A DNA stretch of 64,000 nt from positions 4,932,001 through 4,996,000 of the forward strand of contig NZ_JARUBO010000005.1 of assembly GCF_029626235.1 (NCBI RefSeq), in the 5' to 3' direction. Of this stretch, positions 1 through 64,000 are shown piece after piece; the first letter of the stretch is position 1; each line of letters begins with the position of its first letter. The position numbers were made by a program, and so were the translations under genes. The notes below the pieces were generated by a model that saw only the letters and a list, made by a program, of their open reading frames with translations, was not told where the DNA came from and ran no database searches. The stretch is from Micromonospora sp. WMMD1120. Its GTDB lineage: Bacteria; Actinomycetota; Actinomycetes; Mycobacteriales; Micromonosporaceae.

Positions 1-117
1 GGGATCAATGTCAACGACGGGCGTCGGGTGCGGGCCATTCGGGGTTCCGACGGACCGTTCACCCCCCCGCCTGTTGTCATGGCGGACCGCGACGGGGGGC
101 AGGTTGTCATGGGGTTG

Positions 118-200
118 CTAGGGCGTGTGTCAAAGCCCCTTGCCGGACCGCTGCCCGGACTCCGCCTCGGCTCGACCGAGGACTTTGACACACGCCCTAG
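118..200. repeat. 83-bp palindromic element with perfect 18-bp inverted ends
   Basis: The 18-bp arms at 118-135 and 183-200 are exact reverse complements (CTAGGGCGTGTGTCAAAG) around a 47-bp interior. The interior itself holds a short hairpin (CCTCGG/CCGAGG). The element ends 5 bp from the stop codon of the neighbouring minus-strand gene. It could therefore act as a terminator hairpin, although the loop is long for one. The CTAG-bounded ends also look like a small non-autonomous (MITE-like) element. The rest of bases 1-205 shows only a short direct repeat GTTGTCATGG (about 74 and 104) and no supported gene. Confidence 0.6.
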
Positions 201-205
201 GGCCG

Positions 206-1261
206 TCAGTACGGGTACCCGGGAACGTTGAGTCGCACGCTGTACACCCCGGAGTCGCCCCACGGGCCCGACGTGACGTAGAGGGTCTGCCGGTCCGGAC
301 CACCGAAGGCCACGTTCGTCGTACCGGTGAAGCCGGGCCGGACCGTGCCGAGCTGGACGCCGGCGGGGGAGTAGACGTGGACCAACGAGTCCCCGCCCGA
401 CGCCCAGTACACGTTGCCGGCGCAGTCGATCGTGGCGCCGTCCGGGCCGCCGATGTAGTTCACGAAGACGCTGCGCGCGCCGATGCTGCCGTCGGCCTGC
501 ACGGCGTACTTGTAGATCTTGTTCTCCGCGTACGCGCCCACGTAGAGGGCGGTGCCGTCCGGGGAGAGCGCGATGCCGTTGGGCTGGCGCAACCTGTCGT
601 CCACCAGCGACACCTGGCCGCCAGAGACCCGGAAGACGCTGGTACGCCCGTTCATCTGGTCCGGTCGGTTGCCGCGCTGGAAGTTGGGGTCGGTGAAGTA
701 GACGACGCCGTCGGAGCGGACCGCGACGTCGTTGGGCGAGTTGAACGCCCGGCCCTGGTAGTTCGCGGCGACGGTGCTGCGGGCCCGGTCGTTCAGCCGG
801 TACGCGGACACGCTGCGTTGGTCGTGGGTGGCCGCGATGAGCTGTTGGCCGTCGGCGCTGAGGGCCAGGCCGTTGCTGCCCGCGTTGGCGAGGAACGTGT
901 CGAAGGTGGCCGGCGGGGTGAGCCGACGGATCGTGGACGGCTGGACGTTGTACGGCCCGGTGCCGGGGGCCATGTCCGACACCAGCAGGTAGCCGCCGTC
1001 GGCGATCCACACCGGCCCTTCGAGGAAGTTGAAGCCGCCCTGGATCCTCGGTGCCGTGACCGAGCTGGAGGGCAGCGGGGAGCCGTAGACGGCCCCGGTC
1101 GGGCAGACTCCGGCAGGTGCGCCGGGCGGATTGGCGAGCGCGGCGTGAGCGCTAACACGCGCGACGCGCGGAGGTGCCGCGGTGGCGGCGGTGGCGATCG
1201 GCGCGGTGCTGAGCGCGAGGCACAGGCCGGCGAGCGCGGCGGTGGTGGAACGCCAGGTCAT
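206..1261 (-). CDS. secreted SMP-30/gluconolactonase-like beta-propeller protein
   Basis: About 351 residues. A Sec signal peptide (basic start, hydrophobic stretch, AXA-type site near residue 25-30) precedes a six-bladed propeller of the SMP-30/gluconolactonase/LRE type. Blade signatures include FLEGPVW near the front, then SPNDVAVRSDG, PNGIALSPDG and GPDGATIDCAGNVYW, which carry the acidic and Asn residues that bind the metal in this fold. The start is ATG 1261 because GGAG lies 7 nt upstream; a longer in-frame extension to about 1384 has no signal-like start. Family members hydrolyse lactones or act as scaffolds, and the substrate cannot be read from sequence. It is transcribed divergently from the MalY-like gene. 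Confidence 0.8.
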   Translation of the reverse strand: MTWRSTTAALAGLCLALSTAPIATAATAAPPRVARVSAHAALANPPGAPAGVCPTGAVYGSPLPSSSVTAPRIQGGFNFLEGPVWIADGGYLLVSDMAPGTGPYNVQPSTIRRLTPPATFDTFLANAGSNGLALSADGQQLIAATHDQRSVSAYRLNDRARSTVAANYQGRAFNSPNDVAVRSDGVVYFTDPNFQRGNRPDQMNGRTSVFRVSGGQVSLVDDRLRQPNGIALSPDGTALYVGAYAENKIYKYAVQADGSIGARSVFVNYIGGPDGATIDCAGNVYWASGGDSLVHVYSPAGVQLGTVRPGFTGTTNVAFGGPDRQTLYVTSGPWGDSGVYSVRLNVPGYPY

Positions 1262-1475
1262 GGGTACTCCAATCGACGTCGGCGGCCACGCGCGGCGGCG
1301 GGACGACGTCGGATGCTGACGGGACGGGCGTGGCGGCGGCCGTCGGAACGGATGTCCGCAGCGTATGTGATGAACCAGGGGCAATAGAAGACAATGACAC
1401 TAGTCAATACATAAAGGTGGATGCCCGCCATCCGGAGGGTCCGTGCCGCCCAGGGTGGCGGAATAGGCTTCGGCC

Positions 1476-2654
1476 ATGAGTAGCGTGCTGAGCGGTGCCC
1501 GAGACGTGACGAACCCCCTACGCCAGCTCACCATCGACCAACTCCGCCAGCGGACCAGCCTCAAGTGGCGGGAGTACCCGGCGGACGTGCTGCCGCTCTG
1601 GGTGGCCGAGATGGATGTTCCGCTGGCCGAGCCGGTCGCGCGGGCCATCGCCGACGCCGTCGCGCGCGGCGACACCGGCTACCCGGCCGGCACCGCCTAT
1701 CCCGAGGCGCTGGCCCGGTTCGCCCGTCGCCGGTGGGGCTGGGACGGGCTGGCCGTGGAGCGCGCCGCGCTGGTGCCCGACGTGATGCACGGCGTCGTCG
1801 AGGCGCTGCGCCTGGTCACCGAGCCCGGGGACGCGGTGGTCGTCAACAGCCCGGTCTACCCGCCGTTCTACAGCCATGTGGCGCACGCCGACCGGCGGAT
1901 CGTCGAGGCCCCGCTCGGTGCGGACCTGCGGATCGACCTCGCCACGCTCGACGACACGTTCCGGCGGGCCCGGGCCGGAGGGCGGGCGGTCGCGTACCTG
2001 CTGTGCAACCCGCACAACCCCACCGGGGTCGTGCACACGGTCGACGAGTTGACGGCCGTCGCCAGTCTGGCCGAGCGGCACGGGGTGCGGGTGGTCGCCG
2101 ACGAGATCCACGCTCCCGTTGTGGACGCGGGGGCGCGATTCGTGCCGTACCTCGCGGTGCCCGGCGCGGAGAACGGCCTGTCGCTGATGTCGGCCTCGAA
2201 GGGGTGGAACCTGCCCGGCCTGCGCGGCGGCCTCCTGGTCGCCGGCCCCGCCGCGGCCGACGACCTCGCCCGTGTCCCGTACGACGTCAGCGTCAGCACC
2301 AGCCACCTCGGCGTGATCGCCCACACCGCCGCGTTCCGCGATGGCGGCGACTGGCTGGACGGGCTGGTGGCGGGCCTGGCCGACAACCGTCGGCTGCTCG
2401 CCGCGCTGCTCGCCGAACACCTGCCGGCCGTGCGGTACCGCCCCGGCGCGGCCACCTGCCTGGCCTGGCTCGACTGCCGCGCCCTGGACCTCGGAGAGGA
2501 CCCCGCCGCCGTGTTCCTGCGCAAGGGTCGGGTGGCGCTGAACTCCGGGTCGGACTTCGGCACCGGCGGGGCCGGCCACGTCCGGCTGAATCTGGCCACC
2601 GCGCCCGAGCTGATCACCGAGGCGGTGCGCCGGATGGCCGCCGCCGTCGCCTGA
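1476..2654 (+). CDS. MalY/PatB-family PLP-dependent C-S lyase / aminotransferase
   Basis: 392 residues, a normal length for the cytosolic fold-type I PLP enzymes of the MalY/PatB group, which cleave cystathionine and related C-S bonds and sometimes transaminate. The N-terminal WVAEMD motif is diagnostic for the subgroup. CNPHNPTG and VVADEIHAP are the cofactor-binding segments and SASKGWN holds the Schiff-base lysine (K242). The C-terminal RLNLAT segment carries the carboxylate-binding arginine. The 214-bp divergent gap to the SMP-30-like gene has an AT-rich patch (1386-1415, with TTGACT on the minus strand at 1407-1402), but no promoter with convincing spacing. Confidence 0.88.
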
Positions 2655-2679
2655 ACCCGGCCACGCCGCCCCCGGCCGC

Positions 2680-2928
2680 TCAGTCGGCGACGACGAGCGC
2701 CTGGGGGGCGGCGGCCTTCATCCGGGTACGCAGCCACCTGAGCTGAAGGGCGGTCTCGCCTTCGCAGCGCCGCACCACGGTGAGCAGGTCCTCGTCGCGG
2801 GCGCCCAGCGGTCGATGTCGGCATCGGTCGTGGACGTCGGCCAGGTACCGGTCCACCCGTACCGGCCACTCCTGACCCGGTCCGTACGGGGTCCGTTCAC
2901 CCCACGGCTCGGCGATCCGATCCACCAC
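2680..2928 (-). pseudogene. relic of a molybdopterin oxidoreductase (FdhA-like), N-terminus with internal collapse
   Basis: The 82-codon frame opens with GTG behind a good GGAGGGG site. It reads WGERTPYGPG and WPVRVDRYLA, which I recognise as the N-terminus of the roughly 700-residue actinobacterial molybdopterin-dependent oxidoreductases related to formate dehydrogenase. Directly after this the family continuation (a D-x-D-x-D-R-W stretch) moves to another frame (DADIDRWAP, read from about 2835), so a frameshift is present. None of the cofactor-binding core follows. The last 35 residues (TALQLRWLRTRMKAAAPQAL) look like a genuine protein tail and could be the old C-terminus. Inference: a large internal deletion plus frameshift. 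Alternative: an unrelated small ORF. Confidence 0.5.
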
Positions 2929-3131
2929 GACGTACCCCCTCCGACGACAGCGAGCGCGCCGTGCCGCGTCGGACGACTCGACCTCCGCTCACCCTGAGTC
3001 AACGACCGAACGCGACGGAAGATCGGTTCGGGCGCCGCCAAGCGATACATCTCCCGAAAATCGGCAGTCACACCTGCGAACCGTCAGCGGAGAGCCGGGG
3101 TGGGAGCTGGAAGGGTGGTTGGCGTGTCGGG

Positions 3132-3323
3132 CTACGGCCGTCCGGCGACCTGGGCGACGAACGTAGCCCACGCCGTCGGGGGGAAGGTCAGCGCCGGCCC
3201 CGACGGGTCCTTCGAGTCGCGTACCGCGACGATGCCCACGAGGTTGTCAGCAACCTCGACGCAGTCGCCGCCGTTGCCGCTGCTACGGGTGCTCTTGCGC
3301 CACTGCGCGCCGGTCAGTTCCAT
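3132..3323 (-). CDS. DUF397 domain protein
   Basis: 63 residues covering the whole small DUF397 fold: WRKSTRSSGNGGDCVEVA, then VAVRDSKDP and a C-terminal W-x-x-F-V-x-x-V helix. Its ATG overlaps the last 10 bases of the upstream HTH-DUF5753 gene, so the two are translationally coupled. DUF397 proteins are nearly always encoded next to such regulators in streptomycetes and micromonosporas. In the studied cases they act as small partners or antagonists in developmental control (WhiJ-like and BldB-like contexts). The exact role here is unknown. Confidence 0.9.
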   Translation of the reverse strand: MELTGAQWRKSTRSSGNGGDCVEVADNLVGIVAVRDSKDPSGPALTFPPTAWATFVAQVAGRP

Positions 3324-4093
3324 GTCCCCGCCATCTCCGTCAGTAAATCCACCGATTGCCAGTGGGAGAGCGCCTCACCACGTACGTTTTCCCACGCCGC
3401 CAGTATCGCTGCGATGTCGTCGGTCCCGGTAACAACATTTCCCTGAAGCTGGTTGTCGAGATAGCCGGCGGTGCGGTGCTCCGGTCCGACGGCGATGACG
3501 AACGGCCCGTTCAGTCCGGCGTACGCACCGACAGACGAGGGAACGATGTGGACGCGCACGTGTGGTGCTTCGCAGGCGACGAGGAGAGCCTGAATCTGTG
3601 CGCGCATGGTGGCCCGACCGCCGACGGGTCGCCGTAGCGCGGCCTCGTCGACAACGGCGGTGAAGTGCGGCGGGTTGTCACGCGTCAGGATGCTCTGCCG
3701 AGCGAGCCGCGTAGCGAGGTGCCGCTCGATGTCGCCTCGCGCGATGACGTCGGCTCCGGCCAGCACGGCACGGGCATACGCCTCGGTTTGCAGCAGACCC
3801 GGCAGAACGACGGACTGGTACGAACGCAGCGAGATCGCATCCCGCTCGATCTCCTGCCACGGCCGGAACCAAATTGGTTCACGACGTCTCGACGTGTCCG
3901 GCCAAATGTCCCCGATGGGTCGACGCAGAGCGCTGGCCGCCGCCTCCCGATGGCGCGGATGCGGTATGTGGTCATGGTTGAGCCAGCGAGCGACGGTCTT
4001 TCTGTCGACCCCGACCCGCTCGGCCAGCGACTCGATGGTGTGGCCGGTCTCGTCGAGGGCGACCCGCAACGCGTCGTTCACAGCCACTCCCAT
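3314..4093 (-). CDS. XRE-type HTH regulator with DUF5753 domain
   Basis: 259 residues. Residues 8-65 form a helix-turn-helix (SLAERVGVDRKTVARWL). The rest is DUF5753, starting with the characteristic WQEIERDA and VVLPGLLQTEAYARAVL and ending in the R-x-E-A-L-S-x-x-x-S segment. Cytoplasmic DNA-binding regulator, paired with the downstream DUF397 gene. No Shine-Dalgarno sequence is visible in front of ATG 4093. The upstream bases carry the small palindrome GTATAC next to the start, so a leaderless or autoregulated transcript is possible. Target genes are unknown; the divergent small ORFs at 4283-4809 are the obvious candidates. Confidence 0.9.
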   Translation of the reverse strand: MGVAVNDALRVALDETGHTIESLAERVGVDRKTVARWLNHDHIPHPRHREAAASALRRPIGDIWPDTSRRREPIWFRPWQEIERDAISLRSYQSVVLPGLLQTEAYARAVLAGADVIARGDIERHLATRLARQSILTRDNPPHFTAVVDEAALRRPVGGRATMRAQIQALLVACEAPHVRVHIVPSSVGAYAGLNGPFVIAVGPEHRTAGYLDNQLQGNVVTGTDDIAAILAAWENVRGEALSHWQSVDLLTEMAGTWN

Positions 4094-4217
4094 CGGTATA
4101 CGTGGAATGTCTTACGACCATATCTTCTACGGGCTGTTTCTGTCTCATCACGCCGCGCAGGGTGTGTGTAGACGGCGCGGCCGGCAGGACCGAGACCCGG
4201 CGGTCGCGTTCGTGAGC

Positions 4218-4256
4218 GGGGCTGCCCTGGCGGGCGAGCACTCACAGGGCAGCCCC
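4218..4256. promoter_or_regulatory. strong leader hairpin before the small-ORF pair
   Basis: Perfect 12-bp inverted repeat GGGGCTGCCCTG / CAGGGCAGCCCC with a 15-nt loop, followed by TTCC. It lies between divergent genes, 26 nt before the GTG start at 4283, so it is not the end of either neighbour. It could be a transcription attenuator in the leader of the small ORFs or a block to antisense transcription. No T-tract follows. Confidence 0.5.
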
Positions 4257-4282
4257 TTCCCAGCGACGATCAGGGGAGCACC

Positions 4283-4564
4283 GTGCGAAAGGTCCAGGCG
4301 GGCGACGTCCTGCGCCTCACTACGGCCGCGAGCGTCCAGTTCATGCATCCGATCGTCGTGCGTGTCATCCGCGTTCTCGACTGGACGACGTACGACGGAT
4401 GGCTCTGGTTTGACGGTTACCAACTTGTCCCTAACGGAGATGCGGTCGCTCGCCGAACCCTGTTCGTGATGACGAGCGGTCTCATCTGGCAGGACCCTTC
4501 CGCCTTCGTAGGCCGGAAGAACGCCCGTCGCCCGGTCGCCCGTATGTCGCTGGGGATCGGGTGA
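4283..4564 (+). CDS. small hypothetical protein, HTH/DUF397-linked
   Basis: 93 residues from GTG with a clear AGGGGAG site 5 nt upstream. The sequence suggests a compact beta-rich soluble protein (MRKVQAGDVLRL, FMHPIVVRVIRV, WLWFDGYQL), with no signal peptide and no membrane segment. Its stop codon overlaps the start of the next small gene, so they form a two-gene unit divergent from the DUF5753 regulator. Proteins like this are common beside HTH-DUF5753 genes in actinobacteria, but I know of no assigned function. Confidence 0.75.
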   Translation: MRKVQAGDVLRLTTAASVQFMHPIVVRVIRVLDWTTYDGWLWFDGYQLVPNGDAVARRTLFVMTSGLIWQDPSAFVGRKNARRPVARMSLGIG

Positions 4565-4809
4565 TGCGGAGCGCATGGAAGCACAGGCCCCTACGCCCGT
4601 CGTGGCGCTGTCCTAACTGCGGTACTCACTGGCCCTGCTCGGCGGCGAAGCTGCGCCTCCTCGGTCAGTTTCGCGAGGACCGGCCGGGCCTGCTGGCGTA
4701 CCTGACAAAGGTTCAGAGGGAGGCCGAGGCGGACCTGACGAAGCTCAACCCAGACGCGGCGCTGCCCGACCTGACCTCGCGCTTCGTCGGCTGGGCCGGA
4801 CGTCGCTAA
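4561..4809 (+). CDS. small hypothetical protein with Cys cluster
   Basis: 82 residues. The start is GTG 4561 or ATG 4564, and both overlap the stop of the preceding gene, so translation is coupled. The N-terminal half has a CPNCG...WPC cysteine arrangement that could bind a metal. The C-terminal half is helical and ends with LTSRFVGW. The sequence matches my recollection of small actinobacterial proteins sometimes auto-labelled flavin reductase, a label the length does not support. Role unknown; likely shares regulation with the gene before it. Confidence 0.72.
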   Translation: MMRSAWKHRPLRPSWRCPNCGTHWPCSAAKLRLLGQFREDRPGLLAYLTKVQREAEADLTKLNPDAALPDLTSRFVGWAGRR

Positions 4810-4868
4810 CCACTCAATCACTCACTCACCCGCCTGGCCCGGACACTTCGTAGCCGGGAGGAGAGTTT

Positions 4869-4894
4869 GGCCGCCCGTCCGGTGACGGGCGGCC
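4869..4894. terminator. hairpin terminator between convergent genes
   Basis: Perfect 11-bp stem GGCCGCCCGTC / GACGGGCGGCC with CGGT loop, flanked by TTT on the left and GAA on the right. It sits 60 bp past the end of the small ORF and 15 bp from the end of the PepSY gene, so it can serve both strands. Confidence 0.75.
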
Positions 4895-4908
4895 GAATCC
4901 GGTGGCCG

Positions 4909-6378
4909 TCAGCGACCGGCCGGTGCGGGGGAGGTGGGAACGGCTGTGGAACGTCGGCGTCGGGACACCGCGCCGACGATGACGTCGATGACGAGGAAAG
5001 CCAGCACTGTGAGCCCGAACAGCGGCAGCGCCCAGCCGACCGCCACGATCACCGGTACGCCGATCAGCAGCGCCCAGATCGGCAGGCCACGGACGCCGCC
5101 GCGGGCCGGTGGGGCGCCGGCCAGGGCGCGCCGGTCGGCGCGGGTGGGGCGGCGTTGCCACCACATGCGGTAACCCCAGACGATGACGCTGAGCAGACCG
5201 AGGGCGAGCGCGGCGAGCAGGATCTGGTTGATCGGGCCGAAGAGGATGCCCATGTGCGCCTGGATGCCGAGCCCGCTGAGCTTGGCCAGCACGGGCCAGT
5301 CGGCGAAGTCGCTGCGGGCGGTGACCTGCCCGCCGGCCGGGTCGACGGCGACGCGGTCCTTGGCGACCGGCCAGGTGTTGTCGATCTGCGTCACGGTCCA
5401 GGCCGAGCCGGGCGCCGCGGCCGGTGCGATCTCGACCGGCCCGGACAGGCCGGCCGCGCGGGCGGCCGCCGACACCCTGTCGAAGGCGGCCGACTCGACC
5501 GTCCCCTCCGCCCCGGAGCTGCCGTGGTGGCCTCCGCCGGCGGCCGGCGGCGCGCCGTCCAGGCTGGTGGAGATGACCGGGGTACGCGCGTCGAGCGCGT
5601 CCAGGCCGGCGCTGAAGTTCGCCCCGGCGTAGCGGGACCAGGTCAGCCCGGTGGCGGAGAGGAAGAGCAACCCGATGGTGAGCCAGATGCCGGTGGTGGC
5701 GTGCCAGCCCCGGGTGCGCCGTACGCCCTTGCCGGCGGACAGGTCCGGGACGAGCAGGTGCCGGGCGGCGGCGCGGGTGGCGCTGCGGCGACGCCACCAG
5801 AGGATGACCCCGCCGAGGGCGAGCACCCAGAGCCAGCTCGCGGCCAGCTCGGAGTAGTGCTCGCCGACCGTGCCCAGGTGCAGGTGGCGGTGCAGGTCGT
5901 CCAGCCAGGTGGTGGCCGGTGTGGAGCCGAACCAGGTGGTGAGCTGCCCCTTGACCTCCGCGGTGTACGGATCGACGTAGACGGTGTGCTGGTTTTCGCC
6001 CAGCTCGGGCAGCGCGAACGCCACCCGCGTGCTCTGGTCGCCCTCGCCGGGCTGCACGCTGGCGATGCTGCCCTCGGGGTGGGCGTTGCGCGCGGCGCCG
6101 ACCTGCTCGGCCAGTGGCAATGAGCGCTCACCCACCTGGGCGACGGTCAGCTTGTCGCCGTAGAGGAGCTGGTCGAGCTGCGGCGTGATGGTGAACGCCA
6201 GCCCGGTCAGTGCGGCGGTCACCAGGAACGGGGCGACGAGAACACCGGCGTAGAAGTGCAACCGGAGCAGCAGCGCCCCGAACGCCGACGGCCGGCGGGC
6301 TGGCTGGGGCGACGCGTCGGCGCTGGTGGACGGTTCCGGCGTGGACGCGCCGGACAACTCGGTGAGAGACATGGTCAT
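4909..6378 (-). CDS. PepSY-associated TM helix protein (PiuB-like)
   Basis: 489 residues. After a Pro/Ser-rich cytoplasmic N-terminus, TM1 (LHFYAGVLVAPFLVTAALTG) carries the family histidine. PepSY-like extracytoplasmic segments follow, with HTVYVDPYTAEV and the W-L-x-x-L-H-R-H-L-H-L signature near residue 165. Further TM segments are LAASWLWVLALGGVILWW, TTGIWLTIGLLFLSATG, QILLAALALGLLSVIVWGY and two at the C-terminus. Family members are inner-membrane proteins often linked to iron or flavin reduction. Here it precedes a copper/haem-peroxidase operon on the same strand, which suggests metal reduction or uptake. ATG 6378 and 6372 are both possible starts. Confidence 0.85.
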   Translation of the reverse strand: MTMSLTELSGASTPEPSTSADASPQPARRPSAFGALLLRLHFYAGVLVAPFLVTAALTGLAFTITPQLDQLLYGDKLTVAQVGERSLPLAEQVGAARNAHPEGSIASVQPGEGDQSTRVAFALPELGENQHTVYVDPYTAEVKGQLTTWFGSTPATTWLDDLHRHLHLGTVGEHYSELAASWLWVLALGGVILWWRRRSATRAAARHLLVPDLSAGKGVRRTRGWHATTGIWLTIGLLFLSATGLTWSRYAGANFSAGLDALDARTPVISTSLDGAPPAAGGGHHGSSGAEGTVESAAFDRVSAAARAAGLSGPVEIAPAAAPGSAWTVTQIDNTWPVAKDRVAVDPAGGQVTARSDFADWPVLAKLSGLGIQAHMGILFGPINQILLAALALGLLSVIVWGYRMWWQRRPTRADRRALAGAPPARGGVRGLPIWALLIGVPVIVAVGWALPLFGLTVLAFLVIDVIVGAVSRRRRSTAVPTSPAPAGR

Positions 6379-6505
6379 CCGATCGGATCGAGCGAGAAGA
6401 ACCTTGTCAGGTGCTTCTCCGGTTGGCGTGGTCGCCCGGTGGTGTCGCGTCAGCTCCGGCCCTGTGGGGGTAGTCGGGGCGCGGGCGTGTTCGGTTCCCG
6501 ATCCG

Positions 6506-7087
6506 TCAACGGGTCCTACGCCGCCGCCGCAGCCCGACCGCCCCCACGGCGGCGACGGCCAGCGCGACGCCGGTGATCAGGATGCCGATGCCCCGGCCGC
6601 TGGTCGCCGTCGCCGCTCCGAGGGCCTCCGCCGGGCTGGCGTCGCCGAGCGGTGCGGCGGTGGACGCGGGGTCGGCCACCGTGAACGGGTACGACCCCTG
6701 TGCCGGGTGCCCGTCGGTGGAGACCACCCGGTACGCGACGGTGTAGGTGCCGTTCGGCAGCGCGTCGGTGACCTGGACGGTTCCCGTCGCCCCGCTGACC
6801 ACCGGGTCGCCGGTGGGAACCTTCCGCTTCGCGCCGTCGGTGAGCACGATCGTGGTGAACGTGGGGTCGAGCCGCTGCATGAACTCCAGGACGATCTCGC
6901 GCGGCGCACGGGGCACCGTCGACTCCTGGACCGGTGCCGCCGAGCGGAGGGAGTTGTGCGCCCACGCGGGCGTGGCGGGGATGAGCGGTGCCGCCACGAT
7001 GGCGAGCGCCGCCGCGCCGAGTCGGACGGCGACGCGGCGCGACGACCGCACGCTCAGTGCGGGAACAGCGCTGCACCGATGTCTCAT
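6506..7087 (-). CDS. CopC/YcnJ-like copper resistance protein with C-terminal TM
   Basis: 193 residues. A signal peptide ending at AWAHNSL makes His the first mature residue, as in CopC proteins where the N-terminal His ligates Cu(II). The CopC fold follows: LRSAAPVQEST, REIVLEFMQRLDPTFTTIVL, GTYTVAYRVVSTDGHPAQGSYPFTV (second His). A C-terminal TM helix and an Arg-rich tail anchor it outside the membrane. The start is ATG 7087, overlapping the DyP stop in ATGA, so it is coupled to the peroxidase gene. It is the last gene of the copper operon. Periplasm-side copper carrier by family. Confidence 0.85.
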   Translation of the reverse strand: MRHRCSAVPALSVRSSRRVAVRLGAAALAIVAAPLIPATPAWAHNSLRSAAPVQESTVPRAPREIVLEFMQRLDPTFTTIVLTDGAKRKVPTGDPVVSGATGTVQVTDALPNGTYTVAYRVVSTDGHPAQGSYPFTVADPASTAAPLGDASPAEALGAATATSGRGIGILITGVALAVAAVGAVGLRRRRRTR

Positions 7088-8322
7088 CCGAGCACCTGCT
7101 CGCCGATCCAGCCGCCCGGCTGGCAGCCGGGCGGGATGGCGAAGACGGCCGAGCCGATCGGGGTGGTCCATTCGTTGAGCAGGTCCCGCTCGGCCAGGCG
7201 GCGTTGGATCGGCAGGAACTGTCGGGCGATGTCCGCCTGGTACGAGGCGAAGATCAGGCCGGCGTCGGCGTGACCCTCGGCGGTCGGCACCCCGTCGTAG
7301 TTGTACGGCCGGCGCAGGATCCTGAGCCGGTCGTCGGTGACGTGGGCGCGGGTCAGGTGGGAGAAGTCGGGGATGACGGTGAGACCGTGGGCGTCGGTGG
7401 CGGCGAAATCGGGTTCGTCGTGTTCGGCCGTGCCGGTCAGCGGCGCGCCGGTGTCGAGCCGCCGCCCGACGGCGAGTTCGCGGTCGGTGCGGCCGAGCAG
7501 ATCCCAGGTCTCCAGGTTCATGCTGATGCGCCGGACGACGAGCGTGGTGCTGTCGCGCAGCCACGCCGGCCCGTCCGGCACCCAGACGGCGGTGTCCGCC
7601 GGCGTACCCGGGCGGGGGTTCGCGGTGCCGTCGAGCTGGCCGAACAGGTTGCGTTGGGTGTGGCCGCGCGGCTCGACGCCCGGACTGCGGCGGAAGCCCT
7701 GCTGCACCCAGCGGACAGTGGCGAAGGGCCGGCTGTCCTTGAGCAGCACCCGTTGGGCGTGGGCGACGGTGATCGCGTCGTCGGCGCAGATCTGCAGCAG
7801 CAGGTCGCCGCCGGTCCAGGCTGGTTGGAGCCGGTCGACGCGGAACGCGGGCAGCTCGGTGACCGATGCTGGCCTGCGGTCGTCGACTCCGGCGGCGCGG
7901 TAGAGGCCCGGTCCGAACCCGAAGGTCACTGTCAGCCGGGCGGGCAACAGCCCCAGTTCGGCCTCGGTGTCGGCCAGCGCGGGTCGCCCCTGGGTGAGGC
8001 GGGCCGCGTCGTCGCTGAGCAGCCGCAGCAGCCGACCCAGCGCGGCCCGGTCGGTGCCGGCGCGCAGTGTCAACGCGACGAACGCGGCGTGTGCCTGCGG
8101 TTCGGTGGTGACCCCGGCCTGCCGGACGCCGTGGAACGGCTCGACCAGGCCGCCGACACTCGCCACCGCTGTCGTGCCGGCGCCGGCCGTCGGCTCCCCG
8201 GTCTTCTCGGCGCGGGTCGCGGCAAGCGTCGCGCCGCAGCCCAGAGCCCCTCCGGCGACCAGGGCCCCGCCGGTGAGCAGACCCCGCCTGCTCACCGGCC
8301 GGGCCGCTGACGTGCCGGTCAC
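7084..8322 (-). CDS. Tat-exported Dyp-type haem peroxidase (EfeB/DtpA-like)
   Basis: 412 residues from GTG. The Tat signal SRRGLLTGG is followed by a Gly/Ala-rich hydrophobic core. The DyP signature GQLDGTANP holds the catalytic Asp (near residue 230). Residues around FSHLTRAHV and LRRPYNYDG supply the proximal His and distal Arg region. Length fits A-type (EfeB) peroxidases. Family activity is H2O2-dependent oxidation, or haem deferrochelation in EfeB. Its start overlaps the stop of the PCu(A)C gene (GTGA) and its own stop overlaps CopC, so the copper genes are its tight neighbours. This matches Streptomyces lividans DtpA, which works with copper chaperones, better than an EfeUOB iron operon. 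Confidence 0.88.
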   Translation of the reverse strand: MTGTSAARPVSRRGLLTGGALVAGGALGCGATLAATRAEKTGEPTAGAGTTAVASVGGLVEPFHGVRQAGVTTEPQAHAAFVALTLRAGTDRAALGRLLRLLSDDAARLTQGRPALADTEAELGLLPARLTVTFGFGPGLYRAAGVDDRRPASVTELPAFRVDRLQPAWTGGDLLLQICADDAITVAHAQRVLLKDSRPFATVRWVQQGFRRSPGVEPRGHTQRNLFGQLDGTANPRPGTPADTAVWVPDGPAWLRDSTTLVVRRISMNLETWDLLGRTDRELAVGRRLDTGAPLTGTAEHDEPDFAATDAHGLTVIPDFSHLTRAHVTDDRLRILRRPYNYDGVPTAEGHADAGLIFASYQADIARQFLPIQRRLAERDLLNEWTTPIGSAVFAIPPGCQPGGWIGEQVLG

Positions 8323-8918
8323 GATGCCGGGCTCATGCTCATCTCCGGCGTGGCGCTCGCGCCGGGCAGGGGCTGGCCGTGCCCGGGGGCGTAGCTCTCC
8401 TGAGCGCCGGTGAACGGCTTCGCCACGGCCCTGAACTGCTGGGACCTGCCGTCGGCGAAGGTCAACGTGAACGTCAGCTCGTCACCGGCCTGCACGGGCT
8501 TGGTCAGGTCCATCAGCATCAGGTGGTCGCCGCCGGGCTCCAACGCGTGCGTGCTCTTCGCCTTGATTACGATGCCGCCCTGCTTGGCCTGCATGACCAT
8601 CTTGCCGTCCTTCATGGTCATCTCGTGCAGCTCCATCGGCGACACCGACGTCGTGACACCCGTGACGATGACATCGGCGTCGCCGTCGTTGACGAGCGTC
8701 CCGAAGGCCGCCGTCATTCCCGTCTCGGCAGCCTTCACCCACGGGTCACGGACGCCGAGCACGCCCGCCGCGGCGCTCGCGGAGGCCGACGGGCTCGGCT
8801 GCGCCGCGGTTGACGGCTCGGACGAGCCGCAGCCGGCGACGCCGACCGTCAGGAGCGCGGCGATGGTGAGGATGCCGGCCGAGGCTCGGCGCGGTCCATG
8901 GGGACTGGCGGTGCGCAT
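8319..8918 (-). CDS. PCu(A)C copper chaperone, lipoprotein
   Basis: 199 residues, ATG preceded by GGAGGAAG. The lipobox is VGVAGC near residue 30, followed by a Ser/Ala/Pro linker. The PCu(A)C domain has the H-M(x)n-H-x-M copper motif split across MELHEMTM and the later ALEPGGDHLMLMDL. The tail is Met/His-bearing (PGHGQPL, PEMSMS). In the family these lipoproteins hold Cu(I) outside the membrane and deliver it to cytochrome oxidase or other cuproenzymes. Streptomyces ECuC is the nearest functional model. Second gene of the operon, coupled to the DyP peroxidase. Confidence 0.88.
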   Translation of the reverse strand: MRTASPHGPRRASAGILTIAALLTVGVAGCGSSEPSTAAQPSPSASASAAAGVLGVRDPWVKAAETGMTAAFGTLVNDGDADVIVTGVTTSVSPMELHEMTMKDGKMVMQAKQGGIVIKAKSTHALEPGGDHLMLMDLTKPVQAGDELTFTLTFADGRSQQFRAVAKPFTGAQESYAPGHGQPLPGASATPEMSMSPAS

Positions 8919-8986
8919 GTGTTCTTCCTCCGATTGTTGCTGCTGGAGGAAGAGTCGGGCGCGGTACGTCGAAAGTTCCGGACCGG

Positions 8987-11044
8987 TCAGGGCAGGTTGA
9001 TCGTGTACTCGGCGGTGTGCACCTGCCCGCCGACCTGGAAGTCGAAGAACGCGCGGTACCGGCCGGAACTCGGCGCGGTCAGCCAGAACTTGACCTGTCC
9101 GTCGACCAGCTCCGGTTCGGGGTGGACGTGCACGTACCCGAGGTCCCCCTCGCGGACGACGACGAGGTGCCCGTACGCGCCCAGGTAGCGTTCGAGCGCC
9201 GCCGACCCCGCCCCGCCGGCGCGGGTGACCTGGAAGTGCACCGGCGCCGTCACCGCCGCCGTGGGTGTGCCGATCATGGACACCTCGAACGGCCCCGCCG
9301 TCGCCGTCGTCTGCGCCGGAGGCAGTGGTGTCGGCGCGTACGCCCCGGGCACGTCGTGGTCGACGCCCAGGACGAGGGGCCGCGCGCTGCCGTCGTTGGC
9401 GGTGACGGAGAAGTCGGCGTAGACGCGGTAACCGCCGGGGCGGTTCAGCGTCAGGGGCACACTCCAGGTGCCGTCGGGCGCCATGGTCGGGTGCAGGTGC
9501 TGGTAGCCCCCCAGGTCGCGACCGACCACGATCAGGTGCAACGGCTTGTCGTGCACGACGGCGAAGCGGGTCGCCGGCTGTTTGTCGGTCCCGATGATGC
9601 GGAACCGGTAGTCCGTGCGTACTCCCTTGGGTTGGGACCGCTCCAGGGGTTGCAGCGTGTAGCCGCCGGCGCTGACCGTCGTGCCGGTTGCCAGGGTCTC
9701 GCCGGTGCCACCGTCGCCGGGGTGCGAGTGCGGCCCGGTGCCGGCGGGGTGTTGGTGCCCGTCGCCCGCGGACACCGCGCTTCCGGAGGCGGGCGGTCCG
9801 CCGGCCGACCGCGCGGTGCCGGCCGGGTCGGCGTCGTTCGTGCCGATGCGCGCCAGGCCGAAGCCGGCCAGCAGTGCGGCCACCAGCCCTCCGACGAGCA
9901 GCGCCAGGCGGGCGTTGCTGAGCCGCGGTCCCTCGGCGACGGTGTCGTCCCGCTGCGCCGGCGCGTCGACCGATGCCGGACGCGACTCGTCGGCCCCGGG
10001 GTCCAGGGTCTGTGTCGACCCGGTCGCCCGCACGGACTGCTGCCCGCTCGTGGCCGGCTGGGCCGGCGCGGCCGTCGTCGCCGTCGCGGGCGTCGCGGCG
10101 CTCTGTGCGCTGACGACCGGACGACCCGCACGTGCGGCCGGCACCGCGGTCTTCTTCTGCCGGCCGGCGGAGGCGGGCGTGCCGCCGCCGCGACCGCCAC
10201 GGCCGCCGCCCGCGCCGGCCTTGCCGCCGACGGGTCGCTTCCCGGACCGGCCCTGCGGGCCGCGTCGAGGGCTGGATGCCGTCAACGGACGGGTCCGCCG
10301 GGGCGAGCTGCCGGCGGGCGCGCGGTGGCGTCGCCACGCGAGGAACCCGACCGCCGCCGCTGCCAGCGCCGCCGCCAGGCCGGCCCAGAGCAGCGGGTTC
10401 GGCCCATCCTCGTCCTCCGACACGATGGGCAGGGGCACCGCCGTCACCGGCGTGGGCTCGACCGCCGCGACCGTGGGCGCGGACTGCTGGCCGGACGAGT
10501 GCTGCTCGATGGCGGCCAGGAGCTGCGGGTCCGGCTGGTTGGTCGGTGTGCTCCACCCCTGCGGCGCGGGCGTCGGCCGGCCGGTGTAGCGGAAGGTCGA
10601 GGTGCCCCGTACCGCGTCGCCGTCCGAGGCGACGGACAGATAACTCACCGAGTACTGGCCGGCCGCCGGGAGATGGGCGACGGTCACCACCGCCGGGAAG
10701 CCGGTGGTGTATTCCTTCGGTTCGAACTTCCCGTCCACCATGAAGTACTCCCGCACCGGCTTGTCCAGCGGCTTGGGCTCGCCGTACGCCCAGCCGTTGT
10801 CGACCCGGGCGCCGCCGGGAGCGGTGATGGTGAAGTACGCGTTCGGGGCCACCTTCTCGGTGAAGTAGAGCTGCACCGTCGTCAGCGGCTCGCGCACCGT
10901 GCCGCCGTCCGCCGGCGTGGACATCGCGAGGGTGCCGTGAGCCGCCGCCGGGGTGACCGTCGTGAGGAGAGCGACAGCGCAGGCGAGGACGAGCGCGAGG
11001 AGGCCCGAGAGCACTCGCACCGGAGCCGGGGGGAGACGACGCAT
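8987..11044 (-). CDS. large CopC-fusion membrane protein with His-rich C-terminal domain
   Basis: 685 residues. A signal peptide ends at AAAHGTL, giving a CopC-like mature His. The CopC domain runs to about residue 152 (VQLYFTEKVAP, YSVSYLSVASDGDAV). One TM follows near 215-237. A basic Ala/Pro/Arg/Gly low-complexity stretch (about 240-370) must then be cytoplasmic. A second TM lies near 376-398. The extracellular part begins with a His-rich linker (DGHQHPAG, GPHSHPGDGG) and ends in a beta-rich domain (450-685) with HLIVVGRDLGGYQHLHP and GYVHVHPEPE. CopC and the YHLH-type C-terminal domain are usually separate proteins, so the join is unusual. First gene of the copper operon, separated by 68 bp from the chaperone gene. 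Confidence 0.8.
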   Translation of the reverse strand: MRRLPPAPVRVLSGLLALVLACAVALLTTVTPAAAHGTLAMSTPADGGTVREPLTTVQLYFTEKVAPNAYFTITAPGGARVDNGWAYGEPKPLDKPVREYFMVDGKFEPKEYTTGFPAVVTVAHLPAAGQYSVSYLSVASDGDAVRGTSTFRYTGRPTPAPQGWSTPTNQPDPQLLAAIEQHSSGQQSAPTVAAVEPTPVTAVPLPIVSEDEDGPNPLLWAGLAAALAAAAVGFLAWRRHRAPAGSSPRRTRPLTASSPRRGPQGRSGKRPVGGKAGAGGGRGGRGGGTPASAGRQKKTAVPAARAGRPVVSAQSAATPATATTAAPAQPATSGQQSVRATGSTQTLDPGADESRPASVDAPAQRDDTVAEGPRLSNARLALLVGGLVAALLAGFGLARIGTNDADPAGTARSAGGPPASGSAVSAGDGHQHPAGTGPHSHPGDGGTGETLATGTTVSAGGYTLQPLERSQPKGVRTDYRFRIIGTDKQPATRFAVVHDKPLHLIVVGRDLGGYQHLHPTMAPDGTWSVPLTLNRPGGYRVYADFSVTANDGSARPLVLGVDHDVPGAYAPTPLPPAQTTATAGPFEVSMIGTPTAAVTAPVHFQVTRAGGAGSAALERYLGAYGHLVVVREGDLGYVHVHPEPELVDGQVKFWLTAPSSGRYRAFFDFQVGGQVHTAEYTINLP

Positions 11045-11191
11045 CTGAATATCCTCACCAAGGCGAGGCTTTTTTCAAAGAGGCAACCTGCTTTTTACCA
11101 AGATGACCGAAGTTGGCGGCGGGCCGGCGCAATGGTCGTGCCATCGCCGGGCCGGCGGCGACCGGGTGGGACCGCCGCCGGCGGGCGTGCG

Positions 11192-12277
11192 TCAGAGCCG
11201 GGAGGTGAAGGTGGCCAGGAACCGGTGCGGCGTTGGCGTGCCGGTGTTGTCGAAGCAGATGATGTCGACGTCGACGTTCGTGGCGTACGTCCAGGGTTGG
11301 GTGAGGTGGCAGTAGGTGTTGCCAGCGCCCTGCGCCACCACCTGGGCGTGGGTCTCCTTGACACCGATCTGCGGGAAGGTCGCCAGGTAACGGCCGGACG
11401 GGGCCAGCGGCGCGACGGTGTTCACACCGACACCGAGCACCGAGTTGTCGTTCGTCGGTCCGCCGACCGCCGTGCCGAGGTAGCCGAAGTACGTCGGCGG
11501 GCCGAGCGAGCCGATCACCGGCCGCCGGCGGTGGTAGGAGAGGACGAAGTCGGTGTTGACGAACGCGCCGGCCTGGTCGTAGCAGAAGACGTACACCTGG
11601 ATGTCGCTGCCGACCGCGCCCCACGAGTAGACCTTGCACCGGCGGGGTCCGGCGTTGGGCTGTACGGCGGTGACCTGGACGTTGCCGGCGAGCACCCCGG
11701 CCAGTCCCACCCCGGGCACCCGCACCAGGTACTGCCCGACCCCCACCGGCCCGGCCGTGTTCACCACGCCCGTCGAGTTGTACGACTGCGCCACGGCGCC
11801 GCTGACCCACTGCAGGTAGGCGTGGGAGGTGCCGGCCGGCAGCACCCCGGAGCTGGTCGTCCAGAGCACTGTGAACGGGGTGTCGTCGCGGGTGCCACCG
11901 GGCTTGTGGCACTGCACGTCGACGATCTCGTCGGCGCCGGACTGGAACCAGCGCACCACCTCGCAGTAGTGCCCGGTCCGGTTCACCGGTGTCACGTGCG
12001 GCACGCCCCGCGAGCTGGCCCCGACCTGGGGGAAGCGCACCTGGAACCGGCCCGGCGCGAGCTTGATGCCGTCGGCCCAGGCGGCCGGGAACGCGGTCTT
12101 CCAGCTACCCCACTGGCGGGTGGTGTCCAGCACGGTCCAGGCCGTGACGGTGGGGTCCTTGACGTACGCGAAGCCCCAGCGGTCGGCGGTGGCCGCCGCT
12201 GCCGGCGCCGGTGGCACGAGCGCGCCGGCGGCCAGGACGGCGGCGAGCGCCGCCGTCACGAACGATCGAAGACGCAT
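11192..12277 (-). CDS. secreted protein with internal repeats, function unknown
   Basis: 361 residues. The start is ATG 12277 behind GGAGGAACAC; the longer frame lacks a signal. A Sec signal (AALAAVLAAGALVPPAPAAAA) precedes about four repeats of roughly 80 residues. Each has a core of the type F-P-x-V/I-G, then a Cys in a beta-strand (YCEVVRW, RCKVYSW, YCHLTQPW), and a closing segment such as VDVQCHKPG, IQVYVFCYD or VDIICFDNTG. Paired cysteines suggest disulphides in each repeat. I do not recognise a named domain. It is monocistronic and lies between the copper operon and a divergent hypothetical gene. Confidence 0.75.
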   Translation of the reverse strand: MRLRSFVTAALAAVLAAGALVPPAPAAAATADRWGFAYVKDPTVTAWTVLDTTRQWGSWKTAFPAAWADGIKLAPGRFQVRFPQVGASSRGVPHVTPVNRTGHYCEVVRWFQSGADEIVDVQCHKPGGTRDDTPFTVLWTTSSGVLPAGTSHAYLQWVSGAVAQSYNSTGVVNTAGPVGVGQYLVRVPGVGLAGVLAGNVQVTAVQPNAGPRRCKVYSWGAVGSDIQVYVFCYDQAGAFVNTDFVLSYHRRRPVIGSLGPPTYFGYLGTAVGGPTNDNSVLGVGVNTVAPLAPSGRYLATFPQIGVKETHAQVVAQGAGNTYCHLTQPWTYATNVDVDIICFDNTGTPTPHRFLATFTSRL

Positions 12278-12447
12278 GTGTTCCTCCGTTCGACGGGAAC
12301 ATGTCGGGGAGGAGTGTGCTGGCGGTGATGGCATGCTCACAGTCGGCAACATCACCGACGGCTGTCGGGTGTCCGCCACCGCGCCACAGTGGATCAGGTG
12401 CCGCGTAGAGTCGCCCCAGCGGCGTACCGGTCAGCAGGGAAGTTCTC

Positions 12448-13140
12448 GTGCACGTGCTCGACGATTCCGACGGTTTGTCACCGAGGGCGCAGGCGTTCCT
12501 CCGTCGCGCCGGCACCCGGGAGCCCCAGCAGCCACCGCCGCCGACCGAGCTGCTGCGCGTAACCGACCAGCACGGACGGGTGATCGCGGCACCGCCCGAG
12601 GTGATCGTCCGCAGGGAGGGCTTCACCGCCCGCTTCGGCGGTCTGCGCTACGACGTCCGCCGCAGCGTCCGGATCGGCGACGACCGCCTGGACATCCACC
12701 GCCGCTGGCAGTTCGACCTGCTGGACACCGTCCGGGCCGAGCGCGGCGGATGGTCCTTCGCCTGGTACGGCGAGCGGGTGTCCTCACCCGTGTCGTACCT
12801 CGTGCACACCGACGGCCGGTTCGGGGTGAGCGACGGCGGCTCCTTCCTGGACGTCTGTCCCTCGATCGCGCACCTGATCGAGGGGCACGCCCTCCTGGAC
12901 GAGCTGTCCGACTGGGAGCCGGTCGCACCCAGCTCGTTGGAGGCGTGGGTCCCGACCGACATCCCCAGCGGGTATCTCGGCGAGCTGGTGGCCGCGCTAC
13001 CGCTGGTGACGGAGGCGTCGGGGCCGTTTCAGCGGTGGTGGCGCTCCGACGAACTCGCCGTCTGCCTCTTCCGGGGGTGGACCGGCCGTCGACCGCGCCC
13101 CACCGGCGTCATGATCTGGAGCCGGAACGGCCGGATCTGA
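12448..13140 (+). CDS. hypothetical cytoplasmic protein, possibly SUKH/SMI1-like
   Basis: 230 residues from GTG with AGGGA 8 nt upstream. No signal or TM segment. The N-terminal third is Pro/Arg-rich, followed by an alternating beta pattern (LRYDVRRSVRI, RWQFDLLDTV, GGWSFAWYGERV). The acidic helical segment SFLDVCPSIAHLIEGHALLD resembles the ligand-facing part of SMI1/KNR4 (SUKH) immunity-type proteins. That resemblance is weak, and there is no toxin gene beside it. Function not assigned. Confidence 0.65.
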   Translation: MHVLDDSDGLSPRAQAFLRRAGTREPQQPPPPTELLRVTDQHGRVIAAPPEVIVRREGFTARFGGLRYDVRRSVRIGDDRLDIHRRWQFDLLDTVRAERGGWSFAWYGERVSSPVSYLVHTDGRFGVSDGGSFLDVCPSIAHLIEGHALLDELSDWEPVAPSSLEAWVPTDIPSGYLGELVAALPLVTEASGPFQRWWRSDELAVCLFRGWTGRRPRPTGVMIWSRNGRI

Positions 13141-13155
13141 CGCCACCCCGGATGG

Positions 13156-14031
13156 TCAGCGGCCGTCCAGCACCTCCCGCAACCGCGCGGCGAACTCCTC
13201 GGGTTTGCCCGCGTAGCCGAACTCGCCGCCCATGAAGCCGCCGTGGTGGCTGGGGAACACGGTGGCCTCCTGGCCGAGCAGCGCCGCGGTGCCCAGGGCG
13301 GTGCGCGCGGTGTACGTGCCCGCCGACTCCTCGCCGACAGCGATCACGATCCGGGTCGGTGCCGCGGTGAGCAGGTCCGCGTCGGGCCGGTAGTCGCTGA
13401 TCGCCCACGAGTTCTTCGACAGCAGTGGGTCGTCCCGCCTGCCGTCGTCCTCGGTCGGCATGCCGAACATCGCCGGGTCCGACGCGGGTTGGGCGAAGTA
13501 GGCGTCGGTGAACTCGCCCTGCCACGACGTCATCGCGATGAACGCGGCCATCCCCGCGCCCGCGCCCTTCGCCTGGTACGCGTCGTAGAACCCGGCCCGG
13601 GCGCGCTCGGCGGCGGTGGCGTCGGGCAGCACGGCGTTGATCGGCGGTTCGTGCGCGACCAGCGTCACGACGTCGTCGGGGTGCGTGGCGACCAGTTCGA
13701 GTCCGGTCACCGCGCCGCCGCTGCTGGCGAAGACGTCGACCGGGCCCGCGCCGAGCGCCTCGATGAGCAGGTGCAGGTCCGCCGCCTGCTGCTGCGGCGT
13801 GTGGTCGGTCCGGCCGTCCGTCCGCACGCTGCGGCCGAGGCCACGCGGGTCGTAGGTGACGACGGTACGGTCGGTGAAGTGCGGGGCGAGCGCGGTGAAG
13901 CCCTCCGCCGTCATCGGCTGACCGATCATCAGCAACGCCGGTCGACCGTCGGCCGGGGGCAGCGGCCCGCGCACGTCGTAGACCAGGTCGACGCCGGGTA
14001 GGGCAAGGGTCTCTGTCCGGATGTCCGTCAT
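13156..14031 (-). CDS. alpha/beta hydrolase
   Basis: About 291 residues from ATG 14031. Alpha/beta-hydrolase fold: the oxyanion region PALLMIGQPM, the strand VVTYDPRGLGRS, and the nucleophile elbow DVFASSGGAV (serine in a variant of G-x-S-x-G). The acid lies in the RIVIAVGEES strand region and the catalytic His in FPSHHGGF near the C-terminus. Soluble; substrate unknown. It starts 10 bp after the end of the DUF3800-like gene on the same strand, so the two may be co-transcribed, but no Shine-Dalgarno sequence is evident. Confidence 0.85.
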   Translation of the reverse strand: MTDIRTETLALPGVDLVYDVRGPLPPADGRPALLMIGQPMTAEGFTALAPHFTDRTVVTYDPRGLGRSVRTDGRTDHTPQQQAADLHLLIEALGAGPVDVFASSGGAVTGLELVATHPDDVVTLVAHEPPINAVLPDATAAERARAGFYDAYQAKGAGAGMAAFIAMTSWQGEFTDAYFAQPASDPAMFGMPTEDDGRRDDPLLSKNSWAISDYRPDADLLTAAPTRIVIAVGEESAGTYTARTALGTAALLGQEATVFPSHHGGFMGGEFGYAGKPEEFAARLREVLDGR

Positions 14032-14041
14032 GGCGACGAGA

Positions 14042-15064
14042 CTACGGCCGGCCGAGCCCCGATCGGCGCACGTCACGCCCCGCCACCGGGGGCGGCGGCT
14101 GCCGTAACGCGTCGTCGATGATCTCCGGCAGCCGTCGGGCGACCCCGGCGAGGAGATCCGCGACCTGCACCCGCGGGTCGTCGCGGGAGTCGACCATGAC
14201 CAGGCCCGCCAGCGGCGACACGCCGCTCGGCAGTGCTCCGACCGGTGTGGCGTCCGGACCGCTTGCCAACGTCCGCCGCAGGCGGGTCAGCCGGTCGGCG
14301 GTCAGCGCGCTCTGCTCGTCGTGGGTCACCAACACCTGCCGCCGGCCGTCGCTCCAGGCCAGGACCGTCTCCGCGAGCGCCGGCAGCAGTGGCTCCAGCG
14401 GTGGGGGGATCGACCGGTCGTCGTCGTCGAGTCGGGCCACCACGGCACGCACCCGGTTCGGGTCGAGCCCGTCGAGGACGTCGTCGGCCGGGCGGCCGAG
14501 CCGGTGCCGTCGCAGCACGTCGCGGGCCTCGAAGAACCGCCGTACCGTCTGCTGCGCCGGAAGCCGGTGCTTCATGCGTACGAGGTCGACGAACGCCGCC
14601 AGGAACGCGGTCCAGTCCGCACCGGCCGAGCGTCCCGCCGCGTGCAGGGCGAGCGCGGCCGGACGGTGCTCGTCGGCCAGCCGGGTGCCGGCCGCGTACG
14701 ACGGCTCGACGAGGAGGAGGTCCACGACCCGGGTGACGAGGAAGAACTCCTTGTCGATCAGGTGCACGTGCGCGCGGCCCGTCAGCGCAGCCCGAAACCA
14801 CTCCAGGGCCTCGGCGGCCCCGGACCGGCGCAGGAACTGCCCGGACTTCACCTCGTGTGGCGCGAACCGGAACCCGGACCGCAGCGCGGTGATGACGGCG
14901 ACGGCCTCGTCGACGGACAGGTCGACGCTCGCGTGCGTGATCACCGGTGCGGACGAGCGCAGCAGGTTGGTGCCCGAGAAACCCGACTCGTCGCAGGCGA
15001 TCTCCACGACCGGACCCACCACCGCGCCGCGTGGCGGCAGCCCACCCTGAAGGGGAGTCCTCAC
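14042..15064 (-). CDS. DUF3800-like protein, RNase H-fold candidate
   Basis: About 340 residues; the start is uncertain (GTG 15064, or GTG 15022 closer to the conserved core). It opens with EIACDESG, the acidic first strand typical of DUF3800. HEVKSGQF is the second conserved block. It closes with VDSRDDPRVQVADLLAGVARR, where the D-x-x-x-x-x-Q-x-A-D-L motif gives the last metal-binding acid. The middle is helical and Arg-rich. DUF3800 proteins are presumed metal-dependent nucleases of the RNase H superfamily, sometimes in defence or mobile contexts; no such neighbours are seen here. Fairly confident of the family, not of the function. Confidence 0.7.
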   Translation of the reverse strand: MRTPLQGGLPPRGAVVGPVVEIACDESGFSGTNLLRSSAPVITHASVDLSVDEAVAVITALRSGFRFAPHEVKSGQFLRRSGAAEALEWFRAALTGRAHVHLIDKEFFLVTRVVDLLLVEPSYAAGTRLADEHRPAALALHAAGRSAGADWTAFLAAFVDLVRMKHRLPAQQTVRRFFEARDVLRRHRLGRPADDVLDGLDPNRVRAVVARLDDDDRSIPPPLEPLLPALAETVLAWSDGRRQVLVTHDEQSALTADRLTRLRRTLASGPDATPVGALPSGVSPLAGLVMVDSRDDPRVQVADLLAGVARRLPEIIDDALRQPPPPVAGRDVRRSGLGRP

Positions 15065-15403
15065 CTCCCGGCACCCGCCATGTCGACCATGGTCACCCGC
15101 CGACCCGGCCGGAACAAGCCGATTGTGGGCGTGGCCCGGCGGTCTCACCTGTTGTGGGATAGGTCACAGCTCTCCGGGACGTCTGCCGGTGACCGATCCA
15201 CCTAGAGTCATGACCCGATTTCAAAATTGGAAACCAGCAAGGACCACGGGGGCCCTTGTGGACGGAGCACGATGATCACTCCCGGTCGCCGGAGGCGGCT
15301 CGGGGGCGGTGCTGTGGTGTGACGGGTCCTGACCCGATTCGGCCGCCAGGATCACGTCCGCGCACTCCTCTCCGCCCTCGCGTCCGGATGAGAAGGGGTC
15401 GCA

Positions 15404-17218
15404 TTGCCATCGTTCACCTCTCGGCGCGCCGCACGAGGCGCCGGCCTGGTCGTTGCCGTCGTGGCTGCGGGGCTGCTCAACGCCATGCCATCCCAGGCGG
15501 TCAGCTCGGGGACCGTCGTCACTGACGGCTCCTTCGACTTCGCGGCGAAGATAGAGATCGGCAACGGCCTGCGCGGTTGCAGCGGGGCCCTGGTCAACCC
15601 GTACTGGGCGCTCACCGCGAAGAGCTGCTTCAGCGTCGACGGCCAGCCGGTCGTCGCAGGCCCGCCGTCCACGCCGGCCACCGTCGTCGTCGGGCGTCCC
15701 AACCTGACCACCGCGACCGGCGCGGTCCGCTCCGTGGTGCGGTTGGTCCCGCATCCCGACCGGGACGTGGTCCTGGTGCGGCTCTCCGACCGCGTGGCGG
15801 CGGCCCCGGTGCCGCTGGCAACCGGCGCTCCGAGCGTCGGCGAGCAGTTGGCGGTCGCCGGCTTCGGGCGTACCGCCACCGAATGGGTGCCGGACCAACT
15901 GCACGTGGGCACCTTCTCGGTGCAGTCCGTGGAGAGCGCCACCATCGGCATCGCCGGGCTGGATCAGGCCACCGTCTGTCGCGGCGACCTGGGTGGTCCG
16001 GCTGTGCGGCTGGTCAGCGGCCGGCCCCAGTTGGTCGCCCTGCACCGTAGCTCCTGGCAGGGGGGCTGCCTGGGCGAGACCGAGACCCGCCGGGACGCGG
16101 TGGAGACCCGGGTGGACGATCTCGGCGCCTGGCTCGGCGCCAACGCTCCGTTGCCGGCGGACGACCGCAAGACCGACGTCAACGGCGACGGCCGGGACGA
16201 CGCGGTGATGCTCTACCGCTACAACGACGGTGCGATCGAGTTGTTCACGTCGTTGGCTGACGCCGCCGGCGGGTTCGCGGCGTACGACGGCAGCTACAAG
16301 ATCCCCGGGGGCTCGTGGGGTTGGGATTCGTTCAAGACGATCGCCGGTGACTTCAACGGTGACGGGCATGCGGATCTCGCCGCCATGTATTACCAGAGCA
16401 ACGACACGATCACCATGAACACGGCGCTCGGCAATGCCGACGGCGGGTTCGGCGCCTTCACCGGGAGCCTGACCATCCCGGCCAGCCAGGGTCGGAAGTG
16501 GGACTCGATTCGCCTGTTCAGTGGTGACTTCAACGGTGACGGTCGTACCGACGCCGTAATGGTCTACAAGAAGGACGACACCTCGATCGAGTTCCTGACG
16601 TCGCTGGCCAACGCCGCTGGCGGGTTCGGGGCGTTCACCCTCAGTTACACGATCCCGGCGAAGTCGTGGGGCTGGGACTCGTTCAAGATGATCACCGGCG
16701 ACTTCAACGGTGACGGTCGCTCGGATCTTGCCGCCATGTATTACCACAGCAACAACACGATCTCCATGAACACGGCTCTCGCGAACGCCAACGGAGGGTT
16801 CGGCGGGTTCACCGGGAGCCTGACCATTCCCGCCGGCCGGAAGTGGGATTCGATCCGGCTGCTCGGTGGTGACTACAACGGTGACGGCCGCGCTGACGCC
16901 GCGATGGTCTACAAGAACGACGACACCTCCATCGACCTGCTCACGTCGCTGGGTAACGCCGCCGGCGGGTTCGGGGCGTTCACGGCCAGCTACACGATCC
17001 CGGTGCGGTCGTGGGTCTGGGACTCGTTCAAGACGATCACCGGCGACTACAACGGTGACGGGCGCTCCGACCTCGCCGCGATGTACTACCAGAGCGACGG
17101 CTCCATCACCATGCACACCGCCACGGCGAACGCGAGCGGCGGGTTCGGCCCCTTCACCGGAAGCCTGACGGTGCCGAAGACCGCCGGCTGGAAGTGGGAT
17201 TCGATCCGTCTCTTCTGA
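15404..17218 (+). CDS. secreted trypsin-fold pseudoprotease with FG-GAP repeats
   Basis: 604 residues from TTG 15404 with AAGGGG 6 nt upstream, and a Sec signal. Residues 35-245 are an S1 trypsin fold, but the His site reads ALTAKSCF where TAAHC is expected and the Ser site reads CRGDLGGP instead of GDSGGP. Only the Asp strand (RDVVLVRL) is kept, so proteolysis is unlikely. Residues 255-604 are six FG-GAP/VCBS-type units in alternating A/B pairs, each with a D-F/Y-N-G-D-G calcium loop (GDFNGDGHADLAAMYY and similar). Likely an extracellular binding or adhesion protein. A terminator follows at 17288. Confidence 0.85.
   Translation: MPSFTSRRAARGAGLVVAVVAAGLLNAMPSQAVSSGTVVTDGSFDFAAKIEIGNGLRGCSGALVNPYWALTAKSCFSVDGQPVVAGPPSTPATVVVGRPNLTTATGAVRSVVRLVPHPDRDVVLVRLSDRVAAAPVPLATGAPSVGEQLAVAGFGRTATEWVPDQLHVGTFSVQSVESATIGIAGLDQATVCRGDLGGPAVRLVSGRPQLVALHRSSWQGGCLGETETRRDAVETRVDDLGAWLGANAPLPADDRKTDVNGDGRDDAVMLYRYNDGAIELFTSLADAAGGFAAYDGSYKIPGGSWGWDSFKTIAGDFNGDGHADLAAMYYQSNDTITMNTALGNADGGFGAFTGSLTIPASQGRKWDSIRLFSGDFNGDGRTDAVMVYKKDDTSIEFLTSLANAAGGFGAFTLSYTIPAKSWGWDSFKMITGDFNGDGRSDLAAMYYHSNNTISMNTALANANGGFGGFTGSLTIPAGRKWDSIRLLGGDYNGDGRADAAMVYKNDDTSIDLLTSLGNAAGGFGAFTASYTIPVRSWVWDSFKTITGDYNGDGRSDLAAMYYQSDGSITMHTATANASGGFGPFTGSLTVPKTAGWKWDSIRLF
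16165..17216 (+). repeat. tandem FG-GAP coding repeats, about 330-bp double units
   Basis: Three near-copies of an A+B double unit lie inside the coding sequence. Repeated DNA includes the run encoding WGWDSFKTI (about 16318, 16669, 17017) and the run encoding GGFGAFT. Similarity is clear at both DNA and protein level, pointing to recent duplication or gene conversion. Confidence 0.8.
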
Positions 17219-17287
17219 CCGGTCCTGCCAGCGGCCGAGCCAGGACGGCTCGTCGACACGCCGCCACAGCCAGCAGTAGGCGCCACC

Positions 17288-17322
17288 TGATGGGCCTCCG
17301 TCGAGCGGACGGGGGCCCATCA
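17288..17322 (+). terminator. terminator of the pseudoprotease gene
   Basis: 15-bp stem TGATGGGCCTCCGTC / GACGGGGGCCCATCA (one G-T wobble) with a GAGCG loop, 70 bp after the stop codon. Confidence 0.7.
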
Positions 17323-17373
17323 CGCTGTTCGAGGTCGGCATGCCTGCCCGCCCATCTACACGTCGACGATCCG

Positions 17374-17386
17374 TACATCGGATGTA
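17374..17386. promoter_or_regulatory. upstream operator-like palindrome TACATC-G-GATGTA
   Basis: Perfect 13-bp palindrome. Its 11-bp core ACATCGGATGT recurs at 17550, just downstream of the predicted fucosidase promoter. Two copies in one 475-bp gap (17219-17693) suggest a dimeric regulator of the GntR or LacI class. The rest of that gap holds the terminator at 17288 and the promoter at 17512, and I see no gene in it. Confidence 0.5.
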
Positions 17387-17511
17387 TCTGGTTCTTGGCA
17401 ACGTGCGCCCTGGTGACCTGCCGGGGAGAGGGCGAGATGTGGCTGCGGACCGCGGGCCGATGTCGTCCGCGAGCAGGGTCGTAGGGTGCATGTTCCATCA
17501 TGTATCGACCA

Positions 17512-17540
17512 TTGCCTATTCTGTGGCCCCGGAGTAACCT
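17512..17540 (+). promoter_or_regulatory. predicted promoter of the GH95 gene
   Basis: -35 TTGCCT (17512-17517), 17-bp spacer, -10 TAACCT (17535-17540, fitting the actinobacterial TAnnnT rule). The start site would fall near 17547, immediately before the palindrome at 17550. Confidence 0.45.
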
Positions 17541-17549
17541 TCGCGAAAC

Positions 17550-17560
17550 ACATCGGATGT
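17550..17560. promoter_or_regulatory. operator-like palindrome ACATC-G-GATGT at the transcription start
   Basis: Perfect 11-bp palindrome identical to the core of the one at 17374. Its position, about +4 to +14 from the predicted promoter, is typical of a repressor site. It differs from the LacI-type palindrome of the neighbouring glucuronidase/transport genes, so the fucosidase likely has another regulator, not encoded in this window. Confidence 0.5.
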
Positions 17561-17693
17561 CTGGCTCACTCGGAGCCCGACGTCGGCCTGCTCAGCAAGG
17601 GTCCCGGTTGGCCCCACCAAGCGGATCCCCATGTCGGGTCCCACAGTTAGTCACGCTTCGGGGTGGCCGGACTGGTCACCGTTTGGAGGATCG

Positions 17694-20690
17694 ATGTCAG
17701 ACCTGACCCGACGGCAAGCCCTCAAGGTCGGCGCGGCCGGTGCGGGCGGCGCTCTCCTGCCGCTGCCCTGGACGGCCGCGGCCCGAGCGGACGCCACGGC
17801 CCCGCCGCAGGTGCTGGCCGCCGGGGACATGGCGCTCTGGTATGACGAGGGCGCCGGCACCGACTGGCTGCGGGCGCTCCCGATCGGCAACGGCCGGCTC
17901 GGCGCCATGGTCTTCGGCAACGTCGACACGGAGCGTCTCCAGCTCAACGAGGACACGGTCTGGGCCGGCGGTCCGCACGATCCGAGCAACCCTCGGGGCG
18001 CGGCGGCGCTGCCGGAGATCCGGCGGTTGGTCAACGCCAACCAGTGGACCCAGGCCCAGGATCTGATCAATCAGACCATGATGGGCAACCCGGGCGGCCA
18101 GCTCGCCTACCAGACGGTCGGCAACATCCGGCTCGCCTTCGGCTCCGCCAGCGGGGCCTCCCAGTACGACCGGACGCTCGACCTCACCACCGCCACCGTC
18201 ACGACCTCGTACGTACTCAATGGCGTGCGCTACCAGCGTGAGGTGTTCGCCAGCGCGCCGGACCAGGTCATCGCGATGCGACTGACCGCGGACCGCGGCA
18301 ACTCGATCAGCTTCACCGCCACCTTCGACAGCCCGCAGCGGACGACAGTGTCCAGCCCGGACGGCAGCACCATCGGCCTCGACGGCGTGTCCGGAAACCA
18401 GGAGGGCGTCACCGGGGCGGTCCGCTTCCTCGCCCTGGCCAACGCCACCATCAGCGGTGGGTCGGTGTCCAGCTCCGGTGGCACCCTGCGGGTCACCAAC
18501 GCCACGAGCGTCGTCTTGTTGATCTCCATCGGGTCCAGCTACGTCAACTACCGCAACGTCGGCGGCGACTACGGGGGCATCGCGCGGCAGCGCCTCAGCG
18601 CCGCCCGGGCCAGCAGTTTCGACCAACTGCGCAGCCGGCACGTCGCCGACTACCAGGCGTTGTTCAACCGGGTGACGCTGGATCTGGGCCGCACCTCCGC
18701 CGCCAACCAGACGACCGACGTCCGGATCGCCCAGCACAACAGCGTCAACGACCCGCAGTTCTCGGCGCTGCTGTTCCAGTTCGGCCGTTACCTGCTGATC
18801 TCGTCGTCACGGCCGGGCACCCAGCCGGCGAACCTCCAGGGCATCTGGAACGACTCGCTGACCCCGTCCTGGGATTCGAAGTACACGATCAACGCGAACC
18901 TGCCGATGAACTACTGGCCGGCCAACACCACGAACCTGGCCGAGTGCCACAACCCGGTGTTCGACATGGTCCGGGAGCTGTCGGTCGCCGGTGCCCGCAC
19001 CGCCCAGCTCCAGTACAACGCCGGCGGCTGGGTCACCCACCACAACACCGACGCGTGGCGGGCCACCGCCGTCGTCGACGGCGCGTTCTGGGGCATGTGG
19101 CAGACCGGTGGCGCCTGGCTGTCCACCCTGATCTGGGACCACTACCTGTTCAACGGGGACATCGAGTTCCTCCGCACGAACTATCCGGCCATGAAGGGCG
19201 CCGCCCAGTTCTTCCTGGACACCCTGGTCACCGAGCCGACCCTCGGCTACCTGGTGACCAACCCGTCGAACTCGCCGGAGCTGAGCCACCACGCGAACGC
19301 CAGCGTGTGCGCCGGCCCCACCATGGACAACCAGATCCTGCGCGACCTCTTCGACGGCGTCGCCCGGGCCAGCGAGATCCTCAACGTGGACAGCACCTTC
19401 CGGGCCCAGGTCCGCGCCACCCGGGACCGGCTCCCCCCGATGAAGGTCGGCTCGCGCGGCAACATCATGGAATGGCTCTACGACTGGGTGGAGACCGAGC
19501 CCAACCACCGGCACATCTCCCACCTGTACGGGCTCGCGCCCAGCAACCAGATCACCAAGCGCGGCACCCCACAGCTGTTCGAGGCTGCCCGTCGGACCCT
19601 GGCGTTGCGCGGCGACGACGGGACGGGCTGGTCGCTGGCCTGGAAAATCAACTTCTGGGCGCGGATGGAGGAGGGCAAGCGGGCCCACGACCTGATCCGC
19701 TACCTCGCCACCACCGCCCGGCTCGCGCCGAACATGTTCGACCTGCACCCGCCGTTCCAGATCGACGGCAACTTCGGCGCCACCGCGGGCATCGCCGAGA
19801 TGCTGCTCCAGAGCCACACCGGTGAGCTGCACATCCTGCCCGCCCTGCCGCCGGCCTGGCCGAGCGGTAAGGTGACCGGCCTGCGGGGTCGCGGCGGGCA
19901 CACCGTCAGCATCACCTGGAGCAACGGTCAGGCCACCGAGGTGCTCGTCCGGCCGGACCGTGCCGGCGCCGTCCGCCTGCGGGCCCGGATCCTCACCGGA
20001 ACCGTCACCGTGGTCGACACCGCCGACGGTTCGTCGCCCCGGGTCACCCGGATCGAGTCCGACCTGATCGAGGTCGCGGTGCAGGCCGGCCGCACCTACC
20101 GGGTCACCAGCACGGGCGTCGCCACGCCGACGCTGGAGCAGAGCTTCACCAACGCCGGCATCACCAACGACACCAACACCAACGTCGGCAACTTCGACGG
20201 CAACGGGGCCAGCCTCTCCGCGCAGGCCCTGGCGGCGGCCGGCGCCAGTCCGGGCGGCACGGTGAGCCGCAACGGGGTGAACTTCCGCTGGCCCAACGTC
20301 AGCCCCGGCACCGCCGACAACGCCGTCGCCTCCGGCCAGACCATCGGCATCAGCGGCACCGGCAGCACGCTCGGCTTCCTGCTGACCGGGACCTATGGGG
20401 CCGTCTCCGGAACCGGCACCGTGGTGTACGCCGACGGCACCCGGCAGACGTTCACGCTCAGCTCGCCCGACTGGTACGGCGGGCCGCACTCCGGTGGCAC
20501 CGCCGCCATCGTGTCCGCGTACCAGAACCGGCCGAACAACGCCCGCCAGGCCACGGCCGCCTGCATCTACTACGTGGGGGTGTCGTTGCAGAACAAGGCG
20601 GTCGCCCAGGTCGTGTTGCCGAACGTCAGCGCACGACCGGCCGCCAACGTACCGACGATGCACATCTTCGCCATCGCGATCGGGGGCTGA
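17694..20690 (+). CDS. Tat-exported GH95 alpha-L-fucosidase with C-terminal accessory domain
   Basis: 998 residues from ATG with GGAGGA 5 nt upstream. The Tat signal is TRRQALKVG. The GH95 N-terminal domain starts at MALWYDEGAGTDWLRALPIGNG, and RLQLNEDTVWAGGP is a family hallmark. The catalytic (alpha/alpha)6 barrel includes GIWNDSLTPSWDSKYTINAN, HHNTDAWR, RHISHLYGL and DGNFGATAGIAEMLLQS, which cover the conserved Asn/Asp/Glu active-site positions of inverting GH95 enzymes. From about residue 830 a beta-sandwich (VGNFDGNGASLSAQAL ... IYYVGVSLQNKAV) forms an extra carbohydrate-binding-like domain. It removes terminal alpha-linked fucose or L-galactose from plant or host glycans; L-galactosyl side chains of xylan are a plausible substrate here (inference). 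Confidence 0.93.
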   Translation: MSDLTRRQALKVGAAGAGGALLPLPWTAAARADATAPPQVLAAGDMALWYDEGAGTDWLRALPIGNGRLGAMVFGNVDTERLQLNEDTVWAGGPHDPSNPRGAAALPEIRRLVNANQWTQAQDLINQTMMGNPGGQLAYQTVGNIRLAFGSASGASQYDRTLDLTTATVTTSYVLNGVRYQREVFASAPDQVIAMRLTADRGNSISFTATFDSPQRTTVSSPDGSTIGLDGVSGNQEGVTGAVRFLALANATISGGSVSSSGGTLRVTNATSVVLLISIGSSYVNYRNVGGDYGGIARQRLSAARASSFDQLRSRHVADYQALFNRVTLDLGRTSAANQTTDVRIAQHNSVNDPQFSALLFQFGRYLLISSSRPGTQPANLQGIWNDSLTPSWDSKYTINANLPMNYWPANTTNLAECHNPVFDMVRELSVAGARTAQLQYNAGGWVTHHNTDAWRATAVVDGAFWGMWQTGGAWLSTLIWDHYLFNGDIEFLRTNYPAMKGAAQFFLDTLVTEPTLGYLVTNPSNSPELSHHANASVCAGPTMDNQILRDLFDGVARASEILNVDSTFRAQVRATRDRLPPMKVGSRGNIMEWLYDWVETEPNHRHISHLYGLAPSNQITKRGTPQLFEAARRTLALRGDDGTGWSLAWKINFWARMEEGKRAHDLIRYLATTARLAPNMFDLHPPFQIDGNFGATAGIAEMLLQSHTGELHILPALPPAWPSGKVTGLRGRGGHTVSITWSNGQATEVLVRPDRAGAVRLRARILTGTVTVVDTADGSSPRVTRIESDLIEVAVQAGRTYRVTSTGVATPTLEQSFTNAGITNDTNTNVGNFDGNGASLSAQALAAAGASPGGTVSRNGVNFRWPNVSPGTADNAVASGQTIGISGTGSTLGFLLTGTYGAVSGTGTVVYADGTRQTFTLSSPDWYGGPHSGGTAAIVSAYQNRPNNARQATAACIYYVGVSLQNKAVAQVVLPNVSARPAANVPTMHIFAIAIGG

Positions 20691-20719
20691 CCGCGGCGGA
20701 TACCGCACACGGTGGGAGG

Positions 20720-20755
20720 CGATCGGGCCCGTCCCCGAGGGGACGGGCCCGATCG
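20720..20755. terminator. bidirectional terminator between GH95 and GH67
   Basis: Perfect 17-bp inverted repeat (CGATCGGGCCCGTCCCC and its complement) around a 2-nt centre. It lies 30 bp from the end of the plus-strand gene and 4 bp from the end of the minus-strand gene. Confidence 0.85.
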
Positions 20756-20758
20756 TGC

Positions 20759-23700
20759 CTACCGCTGACGGATGTGCTCACCCCGGCTCGCGATCCGGAA
20801 GTGGTCGAAGGCGACGTCGAGATCGGTGGACGTGCCGGCCCTGTTGAACGCCAGCAGCCCCGCCTTCGTCGCCTCCGCGGTGAGCGTCGTCGAGCCGATG
20901 AAGCGCCAGACGCTGCCGTCGCTGGAGTAGTAGGCGCGGTAGCTGTCACCGATCTTGGTCAGGCGCAGCCAGATGGCGCCGTCGGCCCCGACGATCCGCT
21001 GCGCGTCCGCCCCGGTGATCTCCAGTGTCGACGTGGCGCCGTTCTGTTCGCGGAGGAAGACGACGCGGGTCCTGTTGACGGGCGCTGTCGCGTTGCCCAT
21101 CTCCCAGGCCAGCTTGACGTAGTTGTCGTCGTCCGCGTACCCGAGGATGCCACCCTGCTCGTTGTTGCCGGCGAGGGGACGGGAGAAGACGATCCTGGTG
21201 TCGGCCGTCCAGTCGCCGTCGACGTCCTGGAGCGCCAGGTTCCGCGCGGTGTTGGTGCCGCCCTGCAGGTCGCCCTGCTGCGCCGTGACGACCAGGGACC
21301 CGTCGGCCAGCCGCCACCTGCTGTCGTCCGGCCGCACCCACTGCCACTGCGGGCCGAGGGAGCCCGAGGTGAAGTCGTCGCTGCCGGTGAGGGTGGTGTT
21401 CAGGTCCACCGTGTAGACGGTCGACGCCGCGCCGTTCGTGACGGTGACCCGTGCCTGTCCGGTGGCGCTCGTGGGCTGCTCGACGGAGACCGCGGCGGCC
21501 GGATCGGCGGCGCTGGCGGTGACCGCCGGCACCGTCGTCGTCCCGGCCGGCACGAGGACGTTGTAGTGCGGCACCGACGGCGTGAACGTCGCCAACGGCG
21601 CGTCGTCGACGCGTAGCGCCGCCAGCGTCGTGTCCGGCACCAGGTTGAAGACGTAGTTCTTCACCAGCGGCCCGAAGAAGCCCTTCGTGGTGACCTTGAC
21701 GATCGCCTGTCCGGGCACACCGGCCGCCTGGGAGATGATCTGGTAGCGGGCCTTCCGGTCGGCCGTCCGCACCGCCGTGATGGTCGGCGACGCCCCGGCC
21801 GGCACCGGGATCGTGTACGAGGCGTCCGACAGGTTGAAGCCGCCGTACTCCCTGCCGTTCACCACAATGGTGGCGGAGAGCGGCGCGTCGTCGACCGGAA
21901 CCTCCCGCCCGCTGAACTCCTTCCAGTAGTTGACCGAGGTGTCCCGCCAGTCGGCCGCGTCCGCCTCGTGGACGGCCAGCTTGGCGCGTACCTCAGCGAA
22001 CCGGCGCGCGTCGATGTCGGGTCGCAGCGTCTCCCAGGTCTCCCGCATCCACGTCACGTACTGCACGCCCATCTGGTAGCGGTAGACCAGCTCGTCCCAG
22101 AACGTCCGCCCGCTGTCCATCCGGTGGCCCCACGGCACGTGGTGGAACCACATCAGCAGGTTCTCCGGGACCGAGTCGATGTCGCCGTAGCGCCGCTGCA
22201 ACCGGGGGAAGTACTGGGCGGCCAGATTGCTGCCGGTGGGGGAGCGGTCGAAGCCGAGGCCGACGCTGTCGGCCTTGTTGTAGTAGATCGGGCTCCAGTC
22301 GTCGCGGCCCGCCCAGTCGGCGGGGTCGGGCCGGTAGTGGGCGCCCTCCGCGAACTGGTGGCCGATGCCCAACGGGGTCTGGTAGCTGACCAGCGACTCC
22401 CACGAGCCCATCATCATCGACCGGATGGTGTCGACGACACGCCTGTCGTTGCTCCAGGTCATCCGGACCCAGTCGGTCGCGATGTCGGCCGCGTCGAGCG
22501 TCCAGTCCCACGCCTGACGGCCGAAGGCGAAGAGGTTCGCCTGGGAGAAGTGGTGCCCGGTCAGGTTGTCGGCGTTGCCGAGGTTGGCGACGCCGACGAT
22601 CGCGGTGTCCGTGTGGTGCTGGGCGCTGCCGTCGACGATGTCGCCGACCAGGCGCTCGCGCAGCAGCTTCCCGTTGGCGTCGGTCGCGTACGTGTCGGTC
22701 TTGAGGACCTCCTCGTACATCGGGCCGAGGTAGGCGAGCATCCAGTTCTGGCCCGTGTACTCCTGCGTGATCTGGAGTTCCAGGGCCTGGTTGGTGTTCT
22801 CCATCCGGCCGAACATGGGATGGACGGGCTCCCGGGCCTGGAAGTCCAGCGGCCCGTTCTTCGTCTGCAGGAACACGTTGTCGGCGAAGCGCCCCCGGCT
22901 GCCATCCGGTTGGACCTCGTCGTCGATCGGCCCGAACTCCAGGTAGGCGCGCTTGAGCCGGTCGTTGTCGACCTCGGCGTTGTAGACGAACGTCCGCCAG
23001 TGCACCGTCATCCCGAGGGGCGCCACCGCGGCGGCGATGGCGTTGGCCCCGTCACCGTGGTCGTACCCGAAGTCCTGGGGACCGGGCTGGCCCTCCGAGT
23101 TGGCCTTGACGGTGAGACCCATGAAGTCCGGGATGGCGGCCTGGATCTGCTGGGCCCGACGCTGCCACCAGCCGCGGAAGTCGGCGCCGTACGGGTCGAG
23201 TTGGCTGTTGGTCAGGGTGTCCGGCGCGAAGCGACTGTCGGTCGGCGCCGTGTAGCGGATCGACAGCCCCAGCCTGATGCCGTACGGGCGCAGAGCGTCG
23301 GCGAGCGCGGCCTCCTGCGCGATGCGCGCGCTCGTCAGGTACGCGTTGTCGGCGTTGACGTTGTTGATGGTGATGCCGTTGATCCCCAGGGACGCCAGCG
23401 CGCGGGCCATGACCAGGTAGCGGTCCAGGATGACGGGCAGGTTCCGCCCGGCGCTGGCCCCGGTCGCGGCGAAGTTGAAGATGGCCCCGCTCTCCCCGTT
23501 CAACCCGCCCAGCCCGGTGGCGTTGTTGCCGGCGTAGAGCCGCTCGGTCTCCCAGTTGTTCAGCAACCGGTGCTTGATCTTCGGTGACTCGGCGACGCGG
23601 AGGTGGTCGACGGGTTTCTGGGTCTGCATGCGCCGCAGGAAGGCGAAGGTCCCGTACAGGGCGCCGAGGTCGGTGTTGCCGGCGATGACGGTGAACCGTG

Positions 23701-24223
23701 CCCTCCCTCGGGACACCGTGCGGACGAGGTAGCCCTCGTCGCCGACCCGGGCCAGGTCACGCGCCGGCACGGCCCGGCCCACCAGCGGTGAGCTCGCCGG
23801 AGTGCCCACCACCACCGCGCCGTCCGGGACCCGGTCGCCGTCGACTGTCGTCACCGGTGTCGGTTGGCCGAGCAGACCACCCAGGCCGCGGACCAGTTCG
23901 TCCCGGGCGGCGCCCAGTGTCGTCTCGGCGAGCCTCTCCCGGGACCCGGGCGCCATGGCGAGGTCGGTGGTGTGCCGGTGGACCTTCGTGGCGTCGGCGT
24001 TCTCCACCACGATGGCCGAGGCGGCCCGGCGGTAGTCCCGCAGCAGTTTCGCGTCGCTGACCGGCACGTAGCGCAGCCACAGGTCGGAGCCGCTGTAGTC
24101 GTCCGGCGACCCGGCCGCCGCGACGGGGGCCGTGGCGACCGTGAGGGTGGCCGCGACGGTGGCGAGCGCCGTGCCCAGCACGATCAGTGTTCGTCGTAGC
24201 CTCGGCACCGAACGTCGGTTCAT
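20759..24223 (-). CDS. secreted GH67 alpha-glucuronidase with C-terminal ConA-like domain
   Basis: 1154 residues, ATG behind GAGGAGA. A Sec signal ends near residue 37. The GH67 core runs from SDLWLRYVPV through SPKIKHRLLNNWE, LASLGINGITINNVNA and NSEGQPGP (acid Glu near 375) to FLQTKNGPLDFQAREP (Asp and Glu of the base pair, about 458-463), then QITQEYTGQNWM and FHHVPWGHRM. Residues about 790-940 hold two Ig-like segments, and 945-1154 form a concanavalin-like sandwich of the DUF1349 or xylosidase-C kind. GH67 removes 4-O-methyl-glucuronic acid from the reducing-distal end of xylo-oligomers. Most GH67 enzymes are intracellular and about 700 residues, so export and the 400-residue extension are unusual. 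An operator of the local LacI type sits 110 bp upstream. Confidence 0.92.
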   Translation of the reverse strand: MNRRSVPRLRRTLIVLGTALATVAATLTVATAPVAAAGSPDDYSGSDLWLRYVPVSDAKLLRDYRRAASAIVVENADATKVHRHTTDLAMAPGSRERLAETTLGAARDELVRGLGGLLGQPTPVTTVDGDRVPDGAVVVGTPASSPLVGRAVPARDLARVGDEGYLVRTVSRGRARFTVIAGNTDLGALYGTFAFLRRMQTQKPVDHLRVAESPKIKHRLLNNWETERLYAGNNATGLGGLNGESGAIFNFAATGASAGRNLPVILDRYLVMARALASLGINGITINNVNADNAYLTSARIAQEAALADALRPYGIRLGLSIRYTAPTDSRFAPDTLTNSQLDPYGADFRGWWQRRAQQIQAAIPDFMGLTVKANSEGQPGPQDFGYDHGDGANAIAAAVAPLGMTVHWRTFVYNAEVDNDRLKRAYLEFGPIDDEVQPDGSRGRFADNVFLQTKNGPLDFQAREPVHPMFGRMENTNQALELQITQEYTGQNWMLAYLGPMYEEVLKTDTYATDANGKLLRERLVGDIVDGSAQHHTDTAIVGVANLGNADNLTGHHFSQANLFAFGRQAWDWTLDAADIATDWVRMTWSNDRRVVDTIRSMMMGSWESLVSYQTPLGIGHQFAEGAHYRPDPADWAGRDDWSPIYYNKADSVGLGFDRSPTGSNLAAQYFPRLQRRYGDIDSVPENLLMWFHHVPWGHRMDSGRTFWDELVYRYQMGVQYVTWMRETWETLRPDIDARRFAEVRAKLAVHEADAADWRDTSVNYWKEFSGREVPVDDAPLSATIVVNGREYGGFNLSDASYTIPVPAGASPTITAVRTADRKARYQIISQAAGVPGQAIVKVTTKGFFGPLVKNYVFNLVPDTTLAALRVDDAPLATFTPSVPHYNVLVPAGTTTVPAVTASAADPAAAVSVEQPTSATGQARVTVTNGAASTVYTVDLNTTLTGSDDFTSGSLGPQWQWVRPDDSRWRLADGSLVVTAQQGDLQGGTNTARNLALQDVDGDWTADTRIVFSRPLAGNNEQGGILGYADDDNYVKLAWEMGNATAPVNRTRVVFLREQNGATSTLEITGADAQRIVGADGAIWLRLTKIGDSYRAYYSSDGSVWRFIGSTTLTAEATKAGLLAFNRAGTSTDLDVAFDHFRIASRGEHIRQR

Positions 24224-24332
24224 CGCCGTCTCCTCGTTCGTCCGCTGGGAGACGCCGCACGGCTCGCCGCGCGAGCGCGACGACGTCGATAGATGGGTGC
24301 CTGTCGATTCTTTGCCATCCCGTTGCGGCTCG

Positions 24333-24344
24333 GCAACGAGTTGT
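24333..24344. promoter_or_regulatory. LacI-type operator upstream of GH67 (GCAACGAGTTGT)
   Basis: Near-perfect copy of the GCAA-N4-TTGC palindrome (last base T instead of C), flanked by GG on the left. It lies between the LacI gene and the GH67 start. A weaker half match (CCATCCCGTTGC) lies 12 bp away at about 24315-24326. The same pattern precedes the importer and the kinase. Confidence 0.6.
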
Positions 24345-24406
24345 CGTTTCTTGTCGCGGCGTCGGGCGGCCCCGCTGCGCCAGGCGCCTGGCCGCGCCGG
24401 GCGGCC

Positions 24407-25495
24407 TCAGCGCAGCTGGACCGCCGGGCCGGACGTGGGCGGCCGGCGGGCCCACTGTGGTCGGGCCCGAGGGGAGACGACGGCCCGCGCGGCGGTGGAG
24501 CGGCGGACGACCAGGCGAACCGGGAGCACCATGGGACGGCCGGCGTGCCCCGGCGCCCCCTGGATCATCGTGAGCAGGTGCCGGGTCGCGGCCGAGCCCT
24601 CCGCGTACAGCGGCGCCGCGACGGTGGTCAACCCGGGCGTGACGAGGTCGGCGGCCAGGATGTTGTCGAAACCCACGATGCTCACGTCACCCGGAACCTG
24701 AACACCCAACCGGCTGAGCCCACGGATGAGCCCGATGGCCATCTGGTCGTTGAAGGCGAGGACCGCTGTGGTCGGTCGGGCGCACAGCTCCCGGGCGGCC
24801 CGTTCGCCACCCTCGATGGTCGGGCTGAACGGCCCGATCTGGCGCACCTTGATCTCCAGCTCGATGCCGGCCTCGAGCAGGGAACGCCACCGGATGCCGT
24901 TGGGCCAGGACGCCTGCGGCCCGGCGACGTAGGTGATGTGGTCGTGCCCCAGCTCGCCGAGGTGCTCGACGGCTCGCCGGACCCCACGGGGGTTGTCCGT
25001 CACGACGCACGGCACGTCCGCGACGGCCCGGTTGAGGACCACCACCGGCCGCTGCTTGGCGAACATCCGGATGGCCGAGTCGGACATCCGGCTGCTGGCC
25101 AGCACGATGCCGTCGACGGTGGACATCGTCCGCTCGACCGCGGCCCGTTCCAGTCGGTCGGACTCCTGGGCGTCGATCAGCACGGTGGTGTACTCGCCCT
25201 CGGTCGCGGCCTCCTGCGCGCCGCGCACGATCTCGGCGTACACCGGGTTGGTGATGTCGGCGATGACCAGCGCGATCATTTGGGTCCGGGCGGGGGTGAC
25301 GGCGCGGGACAGCGGGCTCGTCCGGTAGCCCAGCCGCTCGGCGACCCGCCTGATCCGTTCGGCGGTCTCGGAGTTGACCCGGCTGGGCCTGGAGAAGGCA
25401 CGCGACACCGTGGACGGTGAGACGTCGGCCTCGACCGCGACGTCGTAGATCGTGACCCTCTTGTCCGGCGGCCTGGTGTGGTCGGGCATTGTCAT
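24407..25495 (-). CDS. LacI-family transcriptional regulator
   Basis: 362 residues. The N-terminal LacI helix-turn-helix is VTIYDVAVEADVSPSTVSRA with the hinge segment that follows. The periplasmic-binding-protein-like core has the usual landmarks MIALVIADITNPVY, GIVLASSRM, VVVLNRAV, AVLAFNDQMAIGLIRGL and VSIVGFDN. It ends in an Arg/Pro tail. The start is ATG 25495 or 25489, behind GGGAGGAGC. It sits between the GH67 gene (same strand, 183 bp downstream) and the divergent importer operon. A perfect GCAA-N4-TTGC palindrome in the divergent gap fits autoregulation and control of both sides. The ligand is probably a glucuronate- or xylo-oligosaccharide-derived sugar (inference). Confidence 0.93.
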   Translation of the reverse strand: MTMPDHTRPPDKRVTIYDVAVEADVSPSTVSRAFSRPSRVNSETAERIRRVAERLGYRTSPLSRAVTPARTQMIALVIADITNPVYAEIVRGAQEAATEGEYTTVLIDAQESDRLERAAVERTMSTVDGIVLASSRMSDSAIRMFAKQRPVVVLNRAVADVPCVVTDNPRGVRRAVEHLGELGHDHITYVAGPQASWPNGIRWRSLLEAGIELEIKVRQIGPFSPTIEGGERAARELCARPTTAVLAFNDQMAIGLIRGLSRLGVQVPGDVSIVGFDNILAADLVTPGLTTVAAPLYAEGSAATRHLLTMIQGAPGHAGRPMVLPVRLVVRRSTAARAVVSPRARPQWARRPPTSGPAVQLR

Positions 25496-25601
25496 GCTCC
25501 TCCCGGCTGCGCGCCGTGATCATCTTATGGCGTCGGTCGATGCCCGGCAATGCCCGCGTAACAATCCGGCGACCCACGGCATTCGCGCGAGGCAATACAT
25601 G

Positions 25602-25613
25602 GCAACCCGTTGC
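25602..25613. promoter_or_regulatory. LacI-type operator in the lacI/importer divergent gap (GCAACCCGTTGC)
   Basis: Perfect GCAA-N4-TTGC palindrome; with flanking G and C it extends to 14 bp (25601-25614). A degenerate neighbour GCAATACATGGC lies directly beside it at 25592. Its position, about 60 bp before the importer start and 105 bp from the LacI start, suits control of both directions. Confidence 0.7.
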
Positions 25614-25673
25614 CGTCGCGACCCGCCGGCTGTCCCAATCGGGTACGGATGTCTCCGGTGGGAGGGAACGGCT

Positions 25674-26894
25674 ATGGGTATGACGCGGCGCGGCGCTCTC
25701 CTCGTCACGGCATCGTCGCTCCTGGTGGGCGCGGTCGGCTGCGGGGCGCCCGAGGCCCCCGGCGGCAGCTCGGGTGACAGCACCGGCGAGGTGCCGCAAC
25801 GGCCCGGCAAGCCGGTCACGCTCAACGTCCTCGACGTGGCGGGTAACCTCCAGTTGACCCAGGGCATGATCGACGAGTTCGTCGCGAAGAACCCCGACGT
25901 GATCTCCCGGGTGACCTACTCGAAGGCGCCGGCACCCGAACTGGCCGGGAAGATCAAGGCACAGCAGGGGGCGGACCGGGTGGACATCGGTCTCGTGTTG
26001 ACCGGCGTCGACGGCCTGGCCGCCGGCATCGAGCAGGGACTCTGGATCGACCTCCTGCCGGCCTTCGAGGATCGCCTCGCCGGCATGCGCGACTACCTGG
26101 AACCGGCCGCCGCCATGCAGAAGCTCGCCGGCAACGCGGGCGTCACCGTCACCTACTATCCGTCCGGTCCGCTGCTCGAATACCTGCCGTCCCGCCTCGC
26201 GACGCCGCCGACCAGCGCGGACGCGCTGCTCGCCTGGGCCAGGGCCAACCCCAGACGATTCCAGTACGCCCGCCCGGCCAACTCCGGGCCCGGCCGCACC
26301 TTCCTGATGGGTCTGCCCTACATCCTGGGCGACAGCAACCCCAAGGACCCCACCGCCGGGTGGGACAGGACCTGGGCCTTCCTCAAGGAACTGGGCCAGT
26401 ACGTCGACTACTACCCCTCCGGCACCACCGAGACGATGAAGAACCTCGCCAACGGCACGGCGCGCCTGATCGTCAGCACCACCGGTTGGGACATCAACCC
26501 GCGCGTGCTGGGCACGGTGCCGAAGGAGGCCCGGATCGCCACGATCGACGGCTTCCACTGGGTCACCGACGCCCACTACGCCGTCCTGCCCAAGGGCGTG
26601 TCGACCGACACCCAGGCCGCGGTGCTGGCCCTGCTGGCGTTCATGCTCACCCCACAGCAGCAGGCGAAGGCGTACGACGAGGGCTACTTCTACCCGGGCC
26701 CGGCGGTCCGGGGCGTCGACCTGTCGTCGGCGCCCCAGAAGAGCCAGGACGCGATCCGGGAGTTCGGACGCCCCGAGTACGACGCGCTGATCTCCGGGCA
26801 CCCGACCGAGGTTCCGCTGGACGCCAAGAGCCTGGTGGCGGCGTTCAGCAGGTGGGACCGTGAGATCGGCGGCGGGAAGGTCAAGCAGGGATGA
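25674..26894 (+). CDS. ABC transporter solute-binding lipoprotein
   Basis: 406 residues, ATG behind GGAGGGA. The N-terminus MTRRGALLV leads into the lipobox GAVGC (Cys at residue 23), so it is a membrane-tethered binding protein. The mature part has two-lobed features of the large extracellular solute-binding proteins: QGMIDEFVAKNPDV, the central TYYPSGPLLEYLPS, then VLPKGVSTDTQAAVLALLAFML near the C-terminus. The accompanying permeases are of the spermidine/iron/phosphonate-like type rather than the maltose type. Its stop overlaps the ATPase start (ATGA). Substrate is probably an anionic sugar or oligosaccharide from glucuronoxylan, inferred from regulation and neighbours. Confidence 0.88.
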   Translation: MGMTRRGALLVTASSLLVGAVGCGAPEAPGGSSGDSTGEVPQRPGKPVTLNVLDVAGNLQLTQGMIDEFVAKNPDVISRVTYSKAPAPELAGKIKAQQGADRVDIGLVLTGVDGLAAGIEQGLWIDLLPAFEDRLAGMRDYLEPAAAMQKLAGNAGVTVTYYPSGPLLEYLPSRLATPPTSADALLAWARANPRRFQYARPANSGPGRTFLMGLPYILGDSNPKDPTAGWDRTWAFLKELGQYVDYYPSGTTETMKNLANGTARLIVSTTGWDINPRVLGTVPKEARIATIDGFHWVTDAHYAVLPKGVSTDTQAAVLALLAFMLTPQQQAKAYDEGYFYPGPAVRGVDLSSAPQKSQDAIREFGRPEYDALISGHPTEVPLDAKSLVAAFSRWDREIGGGKVKQG

Positions 26895-27991
26895 GCGCGT
26901 TCTCCCGGCTGCGGCTGGACGGGGTGTCCCGCCGGTTCGGCGGCCAGGTCGCGCTGACCGACCTGGACCTGACCATCGCGGCGGGTGAGTTCATCGCCCT
27001 GCTCGGCCCGTCCGGGTGTGGCAAGTCGACGGCGTTGAACTGCCTGGCCGGGCTGCTGCCGTTGACGGCGGGGAGCATCTGGCAGGACGAGCGCCGGATC
27101 GACACGCTGCCACCGGAGCGTCGTGGCTTCGGCATGGTCTTCCAGAGCTACGCCCTCTTTCCGCACCTGACGGTGCGGGCGAACATCGCCTTCGGGCTGC
27201 GCATGCGGCGGCTGCCCCGGGAGGAGACGCGCCGGCGTACCGAGGAGGCGGTGCGGCTGGTGCGGTTGGAGGACCACGTCGACAAGCTTCCCGGCCAGCT
27301 CTCGGGTGGTCAGCAGCAGCGCGTGGCGATCGCCCGCGCCGTGGTCTTCGAGCCGTCGCTGGTGCTGATGGACGAGCCGTTGAGCAACCTCGACGCGAAA
27401 CTGCGCCTGGAGATGCGTACCGAGATCCGTCGGCTGCACCAGTCGCTGGGGCTCACCACCGTCTACGTCACCCACGACCAGGAGGAGGCACTGTCCCTGG
27501 CCGACCGGCTGGTGGTGTTGCGCGAGGGCCGGGTGCAGCAGATCGGCTCCCCGCGTGAGCTGCACACCCGACCGGCGAACTGGCACGTCGCGGACTTCAT
27601 GGGTTACCGCAACCTGTGGCGGGGGCGGGTGACGCGGCGCGACGGCGACCTGGTCACCGTGGACGCGGCCGGTGAGCGCCTGCTCGGCGAGGCGGTGCGG
27701 GACCTCCGGCCCGGAGCGGGCGCGGTCGTCGCGGTACGCCCCGAGGACATCCGTGTCGATGCCGCCGGGGAGAGCCGCAACGCCCTGTCGGCGACCGTCG
27801 AGGTGGTCGAATACCAGGGCCGTGAGCTGGCGGCGGAGGCCCGCACCGACACCGGCCTGCTGCTGCATCTGCGCACCGAGCAGCGGATCACGCCGGGGGA
27901 CCAGGTCAAGCTCGCGATCGACAGGCGACGGCTGCTCGTCTACGCCGACGACCGGGCGGACTCCGCTGCGGTTCCGGGGGTGACCGGGTGA
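26891..27991 (+). CDS. ABC transporter ATPase (PotA/UgpC/MalK type)
   Basis: 366 residues. Walker A GPSGCGKST (residues about 39-47), Q-loop FQSYALFP, signature [14 protein letters not shown], Walker B VLMDEPLSNLDAK and the switch His in VTHDQEEA. The C-terminal TOBE-like domain (from about 240) has VVAVRPEDIRVD and EYQGRELAAEARTD. It is cytoplasmic and powers the importer. It overlaps the gene before and the gene after by 4 bp each, a tightly coupled operon. Confidence 0.95.
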   Translation: MSAFSRLRLDGVSRRFGGQVALTDLDLTIAAGEFIALLGPSGCGKSTALNCLAGLLPLTAGSIWQDERRIDTLPPERRGFGMVFQSYALFPHLTVRANIAFGLRMRRLPREETRRRTEEAVRLVRLEDHVDKLPGQLSGGQQQRVAIARAVVFEPSLVLMDEPLSNLDAKLRLEMRTEIRRLHQSLGLTTVYVTHDQEEALSLADRLVVLREGRVQQIGSPRELHTRPANWHVADFMGYRNLWRGRVTRRDGDLVTVDAAGERLLGEAVRDLRPGAGAVVAVRPEDIRVDAAGESRNALSATVEVVEYQGRELAAEARTDTGLLLHLRTEQRITPGDQVKLAIDRRRLLVYADDRADSAAVPGVTG

Positions 27992-28887
27992 GCGCCGTCG
28001 AGCCCGGCGAGCCGGCGGCGCACTGGCGGCACCGGCTCGCCGAGCGGGGCGTCGACCGTCAGCTCTGGTTGCTGGTCCCGGCCCTGGTCTTCGTCGTCGC
28101 GCTGTTCCTCTACCCGTTCTTCTACGGGCTGACCCTGTCGTTCCAACCCACCACCGGTGGGCCGTTCAGCGACTACGCCCGCTTCTTCTCCGACGCGTAC
28201 GAGCGGGGCACGATCGGGATCACCCTGCGCATCGCGCTGCCCGCCGCGCTGCTGAACGTCCTTGCCGCGGTGCCGATCGCGTACCGGATGCGCGGTCGGT
28301 TCCGGGCCAGGCGACTGGTCACCACACTGCTGGTCGTGCCGATCACGCTCGGCACCGTCCTCACCGCGCAGGGCCTGCTCAACTTCCTCGGCCCGACCGG
28401 CTGGTTCAACCGCGTCCTGCTCGCCACCCACCTGGTCGACGAGCCGGTGCGGCTGACCCACAACTACTGGGGTGTCTTCTTCTCGCTGGTCATCACCGGC
28501 TTCCCGTTCGCGTTCCTGCTGGTGCTGTCGTACCTCTCCGGCATCGACCCCACCCTGGAGCGCGCCGCCGCGACGTTGGGCGCGGACTGGCGTCGGCGGT
28601 TCACCCGGGTGACCCTGCCCCTGCTGATGCCCGGCCTGGCCACCACCTTCTGCCTGACGTTCGTGCTGGCGTTCAGCGTGTTCCCGTCGGCCGTCCTGGT
28701 CGGCAACCCGGCCGGTGAGACCCGGGTGATCTCGCTCGCCGCCTACCAGGCGGCGTACGAGCAGTACGACTACCCGTACGCGTCGGCCATCGCCATGATC
28801 ATGGGCTTCGTCGAGCTGGTCATCATCGCCGTGGTGCTGGCCGCGCGGAGCCGCTTCTACACCGGCTCCACCGGAGGCAAGGGCTGA
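27988..28887 (+). CDS. ABC transporter permease 1
   Basis: 299 residues from GTG overlapping the ATPase stop. Six TM segments: LLVPALVFVVALFLYPFFYG first, and GLATTFCLTFVLAFSVFPSAV and MIMGFVELVIIAVVLA near the end. The EAA loop reads ERAAATLGADWRRRFTRVTLPLLMPG (split by the loop), where the permease contacts the ATPase. Sequence is of the PotB/AfuB-like class. It shares one base with the next permease gene (TGATG). Confidence 0.92.
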   Translation: MSAVEPGEPAAHWRHRLAERGVDRQLWLLVPALVFVVALFLYPFFYGLTLSFQPTTGGPFSDYARFFSDAYERGTIGITLRIALPAALLNVLAAVPIAYRMRGRFRARRLVTTLLVVPITLGTVLTAQGLLNFLGPTGWFNRVLLATHLVDEPVRLTHNYWGVFFSLVITGFPFAFLLVLSYLSGIDPTLERAAATLGADWRRRFTRVTLPLLMPGLATTFCLTFVLAFSVFPSAVLVGNPAGETRVISLAAYQAAYEQYDYPYASAIAMIMGFVELVIIAVVLAARSRFYTGSTGGKG

Positions 28888-29774
28888 TGGCGACGACGAC
28901 CCAGGCGCCACCGGCGCGCCCCGCCGCCAGCACCGCACGACGGCGGCGCATCGCCGCGCGCCCGTCCGCCTGGATCGTCTGGGGCGTCGTCGCGTTCTTC
29001 TTCCTCAACCTCCTGGGCGTCGTGGCGTCCGTGCTGGTCAGCTCGTTCGGCGAGCGCTGGTTCGACACCTGGCTCCCGGACGGCTACACCACCGACTGGT
29101 ACGGCCGGGCCTGGGACGAGTTCGCGCTGCTGTCGGTCATCGTCGTGACCCTCGAGGTCTCCGCCCTCGTCGTCGGCCTGTCGCTGCTGATCGGCGTGCC
29201 GGCCGCCTACGCCCTCGCGCGGCGGTCGTTCCCCGGCAAGCGGCTGGTCTTCCTCGTCTTCCTGCTGCCCATCCTCATGCCACCGATCACGTACGGCATC
29301 CCGCTGGCGACGGTCCTCTACAAGTTCGGGTTCGCCGGGAACATGTCCGGGGTCGTGCTCGCCAACCTCGTGCCGTCGGTGCCGTTCGTCATCCTGACGA
29401 TGACCCCGTTCATCGAGCAGATCGACCCCCGGATCGAGAGCGCCGCCCGGATGTGCGGCGCGAGCCTGGGCAACGTCTTCCTCCGAGTCCTCACGCCGTT
29501 GCTCGTGCCGGGCATCCTCGCCTCGGCGATCCTCGTCCTGGTCCGGACCGTGGGCATGTTCGAGCTGACCTTCCTGACCGCGGGGCCGGACTCGCAGACC
29601 CTCGTGGTGGCGCTCTACTACTCGATGTCCGCGTCCGGGATCAGGGCGCAGCAGTCGGTCGACGCCATGGCGGTCATCTACACCACGATGATGCTCGTCC
29701 TGCTCGTCGTCGCGCTGCGCTACGTCAACCCGACCCAACTGGTCGCGCGGGTCAAGGACGAGCCCGAGCACTGA
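28887..29774 (+). CDS. ABC transporter permease 2
   Basis: 295 residues. TM segments include WIVWGVVAFFFLNLLGVVAS, VSALVVGLSLLIGVPAAYAL, LVFLVFLLPILMPPITYGI and the last YTTMMLVLLVVALRYV. The EAA-type loop is ESAARMCGASLGNVFLRVLTP. It is the PotC-like partner of permease 1 and ends the importer operon. Its last 23 bases overlap the 3' end of the convergent kinase gene, so no independent terminator separates the two. Confidence 0.92.
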   Translation: MATTTQAPPARPAASTARRRRIAARPSAWIVWGVVAFFFLNLLGVVASVLVSSFGERWFDTWLPDGYTTDWYGRAWDEFALLSVIVVTLEVSALVVGLSLLIGVPAAYALARRSFPGKRLVFLVFLLPILMPPITYGIPLATVLYKFGFAGNMSGVVLANLVPSVPFVILTMTPFIEQIDPRIESAARMCGASLGNVFLRVLTPLLVPGILASAILVLVRTVGMFELTFLTAGPDSQTLVVALYYSMSASGIRAQQSVDAMAVIYTTMMLVLLVVALRYVNPTQLVARVKDEPEH

Positions 29775-31305
29775 GGCCGACCGTCGTCTCGGCGAGGATC
29801 TCGCCGGTTCGGCAGGCGAGCGAGACGAGTGCGGGCAGCTTCGTCCGCAGACCCCGGTAGGTCGCGGCGAGGGCGGGGTCGACAGGCACGGGATCGGTGT
29901 CGGCGCACTGCGGGGCGAGCCGGGTCACGGCCTCCCGAAGGTCGGCTGCCTCGCCGATGGCGAAGAGCCCGAGCGCCGCCGCGCCCAGCGTGGCGTCGTC
30001 GGTCGCACCCACCACCCGCGCCGGGCGGCCCAGCACCGCTGCCATCACCGCACGCCACAGCGGAGACCGGAACGTCGCACCGGCCAGTCGAACGTCGTCG
30101 ACCGGCGTCAACGCGGCCAGTCGGTCGCAGAGTTCACCGAGTTGCAGGCAGACACCCTCCACGGCAGCCCGCGCCAGGTGGCCGCGGGAGTGCGCGGCGC
30201 GTAACCCGAGAAGCGCGCCCGGCGGGCCGGCAACCTCGTCCGTGCCCTGGTCGGGGAGCAGGTACGGCAGCATGACGAGGCCGTCGCTGCCGGGCGCCAC
30301 CCGCTCGGCCAGATCCAGGAGCGCGGGGGTCTCCCCGTCGTCACCGGGCGACGGCGCGAGATCGGGCGCGAGGGTTCGCGCCGCCCACCGTACGACGTCG
30401 CCCCCGTTGCGCACCGCCCCGCCGACCACCCACGCGTCCTCGGTCAACGCGCCGCAGCAGAAGGACTCGTCCGGGTCGACGAGGGGCGCCGCGACGACGG
30501 TCCGCACGGCCCCGGTCGCGCCGAGCGTCAACAGGCCGACGGTCCGGTCGATGGCCCCCGCGCCCAGACTGCCCGAGGGGCCGCTGCCCGCGCCCACGAC
30601 GACCGGTGTGCCGGACGGCAGTCCGACCGCGCGACCGACCGCCGCCGAGAGCCGCAGCACCGCCGTCGTGGGCAGGACCGAGGGCAGTTGACTCTCCGAC
30701 ACCCCGGCCAGATCGAGGATCGTACGGCTCCACTCCCGGCGGCGCACATCGAACAGCCCGGTGCCGGACGCCGCGGACAACTCCGTCACCATCGTGCCGG
30801 TGAGCCGATGGAGCAGGTAGTCCTTGAGGTCGACCCACCACCGCGTCGCCGCGCAGAGCCGGGGTTCGTGCCGGGCGAACCACAGCAGCTTGCAGAGCGG
30901 GCTCATCGGGCGCACGGGTGTGCCGGTCAGCCGGTGCAGCTCCCGGCTCTGACCGGAGGCCCGCAACTCGCGGGCCGCCTCCGACGATCGTGAGTCACGC
31001 CCGGTCAGCAGCGGCGTCACCGGCGTCAGTGTCGCGTCCAGGCCGATCAGGCCGTGCCGGGCGGCGCTCAGCGCGAGGGCGACCACCTCCGCACCGGCGG
31101 TGTCGGCGACACACGCCGCCGTCGCCGCGAGGGTGGCCGCCACGAGCACGTCCGGTTCCTGCACCTGCCAGCCGGGCGCCGGCTCCAGCAGCGGATATTC
31201 CCGAACCGCCTGGTGTCGCCCGGTGCCGTCGACAGCGAACGCGGTGGCCCGGACGGCGGTGCTGCCCACGTCGATCCCGAGGATGACACGACGGTCCGGC
31301 GCCAT
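29752..31305 (-). CDS. FGGY-family carbohydrate kinase, gluconokinase-like
   Basis: About 517 residues from ATG 31305 (a TTG at 31341 is the in-frame alternative). The phosphate-1 motif is GIDVGSTAVRATAF. Substrate-side segments GTPVRPMSPLCKLLWF and LKDYLLHRLTGTMVTE are typical of FGGY gluconate kinases rather than xylulokinases. VVGGAVRNGGDVVRW and GATFRSPLWRAVMAAVLGRP cover the C-terminal actin-like domain. It phosphorylates a sugar acid or pentulose in the cytosol. It is convergent with the importer operon, and a GCAA-N4-TTGC site lies 33 bp before its start. That places it in the same regulon, so it likely handles the imported sugar acid or a product of it (inference). Confidence 0.88.
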   Translation of the reverse strand: MAPDRRVILGIDVGSTAVRATAFAVDGTGRHQAVREYPLLEPAPGWQVQEPDVLVAATLAATAACVADTAGAEVVALALSAARHGLIGLDATLTPVTPLLTGRDSRSSEAARELRASGQSRELHRLTGTPVRPMSPLCKLLWFARHEPRLCAATRWWVDLKDYLLHRLTGTMVTELSAASGTGLFDVRRREWSRTILDLAGVSESQLPSVLPTTAVLRLSAAVGRAVGLPSGTPVVVGAGSGPSGSLGAGAIDRTVGLLTLGATGAVRTVVAAPLVDPDESFCCGALTEDAWVVGGAVRNGGDVVRWAARTLAPDLAPSPGDDGETPALLDLAERVAPGSDGLVMLPYLLPDQGTDEVAGPPGALLGLRAAHSRGHLARAAVEGVCLQLGELCDRLAALTPVDDVRLAGATFRSPLWRAVMAAVLGRPARVVGATDDATLGAAALGLFAIGEAADLREAVTRLAPQCADTDPVPVDPALAATYRGLRTKLPALVSLACRTGEILAETTVGLSARARP

Positions 31306-31337
31306 CAGCACATGGTCGAGAAGTGCCCGACGGTCCG

Positions 31338-31349
31338 GCAAGCGATTGC
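31338..31349. promoter_or_regulatory. LacI-type operator upstream of the kinase (GCAAGCGATTGC)
   Basis: Perfect GCAA-N4-TTGC palindrome just before the kinase start. The centre (GCGA) differs from that of the importer site (CCCG) but the arms are identical. Confidence 0.6.
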
Positions 31350-31380
31350 GCGCAGTTGTCGTCGTCGCGCTCGGTCGACC

Positions 31381-32094
31381 TCAGACCAGGAACTGCTCCC
31401 GCATCGTCGCGCCCAGGTTGATCCCGCCGACCGCCCGGGGGCTGGCCGGGTCGTGCACGGCGACGGTGTTGTTGCGCCGCATCAGCTCGCGGACCGCGGG
31501 CGGCAACCGGGGCGGGTCGTCCATGGCGGTGAGGACCTGCGCCGCGCTGGCGATCAGCCGGTCGACCAGGGCGGCGGCGTCGGTGTCCACCCGCACCCGG
31601 CCGTACTCCCAGCCGGCGGTGGTGAGGTCGAGCACCTCGAACACCCGGGTCAGCAGCGGGTTCGGGTCGGTCACCTGCTCCAGCCGGGGCGCCCGGTCGC
31701 CGACCACCGCGACAGCGGCGGTCACCTGCGCGTACGGGTGGAACCCGCAGGGCAGCGCGAACAGCGGCCAGCGCAGGGCCGGGCCGGCCTCCTTCCACAG
31801 CGGCCGGTAGTTGCGGCGGTGCACCAGCAGCCGCCGGCCGGTGCGCTGGTGGATCTGGTGCGCCTGGGCCTGGAGGTCGACGTGGGCCTCGTCGGCGACC
31901 TGGCTCACGATGCGGGCCGCGACCACCAGGCCGTCGTCGCTGTTCAGAGTGCCGGTCAGCGCCTCGACCTGCTCGGGGAAGCGGATCCGCGCGTGCGCGC
32001 CGTAGCGGGTCTGGACGTCCCGTAGCAACGCCTGCTGGTGACCCGGGTCAAGCTGGACGCGCTTGGTGCCAAACAGTCGACGCAGCCAACGCAT
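31381..32094 (-). CDS. hypothetical protein, conserved-looking
   Basis: 237 residues from ATG 32094, where GAGGCGAC provides a ribosome site; the longer frame does not look coding. Soluble, with no signal. Features: a basic N-terminus (MRWLRRLFGTKRVQLDPG), the central HQIHQRTGRRLLVHRRNYR, a hydrophobic RWPLFALPCGFHPYAQVTAAVAVVG, and a C-terminal RRNNTVAVHDP. I do not recognise a domain. It sits between the kinase and the two-component system on the same strand. Confidence 0.65.
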   Translation of the reverse strand: MRWLRRLFGTKRVQLDPGHQQALLRDVQTRYGAHARIRFPEQVEALTGTLNSDDGLVVAARIVSQVADEAHVDLQAQAHQIHQRTGRRLLVHRRNYRPLWKEAGPALRWPLFALPCGFHPYAQVTAAVAVVGDRAPRLEQVTDPNPLLTRVFEVLDLTTAGWEYGRVRVDTDAAALVDRLIASAAQVLTAMDDPPRLPPAVRELMRRNNTVAVHDPASPRAVGGINLGATMREQFLV

Positions 32095-32193
32095 GTCGCC
32101 TCGTTTCAGCAGAGCCGTCGCGGACGGCGGCAATGCTAGTGCGTCGACCATCGCCCGTGTTTCCAAGGGGTGGCTGGGAGACGTCGACACGTG

Positions 32194-32856
<663 letters not shown>

Positions 32857-32872
32857 GCCCGGCCCCCGTTGC

Positions 32873-34003
32873 TCACGCGGACTCCCGCAGCGGGATGGTC
32901 GCCCGTACCGTGAAGCCGTGGTCGTCGTTGGCGGCGGCCCGCAGCGTGCCGCCCAGCGCGGTGACCCGTTCCCGCATGCCGCGCAGCCCCACCCCCGGCG
33001 TGGGCGGCCGGGCGGACGACGCCTGCCCGTCGTCGGTGACCGCCACGGTGAGCCCGGTCGGGGCGTACTCGACGAGGACCTGCGCGGTGGCCGGGCCGGC
33101 GTGGCGGGCCACATTGGTCAGGGCCTCCTGGATGACCCGGTAACCGGCCTGGTCGACGTCGTCGGGCAGCCCCCGTGCCTGCCCGACGACCGTCACCCGC
33201 ACCGGGACGCCGACCGCCCGGGTCCGTTCGGCCAGCTCCTCCACCCGGGACAGCCCGACCCGGTCACCGTCCTCGGGAGCGCGCAGGACGTCGAGGGTCG
33301 TCCGGAGTTCCCGCATCGCGGCGCCGCTGGCCTCCTGGATCGCCAGCAGCGTGGCCGACGGCTCCTCACCGTGCTTGCGGGCCAGGTGCACCGCGATCCC
33401 GGCCTGCACCTTGATCACCGAGATGCTGTGGGTCAGGGAGTCGTGCAGGTCGCGGGCGATGCGCAGGCGCTCCTCCCCGGCGCGGCGCAGGGCCACCTCC
33501 TCGCGGGTGCGTTCGGCCTCGATCGCCCGTTGTTCGACCTGCTCCAGGTACGCCTGGCGCTGCCGCGCGACGAGCCCGGCCACGTTCGCCGCCACGAACC
33601 AGCCCAGCAGCAGCGCCGTCCGTTCGGCGACCAGTTGGGCGGGACGGTCGCCCGGCGCGCTCGCGACGTCGCGGGCCAGGAAGCCGCCGAGGAAGGCGAG
33701 ACTGGCCACGAGCGCCGCCGCCCGCTGCCCCCGCCAGGCGGCGACGTAGACAGCGCCCAGGACGGGAAACGCGGCGGACGCCCCGGGGTGCACCCGGAGA
33801 TGGACGGCCAGCATGGCGGCGGTTACCACGCCCAGCGCCGGCACCGGGTACCGCCGGCACGCCGCCACGGCGACGACCATGGCCACCACCAGGACGACGT
33901 CGAGCACACCGATCCGCGCGGCGTCCGGGGTGAGCGCGGCGTTGCCGAGCAGGAGGGCGCCGAGGGCGAGGCCACTCAGGGCGTACGGGAGGTCGCGGCG
34001 CAT
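32873..34003 (-). CDS. NarL-type sensor histidine kinase (HisKA_3)
   Basis: 376 residues. The N-terminal membrane domain has about five TM segments (residues 5-150, for example VLDVVLVVAMVVAVAAC and ERTALLLGWFVAANVAGLV). A short coiled linker leads to the HisKA_3 dimerisation helix RIARDLHDSLTHSISVI with the phospho-accepting His. The HATPase domain has VIQEALTNVARHAG (N box) and GVGLRGMRERVTALGG (G box). There is no large extracellular sensor, so it senses within or near the membrane. Operon with the response regulator. Confidence 0.94.
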   Translation of the reverse strand: MRRDLPYALSGLALGALLLGNAALTPDAARIGVLDVVLVVAMVVAVAACRRYPVPALGVVTAAMLAVHLRVHPGASAAFPVLGAVYVAAWRGQRAAALVASLAFLGGFLARDVASAPGDRPAQLVAERTALLLGWFVAANVAGLVARQRQAYLEQVEQRAIEAERTREEVALRRAGEERLRIARDLHDSLTHSISVIKVQAGIAVHLARKHGEEPSATLLAIQEASGAAMRELRTTLDVLRAPEDGDRVGLSRVEELAERTRAVGVPVRVTVVGQARGLPDDVDQAGYRVIQEALTNVARHAGPATAQVLVEYAPTGLTVAVTDDGQASSARPPTPGVGLRGMRERVTALGGTLRAAANDDHGFTVRATIPLRESA

Positions 34004-34147
34004 TGTCGCACTGTAGAACGGTCGTCCCCGGCGTAGCGTCCCGCCAGCGTGGTAGATGCGGCGTACCACGGACGCGGTAGCGGCGGCGCCGCAAGTGTCC
34101 ACGACGGAACGACGCTTTCCCCGGCCGCCGTGGCGAGCATCGAACCC

Positions 34148-35140
34148 ATGACCTACCGCTTCTTCGCCCCGCCCCCCGCGAGGGCGGCGACCGGCCGCAC
34201 CGCGGCGGTGTACCAACAGACGCGCGACGACTTTCTCGGGCCGCTGCCCACCTTCCAGGCCCTGTCGGCAGTGCCGGAGGTGCTGGCCGGGACGTGGTCG
34301 CTGATGCGGGAGGCCCTGCTCGCCGGGGACGCGTCCCGCACCGAGCGCGAACTCGTCGCGGCGGCGGTCTCCCGGGCCAACCGCTGCCAGTTCTGCCTCG
34401 ACGCCCACGTGCTGCTGCTGCACGCGCTCGGCGAGCCGCGGCTGGCCGCCGCCGTCGCCCGTGGTGACACGCCACCCCAGCAGAGGCACGCCGAACTCGT
34501 CCGCTGGGCGCAGTCCAGCCGCAACCCCCGGGCCGCCGGCTGGAGCAGCCCGTACCGCCCGGAGATCACCGGCACCCTGCTCGCCTTCCACTTCATCAAC
34601 CGGGTCGTCTCGGCCCTGCTCGACCCGGACCTGCTCCCCGGCGGCCTGCACCGCGCCCCGCTGGTGCGCTCGGTCGGCGGCCGGTTCTACGCCAGGGCGG
34701 CCCGGGAACCGAAGGAACCCGGTCGCAGTCTCCCGCTGCTCGACGCCGCCGACGCCACGACGCCACCCGGCTGGGCGGGGGACAGCCCGGTGGGCGTCGC
34801 GTACGTGGCCCTGCGGCACGCCGCCCTGCGGGGCGGGGAGCTGCTGGGCGAGGTCGCCCGCCAGACCGTCACGGCCACCGTGCGCTGGGAGGACGGGCGG
34901 TTCCCGGCCCGACCCGCCGACTGGGCCGTCGACCTGGTCCGGGACATCCCCGGCACGGACCGCATCGGCACCCGGATAGCGCTGCTGGTGGCGTTCGCGC
35001 CCAGCGCCGTCAGCCCGGGTGACGTCGCGCTCTGGCGACTGTCGCACCCGCACGACGCCGACCTCGTCCGGCTGGTCGCCTTCGGGGCGATCGCCGCCAC
35101 CGACCACGTCGCCCGCGCCCTGGCGACGGCCCACAGCTAG
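34148..35140 (+). CDS. carboxymuconolactone decarboxylase/AhpD-like protein
   Basis: About 330 residues from ATG 34148. The AhpD-like core near residues 60-100 has ELVAAAVSRANRCQFCLDAH with the redox C-x-x-C and the following His of this fold. The rest is a second helical half (TLLAFHFINRVVSALL, VGVAYVALRHAALRGGELLG). AhpD-like proteins act as disulphide-dependent peroxidase partners. It is 10 bp before the 4-TM gene and heads an operon ending in a multicopper oxidase, pointing to extracytoplasmic redox or copper stress. The start lacks a strong Shine-Dalgarno sequence. Confidence 0.82.
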   Translation: MTYRFFAPPPARAATGRTAAVYQQTRDDFLGPLPTFQALSAVPEVLAGTWSLMREALLAGDASRTERELVAAAVSRANRCQFCLDAHVLLLHALGEPRLAAAVARGDTPPQQRHAELVRWAQSSRNPRAAGWSSPYRPEITGTLLAFHFINRVVSALLDPDLLPGGLHRAPLVRSVGGRFYARAAREPKEPGRSLPLLDAADATTPPGWAGDSPVGVAYVALRHAALRGGELLGEVARQTVTATVRWEDGRFPARPADWAVDLVRDIPGTDRIGTRIALLVAFAPSAVSPGDVALWRLSHPHDADLVRLVAFGAIAATDHVARALATAHS

Positions 35141-35149
35141 GAGACCCCG

Positions 35150-35587
35150 ATGCGTAAGGCATTCATGATCAGCAGCGGCCTGTTGCTCACGGCGTACGCC
35201 CTCCAGTTCGTGTTCGCCGCCATGGGCGGGTTCACGAAACCCGCCGGCGACGACGCGTACACCCTGCACAGCGTCAACGGCATGGCGGTCATCCCGGCCC
35301 TCAGCCTGCTCACCGTCCTGTTCGCGGCCCTGGCGAAGGCGCCCGGCCGGCTGGTCGGGCTGGCGACCCTCCCGCTCGGCCTGGTCGTTCTCCAGCCGGT
35401 CCTCGCCATGCTCGCCAACGGGTCCGCCGACGCCACCGGCGCCAGCACGCCCCTCGGGTTGGTCATCGGTGGGCTGCACGCGCTCAACGGGATCGTCGCG
35501 GTGCACGTCGTGGCCGCCGTCATGCGGGGAGTGGGTCGGTTGAGCAGCGACGCTCCGGCGGCCGTCCGGGAAGAGGCCCCGGCGTGA
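35150..35587 (+). CDS. small 4-TM membrane protein (DUF6220-like)
   Basis: 145 residues with four hydrophobic helices: MISSGLLLTAYALQFVFAAMG, VIPALSLLTVLFAALA, LVGLATLPLGLVVLQPVLAML and ALNGIVAVHVVAAVM. Conserved-looking His residues sit at the helix ends (LHSVNG in the first half, GLHALNG in the second), which is the pattern of small DUF6220 or cytochrome-b-like proteins that could hold a haem. Its stop overlaps the start of the multicopper oxidase (GTGA), so the two products are probably made in step and may interact. Confidence 0.75.
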   Translation: MRKAFMISSGLLLTAYALQFVFAAMGGFTKPAGDDAYTLHSVNGMAVIPALSLLTVLFAALAKAPGRLVGLATLPLGLVVLQPVLAMLANGSADATGASTPLGLVIGGLHALNGIVAVHVVAAVMRGVGRLSSDAPAAVREEAPA

Positions 35588-37326
35588 GCACCGGATCGCT
35601 GCTCGTGGGAGACCTGCTGCTGACGATCCTCGCCGCCGGTGGGTGGTTGGGAGGCGGCGCCGCGGCGGCCGTCCGCCGTCGGGGGCTCGCCCGGGGCCTG
35701 GCGGCCCTCGGGCTGCTCGCCACGCTCGCCCGCGCGATCACCATCGCCGCTCTCGCCCGCGCCGGCTGGTGGTTCGCCGCCGAGAAGGTCCTGATCGCCG
35801 CGCCGCTGTCCCTCGTCGCGGTGGTCGTCGCGGGGCCGCGGGCGCTGCGGCCCCCGGGCGACATCCGGGCCGTCGCGGTCGGGCTCCTGTTCGCCGGGTA
35901 CGCCACGAGCGCCGGCCTGCTCGTCACGGTCCTGCACGGCTACCCGGCGTCGGCGGGCACGGGACTGCTGGCGGTGGCCGGCGTCGTCGCCGCGACTGTC
36001 GTGACGTGGCGCGCGCTCGGCGCACGGCCGCCCCGCGCGGCGTCCCGGGTCGCCGTCGCGGTAGTTGTGGTGGCGTTGGTGACCGGAACCGGCCTGACCG
36101 CCGCCGCGGGCGGACGTGCCCCGAGCGCGCCGCACGCGCACGACCACCCGGTGGACCGGATCGCCGCCGAACCCACCCGGCTGTTCACGCTCACCGCCGC
36201 GACCGCCACCGTACGCGTGAGCGGCCGGGACGTCGCGGCGTGGGCGTTCAACGGGCAGGTGCCCGGCCCGGAGCTGACCGCCACCGTCGGCGACGTCGTG
36301 CAGGTGACGCTGCGCAACCGGGACATCGGACGTGGCGTCACGCTGCACTGGCACGGGTACGACGTGCCGAACGGTCAGGACGGGGTGCCCGGCGTCACCC
36401 AGGCGGCGGTGCTGCCCGGCGAGGAGTTCGTCTACCGGTTCCGGGCCGAGCAGGCCGGGACGTACTGGTACCACACGCACTCGGTCTCCGACGTCGGCGT
36501 GCGCAGGGGTCTCTACGGGGTCCTGGTGGTGCGCCCGCAGCCGCCGACCGGCCTCGACCTCACGGTGCCCGTGCACACGCTGGCGGGCCTCGCGCTACCA
36601 CCGGCGCGCTCGGAGCAGGTCCGGGCCGGCGCGCCCGTACGGTTGCGTCTGATCAACACCGACAGCACCACCCACCGCTACGCCCTCGCCGGCACCGCGT
36701 TCCGGGTCGCCGCGATCGACGGCGTGGATCTGCGGGGGCCGACGCCGCTCGCGGACACCGCCGTGCTGATCCCGGCCGGAGGCCGCTACGACCTCGTGTT
36801 CGACGCGCCGCCCACACCGGTGGCGCTGCTCGTCGACGGACGGGTCGTCTTCTCGACCGGCCCGGTGTCCACCGCGACCGGGGACTGGCCGCTGCTGGAT
36901 CCGCTGCGCTACGGCGTGCCCGTCCCGGTGCCGTGGTCCCGGTACGACCGGAGGTTCACCCTCGTCCTGGACCGTGGTCTCGACCTGCGCGCCCTGGTGC
37001 CGCGCTACGCGCACACCGTCAACGGCGCGGCCGACAGGGACATCCCCCCGCAGGTCGTCCGCCTCGGCGACGTCGTCCGCTTCACGATCGTCAACCGGTC
37101 GCAGGTCGTCCACCCCTGGCACCTGCACGGTCACCACGTCCTGGTGCTGTCCCGTGACGGCGAGCCGGCGGCCGGCAGCCCGCTGTGGCTGGACTCGTTC
37201 GACGTCCGCCCCGGGGAGGTGTGGGAGGTGGCGTTCCGGGCCGACAACCCCGGGGTGTGGGCGAACCACTGCCACAACCTGGCGCACGCCGACGCCGGGA
37301 TGACGACGCACCTGATGTACTCGTGA
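35584..37326 (+). CDS. multicopper oxidase fused to a six-helix membrane domain
   Basis: 580 residues from GTG. Residues 5-175 contain about six TM helices (for example LLVGDLLLTILAAGGWL, VGLLFAGYATSAGLLVTVL, VAVAVVVVALVTGTGL), then an exported AHDH-rich linker. The cupredoxin part carries all four copper motifs: LHWHGYD, YWYHTHS, HPWHLHGHH and NHCHNLAHADAGM (the Met is the type-1 axial ligand). So the enzyme should be active, oxidising its substrate outside the cell and reducing O2 to water. Most bacterial multicopper oxidases have only a signal peptide, so the membrane domain is unusual. Last gene of the operon. Confidence 0.88.
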   Translation: MSTGSLLVGDLLLTILAAGGWLGGGAAAAVRRRGLARGLAALGLLATLARAITIAALARAGWWFAAEKVLIAAPLSLVAVVVAGPRALRPPGDIRAVAVGLLFAGYATSAGLLVTVLHGYPASAGTGLLAVAGVVAATVVTWRALGARPPRAASRVAVAVVVVALVTGTGLTAAAGGRAPSAPHAHDHPVDRIAAEPTRLFTLTAATATVRVSGRDVAAWAFNGQVPGPELTATVGDVVQVTLRNRDIGRGVTLHWHGYDVPNGQDGVPGVTQAAVLPGEEFVYRFRAEQAGTYWYHTHSVSDVGVRRGLYGVLVVRPQPPTGLDLTVPVHTLAGLALPPARSEQVRAGAPVRLRLINTDSTTHRYALAGTAFRVAAIDGVDLRGPTPLADTAVLIPAGGRYDLVFDAPPTPVALLVDGRVVFSTGPVSTATGDWPLLDPLRYGVPVPVPWSRYDRRFTLVLDRGLDLRALVPRYAHTVNGAADRDIPPQVVRLGDVVRFTIVNRSQVVHPWHLHGHHVLVLSRDGEPAAGSPLWLDSFDVRPGEVWEVAFRADNPGVWANHCHNLAHADAGMTTHLMYS

Positions 37327-37366
37327 CCGCCGCCGTCGTCGGTCGCCCTCCGGGTAGGTTCGTGCC

Positions 37367-37792
37367 ATGAGTGACGACAGCTTCCGCTCGGTGGAGATCG
37401 AGCGCGCCAGCCTGGGCAGCTACTTCGTACGCAACGTGCGGGGCGGGTCGGTGACGGTGGGCACCGGTGACGACGCCAGCTTCACACCGGTGGAGCTGCT
37501 GCTGGCCGCCATCGGCGGCTGCACCGCCGTGGACGTCGACTACATCACCAGCCGTCGCGCCGAGCCGACCCGCTTCGTCGTCCAGGTCACCGGCGACAAG
37601 ATCCGGGACGAGGCCGGCGGTAACCGGATGCAGAACCTGAAGGTCGAGTTCTCGGTGACGTTCCCGGAGGGCGCCGAGGGCGACAGGGCCCGAGAGGCGC
37701 TGCCCCGGTCGCTCCAGCAGTCGCACGACAGGTTGTGCACCGTCTCCCGCACCGTCGAGCTGGGCACTCCGGTCACCACTGTCAGCGCCTGA
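37367..37792 (+). CDS. OsmC family protein
   Basis: 141 residues, cytosolic. The central ASFTPVELLLAAIGGCTAVDVDYI holds the first redox Cys, and the C-terminal SHDRLCTVSRTVELG the second, the thiol pair of OsmC/Ohr peroxidases. Members reduce organic hydroperoxides using lipoylated partners. It is on the same strand as the oxidase but 40 bp behind it, and could be part of the same response to oxidants. Confidence 0.9.
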   Translation: MSDDSFRSVEIERASLGSYFVRNVRGGSVTVGTGDDASFTPVELLLAAIGGCTAVDVDYITSRRAEPTRFVVQVTGDKIRDEAGGNRMQNLKVEFSVTFPEGAEGDRAREALPRSLQQSHDRLCTVSRTVELGTPVTTVSA

Positions 37793-37840
37793 GCACGGCT
37801 ACTCAGGTTCCGCGCGGTGCGCTTGTGTGAAGGTGACAGG

Positions 37841-38926
37841 ATGCGTCGACTGCTGGTGCCGCTGCTGATGGTGTTCGCTGTCGGCGCGGCGTGCGCCGAG
37901 CCGACCGCTCCGGCGGACCGCGCGGAGGGGTCGGTCGCGGAGGCTGCGCCCACCGCGCTGCTCCCCGACGGCAGTGTTCCGTGGGCCGACCTGAGGATCA
38001 CGGCGGAGGACCTCAACGGTCGTCCCGCCGGGCCGCGTGTCCCGGCCCCCGGAAGTGCGCCGTGCCGGGCCGAGCAGCTGTCCGGCCGGCTCGACACCTG
38101 GACGCGTCCGGGCGCCGGTGGCGAGACTCCCCGAGGCTTCGACGCGGCGATCGGCAAGCTCATCGGAGAGGTGGACGTGCGCAACACGTCCACTGTCGAG
38201 TGCACAGTGCGGGGTGAGGTGCCCACGACCATGCTCGCCGGTGAGCGCGAGATCCCCATGCACTACACGCACGACATCGACGAGGCGGGGCGGAGCCGGG
38301 TCGTCGCGGTGCCGGCCGGTGGGCACGCGCGCCTGCGCCTGGACTGGTCGGGGCCGTTCTGCCAGTCCGTGCGACCGCCGGTGGAGCTGGCGATCGAACT
38401 GCCGGACGACGGCGGCACCCTGCGAGCGCCGGTCACCGCCGACGACCGTCCGGGCTGCCCCCAGGGGGAGGGGGTCAACCCCCGTGCGCGGGCGACGTTG
38501 TACGCGAGCGGATTCACCGAACCGGCGGTGGTGCCGACGCCCCGGTCCTCGCCACTCGACCAGCTCACCGTCGATGTCCAGGGCCCGACGACGGTGAAGG
38601 CCGGCTCGCCGGTCACGTTCCGGGTCACGCTCGGCAACCCGACCGGACGTCCGCTCGCGCTGGACCCGTGCCCCGGCTACCTGGTGGAGCGCTTCTCGCT
38701 CGGCGACGCGACGAACGAGGCGGTGAACACGGCACAGCTGTACCGGTTGAACTGCCACCCGCTCGCCCAGATCCCGGCCCGCGGCGTAGCCGTGTTCGAA
38801 ATGGTCGTCGAGGTACCTGCCGCGATGCGTTCGGGTCGCGAGCTGACCATTACCTGGAAGCTTTATCTGCCGCACTACGGGCAGCGTGGCAACCAGTTCG
38901 ACGTATTTTCGACGACGGTCTCCTGA
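37841..38926 (+). CDS. lipoprotein with DUF4232-like domain, function unknown
   Basis: 361 residues from ATG 37841 with AAGGTG upstream. The lipobox VGAAC near residue 18 makes it membrane-anchored outside the cell. A DUF4232-like beta domain follows (SAPCRAEQLSGRL, IGEVDVRNTSTVECTVRG). The second half is another Ig-like beta domain (VDVQGPTTVKAGSPVTFRV, LALDPCPGY, ITWKLYLP) with paired cysteines. No catalytic motif is visible. Binding role or envelope function possible. Confidence 0.78.
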   Translation: MRRLLVPLLMVFAVGAACAEPTAPADRAEGSVAEAAPTALLPDGSVPWADLRITAEDLNGRPAGPRVPAPGSAPCRAEQLSGRLDTWTRPGAGGETPRGFDAAIGKLIGEVDVRNTSTVECTVRGEVPTTMLAGEREIPMHYTHDIDEAGRSRVVAVPAGGHARLRLDWSGPFCQSVRPPVELAIELPDDGGTLRAPVTADDRPGCPQGEGVNPRARATLYASGFTEPAVVPTPRSSPLDQLTVDVQGPTTVKAGSPVTFRVTLGNPTGRPLALDPCPGYLVERFSLGDATNEAVNTAQLYRLNCHPLAQIPARGVAVFEMVVEVPAAMRSGRELTITWKLYLPHYGQRGNQFDVFSTTVS

Positions 38927-38944
38927 GCGCGTGTCTTGAGGGTG

Positions 38945-38958
38945 TGGGAGCGCTCCCG
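38945..38958. promoter_or_regulatory. CebR-type operator upstream of the GH62 gene
   Basis: TGGGAGCGCTCCCG matches the published CebR operator TGGGAGCGCTCCCA at 13 of 14 positions. CebR is the LacI-family repressor of cellulose and related polysaccharide genes in streptomycetes and relatives, relieved by cello-oligosaccharides. The site is 95 bp before the GH62 start. No cebR gene is in the window, so control is from elsewhere. Confidence 0.85.
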
Positions 38959-39052
38959 TAGCATGTCGGACGCGGCCTGTTAACGCTCACAAGCATCATG
39001 CGGCAGCGACCACCACCAATGCATGGGCCGCCGTCCCGTCAGGAGGGTGCTA

Positions 39053-40456
39053 ATGAAGAGATCCAGAGCCACCAATGTCGGCCTGGTATCGGCCGGCGTC
39101 GCGTTAGTGGTGTCGTCCTCGATTGTCGCGGCGTTGCCGGCCGGCGCCGCCGCCGCCGGGTGCTCGGTGACGTACGCCGTGTCGTCGCAGTGGCAGGGCG
39201 GGTTCGGGGCCAACGTGTCCATCACGAACCTGGGTGACGCGGTGAGCAGTTGGACGTTGACGTGGTCCTACGGCGCCGGGCAGACGGTGACGCAGGCCTG
39301 GAACACGACGCTGACGCAGAGCGGCGCGGCGGTGACGGCGCGGAACGTGAGCTACAACGCCGCGATCCCGACCAACGGCAGCGTGTCGTTCGGCTTCAAC
39401 GGGTCGTGGACGGGCAGCAACCCCGCGCCGACGACCTTCGCCCTCAACGGCGTCACCTGCACCGGCGGTACGACGAACCCGCCGACCGACCCGCCGACCG
39501 ACCCGCCTACCGACCCGCCGACCGATCCGCCCACGACGCCGCCGACCACGTGTAACCTGCCGTCGACGTACCGCTGGTCGTCGACCGGCGCGCTGGCGCA
39601 GCCGAGGTCGGGTTGGGTCTCGCTGAAGGACTTCACCGTCGCGCCGTACAACGGCCAGCAGCTCGTCTACGCGACGACCCACGACACCGGGACCAGGTGG
39701 GGTTCGATGAACTTCAGCCTGTTCACGAACTACTCGCAGATGGCGTCGGCGACGCAGAACCCGATGAACTCCGCGACCGTCGCGCCGTCGCTGTTCTACT
39801 TCGCGCCGCGCAACATCTGGGTGCTGGCGTACCAGTGGGGCGGCCCGGCGTTCTCGTACCGGACGTCGACCAACCCGACGAACGCGAACGGGTGGTCGTC
39901 GCCGCAGACGCTGTTCAGCGGCAGCATCTCCAACTCCGGCACCGGCCCGATCGACCAGGCGTTGATCGGTGACGACCAGAACATGTACCTGTTCTTCGCC
40001 GGTGACAACGGCCGGATCTACCGGGCCAGCATGCCGATCGGGAACTTCCCGGGCAGCTTCGGCTCGAACTACACCACGATCATGACGGACTCGACGAACA
40101 ACCTGTTCGAGGCCGTTCAGGTCTACAAGCTCCAGGGGCAGAACCGCTACCTGATGATCGTCGAGGCGATCGGTTCGCAGGGCCGCTACTTCCGGTCGTT
40201 CACCGCCAGCAGCCTGGGTGGCACCTGGACGCCGCAGGCCACCAGTGAGAGCAACCCGTTCGCCGGCAAGGCCAACAGCGGCGCCACCTGGACCAACGAC
40301 ATCAGCCACGGTGAGCTGCTGCGGACCAACGCGGACCAGACGATGACCGTCGACCCGTGCAACCTGCAACTGCTCTACCAGGGTCGCTCACCGAACTCCG
40401 GTGGCGACTACGGGCTGCTGCCGTACCGGCCGGGTCTGCTGACCCTGCAACGCTGA
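39053..40456 (+). CDS. secreted CBM2-GH62 alpha-L-arabinofuranosidase
   Basis: 467 residues, ATG behind AGGAGGG. A Sec signal precedes an N-terminal CBM2 (about 36-140: [51 protein letters not shown]) with the two bracketing Cys and exposed Trp of cellulose/xylan binders. A PPTD linker follows. The GH62 five-bladed propeller (166-467) has [67 protein letters not shown] and [13 protein letters not shown]62 releases arabinose from arabinoxylan. A CebR box in front places it in the polysaccharide regulon. Confidence 0.95.
39479..39545 (+). repeat. 12-bp tandem repeat encoding the PPTD linker
   Basis: About four and a half copies of a 12-bp unit CCGACCGACCCG (minor variants), encoding repeated PPTD between the binding module and the catalytic domain. 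Confidence 0.85.
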
Positions 40457-40474
40457 CCGCACAACCCGACCATC

Positions 40475-40507
40475 CGGGCGGGTCCGGCAGGACGCCGGGC
40501 CCGCCCG
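40475..40507 (+). terminator. terminator after GH62
   Basis: 14-bp stem CGGGCGGGTCCGGC / GCCGGGCCCGCCCG (one wobble) with a 5-nt loop, 18 bp after the stop codon. Confidence 0.8.
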
Positions 40508-40615
40508 CCCCGTTGCGGCGCGACCTGCGGCGCCGGAAACGGGATTGTGTCCGACGGTTCTGGGATGATGCGCCGGTCGATCTGTCGACATCACCTGACT
40601 CGAAGGGGCACCGCG

Positions 40616-41230
40616 ATGGCACCTGTCATCTCCACGCTGTTCATCTCGGCCGACGGCGTGGCCGAGATCGACCCGGACTGGCACTTCCCGTACTTCGACG
40701 AGAACATGGGTCGCGCCGTCACCGAGGACTACGCAACCGCCGACGTGCTGCTGATCGGTCGCGAGACCTATGACAGCTTCGCCGGGGCGTGGCCTGACCG
40801 GGAGGCCGCCGGTGGCGAGGACGCGCCGTTCGCCAAGCAGCTCGGCGACATGCGCAAGGTCGTGGTCTCGCGCCAGCCGCTGGAGTTCTCCTGGCGTAAC
40901 TCGGAGCTGATCCAGGGGGAGCTGCCCGCCGCCGTCGCCGCCCTCAAGGCCGACGCCGGTGTGCGCGGCATCCTCATCCCCGGGTCGATCTCCGTGGTGC
41001 AGCAACTGCTCGCCGCGGGGCTGGTGGACGAGCTGCGGCTGCTGGTGCACCCCGTGGCGGCGCGCAAGGGTCGCCGGCTGTTCGACGAGGGCGACGCCGC
41101 GTACCACCTGCGTGTGGTGGCGTCCGAGGCGTTCCCGACGGGTGTGCTCCGCGTGATCTACGCGCCGGCGCCGGCGCCGGGCGCGGCCGGCTACGACGAC
41201 GTCAAGGACCAGGTGCCCGCCGGCGCCTGA
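40616..41230 (+). CDS. dihydrofolate reductase-family protein (RibD C-terminal fold)
   Basis: 204 residues from ATG 40616 with AAGGGG upstream. The fold is that of RibD-C/DHFR-like reductases: FISADGVAE at the start, ADVLLIGRETYDSFAGAWP, MRKVVVSRQP, GILIPGSISVVQQLLAAGLVDELRLLVHPV and the closing RRLFDEG. NADPH-dependent reductase by family, but most members are uncharacterised. The C-terminal Ala/Pro tail is extra. Cytosolic; stands alone. Confidence 0.88.
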   Translation: MAPVISTLFISADGVAEIDPDWHFPYFDENMGRAVTEDYATADVLLIGRETYDSFAGAWPDREAAGGEDAPFAKQLGDMRKVVVSRQPLEFSWRNSELIQGELPAAVAALKADAGVRGILIPGSISVVQQLLAAGLVDELRLLVHPVAARKGRRLFDEGDAAYHLRVVASEAFPTGVLRVIYAPAPAPGAAGYDDVKDQVPAGA

Positions 41231-41275
41231 CGGCCCGCGCCGGGCGTCCTCGTCTCCGGATCGTCGGAGGTCCGT

Positions 41276-41965
41276 GTGACGATCTCCGTCGTGACCGCGT
41301 GGACCTACAACGACCGCCCCGAGGGCGTCCGCTTCCTCACCGACCGCATTCCCGAGCCCGACCGCACCACCATCGAGGACGAGCTGTGGTCCTGGATCGT
41401 GCGCGGCGAGACCGACGCCGACGAGTTCGTCGATTTCTTCGACGACGAGGAGGAGCGCTGCGGCACCACCGACGACGAGTTGCGGGAGGCGCACGACAGG
41501 GCGCTCACCGCCCGGCGGGCGCAGCAGCGTGAGTGGGGCGAGGTGCACGGCAACATCAGCCGTGCCTTCGCCGAGCTCAACGACCTGGGGGTGTTGGCCC
41601 GGGCCAATTTCAGCTGTTGTGGCACCTGCGCGGGGGCTGAGATCGACGACGAGCGCGACGACTCCCGGCACTGGCGCGGATACCTCTGGTTCCACCAGCA
41701 GGACACCGAGTCTCTGCTCGCCAGTGCCGACGGCGAGGTCTACCTCGGCTACGGCGTCTACCCTCCGCCCGACTTCGACGAGGCCGCCTACGAGCGCCTG
41801 TCCGAGGCTGAGCAGCAGGCCGGCTACCAGGCCGATCTCGAGCGGCTGCTCGACGACGTCGCGTTCCCCGTGCTGCGCCGGCACGGCATGCGGGTGGAGT
41901 GGAACCGCAAGCAGTCCCGGCGGATCAGGGTCACCGGCGCGCAGTGGTATGCGCCGGTGGATTGA
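41276..41965 (+). CDS. DUF6891-like hypothetical protein
   Basis: 229 residues from GTG. Strongly acidic N-terminal half (DADEFVDFFDDEEERC), then NFSCCGTCAGAEID with a cysteine trio, WRGYLWFHQQDTESLL and LGYGVYPPP. The C-terminal helix leads to RVTGAQWYAP. The cysteine motif and the FHQQDTE block are what I know from DUF6891 proteins, often annotated only as hypothetical. No signal peptide. It is 45 bp from the reductase gene and could be co-transcribed. Confidence 0.75.
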   Translation: MTISVVTAWTYNDRPEGVRFLTDRIPEPDRTTIEDELWSWIVRGETDADEFVDFFDDEEERCGTTDDELREAHDRALTARRAQQREWGEVHGNISRAFAELNDLGVLARANFSCCGTCAGAEIDDERDDSRHWRGYLWFHQQDTESLLASADGEVYLGYGVYPPPDFDEAAYERLSEAEQQAGYQADLERLLDDVAFPVLRRHGMRVEWNRKQSRRIRVTGAQWYAPVD

Positions 41966-42087
41966 GCGACACCGATCCATCCCACACTTCGGGCGGATTT
42001 TTAGTGAGGTTCATCGATATTGACGAGCGGCGTCGGCGGCGAAAGGATCTCGGCACCACCCCACCGTGATCCCTCCTGGGAGGCGCC

Positions 42088-42981
42088 ATGACCCGTCCCC
42101 GCCTGCCCCTGCTGCGGGCAGCCACCCGGCTGGCCGCACTCGCCGTCGCCACCGCCGGTGTGCTGCTCACCGTCGCCACGCCCGCCAGCGCCGCCGTGCC
42201 CACCGGCCGCTACGTCGCGCTGGGTGACTCGTACACCGCCGGGCCGCTGATCCCCACCCAGGTCGACCTGAACTGTCTGCGGTCCAACCGGAACTACCCG
42301 TCGCTGGTGGCGGCGTCCGCCGGCTCCTCGTCGTTCGTCGACGTGAGCTGCTCCGGCGCCACCACCGACGACATCCTCTACGGCGGCAGCGGGCAGCTGG
42401 GCATCACGCTGCCGCCGCAGCTGAACGCGGTCACCTCGAGCACCGCGCTGGTGACGGTGCAGATCGGCGGCAACGACATCGGCTTCTCCGGAATCATCAG
42501 CGCCTGCGCGGAGGCGAGCGTCAGCAGTCCTCTCGGGTCGCCGTGCAAGAACCAGTACACCGCCGGTGGCGTCGACCAGTTGCAGCAGCGGATCGTCGCC
42601 GCCACGCCGAAGATCACCGCCACGCTCCAGGCGATCCGGCGTGCCGCGCCGAACGCCCGGGTCGTGGTCCTGGGCTACCCGGCGATCCTGCCGGACACCG
42701 GCTACGGCTGCTGGCCCGTCGTGCCGATCGCCTACCAGGACGTGCCGTACCTGCGCACCATCGAGAAGTCCCTCAACGCGATGCTGGCCACCGCCGCGAG
42801 CGCCAACGGCGCCACCTACGCCGACGTCTACACCCCGTCGATCGGCCGGGACGCGTGCAAGAGCAGCGGCACCCGGTGGGTCGAGGGGTTGGTGCCGCAG
42901 AACTCGGCAGCGCCCTTCCACCCCAACGCCCGTGGTGAGCAGGGCATGGCCACCGCTCTGCTGGCCCGGCTGAGCAGCTGA
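42088..42981 (+). CDS. secreted SGNH/GDSL hydrolase
   Basis: 297 residues, ATG behind GGGAGG. A Sec signal ends at ASAAVP. SGNH blocks: I YVALGDSYTAG (nucleophile Ser), II SCSGATTDD, III VQIGGNDIGF (Gly/Asn oxyanion residues), V FHPNARGEQ (catalytic His). Cys pairs (NCLRS, SCSG, SACAE, SPCKN) suggest disulphides as in the Streptomyces lipase/esterase relatives. An extracellular esterase; acyl ester or acetyl-xylan-type substrates are possible, not proven. Confidence 0.92.
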   Translation: MTRPRLPLLRAATRLAALAVATAGVLLTVATPASAAVPTGRYVALGDSYTAGPLIPTQVDLNCLRSNRNYPSLVAASAGSSSFVDVSCSGATTDDILYGGSGQLGITLPPQLNAVTSSTALVTVQIGGNDIGFSGIISACAEASVSSPLGSPCKNQYTAGGVDQLQQRIVAATPKITATLQAIRRAAPNARVVVLGYPAILPDTGYGCWPVVPIAYQDVPYLRTIEKSLNAMLATAASANGATYADVYTPSIGRDACKSSGTRWVEGLVPQNSAAPFHPNARGEQGMATALLARLSS

Positions 42982-42998
42982 GCGGCCGGTGACCTGAC

Positions 42999-43031
42999 GG
43001 CGGGGCGGGCGCCCGGTGCGCCCGCCCCGCC
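42999..43031. terminator. bidirectional terminator
   Basis: Perfect 14-bp inverted repeat GGCGGGGCGGGCGC with its complement and a CCGGT loop, between the ends of the convergent SGNH and TetR genes. Confidence 0.82.
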
Positions 43032-43035
43032 GCTG

Positions 43036-43764
43036 TCATCCGTCGCTCTGCCGGCCCTCGCGGGGCGACGCCCAGCCCTGCCGGTGCAGGCGCTCGATGC
43101 CGTCCAGCAGCAGGTCCAGCGCGAACTCGAACTCGAACTGGTCGTCGCAGCCCTGGCCGAGGACCGACCCGTCGTCGTGCGCGGCCGCCAGAGCCACCTC
43201 CGCGACGTGCGGGAACCGGGCCGCGATCTCCGGTGGTAGAGCGGCCGGCGGGTCCGGCTCGCCGCGGCCGGACCGGCCGGCGCGTCGGGAGGCGTCGAAG
43301 AGTTCCTGGCTGAAGCCCAGGACGCGACTGCCCATGGCGTGCATCACGTGGTGGGCGAGGTCGACGGAGAACCCTCCCGCCCGCAGTGTCCCGATCACCC
43401 CGTCGAGATAGGCGAGGATGGCCGGGGTGGCCATGTTCCGCGACTCGATCGCGAGCGGCGCCCAGGGGTGCCGGCGCAGCGTCCGCCGAGCCGAGAGGAT
43501 GCGCTGTCGGACGGCGGACTTCCAGTCGGCGTCCGACCCGGGCGCGTCGATCTCGCCGACCACCACGTCGATCATGCCGTCGAGCAGCTCGTCCTTGTTG
43601 GACACGTGCTTGTAGAGGGCCATCGGTACGACGCCCAGGTCCTGGGCGAGGTTGCGCATGCTGAGCGACTCGATCCCGGTCTCGTCGGCGAGCGCGACGG
43701 CGGCGCGTAGCACCCGATCCCTGCTCAGCGGTGTGCGGCGCAGCGTCTCCGCCTGCTCGGCCAT
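43036..43764 (-). CDS. TetR/AcrR-family repressor with TetR_C domain
   Basis: 242 residues. HTH: LSRDRVLRAAVALADETGIESLSMRNLAQDLGV is the N-terminal block (split in reading as helices 1-3), then PMALYKHVSNKDELLDGM. The C-terminal ligand domain is of the TetR class (LRRHPWAPLAIESRN, GFSVDLAHHVMHAMGSRVLG). ATG 43764 follows GAGGAG. It is divergent from the oxidoreductase gene. The gap holds two perfect 17-bp palindromes, so it almost certainly represses that gene, tetR/tetA style. Ligand unknown. Confidence 0.93.
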   Translation of the reverse strand: MAEQAETLRRTPLSRDRVLRAAVALADETGIESLSMRNLAQDLGVVPMALYKHVSNKDELLDGMIDVVVGEIDAPGSDADWKSAVRQRILSARRTLRRHPWAPLAIESRNMATPAILAYLDGVIGTLRAGGFSVDLAHHVMHAMGSRVLGFSQELFDASRRAGRSGRGEPDPPAALPPEIAARFPHVAEVALAAAHDDGSVLGQGCDDQFEFEFALDLLLDGIERLHRQGWASPREGRQSDG

Positions 43765-43806
43765 CTCGCTCCTCGTCGTCCGTCGGTCAACCGAACCCTA
43801 ATCTCC

Positions 43807-43835
43807 TTGACAGGTGTACGGCGTACACCTAGCCT
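43807..43835 (+). promoter_or_regulatory. oxidoreductase promoter with operator as spacer
   Basis: -35 TTGACA (43807-43812), spacer of exactly 17 bp, -10 TAGCCT (43830-43835). The spacer is the first TetR palindrome itself, so repressor binding would exclude RNA polymerase. Confidence 0.7.
43813..43829. promoter_or_regulatory. TetR operator 1
   Basis: Perfect palindrome GGTGTACGGCGTACACC lying between -35 and -10. Confidence 0.85.
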
Positions 43836-43847
43836 TTTCCGCAGGAG

Positions 43848-43864
43848 GGTGTACGCCGTACACC
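43848..43864. promoter_or_regulatory. TetR operator 2
   Basis: Perfect palindrome GGTGTACGCCGTACACC, identical to operator 1 except for the centre base read on the other strand. Centres are 35 bp apart. It ends 19 bp before the start codon, overlapping the leader just upstream of GGGGAGGGG. Confidence 0.85.
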
Positions 43865-43882
43865 AGGGGAGGGGTGACCCGC

Positions 43883-44863
43883 ATGAAGGCGATCGTCCAG
43901 GACCGGTACGGCCCACCCGAGGCGCTCACGCTCGCCGACGTGGACCCGCCGACGCCCGCCGCCGACGACGTGCTCGTCCGCGTCGAGGCGGCCGCGCTCA
44001 ACGCGTACGACTGGCATGTGATGCGGGGTGATCCCCGGATGGCGCGGTTGGCGATGGGGTGGTCGCGGCCCCGCGCGCGCATCCCCGGCCGGGACTTCGC
44101 CGGCCGGGTGGAGGCGGTGGGCGACCGGGTGCGACACGTCCGCCCCGGCGACGCCGTCTTCGGCGATCTCGGAGAGGCCGGCGGCGCGTTCGCGGAGTAC
44201 GTGTGCGTGCCGGAGGGTCTGGTCGCGGCGCGACCGGCGAACCTGACCCCGCAGCAGGCCGCCGCCCTGCCGCTGGCCGGCGCCACCGCGCTCCTGGGTC
44301 TGGAGGCGGGGCGGGTCGGCCCCGGCTGCCGCCTCCTGGTCAACGGGGCGTCCGGTGGCGTCGGCACGCTGGCGACCCAGCTGGCGACGGCGCTCGGCGC
44401 GACGGTGACCGCCGTGTGCGGCACCCGCAATGTCGAGCTGGTCCGGTCGCTCGGCGCCGCGCACGTCGTCGACTACACACGCGCCGACTTCGCCACTGAC
44501 ACCCGCCGCTACGACGCGGTGTTCGACCTGGTTGGCAACCGTTCACTCACGGCGCTGCGCCGGGTGCTCACCCCGACCGGGACGCTGGTGCTCTCCGGCG
44601 GCGGTGTCTACCGCGGCGGCAGCCTGATCGGGCCGCTCGGGCTCATCGCGCGGGGGCGGTTGCTGGCGCCGTTCGTGCGGCACCGCGTCGTCGTCCTCGC
44701 GGCCGTGCCCGGTCGGCGGCACCTCGACGCGCTCCGCGTCCACGCCGAGAGCGGCCGCCTCACCCCGGTCATCGACCGGGCCTATCCGCTGCGCGACGTG
44801 CCCCGGGCCCTGCGCTACCTCGAGGTCGAGCACGCGCGGGCGAAGGTGGTCGTCACCGTCTGA
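43883..44863 (+). CDS. MDR-family NADP-dependent quinone oxidoreductase / zinc-type alcohol dehydrogenase
   Basis: 326 residues from ATG 43883, GGGGAGGGG upstream. MDR superfamily: the N-terminal GroES-like fold (MKAIVQDRYGPPEALTL, IPGRDFAGRVEAVG) and the Rossmann nucleotide site LVNGASGGVGTLATQLA. It lacks the usual Cys/His catalytic-zinc set, so it is a quinone-reductase-like member. The Rossmann part is followed by AVFDLVGNRSLTALRRVL. It is controlled by the divergent TetR regulator and probably acts on a reactive carbonyl or quinone that is also the inducer (inference). Confidence 0.9.
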   Translation: MKAIVQDRYGPPEALTLADVDPPTPAADDVLVRVEAAALNAYDWHVMRGDPRMARLAMGWSRPRARIPGRDFAGRVEAVGDRVRHVRPGDAVFGDLGEAGGAFAEYVCVPEGLVAARPANLTPQQAAALPLAGATALLGLEAGRVGPGCRLLVNGASGGVGTLATQLATALGATVTAVCGTRNVELVRSLGAAHVVDYTRADFATDTRRYDAVFDLVGNRSLTALRRVLTPTGTLVLSGGGVYRGGSLIGPLGLIARGRLLAPFVRHRVVVLAAVPGRRHLDALRVHAESGRLTPVIDRAYPLRDVPRALRYLEVEHARAKVVVTV

Positions 44864-44889
44864 CGCCCGGTGCCGGTCGGCGGCCCCGG

Positions 44890-44934
44890 CACACCTCTGG
44901 CGTGACGGCCGGGGGCCGCCACGCCAGAGGTGTG
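44890..44934. terminator. bidirectional terminator
   Basis: Perfect 15-bp stem CACACCTCTGGCGTG / CACGCCAGAGGTGTG with a GC-rich 15-nt loop that can fold again (GGCC/GGCC). It separates the convergent oxidoreductase and xylanase genes. Confidence 0.85.
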
Positions 44935-44951
44935 GTGTCAGACGTTCGGTG

Positions 44952-46204
<1,253 letters not shown>

Positions 46205-46331
46205 TTCCGGAAACACGTCGGCAACAGCGGCCCCGGCCATGATCCAGTGGCGGAAAGCATCAACCGAGGTCAGTAGTCGATCAGTGGTCCAGGCCGAGTC
46301 GGCGCGATCTCGCTGCTGGATCAGGTCCCGA

Positions 46332-47510
46332 TCAGAATTGGTCGGAAGTTCCGGAGACTTTTCGGAGGGCGTGCAGGCGGGCGGCCGAGCGGGTCAGGTG
46401 ATCGCGTTCGGCGAGGTTCGGCGCCTTCTGGGCTGCCGTGGCGTACAGCCGTGCCGCCGTCGCGAGGTCGCCGTCACGCTCGTGCAGGTACGCCGACACC
46501 GCCGTGTGCCGGGGCAGCGTGTCGTCCAGCGCCGCGAGCGCCGCCAGGCCGGCGCGCGCCCCGTCCGCCTCGCCGACGGCCACCGCCCGGTTCAACCGGA
46601 CGACCGGGCTGTCGGTCAGTCGCGTGAGTTCGTCGTACCACTCGACGATCTGCACCCAGTCGGTGGCCTCCGCCGTCGGCGCGTCGGCGTGCAGCGCCGC
46701 GATGGCGGCCTGGGCCTGGAACTCGCCCAGCCTGTCGCGAGCGAGGGCCGCCTGGAGGATCCGCACGCCCTCGGCGATCATCCGGGTGTTCCAGCGGCCG
46801 CGGTCCTGATCCGCCAGCGGCACCAGGCTGCCGTCGGCCGCCGTACGGGCGGCACGCCGGGCGTGGTGCAGCAGCATGAGCGCGAGCAGCCCCGCCACCT
46901 CGGGGTGGTCGATCACGGCCGCGAGTTGCCGGGTGAGCCGGATGGCCTCCGCGGCGAGGTCGACGTCTCCCGAATAGCCCTCGTTGAAGACCAGGTAGAG
47001 GACGCGCAGCACGGTGGCGACGTCGCCGGGTCTGTCGAGGCGTACGCCGGTGACGGTGCGTTTCGCCCGGCTGATGCGCTGCGCCATGGTCGCCTCGGGG
47101 ACCAGGTAGGCCTGTGCGATCTGACGGGTGGTGAGCCCGCCGACGGCGCGCAGCGTGAGCGCGACGGCGGACGACGGCGTCAACGACGGGTGCGCGCAGA
47201 GGAAGTAGAGCTGGAGCGTGTCGTCGGCGCTGGGAACGGGCCCGGGCGCCGGCTCCTCGTCGACGAGATCCTCGCGCCGACGCCGTGCGGTGTCGGCGCG
47301 GGCCGCGTCCAGGAACCGGCGCCAGGCCACGGTGACCAGCCAGCCGCGCGGGTCGCGCGGGGGATCGGCCGGCCAGGCGCGGACCGCCTCGACCAGCGCG
47401 TCCTGCACGGCGTCCTCGGCCGCCGCGAAGTCGACTCCGCGGCGGACGAGGACTCCGAGCACGCCCGGCGTGAGGCTGCGCAGCAGCGCCTCGTCCAGCT
47501 CGGTGGTCAT
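46332..47510 (-). CDS. ECF42-group RNA polymerase sigma factor
   Basis: 392 residues from ATG 47510. Sigma region 2 (AAEDAVQDALVEAVRAWPADPPRDPRGWL contains the core-binding helix) and region 4 (GGLTTRQIAQAYLVPEATMAQRISRAKRTV) are followed by a long helical C-terminal domain with the DUF6596 block (YLVFNEGYSGD, RLTRQLAAVI, ALMLLHHARR) and TPR-like repeats. ECF42 factors have this extension in place of an anti-sigma partner and are encoded with DGPF-domain proteins, as here. The start codon overlaps the stop of the DGPF gene (ATGA). A matching ECF42 promoter motif precedes the pair. Confidence 0.92.
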   Translation of the reverse strand: MTTELDEALLRSLTPGVLGVLVRRGVDFAAAEDAVQDALVEAVRAWPADPPRDPRGWLVTVAWRRFLDAARADTARRRREDLVDEEPAPGPVPSADDTLQLYFLCAHPSLTPSSAVALTLRAVGGLTTRQIAQAYLVPEATMAQRISRAKRTVTGVRLDRPGDVATVLRVLYLVFNEGYSGDVDLAAEAIRLTRQLAAVIDHPEVAGLLALMLLHHARRAARTAADGSLVPLADQDRGRWNTRMIAEGVRILQAALARDRLGEFQAQAAIAALHADAPTAEATDWVQIVEWYDELTRLTDSPVVRLNRAVAVGEADGARAGLAALAALDDTLPRHTAVSAYLHERDGDLATAARLYATAAQKAPNLAERDHLTRSAARLHALRKVSGTSDQF

Positions 47511-47914
47511 TCGGTGACGGTCGGCGGCTCGGTGAGGAAGGGTCGCAGTTCGAGCCACTCGTGGATCGGCTTGCCGCCCGCCCCGGGAGCGGCGGACAGC
47601 TCCCCGGCCAGCTCGACGGCCCGCTCGTAGCTGTCGACGTCGATCACCATCCAGCCGGCGATGAGGTCCTTGGTCTCGGCGAAGGGGCCGTCGGTGACCG
47701 GCGGTCGCCCCTCGCCGTCGTACCGGACGAAGGTGCCTTCGGGGGCGAGCGCCTGGGCGTCGACGAACTCGCCGGTCTCCTCCAGCCGGGCCGCGAAGTC
47801 GTTCATGTACCGCATGTGGGCCGAGATCTCCTCCGGCGTCCACTCGGTCATCGGCACGTCGTTGACCGCGGCCGGGGCGCCCCGGTAGTGCTTCAGCAGC
47901 AGGTACTTGGCCAT
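47507..47914 (-). CDS. YciI-related DGPF-domain protein
   Basis: 135 residues, ATG behind AAGGAG. It opens with MAKYLLLKHYRG; the family DGPF motif is in PPVTDGPFAETKDLIAGW, followed by the IDVDSYERAVELA strand-helix. Ferredoxin-like fold, cytosolic. DGPF proteins are the invariant neighbours and main targets of ECF42 sigma factors (shown in Streptomyces venezuelae); their biochemical role is not settled. First gene of the two-gene operon, translationally coupled to the sigma gene. Confidence 0.92.
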   Translation of the reverse strand: MAKYLLLKHYRGAPAAVNDVPMTEWTPEEISAHMRYMNDFAARLEETGEFVDAQALAPEGTFVRYDGEGRPPVTDGPFAETKDLIAGWMVIDVDSYERAVELAGELSAAPGAGGKPIHEWLELRPFLTEPPTVTE

Positions 47915-47965
47915 GTGCTTCTCCTTGGTGCGGTGGCGACCCTCTGTGGTCACGTTCACCTCGGG

Positions 47966-47992
47966 GACGGAGCCGATCGCCGGGTCTCGACA
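47966..47992 (-). promoter_or_regulatory. candidate ECF42-type promoter of the DGPF-sigma operon
   Basis: Minus strand: TGTCGA (47992-47987), 17-bp spacer, CGTC (47969-47966). This fits the described ECF42 target motif (TGTCGA at -35, CG[A/T]C at -10) and lies about 50 bp before the DGPF start, so the sigma factor likely drives its own operon. Confidence 0.6.
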
Positions 47993-48073
47993 TCGCTGCC
48001 CGGATTTTTTCCTCAGGCAGGTTAACCTCGGGTGAATCGTCCGGTGTTGCGGCATCCCGAGGTGGTGCCAAAC

Positions 48074-50840
<2,767 letters not shown>

Positions 50841-50855
50841 CAGGTTCCCACTGAC

Positions 50856-50892
50856 GAGCCCCGGTCAACCCGACAGCGGTTGGCCGGGGCTC
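50856..50892 (+). terminator. terminator of furA-katG
   Basis: 15-bp stem GAGCCCCGGTCAACC / GGTTGGCCGGGGCTC (one wobble) with a 7-nt loop, 15 bp after the katG stop. Confidence 0.88.
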
Positions 50893-51024
50893 CGTCGGAT
50901 CCGGCCGTCGGGCCTGGTGTGGGTGCCACCGCCAGGTTGCGACCACGTCGCGGTCGGCTATCGACGGATCTCGCCGTCGGCGGCTACCCTGTGGCACCCA
51001 GGAGAATCGATGTGAGGAGATGCG

Positions 51025-51702
51025 ATGGCGCGTCGCACCGGCCGGCCTTCCTATCTGGTGGACAGGCCCGACACGCGTCAGCGCCGGACCCTGACTGTCG
51101 TGCTCGTCGCCGGCGCGGTCGCGCTGGTCGCCGCGCTGCTCGGTGGGTTGGTCGGGCACGCGATCGGGCAGCCGGACGCCACCGAGTCGACCATCGCGAG
51201 CCTCAAGGAGGCGGAGGCGAAGCGGGACAAGCAGCAGATCGCGGACCTGATCGGGACGGCCCGCCGGGTCCGTGACCAGGTCGCTCCCGTCCTCACCGCC
51301 ATCGAGGAGGAGAAGACCTCCGGGCGGGCGCCGGACCCGGCCCAGGCCCGCCGTTGGCAGGAGACCATGCTCGAGGCGGCCAAGCCGTTCGCCGACCCGC
51401 CCTCGGGCACCACCGCGACGAACGTGGCGCGCGGCGGCCTGCGTGCGGCGGTCCAGCAGGCGTCGCTGGCCGCCGACGCGTACGCGCTGGCCGCCGGCGT
51501 TCCGGTGGCGCAGCGGGCGGCGTTGCTCGATCTCTGCGCCCGGCAGGCGACCGAGGCCGCGACGCTCTGGTCGGTCGCGGCGACCCAGCTCGACCAGATC
51601 AGCATCGACGCCGGCCACGGCCACCAGCACGTGTTCCTGGACACAGACCAGCACGAGGGAGCCCTGACCCCGGACGGTGCGGCCGAGGGAACCGGCGGCT
51701 AG
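51025..51702 (+). CDS. membrane-anchored hypothetical protein
   Basis: 225 residues, ATG behind GGAG. A basic N-terminus, then one TM (TVVLVAGAVALVAALLGGLVGHAIG, residues 24-48 read as one helix), then an extracellular helical domain of about 160 residues rich in Ala/Gln/Glu (DKQQIADLIGTARRVRDQV, LRAAVQQASLAADAYAL, EAATLWSVAATQLDQI). A His-bearing tail (DAGHGHQHVFLDTDQHEG) could bind metal. No domain recognised. It stands alone between the katG terminator and the amino-acid importer. Confidence 0.72.
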   Translation: MARRTGRPSYLVDRPDTRQRRTLTVVLVAGAVALVAALLGGLVGHAIGQPDATESTIASLKEAEAKRDKQQIADLIGTARRVRDQVAPVLTAIEEEKTSGRAPDPAQARRWQETMLEAAKPFADPPSGTTATNVARGGLRAAVQQASLAADAYALAAGVPVAQRAALLDLCARQATEAATLWSVAATQLDQISIDAGHGHQHVFLDTDQHEGALTPDGAAEGTGG

Positions 51703-51899
51703 GACCTGTTGCTACCCGAACGTCGGGTTTGCCCACGCCGGGTTCCCACCACGTCGGCGGAACCCCGGTCCCGCAGGCGAACCGACGGTCCGTCGTGATC
51801 TGGGTCTGGCACGGGGAATCGGGTAGCGTCGCCTCGCACAAGTCCACGCACCAACCTGGCTTCCCGCGATCAGGGGGGCCGAACCGGAGGGGCACAGCC

Positions 51900-52718
51900 G
51901 TGAGGTTCCCAACCGCCGTCCGTCAGGCCGGCCTCGTCGTGGCCGTCGCCGCCCTCGCCCTGACGGCGGGATGCGCCAAGAAGGACGACAGCGAGGTTCA
52001 GGCGAACGGGGTCAAGCTGGTCCAGGCCGGCAAGTTGACCGTCTGCACCCACCTGCCGTACCCCCCGTTCCAGTCGAAGGACGCCAGCGGCACGGTGACC
52101 GGCTTCGACGTCGAGGTCATGGACCTGGTCGCCAAGGAGCTGGGCGTCCAGCAGACGATCATCGACACTCCGTTCGAGGGCATCAAGTCCGGTCAGGACC
52201 TGAACACCGGCAAGTGCGACGCCGCCGCCGCGGGCATGACGATCACCGACGAGCGGCGAAAGGTGATGGACTTCTCCGACCCGTACTTCGACGCCACCCA
52301 GGCCATGCTGGTGAAGGCCGGCAAGCCGTACACGTCGCTCGACGACCTCCGGGGCAAGAAGGTCGGTGTCCAGGCGGCCACCACCGGTCGCGACTACGCC
52401 CGCAAGTTCGAGAAGGAGAAGGGCCTCCAACTCGTCGAGTTCGAGGACCTCGCCGCCGAGCAGCAGGCGCTCGCCAACGGCCAGGTCGAGGCCGCCATCA
52501 ACGACCTGCCGGTCTGGACGGAATACCTCAAGAAGAACCCGGGCGGGTTCCAGGTGGCGGCCGAGTTCGACACCGGCGAGCAGTACGGCTTCTCGGTGAA
52601 GAAGGACGGCAACCCCGAGCTGCTCAAAAAGATCAACGAGGCGCTGGCCAAGGCCAAGCAGGACGGCACGTACAACACGATCTACGAGAAGTGGATCGGT
52701 AAGCGGCCGAGCGCCTGA
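51900..52718 (+). CDS. polar amino-acid ABC transporter substrate-binding lipoprotein
   Basis: 272 residues from GTG 51900, GGAGGGG 9 nt upstream. The lipobox ALTAGC places the lipid-bearing Cys near residue 24. Class III solute-binding fold: LTVCTHLPYPPFQ, GFDVEVMDLVAKELG, CDAAAAGMTITDERRKVMDFSDPYF (family signature, two halves), DLRGKKVGVQAATTG and AINDLPVWTEYL. Ligand is likely Glu/Gln, His or another polar amino acid. A hairpin separates it from the permease gene, which usually allows the binding protein to be made in excess. Confidence 0.92.
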   Translation: MRFPTAVRQAGLVVAVAALALTAGCAKKDDSEVQANGVKLVQAGKLTVCTHLPYPPFQSKDASGTVTGFDVEVMDLVAKELGVQQTIIDTPFEGIKSGQDLNTGKCDAAAAGMTITDERRKVMDFSDPYFDATQAMLVKAGKPYTSLDDLRGKKVGVQAATTGRDYARKFEKEKGLQLVEFEDLAAEQQALANGQVEAAINDLPVWTEYLKKNPGGFQVAAEFDTGEQYGFSVKKDGNPELLKKINEALAKAKQDGTYNTIYEKWIGKRPSA

Positions 52719-52731
52719 GCACCGCGCAGTG

Positions 52732-52762
52732 ACGCCTGGCGCGCGACCCGCGCGCCAGGCGT
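52732..52762 (+). terminator. intercistronic hairpin between binding protein and permease genes
   Basis: Perfect 13-bp stem ACGCCTGGCGCGC with complement and a 5-nt loop, 14 bp after the stop. It sits inside a probable operon, so it is best read as a partial terminator or mRNA-stabilising stem that keeps binding-protein mRNA in excess. Confidence 0.7.
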
Positions 52763-52795
52763 GTCGGTAAACCTCCGGGAAGGCAACGAGCGAAC

Positions 52796-53590
52796 GTGAA
52801 GCTGCGACGCCGCCAGCGGGAGCGGCTGTCCCTCGGGCTCCAGTACCTGGTGTTCATCGCCGTCATCGCCGCGGTGCTCTTCGCCGCGGACTGGGGTCGC
52901 CTGAAGGACGCGTTCTTCCGGGTCGACATCATCGAGTCGATGTTCCCGGAGATCATCACCGTCGCGCTGCGCAACACGATCCTCTACACCCTCGGCGCGT
53001 TCGCCTTCGGTCTCGTGTTCGGCACCATCCTCGCGCTGATGCGGTTGTCCCGGGTGGCGCCGTACCGCTGGGTGGCGACCGCGTACATCGAGCTGTTCCG
53101 GGGTCTGCCCGCGCTGCTGGTGCTCTTCCTCGTCGGGTACGGCATCCCGATCGCCTTCCCCGAGCGGGAGATTCCGGGCGGGGTGTTCGGTTCGATCGCC
53201 ATCGGTCTCGGTCTGACCGCCGCGGCGTACATGGCGGAGACCATCCGGGCCGGCATCCAGGCCGTCCCCAAGGGACAGATGGAGGCGGCCCGGACGCTCG
53301 GCATGTCGCACTTCACCGCGATGCGCACGATCGTCATCCCGCAGGCGTTCCGGATCGTGATCCCGCCGCTGACGAACGAGTTGATCCTGCTCACCAAGGA
53401 CTCGTCGCTGGCGTACGTGCTGGGTGTCACGGCGCAGACCATCGAGGTGACCAAGTTCGGTCGGGACATGCTGAACGACCGGGTGAACGCCACTCCGCTG
53501 CTGGTCGCCGGTCTCGCCTACCTGATCATCACGCTGCCGCTGTCCCAGGTGGTACGACGCCTCGAACTCCGTTACGCCAAGGCTCGGTGA
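52796..53590 (+). CDS. polar amino-acid ABC transporter permease (HisM/GlnP type)
   Basis: 264 residues from GTG. TM segments: [69 protein letters not shown] and the C-terminal [14 protein letters not shown]. The conserved IELFRGLP and the EAA-loop [21 protein letters not shown] mark the HisM/GlnP class. It forms the homodimeric channel of the importer. Its stop overlaps the ATPase start (GTGA). Confidence 0.94.
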
Positions 53591-54435
53591 CCCGCATGAC
53601 GACCACGCCCAACCGCCCCGCGGTGGAGATCCGTGACCTGCACAAGTCCTTCGGGTCGTTGGAGGTGCTCAAGGGCATCGACTTCGAGGTCGGCCAGGGC
53701 GAGGTGGTCTGTGTCATCGGGCCGTCCGGCTCCGGCAAGTCGACGCTGCTGCGCTGCGTCGACCTGTTGGAGCAGCCGACGGCCGGCACGATCTGGGTGA
53801 ACGGGGTCGAGATGACCGACCCGGACGTCGAGATCGACGCGGTCCGTCGGGGCATCGGCATGGTCTTCCAGTCGTTCAACCTGTTCCCGCACCTGACCGT
53901 CCTGAACAACCTCACCGTCGCGCAGCGCAAGGTGCTGCGACGTGGCCGCGCCGAGGCCGAGCGGATCGCGCGGGCCAACCTGGAGCGGGTCGGCCTGACC
54001 GACAAGGCCGATGTCTTCCCGGCGCAGCTCTCCGGCGGGCAGCAGCAGCGGGCGGCGATCGCCCGGTCGTTGTCGATGGAGCCGAAGCTGATGCTCTTCG
54101 ACGAGCCGACCTCCGCGCTCGACCCGGAGCTGGTCGGCGACGTGCTCACCGTCATGCGCGCGCTGGCCGAGGACGGCATGACGATGATGGTGGTCACCCA
54201 CGAGATGGCGTTCGCCCGTGACGTGGCCGACCGGGTGGTCTTCATGGACGGTGGTGTGGTGGTCGAGCAGGGGCCACCGCAGGAGGTGCTGGGCGCGCCG
54301 AAGCACGAACGGACCCGTGCGTTCCTCTCCCGGGTCCTCGACCCGACTCATGTCGCCCAACTCGGGCAGCCGGACCAGGCGCCGGAGCCGCCGCAGGCGC
54401 CCAGCCTGCCGACGGACGACCGCCACCAGCTCTGA
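53587..54435 (+). CDS. polar amino-acid ABC transporter ATPase (GlnQ type)
   Basis: 282 residues from GTG 53587 (ATG 53596 also possible). Walker [14 protein letters not shown]-loop [12 protein letters not shown], signature [15 protein letters not shown], Walker [17 protein letters not shown], switch VTHEMAFAR. There is a short Pro/Gln-rich tail beyond the usual GlnQ length. Third gene of the importer. A terminator-like stem follows at 54454. Confidence 0.96.
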
Positions 54436-54453
54436 CGCACGAGACACCGCTGT

Positions 54454-54489
54454 GCGGCCGGGTTGCCGCATCGACGGCGGCCCGGCTGC
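54454..54489 (+). terminator. probable terminator after the amino-acid importer
   Basis: 9-bp outer stem GCGGCCGGG / CCCGGCTGC (one wobble) with further inner GC pairs (GC/GC), 18 bp after the stop. Confidence 0.55.
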
Positions 54490-54570
54490 TGTCTCCGTGT
54501 CAGCTCCATGTCAATCGACTGTCGTCGTGATGTCAAGGTAATCTTTCTGCAATCAGAGCTGTACTTTTGT

Positions 54571-54602
54571 CGATGGATTACATAAGTTGCTGTCATCCAT
54601 CG
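54571..54602. promoter_or_regulatory. inverted repeat upstream of the small laccase
   Basis: CGATGGAT and ATCCATCG, perfect 8-bp arms 16 nt apart, in the most AT-rich part of the 293-bp gap before the laccase operon (about 54510-54610). Arm spacing suits a dimeric regulator on neighbouring turns. The direct repeat ATGTCAA occurs twice just upstream (54509, 54532). Confidence 0.4.
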
Positions 54603-54728
54603 AAAGTTCTGAGTCTTCCGAGCAAGCACGCGACGAGCCTCACCCTCGGTCGTGCCACCGCCCCTCACGCTCGGCGGTCGATGCACAGTGCCATCGTCGC
54701 GTCTTCGCCCGGTCGGGAACGGAGACCC

Positions 54729-55733
54729 ATGGACGATCACGCCGTTGGCTCCCACCGCCACCTGTCCCGCCGATCACTGTTCGCCACCGGAGCGCTCGCC
54801 GCCGGGGCGATGGGCGCCGCCGCCCCGGCGATCGGCAGCGCCCTCGGAGGCAGCCCCGCCCGGGCCGCCGCGGGCGTCACCAAGAAGATCACCATCTACG
54901 CCGAGCAGTTGCCGGGCAACCTGTTCGGCTACGGCCTGGCGCCCGGCCAGGCCACCGTCCCCGGCCCGGTCCTCGAGATGTACGAGGGCGACACCCTGGA
55001 GATCACCCTGGTCAACACCACCGACCAGCGGCTGTCCATCCATCCGCACGGGGTGGACTACAGCACCGACTCCGACGGCAGCCCGTTCAACGCCTCGTTC
55101 AACAACCCCGGTGAGACACGGACGTACGTCTGGCGCTCGCACGAGATGGTGGCCGCCGCCGGCCGGCGGTACATGCCGGGCAGCGCGGGCTACTGGCACT
55201 ACCACGATCACGCGATGGGCACCGACCACGGCACCGCCGGCGTCGCCAAGGGCCTCTACGGCGCGCTGATCGTCCGGCGGCGCGGCGACATCCTGCCGTC
55301 GAAGCAGTTCACCGCCGTGTTCCACGACATGACGATCAACAACCGGATGGCTCCGGCGACCCCGATGTTCGAGGCCAACCTGGGCGAGCGCGTCGAGTGG
55401 ATCGCCATCGGCCACGGCAACCTGTTCCACACCTTCCACCTGCACGCGCACCGCTGGGCGGACAACCGCACCGGGATGCTGGAGGGGCCGAGCGACCCGA
55501 GCCTGGTCGTCGACAACAAGGACCTCAACCCGGGCAGCTCGTTCGGTTTCCAGGTGCTGGCCGGGGAGGGCGTCGGGCCCGGCGCGTGGATGTACCACTG
55601 CCACGTGCAGAGCCACTCCGACGGCGGCATGGCCGGCATCTTCCTGGTGCGCAACGCCGACGGCAGCATGCCGCCGGGCGCCGAGGAGGCGATCCACCGG
55701 TTCCAGGGCCACGCCCACACGCACGGAAGCTGA
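54729..55733 (+). CDS. Tat-exported two-domain small laccase (SLAC type)
   Basis: 334 residues from ATG 54729, GGAG upstream. Tat signal RHLSRRSLFATGA. The two cupredoxin domains carry all copper motifs: SIHPHGVDY, GYWHYHDHAMGT, FHTFHLHAHRW and YHCHVQSHSDGGM (type-1 Cys, His and the loop Met). These lie close to the Streptomyces coelicolor small laccase, which works as a trimer outside the cell and reduces O2 to water with broad electron donors. It heads a run of secreted redox proteins; the next gene begins 23 bp later. Confidence 0.95.
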   Translation: MDDHAVGSHRHLSRRSLFATGALAAGAMGAAAPAIGSALGGSPARAAAGVTKKITIYAEQLPGNLFGYGLAPGQATVPGPVLEMYEGDTLEITLVNTTDQRLSIHPHGVDYSTDSDGSPFNASFNNPGETRTYVWRSHEMVAAAGRRYMPGSAGYWHYHDHAMGTDHGTAGVAKGLYGALIVRRRGDILPSKQFTAVFHDMTINNRMAPATPMFEANLGERVEWIAIGHGNLFHTFHLHAHRWADNRTGMLEGPSDPSLVVDNKDLNPGSSFGFQVLAGEGVGPGAWMYHCHVQSHSDGGMAGIFLVRNADGSMPPGAEEAIHRFQGHAHTHGS

Positions 55734-55755
55734 CCGCACCGACAGTGGGGATCCG

Positions 55756-58700
55756 ATGATGAGAACACCACGACGAACTCTCGCCGCGATAGCGGCCCTC
55801 GTGACACTGCTGCCGGCGACGAGCGCGGCGGCGGCGCCCCGACCGGCGGCCGCCCCGCAGGCGGCACCGCCAGCCCGGACGGCGGTCCTCGTGTTCCACG
55901 GCCCGGCGGCCGAGCAGCAGGACCCGGTTTCGCGCGCCGTCGACACCATCCGACAGCTTGCCGCCGGTCATGACATCGATGTCACGGCCACCACCGACCC
56001 GGCCACGTTCACCGCGGCCGCACTGTCGGCGTACCGCAGCGTGGTCTTTCTCTCCGCGACGGGCGCCGCGCTCAACCGCGACCAGGAGTCGGCGCTGCAG
56101 AGCTACGTCAAGGCCGGCGGCGGCTTCGTCGGCATCGCCGACGCGGCCCGCGCGCAGGTCGACTCCACCTGGTTCACCGGCCTGATCGGCGCCCGCCCGG
56201 CGGGCGCCATCCCGGTGGCCGAGCCGGTGGCGAAGGTGACCGCCAGCGGCGAGAACCCGCCGAACGAGACCAAGGAGAAGTTGACCGACGCGGACGCCAA
56301 CACCAAGTGGTTGGTCCGCACCCCGACCGCCTGGGTGGCCTACGAGCTGGCCGCCGCCAAGCGGGTGACCGGGTACGCCCTGACGTCGGCCAACGACTCC
56401 TCCGGCCGCGACCCGAAGGACTGGACCCTGCAGGGCTCCACGGACGGTCAGAGCTGGACCGATCTGGACAAGCGCACCGGCCAGACCTTCCCGGACCGGT
56501 TCCAGACCCGCCGGTTCGACATCGCCACCCCGCAGGAGTTCACCCGCTACCGCCTGAACATCACCGCCAACAGTGGAGAGCCGCTGACCCAGCTCGCCGA
56601 CCTGCGGCTGTTCACCGGCAGCACCACCGCCCCCGAACCGCCAGCGGTGAACCGCGCGGTGGTGAACATCCTGGACCGCAAGCACCCAGCCACCGCGTCG
56701 CTGCCGCTCACCCTGACCCGCTCCGACCGCTGGGAGAACTGGGACCCGAACCCGATCGGCAGCGTGCACACCCTCGCCCAGGTCGAGGAGCGGCACTACG
56801 ACGCGGGGGCGGGCGCCAACGGCGCGTTCCACCCGGTGTCCTGGTGCCGGGACTACGACGGGGGCCGGTCGTTCTACACCGGCATGGGTCACACCGAGGG
56901 CAGCTACGGCGAGGAGGCGTTCCGCGCGCACCTCGCCGGGGCGCTGAACTGGACCACCGGACGGGTACGCGGTGACTGCCAGGCCACCATCGCCGCCAAC
57001 TACAAGGTGGAGCGGCTCACCGCCGCCAACCAGACCGGGCAGCTCGACCAGATCGGCGAGCCGCACGGGCTCACCATCGCACCCGACGGCACCGTCTTCT
57101 ACGTCGGCAAGGCGGCCTGCCCGAGCGGCCCGATCGCGGACTGGACCAACCCGAAGGTCGGCCTGGGCTGCGGCACCATCCACTCCTGGGACCCGCGGAC
57201 CAAGCAGGTCAAACTGCTCACCACCCTGGAGGTGATGGGCAACCGGGGCAGCGGCTCCGAACTGGTGAAGAACGAGGAGGGTCTGCTCGGTATCGTGCCC
57301 GACCCGGCGTTCGCCGAGAACGGCTGGCTCTACGTCTACTGGATGCCGCACGAGTCGATCGACAGGGAGAAGCGGGTCGGGCAGCGGACCGTCTCCCGGT
57401 TCACCTACGACCGCCAGGCGCAGACCATCGACCAGGCCACCCGCAAGGACCTGCTGCGGTTCCCGGTGCAGATCCACAGCTGCTGCCACGCCGGCGGCGG
57501 CATGGCGTTCGACGCCAAGGGCAACCTCTACGTCGGCTCCGGGGACAACAACTCCTCGGAGGGGTCGCAGGGCTACTCCGGCAACAACTGGACCCAGGAG
57601 TACCAGGGCATCTCCTTCCAGGACGCCCGCCGTACGTCGGGGAACACCAACGACCTCGCCGGCAAGATCATCCGGATCCACCCGGAGCCGGACGGCACGT
57701 ACACCATCCCGGAGGGCAACCTGTTCCCGCCGGGCACCGAGAAGACCCGGCCGGAGATCTACGTGATGGGCGTGCGCAACATCGCCCGGCTCCAGATCGA
57801 CCCGGTGCACCAGTGGTTGACCGCCGGCTGGGTCGGCCCGGACGCCTCGTCGCCCAGCCCCACCCTGGGCCCGGCCAAGTACGAGACCGCCACCATCATC
57901 ACCTCGGCCGGCAACCAGGGCTGGCCGTACTGCATGGGCAACCGGCAGCCGTACCGGGACCGCAGCAGCACCGACGCGACGGTGCTGACCGGCTGGTACG
58001 ACTGCGACAACCTGAAGAACACCTCACCCCGCAACACCGGGCTGGTGGACATCCCGGCGGCCCGGGACAACATGATCTGGTATTCACCCGACGGCGGCGG
58101 CCCGGTCTTCCCGACGCGTACCGACGGCAGCGGCCTGCCCACCTACGTCGCCGCCGACGCCACCTACACCCAGCCGTACCTGCGCGGCGGCGGGCAGGCG
58201 ATCATGTCCGGCCCGACCTACCACCGGGAGCTGGTCGACACCACCAGCGGGGTGGCCTGGCCGGAGCACTGGGACGGCAAGTGGCTCATCGGCGACCAGT
58301 CGAACGCGTCCAACCGGGTCGCGGTCACCGTCGACCCCGCCGGCGTGCCGCAGGCCGCCCCACCGGTGTACGCCGAGTCGCTGCGGGCCATCATCCCGGG
58401 CGGCAACGGCGACACCCGTCTGCAGAGCTGGATGGACGCCAAGTTCGGCCCGGACGGGGCGCTCTACCTGCTGGACTACGGCGGCGGCTTCTTCAGCCTG
58501 CACCCCAACCAGAAGCTGATCCGGGTCACCTACACCGGCGGCGCGCCCACCCCGGCGCCGGCGGCCACCGCGGTCGCCGTACAGAACAAGCCGCTGACCA
58601 TCGCCTTCACCGGCGCCCGCTCCGGCGGGGTCAGCTACCGGTGGGAGTTCGGCGACGGCGCCACGTCGACCGAGGCGAACCCCCGGCACACGTACGCCGC

Positions 58701-59691
58701 CGTCGGCAGCTACACCGCGAAGCTGACCGTCACGTACGCCGACGGTGAGACGGCGACGGTGCCGACCGCGGTGACGGTGGGCTGCGCTGTGGCCGACGAC
58801 CGGGCGACCGTGTGGCTCGGTGACACCGACACCGGTGTGCCCAGTCGCGCGGTCGGGCAGGGCTGCACCGCCAACGACCTGATCGACGACGAGAGCACCT
58901 GGGCCGACCACGACGGATTCGTCCGGCACGTCACCGCGGTCGCCCGCGCGTTGCAGGACGACGACCTGCTGAGCAGCCGGGAGGCCGGCACGCTCACCCG
59001 GATGGCCGCCGCGTCCCCGATCGGCCGGGACGGGCACACCGGGTACGAGCCGCTCTTCGACGGCACCGCCGAGTCGCTGCTCGGCTGGCAACAGGCGCCG
59101 ACGGGATCGTTCGCCATCCAGCCGGACGGGTCGCTGCGGCCCAGTGGCGGTCTGGGGATGCTCTGGCACACCAGGGAACTGGGCGACTTCTCGCTGCGGT
59201 TGCAGTTCAAGGACATCGCGCCGGGCACCGGCCGGGCCAACACCGGCGTCTTCGTCCGGTTCCCGGACCTGCGAACCCCTCTGGAACAACGACCGCCGGG
59301 CAGTTGCGGCACTGTCGGCTCGGCGCGGACCTCCACCGCCTGGATGGCGATCTACTGCGGACACGAGATCCAGATCTACGACGGCGATAGCGGCGAGCCG
59401 CAGAAGACCGGGTCGGTCTACAACTTCGACCCGGTGCCGCTGGCCCAGGCCGGCGTGACGCCGAAGAACGAGTGGAACGACTACGAGATCCGCGTGGTCG
59501 GGCAGCACTACACGATGATCCGCAACGGAGTGGTGATCAACGAGTTCGACAACACGCCCGGCAAGCAGTCGTCGCGTGCCGGCGACCCGCCGACCGATCT
59601 GCGGCAGTTCCTGCGCGGCTTCATCGGTCTGCAGAACCACGGTGACAACGACCTGGCCGAGTTCCGCAACGTCCGCGTACGGGAACTCTAG
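55756..59691 (+). CDS. secreted ThuA / sugar-dehydrogenase / PKD / DUF1080 multidomain protein
   Basis: 1311 residues. A Sec signal precedes a ThuA-like glutaminase-fold domain that begins at about 40 (TAVLVFHGPAAEQQD, YVKAGGGFVGIADA), is split at 158-287 by an F5/8-type discoidin domain (KDWTLQGSTDGQSWTDLD, FTRYRLNITAN), and resumes to about 410 (WCRDYDGGRSFYTGMGHTEG). Next is a PQQ/sorbosone-type sugar-dehydrogenase propeller (417-930: GEPHGLTIAPDGTVFYVG, EEGLLGIVPDPAF, HAGGGMAFDAKGNLYVGSGD). A PKD domain follows (940-1008), then an unnamed 81-residue module (1010-1091), then a DUF1080 ConA-like domain (YEPLFDGTAESLLGW to the end). Likely an extracellular sugar oxidase/dehydrogenase with binding modules. 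No cofactor synthesis genes are nearby. Confidence 0.9.
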   Translation: MMRTPRRTLAAIAALVTLLPATSAAAAPRPAAAPQAAPPARTAVLVFHGPAAEQQDPVSRAVDTIRQLAAGHDIDVTATTDPATFTAAALSAYRSVVFLSATGAALNRDQESALQSYVKAGGGFVGIADAARAQVDSTWFTGLIGARPAGAIPVAEPVAKVTASGENPPNETKEKLTDADANTKWLVRTPTAWVAYELAAAKRVTGYALTSANDSSGRDPKDWTLQGSTDGQSWTDLDKRTGQTFPDRFQTRRFDIATPQEFTRYRLNITANSGEPLTQLADLRLFTGSTTAPEPPAVNRAVVNILDRKHPATASLPLTLTRSDRWENWDPNPIGSVHTLAQVEERHYDAGAGANGAFHPVSWCRDYDGGRSFYTGMGHTEGSYGEEAFRAHLAGALNWTTGRVRGDCQATIAANYKVERLTAANQTGQLDQIGEPHGLTIAPDGTVFYVGKAACPSGPIADWTNPKVGLGCGTIHSWDPRTKQVKLLTTLEVMGNRGSGSELVKNEEGLLGIVPDPAFAENGWLYVYWMPHESIDREKRVGQRTVSRFTYDRQAQTIDQATRKDLLRFPVQIHSCCHAGGGMAFDAKGNLYVGSGDNNSSEGSQGYSGNNWTQEYQGISFQDARRTSGNTNDLAGKIIRIHPEPDGTYTIPEGNLFPPGTEKTRPEIYVMGVRNIARLQIDPVHQWLTAGWVGPDASSPSPTLGPAKYETATIITSAGNQGWPYCMGNRQPYRDRSSTDATVLTGWYDCDNLKNTSPRNTGLVDIPAARDNMIWYSPDGGGPVFPTRTDGSGLPTYVAADATYTQPYLRGGGQAIMSGPTYHRELVDTTSGVAWPEHWDGKWLIGDQSNASNRVAVTVDPAGVPQAAPPVYAESLRAIIPGGNGDTRLQSWMDAKFGPDGALYLLDYGGGFFSLHPNQKLIRVTYTGGAPTPAPAATAVAVQNKPLTIAFTGARSGGVSYRWEFGDGATSTEANPRHTYAAVGSYTAKLTVTYADGETATVPTAVTVGCAVADDRATVWLGDTDTGVPSRAVGQGCTANDLIDDESTWADHDGFVRHVTAVARALQDDDLLSSREAGTLTRMAAASPIGRDGHTGYEPLFDGTAESLLGWQQAPTGSFAIQPDGSLRPSGGLGMLWHTRELGDFSLRLQFKDIAPGTGRANTGVFVRFPDLRTPLEQRPPGSCGTVGSARTSTAWMAIYCGHEIQIYDGDSGEPQKTGSVYNFDPVPLAQAGVTPKNEWNDYEIRVVGQHYTMIRNGVVINEFDNTPGKQSSRAGDPPTDLRQFLRGFIGLQNHGDNDLAEFRNVRVREL

Positions 59692-59699
59692 GAGTGACG

Positions 59700-61226
59700 A
59701 TGACCAGACGACTGACCGCCGCGTTGGCGGCGCTGCTGCTGACGGTGATCCCGTTGACAGCGCCGTCCGCCTCCGCCGCCCCCCGCGCCGAGGAACAGGT
59801 GCTGACCTGGACCGCCGACGACGACATCACCCGCTACAAGTCCGCGCCCACCACCGCCGTGGCCGGGGCGACCACGATCATCTGGGAGAACAGCGCGGCC
59901 ACCGGCAACACCACCGGCATGCCGCACACGCTGACCTTCGACACCAGCACCGAGGGCTACAACCACGACGTCACACTCAACATCCTGGCCAGCCCGTTCG
60001 ACGCCAGCAACGGCCGCCACCAGGCGACGGTCACCCTCACCCCGGGCCGGTACCGGTACTTCTGCTCGATCCCCGGCCACAGCCAGATGGTCGGCGAGCT
60101 GGTGGTGACCGACGGCGGCGGGGGCGGCGACACCACGCCGCCGACGGTCACCGCCACGGTGGCCGGTGACCAGGACCCCGACGGCAACTACCTCGGCGCG
60201 GCGACGGTGACCGTCACCGCCACCGACGCCGACTCGGGGGTGGAGACCGTCGAGTACCAGGTCGACGACACCAGCTTCACGCCGTACACCGCGCCGGTAC
60301 GGGTCACCGCGATCGGCGACCACTCGGTGCAGTTCCGCGCCACCGACGGGGCCGGTAACACCAGCGCGGTCGGGTCGGTGTCGTTCCGGATCGTCGAACC
60401 GGGGGAGGAGGACACCACCGCGCCGGAGGTCACCGCCGCGCTGGCCGGGGACCGCGACGGCGACGGCAACTACATCGGTACGGCCACCGCCACGTTGACC
60501 GCTACCGACAGCGGCTCCGGCGTCGCCACCGTCGAGTACTCGTTGGACGGGGCGGCCTTCACCGCGTACACGAACCCGGTCGTCGTGACCACTGTCGGGA
60601 TGCACATGCTGCACTACCGGGCCACCGACGTCGCCGGTAACACCTCGGCCGAACAGATGGCCCACTTCACCGTCGTCGCTCCACCGGCCGAGGACACCAC
60701 CCCGCCCACCGTCACCGCCACGGTGGCCGGTGACCGCAACGACGACGGCGCGTACGTCGGCGCGGCGACGGTGACCGTCACGGCCACCGACGCCGACTCG
60801 GGTGTGGCAACCGTCGAGTACGCGCTCGACACCGGCGCGTGGACCGCGTACACCGCGCCGGTCACCGTGCGCGCCACCGGGGCGCACACTCTGCGCTACC
60901 GGGCCACCGACACCGCCGGGAACGCCGCCGCCGAGCAGTCGACCACGTTCACGGTGGTGGCCGACGGCACCGACGCCTGCCCCGACTCGGACACCCGGGC
61001 CACTGTGGTCATCGACGGCGACGACACCGGGGTGGCCAACGTGGACACCGGCGACGGCTGCACCATCAACGATCTGATCGACGAACACGCCGACTACCCC
61101 GACCACGCCGCGTTCGTCCGGCACGTGGAGGCGGTCACCGCCGCGCTCCTGACCGGCGGCACGCTCGACCGACGGCAGCAGGGCGCCATCGTCCGGGCCG
61201 CGGCCCGATCGGACGTCGGCGCATGA
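59700..61226 (+). CDS. secreted cupredoxin with three Ig-like (OmpL47-type) repeats
   Basis: 508 residues; ATG 59700 fits the GGAG at 59691 better than GTG 59694. After the signal, residues 25-140 form a plastocyanin/azurin-like domain with type-1 copper ligands GMPHTLTF (His) and YFCSIPGHSQM (Cys, His, Met). Then come three 90-95-residue repeats, each starting DTTPP/DTTAP and containing SGVxTVEY and FRATD/YRATD-x-A-G-N. The C-terminal 81 residues (CPDSDTRATV ... RSDVG) match the module in the preceding protein. It sits 8 bp after that gene and could carry electrons from the dehydrogenase to the laccase (inference). Confidence 0.9.
   Translation: MTRRLTAALAALLLTVIPLTAPSASAAPRAEEQVLTWTADDDITRYKSAPTTAVAGATTIIWENSAATGNTTGMPHTLTFDTSTEGYNHDVTLNILASPFDASNGRHQATVTLTPGRYRYFCSIPGHSQMVGELVVTDGGGGGDTTPPTVTATVAGDQDPDGNYLGAATVTVTATDADSGVETVEYQVDDTSFTPYTAPVRVTAIGDHSVQFRATDGAGNTSAVGSVSFRIVEPGEEDTTAPEVTAALAGDRDGDGNYIGTATATLTATDSGSGVATVEYSLDGAAFTAYTNPVVVTTVGMHMLHYRATDVAGNTSAEQMAHFTVVAPPAEDTTPPTVTATVAGDRNDDGAYVGAATVTVTATDADSGVATVEYALDTGAWTAYTAPVTVRATGAHTLRYRATDTAGNAAAEQSTTFTVVADGTDACPDSDTRATVVIDGDDTGVANVDTGDGCTINDLIDEHADYPDHAAFVRHVEAVTAALLTGGTLDRRQQGAIVRAAARSDVGA
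60128..60970 (+). repeat. three in-frame tandem repeats of about 285 bp
   Basis: Units near 60128, 60414 and 60702 encode the Ig-like repeats. Units 1 and 3 share long identical DNA, such as the run encoding TVTATDADSG, so they look recently duplicated or converted. Confidence 0.8.
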
Positions 61227-61258
61227 GTCCTCGAACCTCACCGACAGGGAGTGCAACG

Positions 61259-62236
61259 ATGCCCGGACGTACCGTCGCCAAGCTGGCCACCGTGAGCGCC
61301 GTCATCGCGGCCTCGGTGCTGGCCGTGGCGCCCGCCGCTCACGCCGACCTGGTCACCCACTGTGTCGGCACCGGCGGCGCGGTGACAGTGCCCAACGACC
61401 TGCTCGTGCCGGCCGGCGAGTCCTGCGCGCTGACCGGCACCACGATCACCGGCAACGTCACCGTCGCCGCCGGCGGCAACCTGGTGGTCGACGGTGGCCG
61501 GATCAGCGGCGAGGTACGCGTCGCCGCGGACGGCTACCTCGACGCGACCGAGACGACTGTCGACGGTCAGGTGGTGCTCGCCGCCGGTGGGTACGGGATC
61601 TTCCTGAAGGACGCCCGCACCGGCACGGTCACCGTACGGCCGAAGGGCACCGCCACCATCGACAGCTTCCTGTTCGCCGAGGGGGCGACGGTCACCGGGC
61701 ACGTCACCGTCGACGCCGGTGAGGTCCGGCTCGACAACGGCACGCAGGTGCAGCGCAACCTCAGCAGCACCGGCACCTACTACACCGACCTGCACGACTC
61801 GTTCGTCGACGGGACGCTGTCGGTGCTCAACAGCGCCACCGGCAGCGTGGTGTGCGGCAGCGCGGTCCAGGGCCGGGCCACCTTCGCCGGCAACCTGGGC
61901 GGCGTGCAGCTCGGCCCGAACGGCGCTCTCGACAGCTGCGCCTCCGGCGGCTACTGGGGCGGGGACGTCAGCGTCACCAGCACCACCGGTGGTGTCACCG
62001 TCGACGACAACATCATCAACGGCCAGTTGGCGGTGACGTCCAACGACCCGGCCGCCCAGGTGGCCGCGAACAACCGGATCCGCGGCGGCGTGACCGGTGA
62101 CCAGGCGGCCCCGGCCGCCAACCGGGCGGCCCGGGTGGCCGCCCCGGACCGCGAGGAGGCCGGCGACGAGCGGGCCGAGGTCCGTCGTACCTCGGCGGTG
62201 CAGGAGGCCACCGAGGCGGGCGCCGCGAAGCTCTAG
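61259..62236 (+). CDS. secreted repetitive beta-solenoid-like protein
   Basis: 325 residues from ATG 61259, AGGGAG upstream. The signal ends at AHADLVTHC. The body is short beta-turn repeats of about 20 residues with alternating Val/Gly (TITGNVTVAAGGNLVVDGG, ISGEVRVAADGYLDATE, TVDGQVVLAAGGYG, TVTGHVTVDAG), as in right-handed solenoids or polymer-forming bactofilin-like proteins. Two Cys pairs occur (HCVG/SCAL, VCGS/SCAS). The charged tail (about 270-325) is disordered. It closes the secreted-redox run, 32 bp after the cupredoxin gene. Possible scaffold or adhesive (inference). Confidence 0.75.
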   Translation: MPGRTVAKLATVSAVIAASVLAVAPAAHADLVTHCVGTGGAVTVPNDLLVPAGESCALTGTTITGNVTVAAGGNLVVDGGRISGEVRVAADGYLDATETTVDGQVVLAAGGYGIFLKDARTGTVTVRPKGTATIDSFLFAEGATVTGHVTVDAGEVRLDNGTQVQRNLSSTGTYYTDLHDSFVDGTLSVLNSATGSVVCGSAVQGRATFAGNLGGVQLGPNGALDSCASGGYWGGDVSVTSTTGGVTVDDNIINGQLAVTSNDPAAQVAANNRIRGGVTGDQAAPAANRAARVAAPDREEAGDERAEVRRTSAVQEATEAGAAKL

Positions 62237-62250
62237 CTGATCGACGCGAC

Positions 62251-62281
62251 GGCGGCCGGTCACCATAGGTGATCGGCCGCC
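62251..62281 (+). terminator. terminator after the secreted-redox run
   Basis: 14-bp stem GGCGGCCGGTCACC / GGTGATCGGCCGCC (one wobble) with ATA loop, extended by further GC/AT pairs outside. It lies 14 bp after the stop codon. Confidence 0.8.
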
Positions 62282-62367
62282 GCCGTCGTACCGGGTCGGG
62301 CCCGTCGCGGCGGCGTCTGCGTGGTTGGTGCCGGCGTCGGAAGCATCCCGGATCGTGTTACAGGTCG

Positions 62368-62991
62368 CTAGTCGGAGCCTGGTGACGATGAGCCCGTGTG
62401 GGCCGGCTGGTCCGCCAACCGTGGCGGGGGTGTGAGCCAGGCGAGTGGTTGTCCGGTAAGGGCGGCGTCGGCGAGGCGGTGGGCGCTGGCGGTCTTGAGT
62501 GCTGCTCGTGAACTGTCGATCCAGCGCTGCACGTTGTCGATGCCCTGGTGGCGGTATTCGACGGCTTGAACGAGGCATTCCAGTTTGTCAGCGTCGCGGG
62601 CGACGACAGCTTCTGGTGTCTCGCCGGCTTCGTATTCGGCGACTGCGGCGGTGATGGCTTCGGCGACGGCTGGGGGACAGGCGGCAACCTGGTCGGCGGT
62701 GACGGCGGTGTTTGGTACGGCGGTGAGATAGCGCTTGGCGATGTGGGGGATGTCGGTGATTCGGGTTTCCTGGGTGTCGTGCAGGGTGCAGAGCATCGAC
62801 ACTCGGGCTGGATCGGCGCCTTCCATGGCGGCGAGCATCATTCCGATGAGCGCGGTCCGGAAGGAGTGTTCGGCGATGGATTCGGGGTGCTTGACGCCGG
62901 CGAACCACCAGCCGGTGCGGGCGGCGCGTTTGAGGACGCCAGCTTCGAAGATGAAGCTCATCGCTCCGGCGGCGTCGTGGTCGTCGGTCAT
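62368..62991 (-). CDS. HD-domain hydrolase (YfbR/HDDC2-like nucleotidase)
   Basis: 207 residues. HD superfamily: GVLKRAARTGWWFAGV, ESIAEHSFRTALIGM (first His), TLHDTQETRITDI (HD pair) and VARDADKLECLVQAVEY (last Asp) fit HDDC2/YfbR-like 5'-deoxynucleotidases, which dephosphorylate nucleoside monophosphates using a divalent metal. The C-terminal 30 residues are disordered and Pro/Ser-rich. Its start overlaps the stop of the HTH gene by 4 bp, so the two are co-translated. Confidence 0.88.
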   Translation of the reverse strand: MTDDHDAAGAMSFIFEAGVLKRAARTGWWFAGVKHPESIAEHSFRTALIGMMLAAMEGADPARVSMLCTLHDTQETRITDIPHIAKRYLTAVPNTAVTADQVAACPPAVAEAITAAVAEYEAGETPEAVVARDADKLECLVQAVEYRHQGIDNVQRWIDSSRAALKTASAHRLADAALTGQPLAWLTPPPRLADQPAHTGSSSPGSD

Positions 62992-64000
62992 CTGCCCGTC
63001 CCTGTGCCGGTGAGTCCGTCCGCCCGCAGGCGGTAGACGATAGAGGTTAGTTCCTGCCGCGACTGCGCGGAGATCCGGTCACCGTCCAGGAGCGGGACGC
63101 TGCGGTCGAGGAGCGCCCGAGCCGCGGCGGGGTTGTCGAGGGCGAGATTGCGTCGTGCGGCCAGCAGAGCCCAGACGTTGTGGACATTGAGGTCGACGAA
63201 GGGATGCCCTGGTTCGAGGCGATGGACCAGGTGCCGAAGAAGGGTTGAGCCGTGCCAGTCAGCGAGCGCGTCGGGCATGAAGGAGTCGTCGCGGTGGCGG
63301 TACGGGATCTCGCCCACCCAGTAGGCCGAGTAGTTGAGAGCCGCCCGCTCGCAGGCGTCGTCGGGATGTGCGCGGGCGATGAAGTTGCGTAACGGTTCCG
63401 GGTCCCCTTGGTTGGCGAGGGAGGTGACGACGGAGCGGGCGTCGGGCCACAGCGGTGACCAGGTGCGAAAGGTGGTCGTGCGGTGTGCTCGGGCGGTGGT
63501 CTGGGTGAGCCAACCTGCTGCTGCCTTGGTGGGGTCCATGCCGGCGAGGAAGCAGGCTTGCCGGTGCAGCAGCACGTTCCGATACCGTCCGGTTGCGGCA
63601 CGATTGGCGAGCACGTGCAGGTGAGCGAAGAACGCATATTGCTCGTCGACGGGCAGGGTTGGCCCGGACGCGACTGGGCCTCGGCGGGCATGAGCGATGG
63701 GTAGCCCTCTGGTGAATGTCGGCGTCTGCCCGAGCACGGCCCAGAGGATCAGGTCGGTCAGACGGTGGGTGAGTACGGACCACCCCAGCGGCTGTTCGGC
63801 GATGTCGCAGCGGTCCACATGTTCTTGCAGGACGGCAGCGAGGATGAGATCCGCCTCGGCGGCGTCGTCGAGTGCTGTGAGTAGGAGGGTGTTCGCGCCG
63901 AGCCGCCCGAGCCGGCGTCGGACGGCGATCGCCTGCCCGAGCGGTACCGCGGTGAATGGCCGGCGCCCGGATTCCCAGCTCTGCACGGTTACGCGATCGA
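62988..64000 (-). CDS. XRE-type HTH regulator with helical C-terminal domain, N-terminus outside the window
   Basis: Partial: the frame stays open to the window edge. The visible start is the recognition helix of an XRE domain (RVTVQSWESGRRPF), so the first 20-40 residues lie beyond base 64000; a GTG at 63986 is not the true start. The rest (about 310 residues) is helical, with TPR-like character (AALNYSAYWVGEIPYRHRD, NVHNVWALLAARRNLALDNPAAARALLDRS). No signal. It is coupled to the HD hydrolase, a pairing that suggests regulation or sensing linked to nucleotide turnover. Target unknown. Confidence 0.82.
   Translation of the reverse strand, partial: DRVTVQSWESGRRPFTAVPLGQAIAVRRRLGRLGANTLLLTALDDAAEADLILAAVLQEHVDRCDIAEQPLGWSVLTHRLTDLILWAVLGQTPTFTRGLPIAHARRGPVASGPTLPVDEQYAFFAHLHVLANRAATGRYRNVLLHRQACFLAGMDPTKAAAGWLTQTTARAHRTTTFRTWSPLWPDARSVVTSLANQGDPEPLRNFIARAHPDDACERAALNYSAYWVGEIPYRHRDDSFMPDALADWHGSTLLRHLVHRLEPGHPFVDLNVHNVWALLAARRNLALDNPAAARALLDRSVPLLDGDRISAQSRQELTSIVYRLRADGLTGTGTGR

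What the first reader, a model, noticed from the sequence alone, without database searches (positions are those of the whole stretch)
54729..62236. Run of secreted copper/sugar redox proteins: possible extracellular sugar-to-oxygen electron chain
A small laccase, a ThuA/sugar-dehydrogenase multidomain protein, a type-1 copper cupredoxin and a solenoid-like secreted protein lie head to tail with gaps of 22, 8 and 32 bp, closed by one terminator. All four have export signals, and all copper ligands are intact. I do not know this set as a described pathway. Inference: sugar oxidation by the dehydrogenase, electron carriage by the cupredoxin and O2 reduction by the laccase, all held near polysaccharide by the discoidin, PKD, DUF1080 and Ig-like modules.
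Basis: partly seen in the sequence, partly recalled or inferred. Interest (0 to 1): 0.8.

Follow-up and report, generated by a model that had tools for sequence, protein, structure and literature searches.

The report
Laccase, cupredoxin, sugar-oxidation gene cluster
Soil actinobacteria carry a conserved set of secreted genes in which a small laccase sits beside a copper electron carrier and a sugar-oxidising, sugar-cutting enzyme, which suggests that this much-studied laccase passes electrons from sugars to oxygen.

Summary
In detail: a two-domain laccase, a ThuA/discoidin/sugar-dehydrogenase/PKD/DUF1080 protein, a type-1 cupredoxin with Ig-like repeats and a predicted beta-helix lie head to tail with gaps of 22, 8 and 32 bp. 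The set is strongly conserved. In the 80 best genome-collection loci the laccase precedes the dehydrogenase gene in 80, and 79 also have the cupredoxin. In 246 genomes of the class, two-domain laccase and cupredoxin occur in the same 39; 38 of these have a ThuA-GSDH gene beside a laccase. In Streptomyces-type loci the DUF1080 domain sits on the cupredoxin protein instead of the dehydrogenase. Outside the class, six of eight laccase genomes have a different cupredoxin beside the laccase, four of them fused to a beta-helix. DUF1080 is a catalytic family (3-keto-disaccharide hydrolase), not just an anchor. Best reading: an extracellular chain, glycoside -> GSDH -> cupredoxin -> laccase -> O2, with 3-keto-glycoside cleavage. 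Conservation and linkage are shown; electron flow, sugar, PQQ use and keto chemistry are inferred. 36 of the 39 carriers lack pqqE. Ten searches of an open-access library showed no paper on this set.

The parts
54560..54589 (+). Conserved promoter-like element TGTACTTTTGTCGATGGATTACATAAGTTG upstream of the laccase
   Evidence: Alignment of upstream regions of the window and 14 relatives; single match in the window, none in 100 shuffles; 15-base core with up to 2 mismatches in 35 of 80 loci within 400 nt upstream of the laccase, 3 matches elsewhere in 3.8 million strand-bases, 0 of 55 laccases in the class and divergent loci. Promoter role inferred.
54729..55733 (+). P1: two-domain (small) laccase with twin-arginine motif, 334 aa
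   Evidence: PF07732 and PF07731; PDB 3t9w small laccase 446.7 bits; ligands conserved.
55756..59691 (+). P2: secreted ThuA (interrupted by discoidin F5/8C) + GSDH propeller + PKD + shared ~80 aa module + 3-keto-disaccharide hydrolase family domain (PF06439, DUF1080), 1311 aa
   Evidence: Pfam; GSDH profile against soluble quinoprotein GDH E 3e-21; model pLDDT 87 with Foldseek matches to PQQ dehydrogenases.
58783..59025 (+). Module of P2 (residues about 1010-1090) shared with P3
   Evidence: 47% identity over 81 aa to the C-terminal end of P3, E 2e-21 for this single comparison.
59700..61226 (+). P3: secreted type-1 cupredoxin + OmpL47-type Ig-like repeats + the shared module, 508 aa (a GTG at 59694 is an alternative start)
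   Evidence: PF00127 over cut-off, NF047446 254 bits; H76/C122/H127/M130 conserved; shared module.
61259..62236 (+). P4: secreted predicted beta-helix protein, 325 aa, no Pfam or NCBIfam family at E 0.01
   Evidence: alignment of 26 homologues; model pLDDT 83.6, beta-helix, no PDB match below E 1e-3.
62242..62288 (+). Stable hairpin after P4, terminator-like but without a T-run
   Evidence: -47.2 kcal/mol, z -4.2.

Best explanation
This is an operon for an extracellular, oxygen-driven glycoside-oxidation system. The GSDH beta-propeller of P2 oxidises a sugar residue, probably with PQQ and Ca2+; the type-1 cupredoxin P3 collects the electrons one at a time; the two-domain laccase P1, exported by the twin-arginine route, takes them from the cupredoxin and reduces O2 to water. 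The ThuA and DUF1080 domains on P2 act on the oxidised sugar, most likely cleaving a 3-keto-glycoside. Discoidin, PKD, Ig-like repeats, the module shared by P2 and P3, and the beta-helix P4 keep the parts together on a surface or polymer. Shown: gene anatomy, conservation as a unit, copper ligands, catalytic-site motifs, domain exchange between P2 and P3. Inferred: operon transcription, cofactor, electron path, sugar, C3 oxidation, scaffolding.
For: Linkage: 80 of 80 best P2 loci have the laccase upstream on the same strand, 79 of 80 a cupredoxin; median gaps 23, 30, 30 nt (largest laccase-P2 gap 981), with 4-nt overlaps at 13 of 80, 13 of 77 and 9 of 53 junctions by predicted starts. Presence pattern: two-domain laccase and cupredoxin in the same 39 of 246 class genomes; P1, P2, P3 in the same 15 of 61 relatives, while any multicopper-oxidase match to P1 occurs in 39 of 61. 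38 of the 39, the window counted, have ThuA+GSDH beside a laccase. Domain exchange: DUF1080 on the GSDH protein in 21 of 43 class loci, on the cupredoxin protein in 15 of 43, and on both in the six divergent Micromonospora-type loci L031-L036. A cupredoxin of another type lies beside the laccase in 6 of 8 laccase genomes outside the class. GSDH catalytic motifs and fold. Sugar-type neighbours: LacI in 8 of 43 class loci; ROK family in five ORFs chosen as likely regulators near the clusters; isomerase-like TIM barrel in 14 of 80 loci (one 2.3 kb away) and 5 of 6 divergent loci. DUF1080 precedent: 3-ketotrehalose hydrolase BT2157 and a proposed periplasmic 3'-ketolactose hydrolase beside a dehydrogenase (PMC9007349, passages).
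Against: No electron transfer, activity or transcript was measured. pqqE over cut-off is absent here and in 36 of 39 carriers. The GSDH fold also matches hedgehog-interacting protein, which is not an enzyme as far as I recall. One DUF1080 protein is described as an endo-xanthanase/lichenase (PMC9007349, passage), so the domain need not act on keto sugars. Loci with laccase and cupredoxin but no GSDH nearby exist (L135, L148, L156), and laccases outside the class have no GSDH, ThuA or DUF1080 hit in the 4-20 kb stretches held, so GSDH is not the only possible donor. Related genomes inflate all counts; the 80 loci were chosen by similarity to P2.
Confidence: 0.5

Rival explanations
1. Copper-loading system: cupredoxin and beta-helix deliver or hold copper for the laccase, and the sugar enzyme is a separate function in the same regulon.
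For: Cupredoxin follows laccase even without GSDH. Outside the class four cupredoxins are fused to a beta-helix that passes Pfam's cut-off for NosD, a protein recalled from copper-enzyme maturation (29.8-43.8 bits, cut-off 23.6). In S. coelicolor SCO6710, two numbers from SLAC SCO6712, is described as a glycosyl hydrolase putatively repressed by the copper sensor CsoR (PMC6414726, passages).
Against: His-Cys-His-Met is the ligand set of electron-transfer type-1 sites (recalled), identical in 80 of 80 rows. In three of the four fusions the generic beta-helix model scores higher than NosD, in one (L179) lower. P4 has no NosD match. DUF1080 fused to the cupredoxin protein ties it to sugar chemistry.
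Confidence: 0.2
2. Plant-polymer attack: the laccase oxidises phenols or lignin, and the dehydrogenase uses the resulting quinones or phenoxy radicals as electron acceptors; the cupredoxin is a side carrier.
For: Two-domain laccases oxidise phenols in vitro; roles in lignocellulose degradation, pigmentation and morphogenesis have been speculated (PMC7036934, passages). In the S. fungicidicus plasmid protocatechuate genes pcaHGBD lie a few genes away. The window also has a peroxidase-family gene and GH67 and GH95 enzymes.
Against: It does not need a dedicated cupredoxin, yet the cupredoxin tracks the laccase 39 for 39. No pca-like family shows among the families that recur in three or more of 11 groups of loci.
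Confidence: 0.17
3. Cofactor-free or sensing role: GSDH is a binding propeller that does not oxidise sugar, ThuA/DUF1080 modify the sugar, and laccase plus cupredoxin do independent redox work at the cell surface.
For: No pqqE over cut-off here or in 36 of 39 carriers; the fold is shared with hedgehog-interacting protein.
Against: His578, Arg674-Asn675 and Gly705-Pro706 are invariant in the eight aligned P2 proteins and line up with catalytic and calcium residues of quinoprotein GDH (roles recalled). A PQQ-bound Streptomyces coelicolor sugar dehydrogenase of this fold is in the PDB (3das, title).
Confidence: 0.12

Closest known systems
Two-domain (small) laccases such as SLAC of Streptomyces coelicolor
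   Same: P1 is one: two Cu-oxidase domains, all ligands, twin-arginine motif; the S. fungicidicus cluster laccase matches SLAC chain 3cg8 with 652 bits and PDB 5lhl with 676 bits.
   Different: SLAC is studied as a phenol oxidase; the conserved cupredoxin and sugar-dehydrogenase partners are not mentioned in the listings and passages seen.
LacABC dehydrogenase plus DUF1080 (3-ketolactose pathway) of Caulobacter and Bacteroidota
   Same: Secreted sugar dehydrogenase beside a DUF1080 protein proposed to hydrolyse a 3-keto sugar, with sugar epimerase genes nearby (PMC9007349, passages).
   Different: There the dehydrogenase is LacABC (with a cytochrome c, recalled) in a periplasm; here it is a GSDH propeller, a cupredoxin and a laccase outside a Gram-positive cell.
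PQQ pyranose dehydrogenase CcPDH (AA12) of Coprinopsis
   Same: Extracellular PQQ sugar dehydrogenase with its own electron carrier and cellulose-binding module (PMC4332668, abstract and passages).
   Different: Carrier is haem b in the same chain; a suggested acceptor is an LPMO; no dedicated laccase in the passages seen.
Dehydrogenase-cupredoxin pairs (methylamine dehydrogenase-amicyanin, quinoprotein alcohol dehydrogenase-azurin; recalled)
   Same: Quinone-cofactor dehydrogenase gives electrons to a type-1 copper protein.
   Different: Those end in the respiratory chain, not in a secreted laccase.
NosD/NosL copper maturation of nitrous oxide reductase (recalled)
   Same: Beta-helix and copper protein next to a copper enzyme; the fusions outside the class pass the NosD cut-off.
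   Different: Type-1 site in the cupredoxin; P4 itself has no NosD match.

Membership tests
Two-domain laccase | Only two Cu-oxidase domains, total about 300-350 aa | tested here: met
   PF07732 76-185, PF07731 200-310, 334 aa.
Two-domain laccase | T1, T2 and T3 copper ligands (positions recalled from SLAC) | tested here: met
   12 positions identical in 81 of 81 rows.
Two-domain laccase | Sequence kinship with solved members | tested here: met
   3t9w 446.7 bits, 9ix9 417.7 bits.
Two-domain laccase | Homotrimer with oxidase activity | not testable with these tools
   Needs purified protein.
Soluble PQQ sugar dehydrogenase (GSDH, PF07995) | Family profile over cut-off | tested here: met
   70.4 bits, cut-off 25; the narrower TIGR03606 is not reached (39.8 of 434.55 bits).
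Soluble PQQ sugar dehydrogenase (GSDH, PF07995) | Catalytic His, Arg-Asn and Gly-Pro calcium motif (roles recalled) | tested here: met
   Aligned with quinoprotein GDH chains; invariant.
Soluble PQQ sugar dehydrogenase (GSDH, PF07995) | Beta-propeller fold | tested here: met
   Model pLDDT 87.2; Foldseek 7cdy, 5min, 1c9u, 3das probability 1.00.
Soluble PQQ sugar dehydrogenase (GSDH, PF07995) | PQQ bound and used | not testable with these tools
   No pqqE over cut-off in the genome; external PQQ not excluded.
3-keto-disaccharide hydrolase (PF06439) | Family profile over cut-off across the whole domain | tested here: met
   113.2 bits, profile 1-187 of 187.
3-keto-disaccharide hydrolase (PF06439) | Hydrolysis of 3-keto glycosides | not testable with these tools
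   Inferred from the family; one member is described as endo-xanthanase/lichenase (PMC9007349, passage).
Type-1 cupredoxin (PF00127) | Profile over cut-off and His-Cys-His-Met site | tested here: met
   24.8 bits, cut-off 21.2; ligands in 80 of 80 rows.
Type-1 cupredoxin (PF00127) | Electron transfer with dehydrogenase and laccase | not testable with these tools
   No assay possible.
NosD-type copper maturation protein (considered for P4) | NosD profile match | tested here: not met
   no Pfam family at E 0.01 for P4.
AA12 pyranose dehydrogenase | Close fold or sequence match to AA12 | tested here: inconclusive
   Foldseek 6i1q, 6i1t, 6h7t E 2.4e-9 to 4.6e-9, TM 0.50-0.52 by target, behind bacterial GSDH.

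The most novel reading that the evidence does not exclude
The two-domain laccases of the class are, in their natural role, not phenol oxidases but terminal oxidases of a secreted respiratory-like chain: a GSDH propeller oxidises glycosides (probably at C3), a dedicated cupredoxin ferries the electrons, the laccase burns them with O2, and DUF1080/ThuA cut the 3-keto-glycoside. It would be an oxygen-driven, oxidation-first way of cutting sugars outside the cell, and the laccase-cupredoxin pair would be an older unit that other classes use with other donors.
Probability: 0.35. Interest if true: 0.86.

Novelty: new variant of a known kind. Interest (0 to 1): 0.73.

Why it matters
Small laccases of Streptomyces are widely studied enzymes whose roles in the cell have been a matter of speculation (morphogenesis, pigment, lignocellulose; PMC7036934, passages). 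A cupredoxin that tracks them 39 for 39 in the class sample, and a sugar dehydrogenase beside them in 38 of 39, make that old question directly testable: three genes to delete and three proteins to mix. If the chain is real it is a new way to power sugar oxidation outside a Gram-positive cell without a membrane respiratory chain, it gives natural electron partners for biofuel-cell laccases and dehydrogenases, and it brings DUF1080 chemistry into actinobacterial polymer breakdown.

Tried and rejected
Chance neighbours: rejected by 80 of 80 linkage and identical presence in 39 of 246 genomes. DUF1080 as a binding module only: set aside as a default, because the family is named for catalysis (PMC9007349, passages). 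A wider core of conserved neighbours: clustering of ORFs in 33 chosen loci in 11 groups gave laccase and the P2/cupredoxin families in all 11; the other families in three or more groups were an oxidoreductase family that looks like SDR (6 groups, one member per locus, a large common family), a ROK-type regulator family (5), an ABC family (4), P4 (4), the TIM barrel (3) and what look like shadow ORFs. P4 as a NosD: no match. This cupredoxin family as universal partner of two-domain laccases: rejected outside the class (0 of 8 by this query); other cupredoxins were then found beside 6 of the 8; of the other two, one contig ends 85 nt after the laccase and one leaves 1,187 nt without the motif I scanned for. 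In the phylum sample the seven in-class laccase genomes had already been seen, so they are not a new replicate. One weak cupredoxin hit without laccase, G527. Mirror-tree correlation (r 0.70, 0.70, 0.56 in 122 complete loci; permutation maximum 0.22) fits joint descent but is inflated by species kinship, so it is not used as proof of interaction. Literature: ten searches showed no paper on the set; several listed only the top of a longer list (15 of 26, 20 of 316, 20 of 131, 25 of 670, 10 of 25), and the library is open-access only.

Full report
Observation. Four ORFs lie head to tail on the + strand with the stated coordinates and gaps of 22, 8 and 32 bp. P1 is a two-domain laccase. P2 is ThuA interrupted by a discoidin domain, a GSDH propeller, PKD and a PF06439 domain. 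P3 is a cupredoxin with OmpL47-type repeats. P4 has no family at E 0.01 and is predicted as a beta-helix. P2 and P3 share an 81-residue module with 47% identity. A stable hairpin follows P4 but without a T-run. Upstream of the laccase a 30-base element is conserved; its core occurs within 400 nt upstream of the laccase in 35 of 80 loci, mainly Micromonosporaceae, with 3 matches elsewhere in those loci, and in 0 of 55 laccases of the class and divergent loci. So the laccase probably starts the operon, downstream of an unrelated ABC transporter.

Conservation. In G000 and 60 relatives, P2 (over 2000 bits), P1 (over 200 bits) and P3 (E below 1e-40) occur in the same 15 genomes, 15 of 61, although a match of P1 to any multicopper oxidase is found in 39 of 61. 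Nine have all four genes in one row (with for P4). Six others, and one of the nine (G027) in addition, have a divergent cluster: cupredoxin+Ig+DUF1080, a TIM barrel in 5 of the 6 loci held in one piece (L031-L036), laccase (42-44% identical in tblastn), P2 (67-70%) (in G014 the parts lie on three contigs). One scan of named genomes gave 421 pattern matches, 405 relatives, of which the best 80 were kept. In these, the laccase is upstream of P2 on the same strand in 80 of 80 (largest gap 981 nt), a cupredoxin is present in 79 of 80 (downstream on the same strand in 77, on the other strand in two Streptomyces, none in L125), P4 follows in 53, and a TIM barrel is found in 14. They span Micromonospora, Actinoplanes and kin, Saccharothrix, Kibdelosporangium, Amycolatopsis, Prauserella, Phytoactinopolyspora, Streptomyces and one record labelled Rhodococcus rhodnii, whose laccase and GSDH are nearest to Kibdelosporangium, a hint of transfer as a unit, though its cupredoxin domain is nearest to Saccharothrix and the label was not checked.

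Presence pattern. In 246 genomes of the class the two-domain laccase (E up to 1e-40) is found in 39 and the cupredoxin (E up to 1e-8) in 39, the same genomes. I fetched 43 stretches around them: 38 of 39 genomes, the window included, have ThuA+GSDH within a few kb of a laccase; the exception, G075, has no GSDH in the stretches held around its laccases. DUF1080 is on the GSDH protein in 21 of 43 loci and on the cupredoxin protein in 15 of 43; in L163 the contig ends before that domain. Three loci have two laccases and a cupredoxin without GSDH (L135, L148, L156), two have a laccase alone (L136, L177) and one is a short contig with the cupredoxin alone (L164). In the Streptomyces-type form the laccase is divergent from ThuA-GSDH and cupredoxin-DUF1080, with a LacI regulator in 8 loci, and in Streptomyces fungicidicus the laccase is a close homologue of the solved two-domain laccases 5lhl and 3cg8. 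SCO6710 being called a glycosyl hydrolase putatively repressed by CsoR (PMC6414726, passages only) fits the same order in S. coelicolor; that is inference from gene numbers.

Outside the class. In 346 genomes of the phylum 15 have the laccase; seven are in the class and have the cupredoxin, eight are in other classes and have none by this query. In the stretches held around those eight (4 to 20 kb) no GSDH, ThuA or DUF1080 hit is found, but a different cupredoxin lies next to the laccase in six: five over the PF00127 cut-off and one by motif on the opposite strand; four of the five are fused to a right-handed beta-helix that also passes the NosD cut-off. So laccase with cupredoxin looks like the older pair, a beta-helix recurs as a third element, and the sugar dehydrogenase is the partner in this class.

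Mechanism. Copper ligands of both proteins are identical in all rows of the window plus the loci (81 and 80 rows). The GSDH profile aligns with soluble quinoprotein glucose dehydrogenase so that its His144, Arg228-Asn229 and Gly247-Pro248 (numbers counted on the chain; roles recalled) face P2 His578, Arg674-Asn675 and Gly705-Pro706, all invariant. Two neighbouring cysteines (576-577) stand directly before the catalytic His; a vicinal disulfide near PQQ is recalled from methanol dehydrogenase, an analogy only. The model is a propeller with best matches to PQQ dehydrogenases; hedgehog-interacting protein shares the fold. pqqE is missing here and in all but three of the 39 carriers, so PQQ must come from outside, or another cofactor is used. 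DUF1080 includes a 3-ketotrehalose hydrolase and a proposed 3'-ketolactose hydrolase, but also a protein described as endo-xanthanase/lichenase (PMC9007349, passages); together with ThuA, TIM-barrel proteins and LacI/ROK regulators this points to 3-keto-glycoside chemistry. I put the full chain at 0.5 and the fully specific 3-keto version at 0.35.

Limits. All function is inferred. Counts hold related genomes. The shared protein database was off. Signal peptides of P2-P4 were judged by eye; a twin-arginine motif was found in 68 of 80 laccases, the misses being RR variants outside my pattern or what look like start-site errors.

Noticed in passing
window 35584-37323: A second multicopper oxidase (580 aa, PF07732 and PF07731), weakly related to P1; such matches occur in many relatives.
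   Followed up: partly
window 48384-50837: Peroxidase-family gene (PF00141, two stretches, KatG-like) a few genes upstream.
   Followed up: no
window 15404-24223: Trypsin with FG-GAP repeats, GH95 and GH67 genes: possibly a plant-polysaccharide region.
   Followed up: no
L148, L156, L135: Tandem laccase paralogues with a cupredoxin protein (about 460 aa in L148 and L156) and no GSDH nearby; ROK-family regulators beside them in L148 and L156.
   Followed up: partly
L178, L179, L182, L185: Laccase followed by a cupredoxin fused to a right-handed beta-helix that passes the NosD cut-off, in other classes of the phylum.
   Followed up: partly
L049: In the window's own genome a split pair: ThuA-DUF1080 protein beside a GSDH-CBM6-ricin-lectin protein, with no laccase or cupredoxin hit over 60 bits in the 17 kb held.
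   Followed up: partly
window 57481-57489 (P2 C576-C577-H578): Two adjacent cysteines before the catalytic His of GSDH, at least 90% conserved also across the 35 aligned GSDH domains with paralogues.
   Followed up: no
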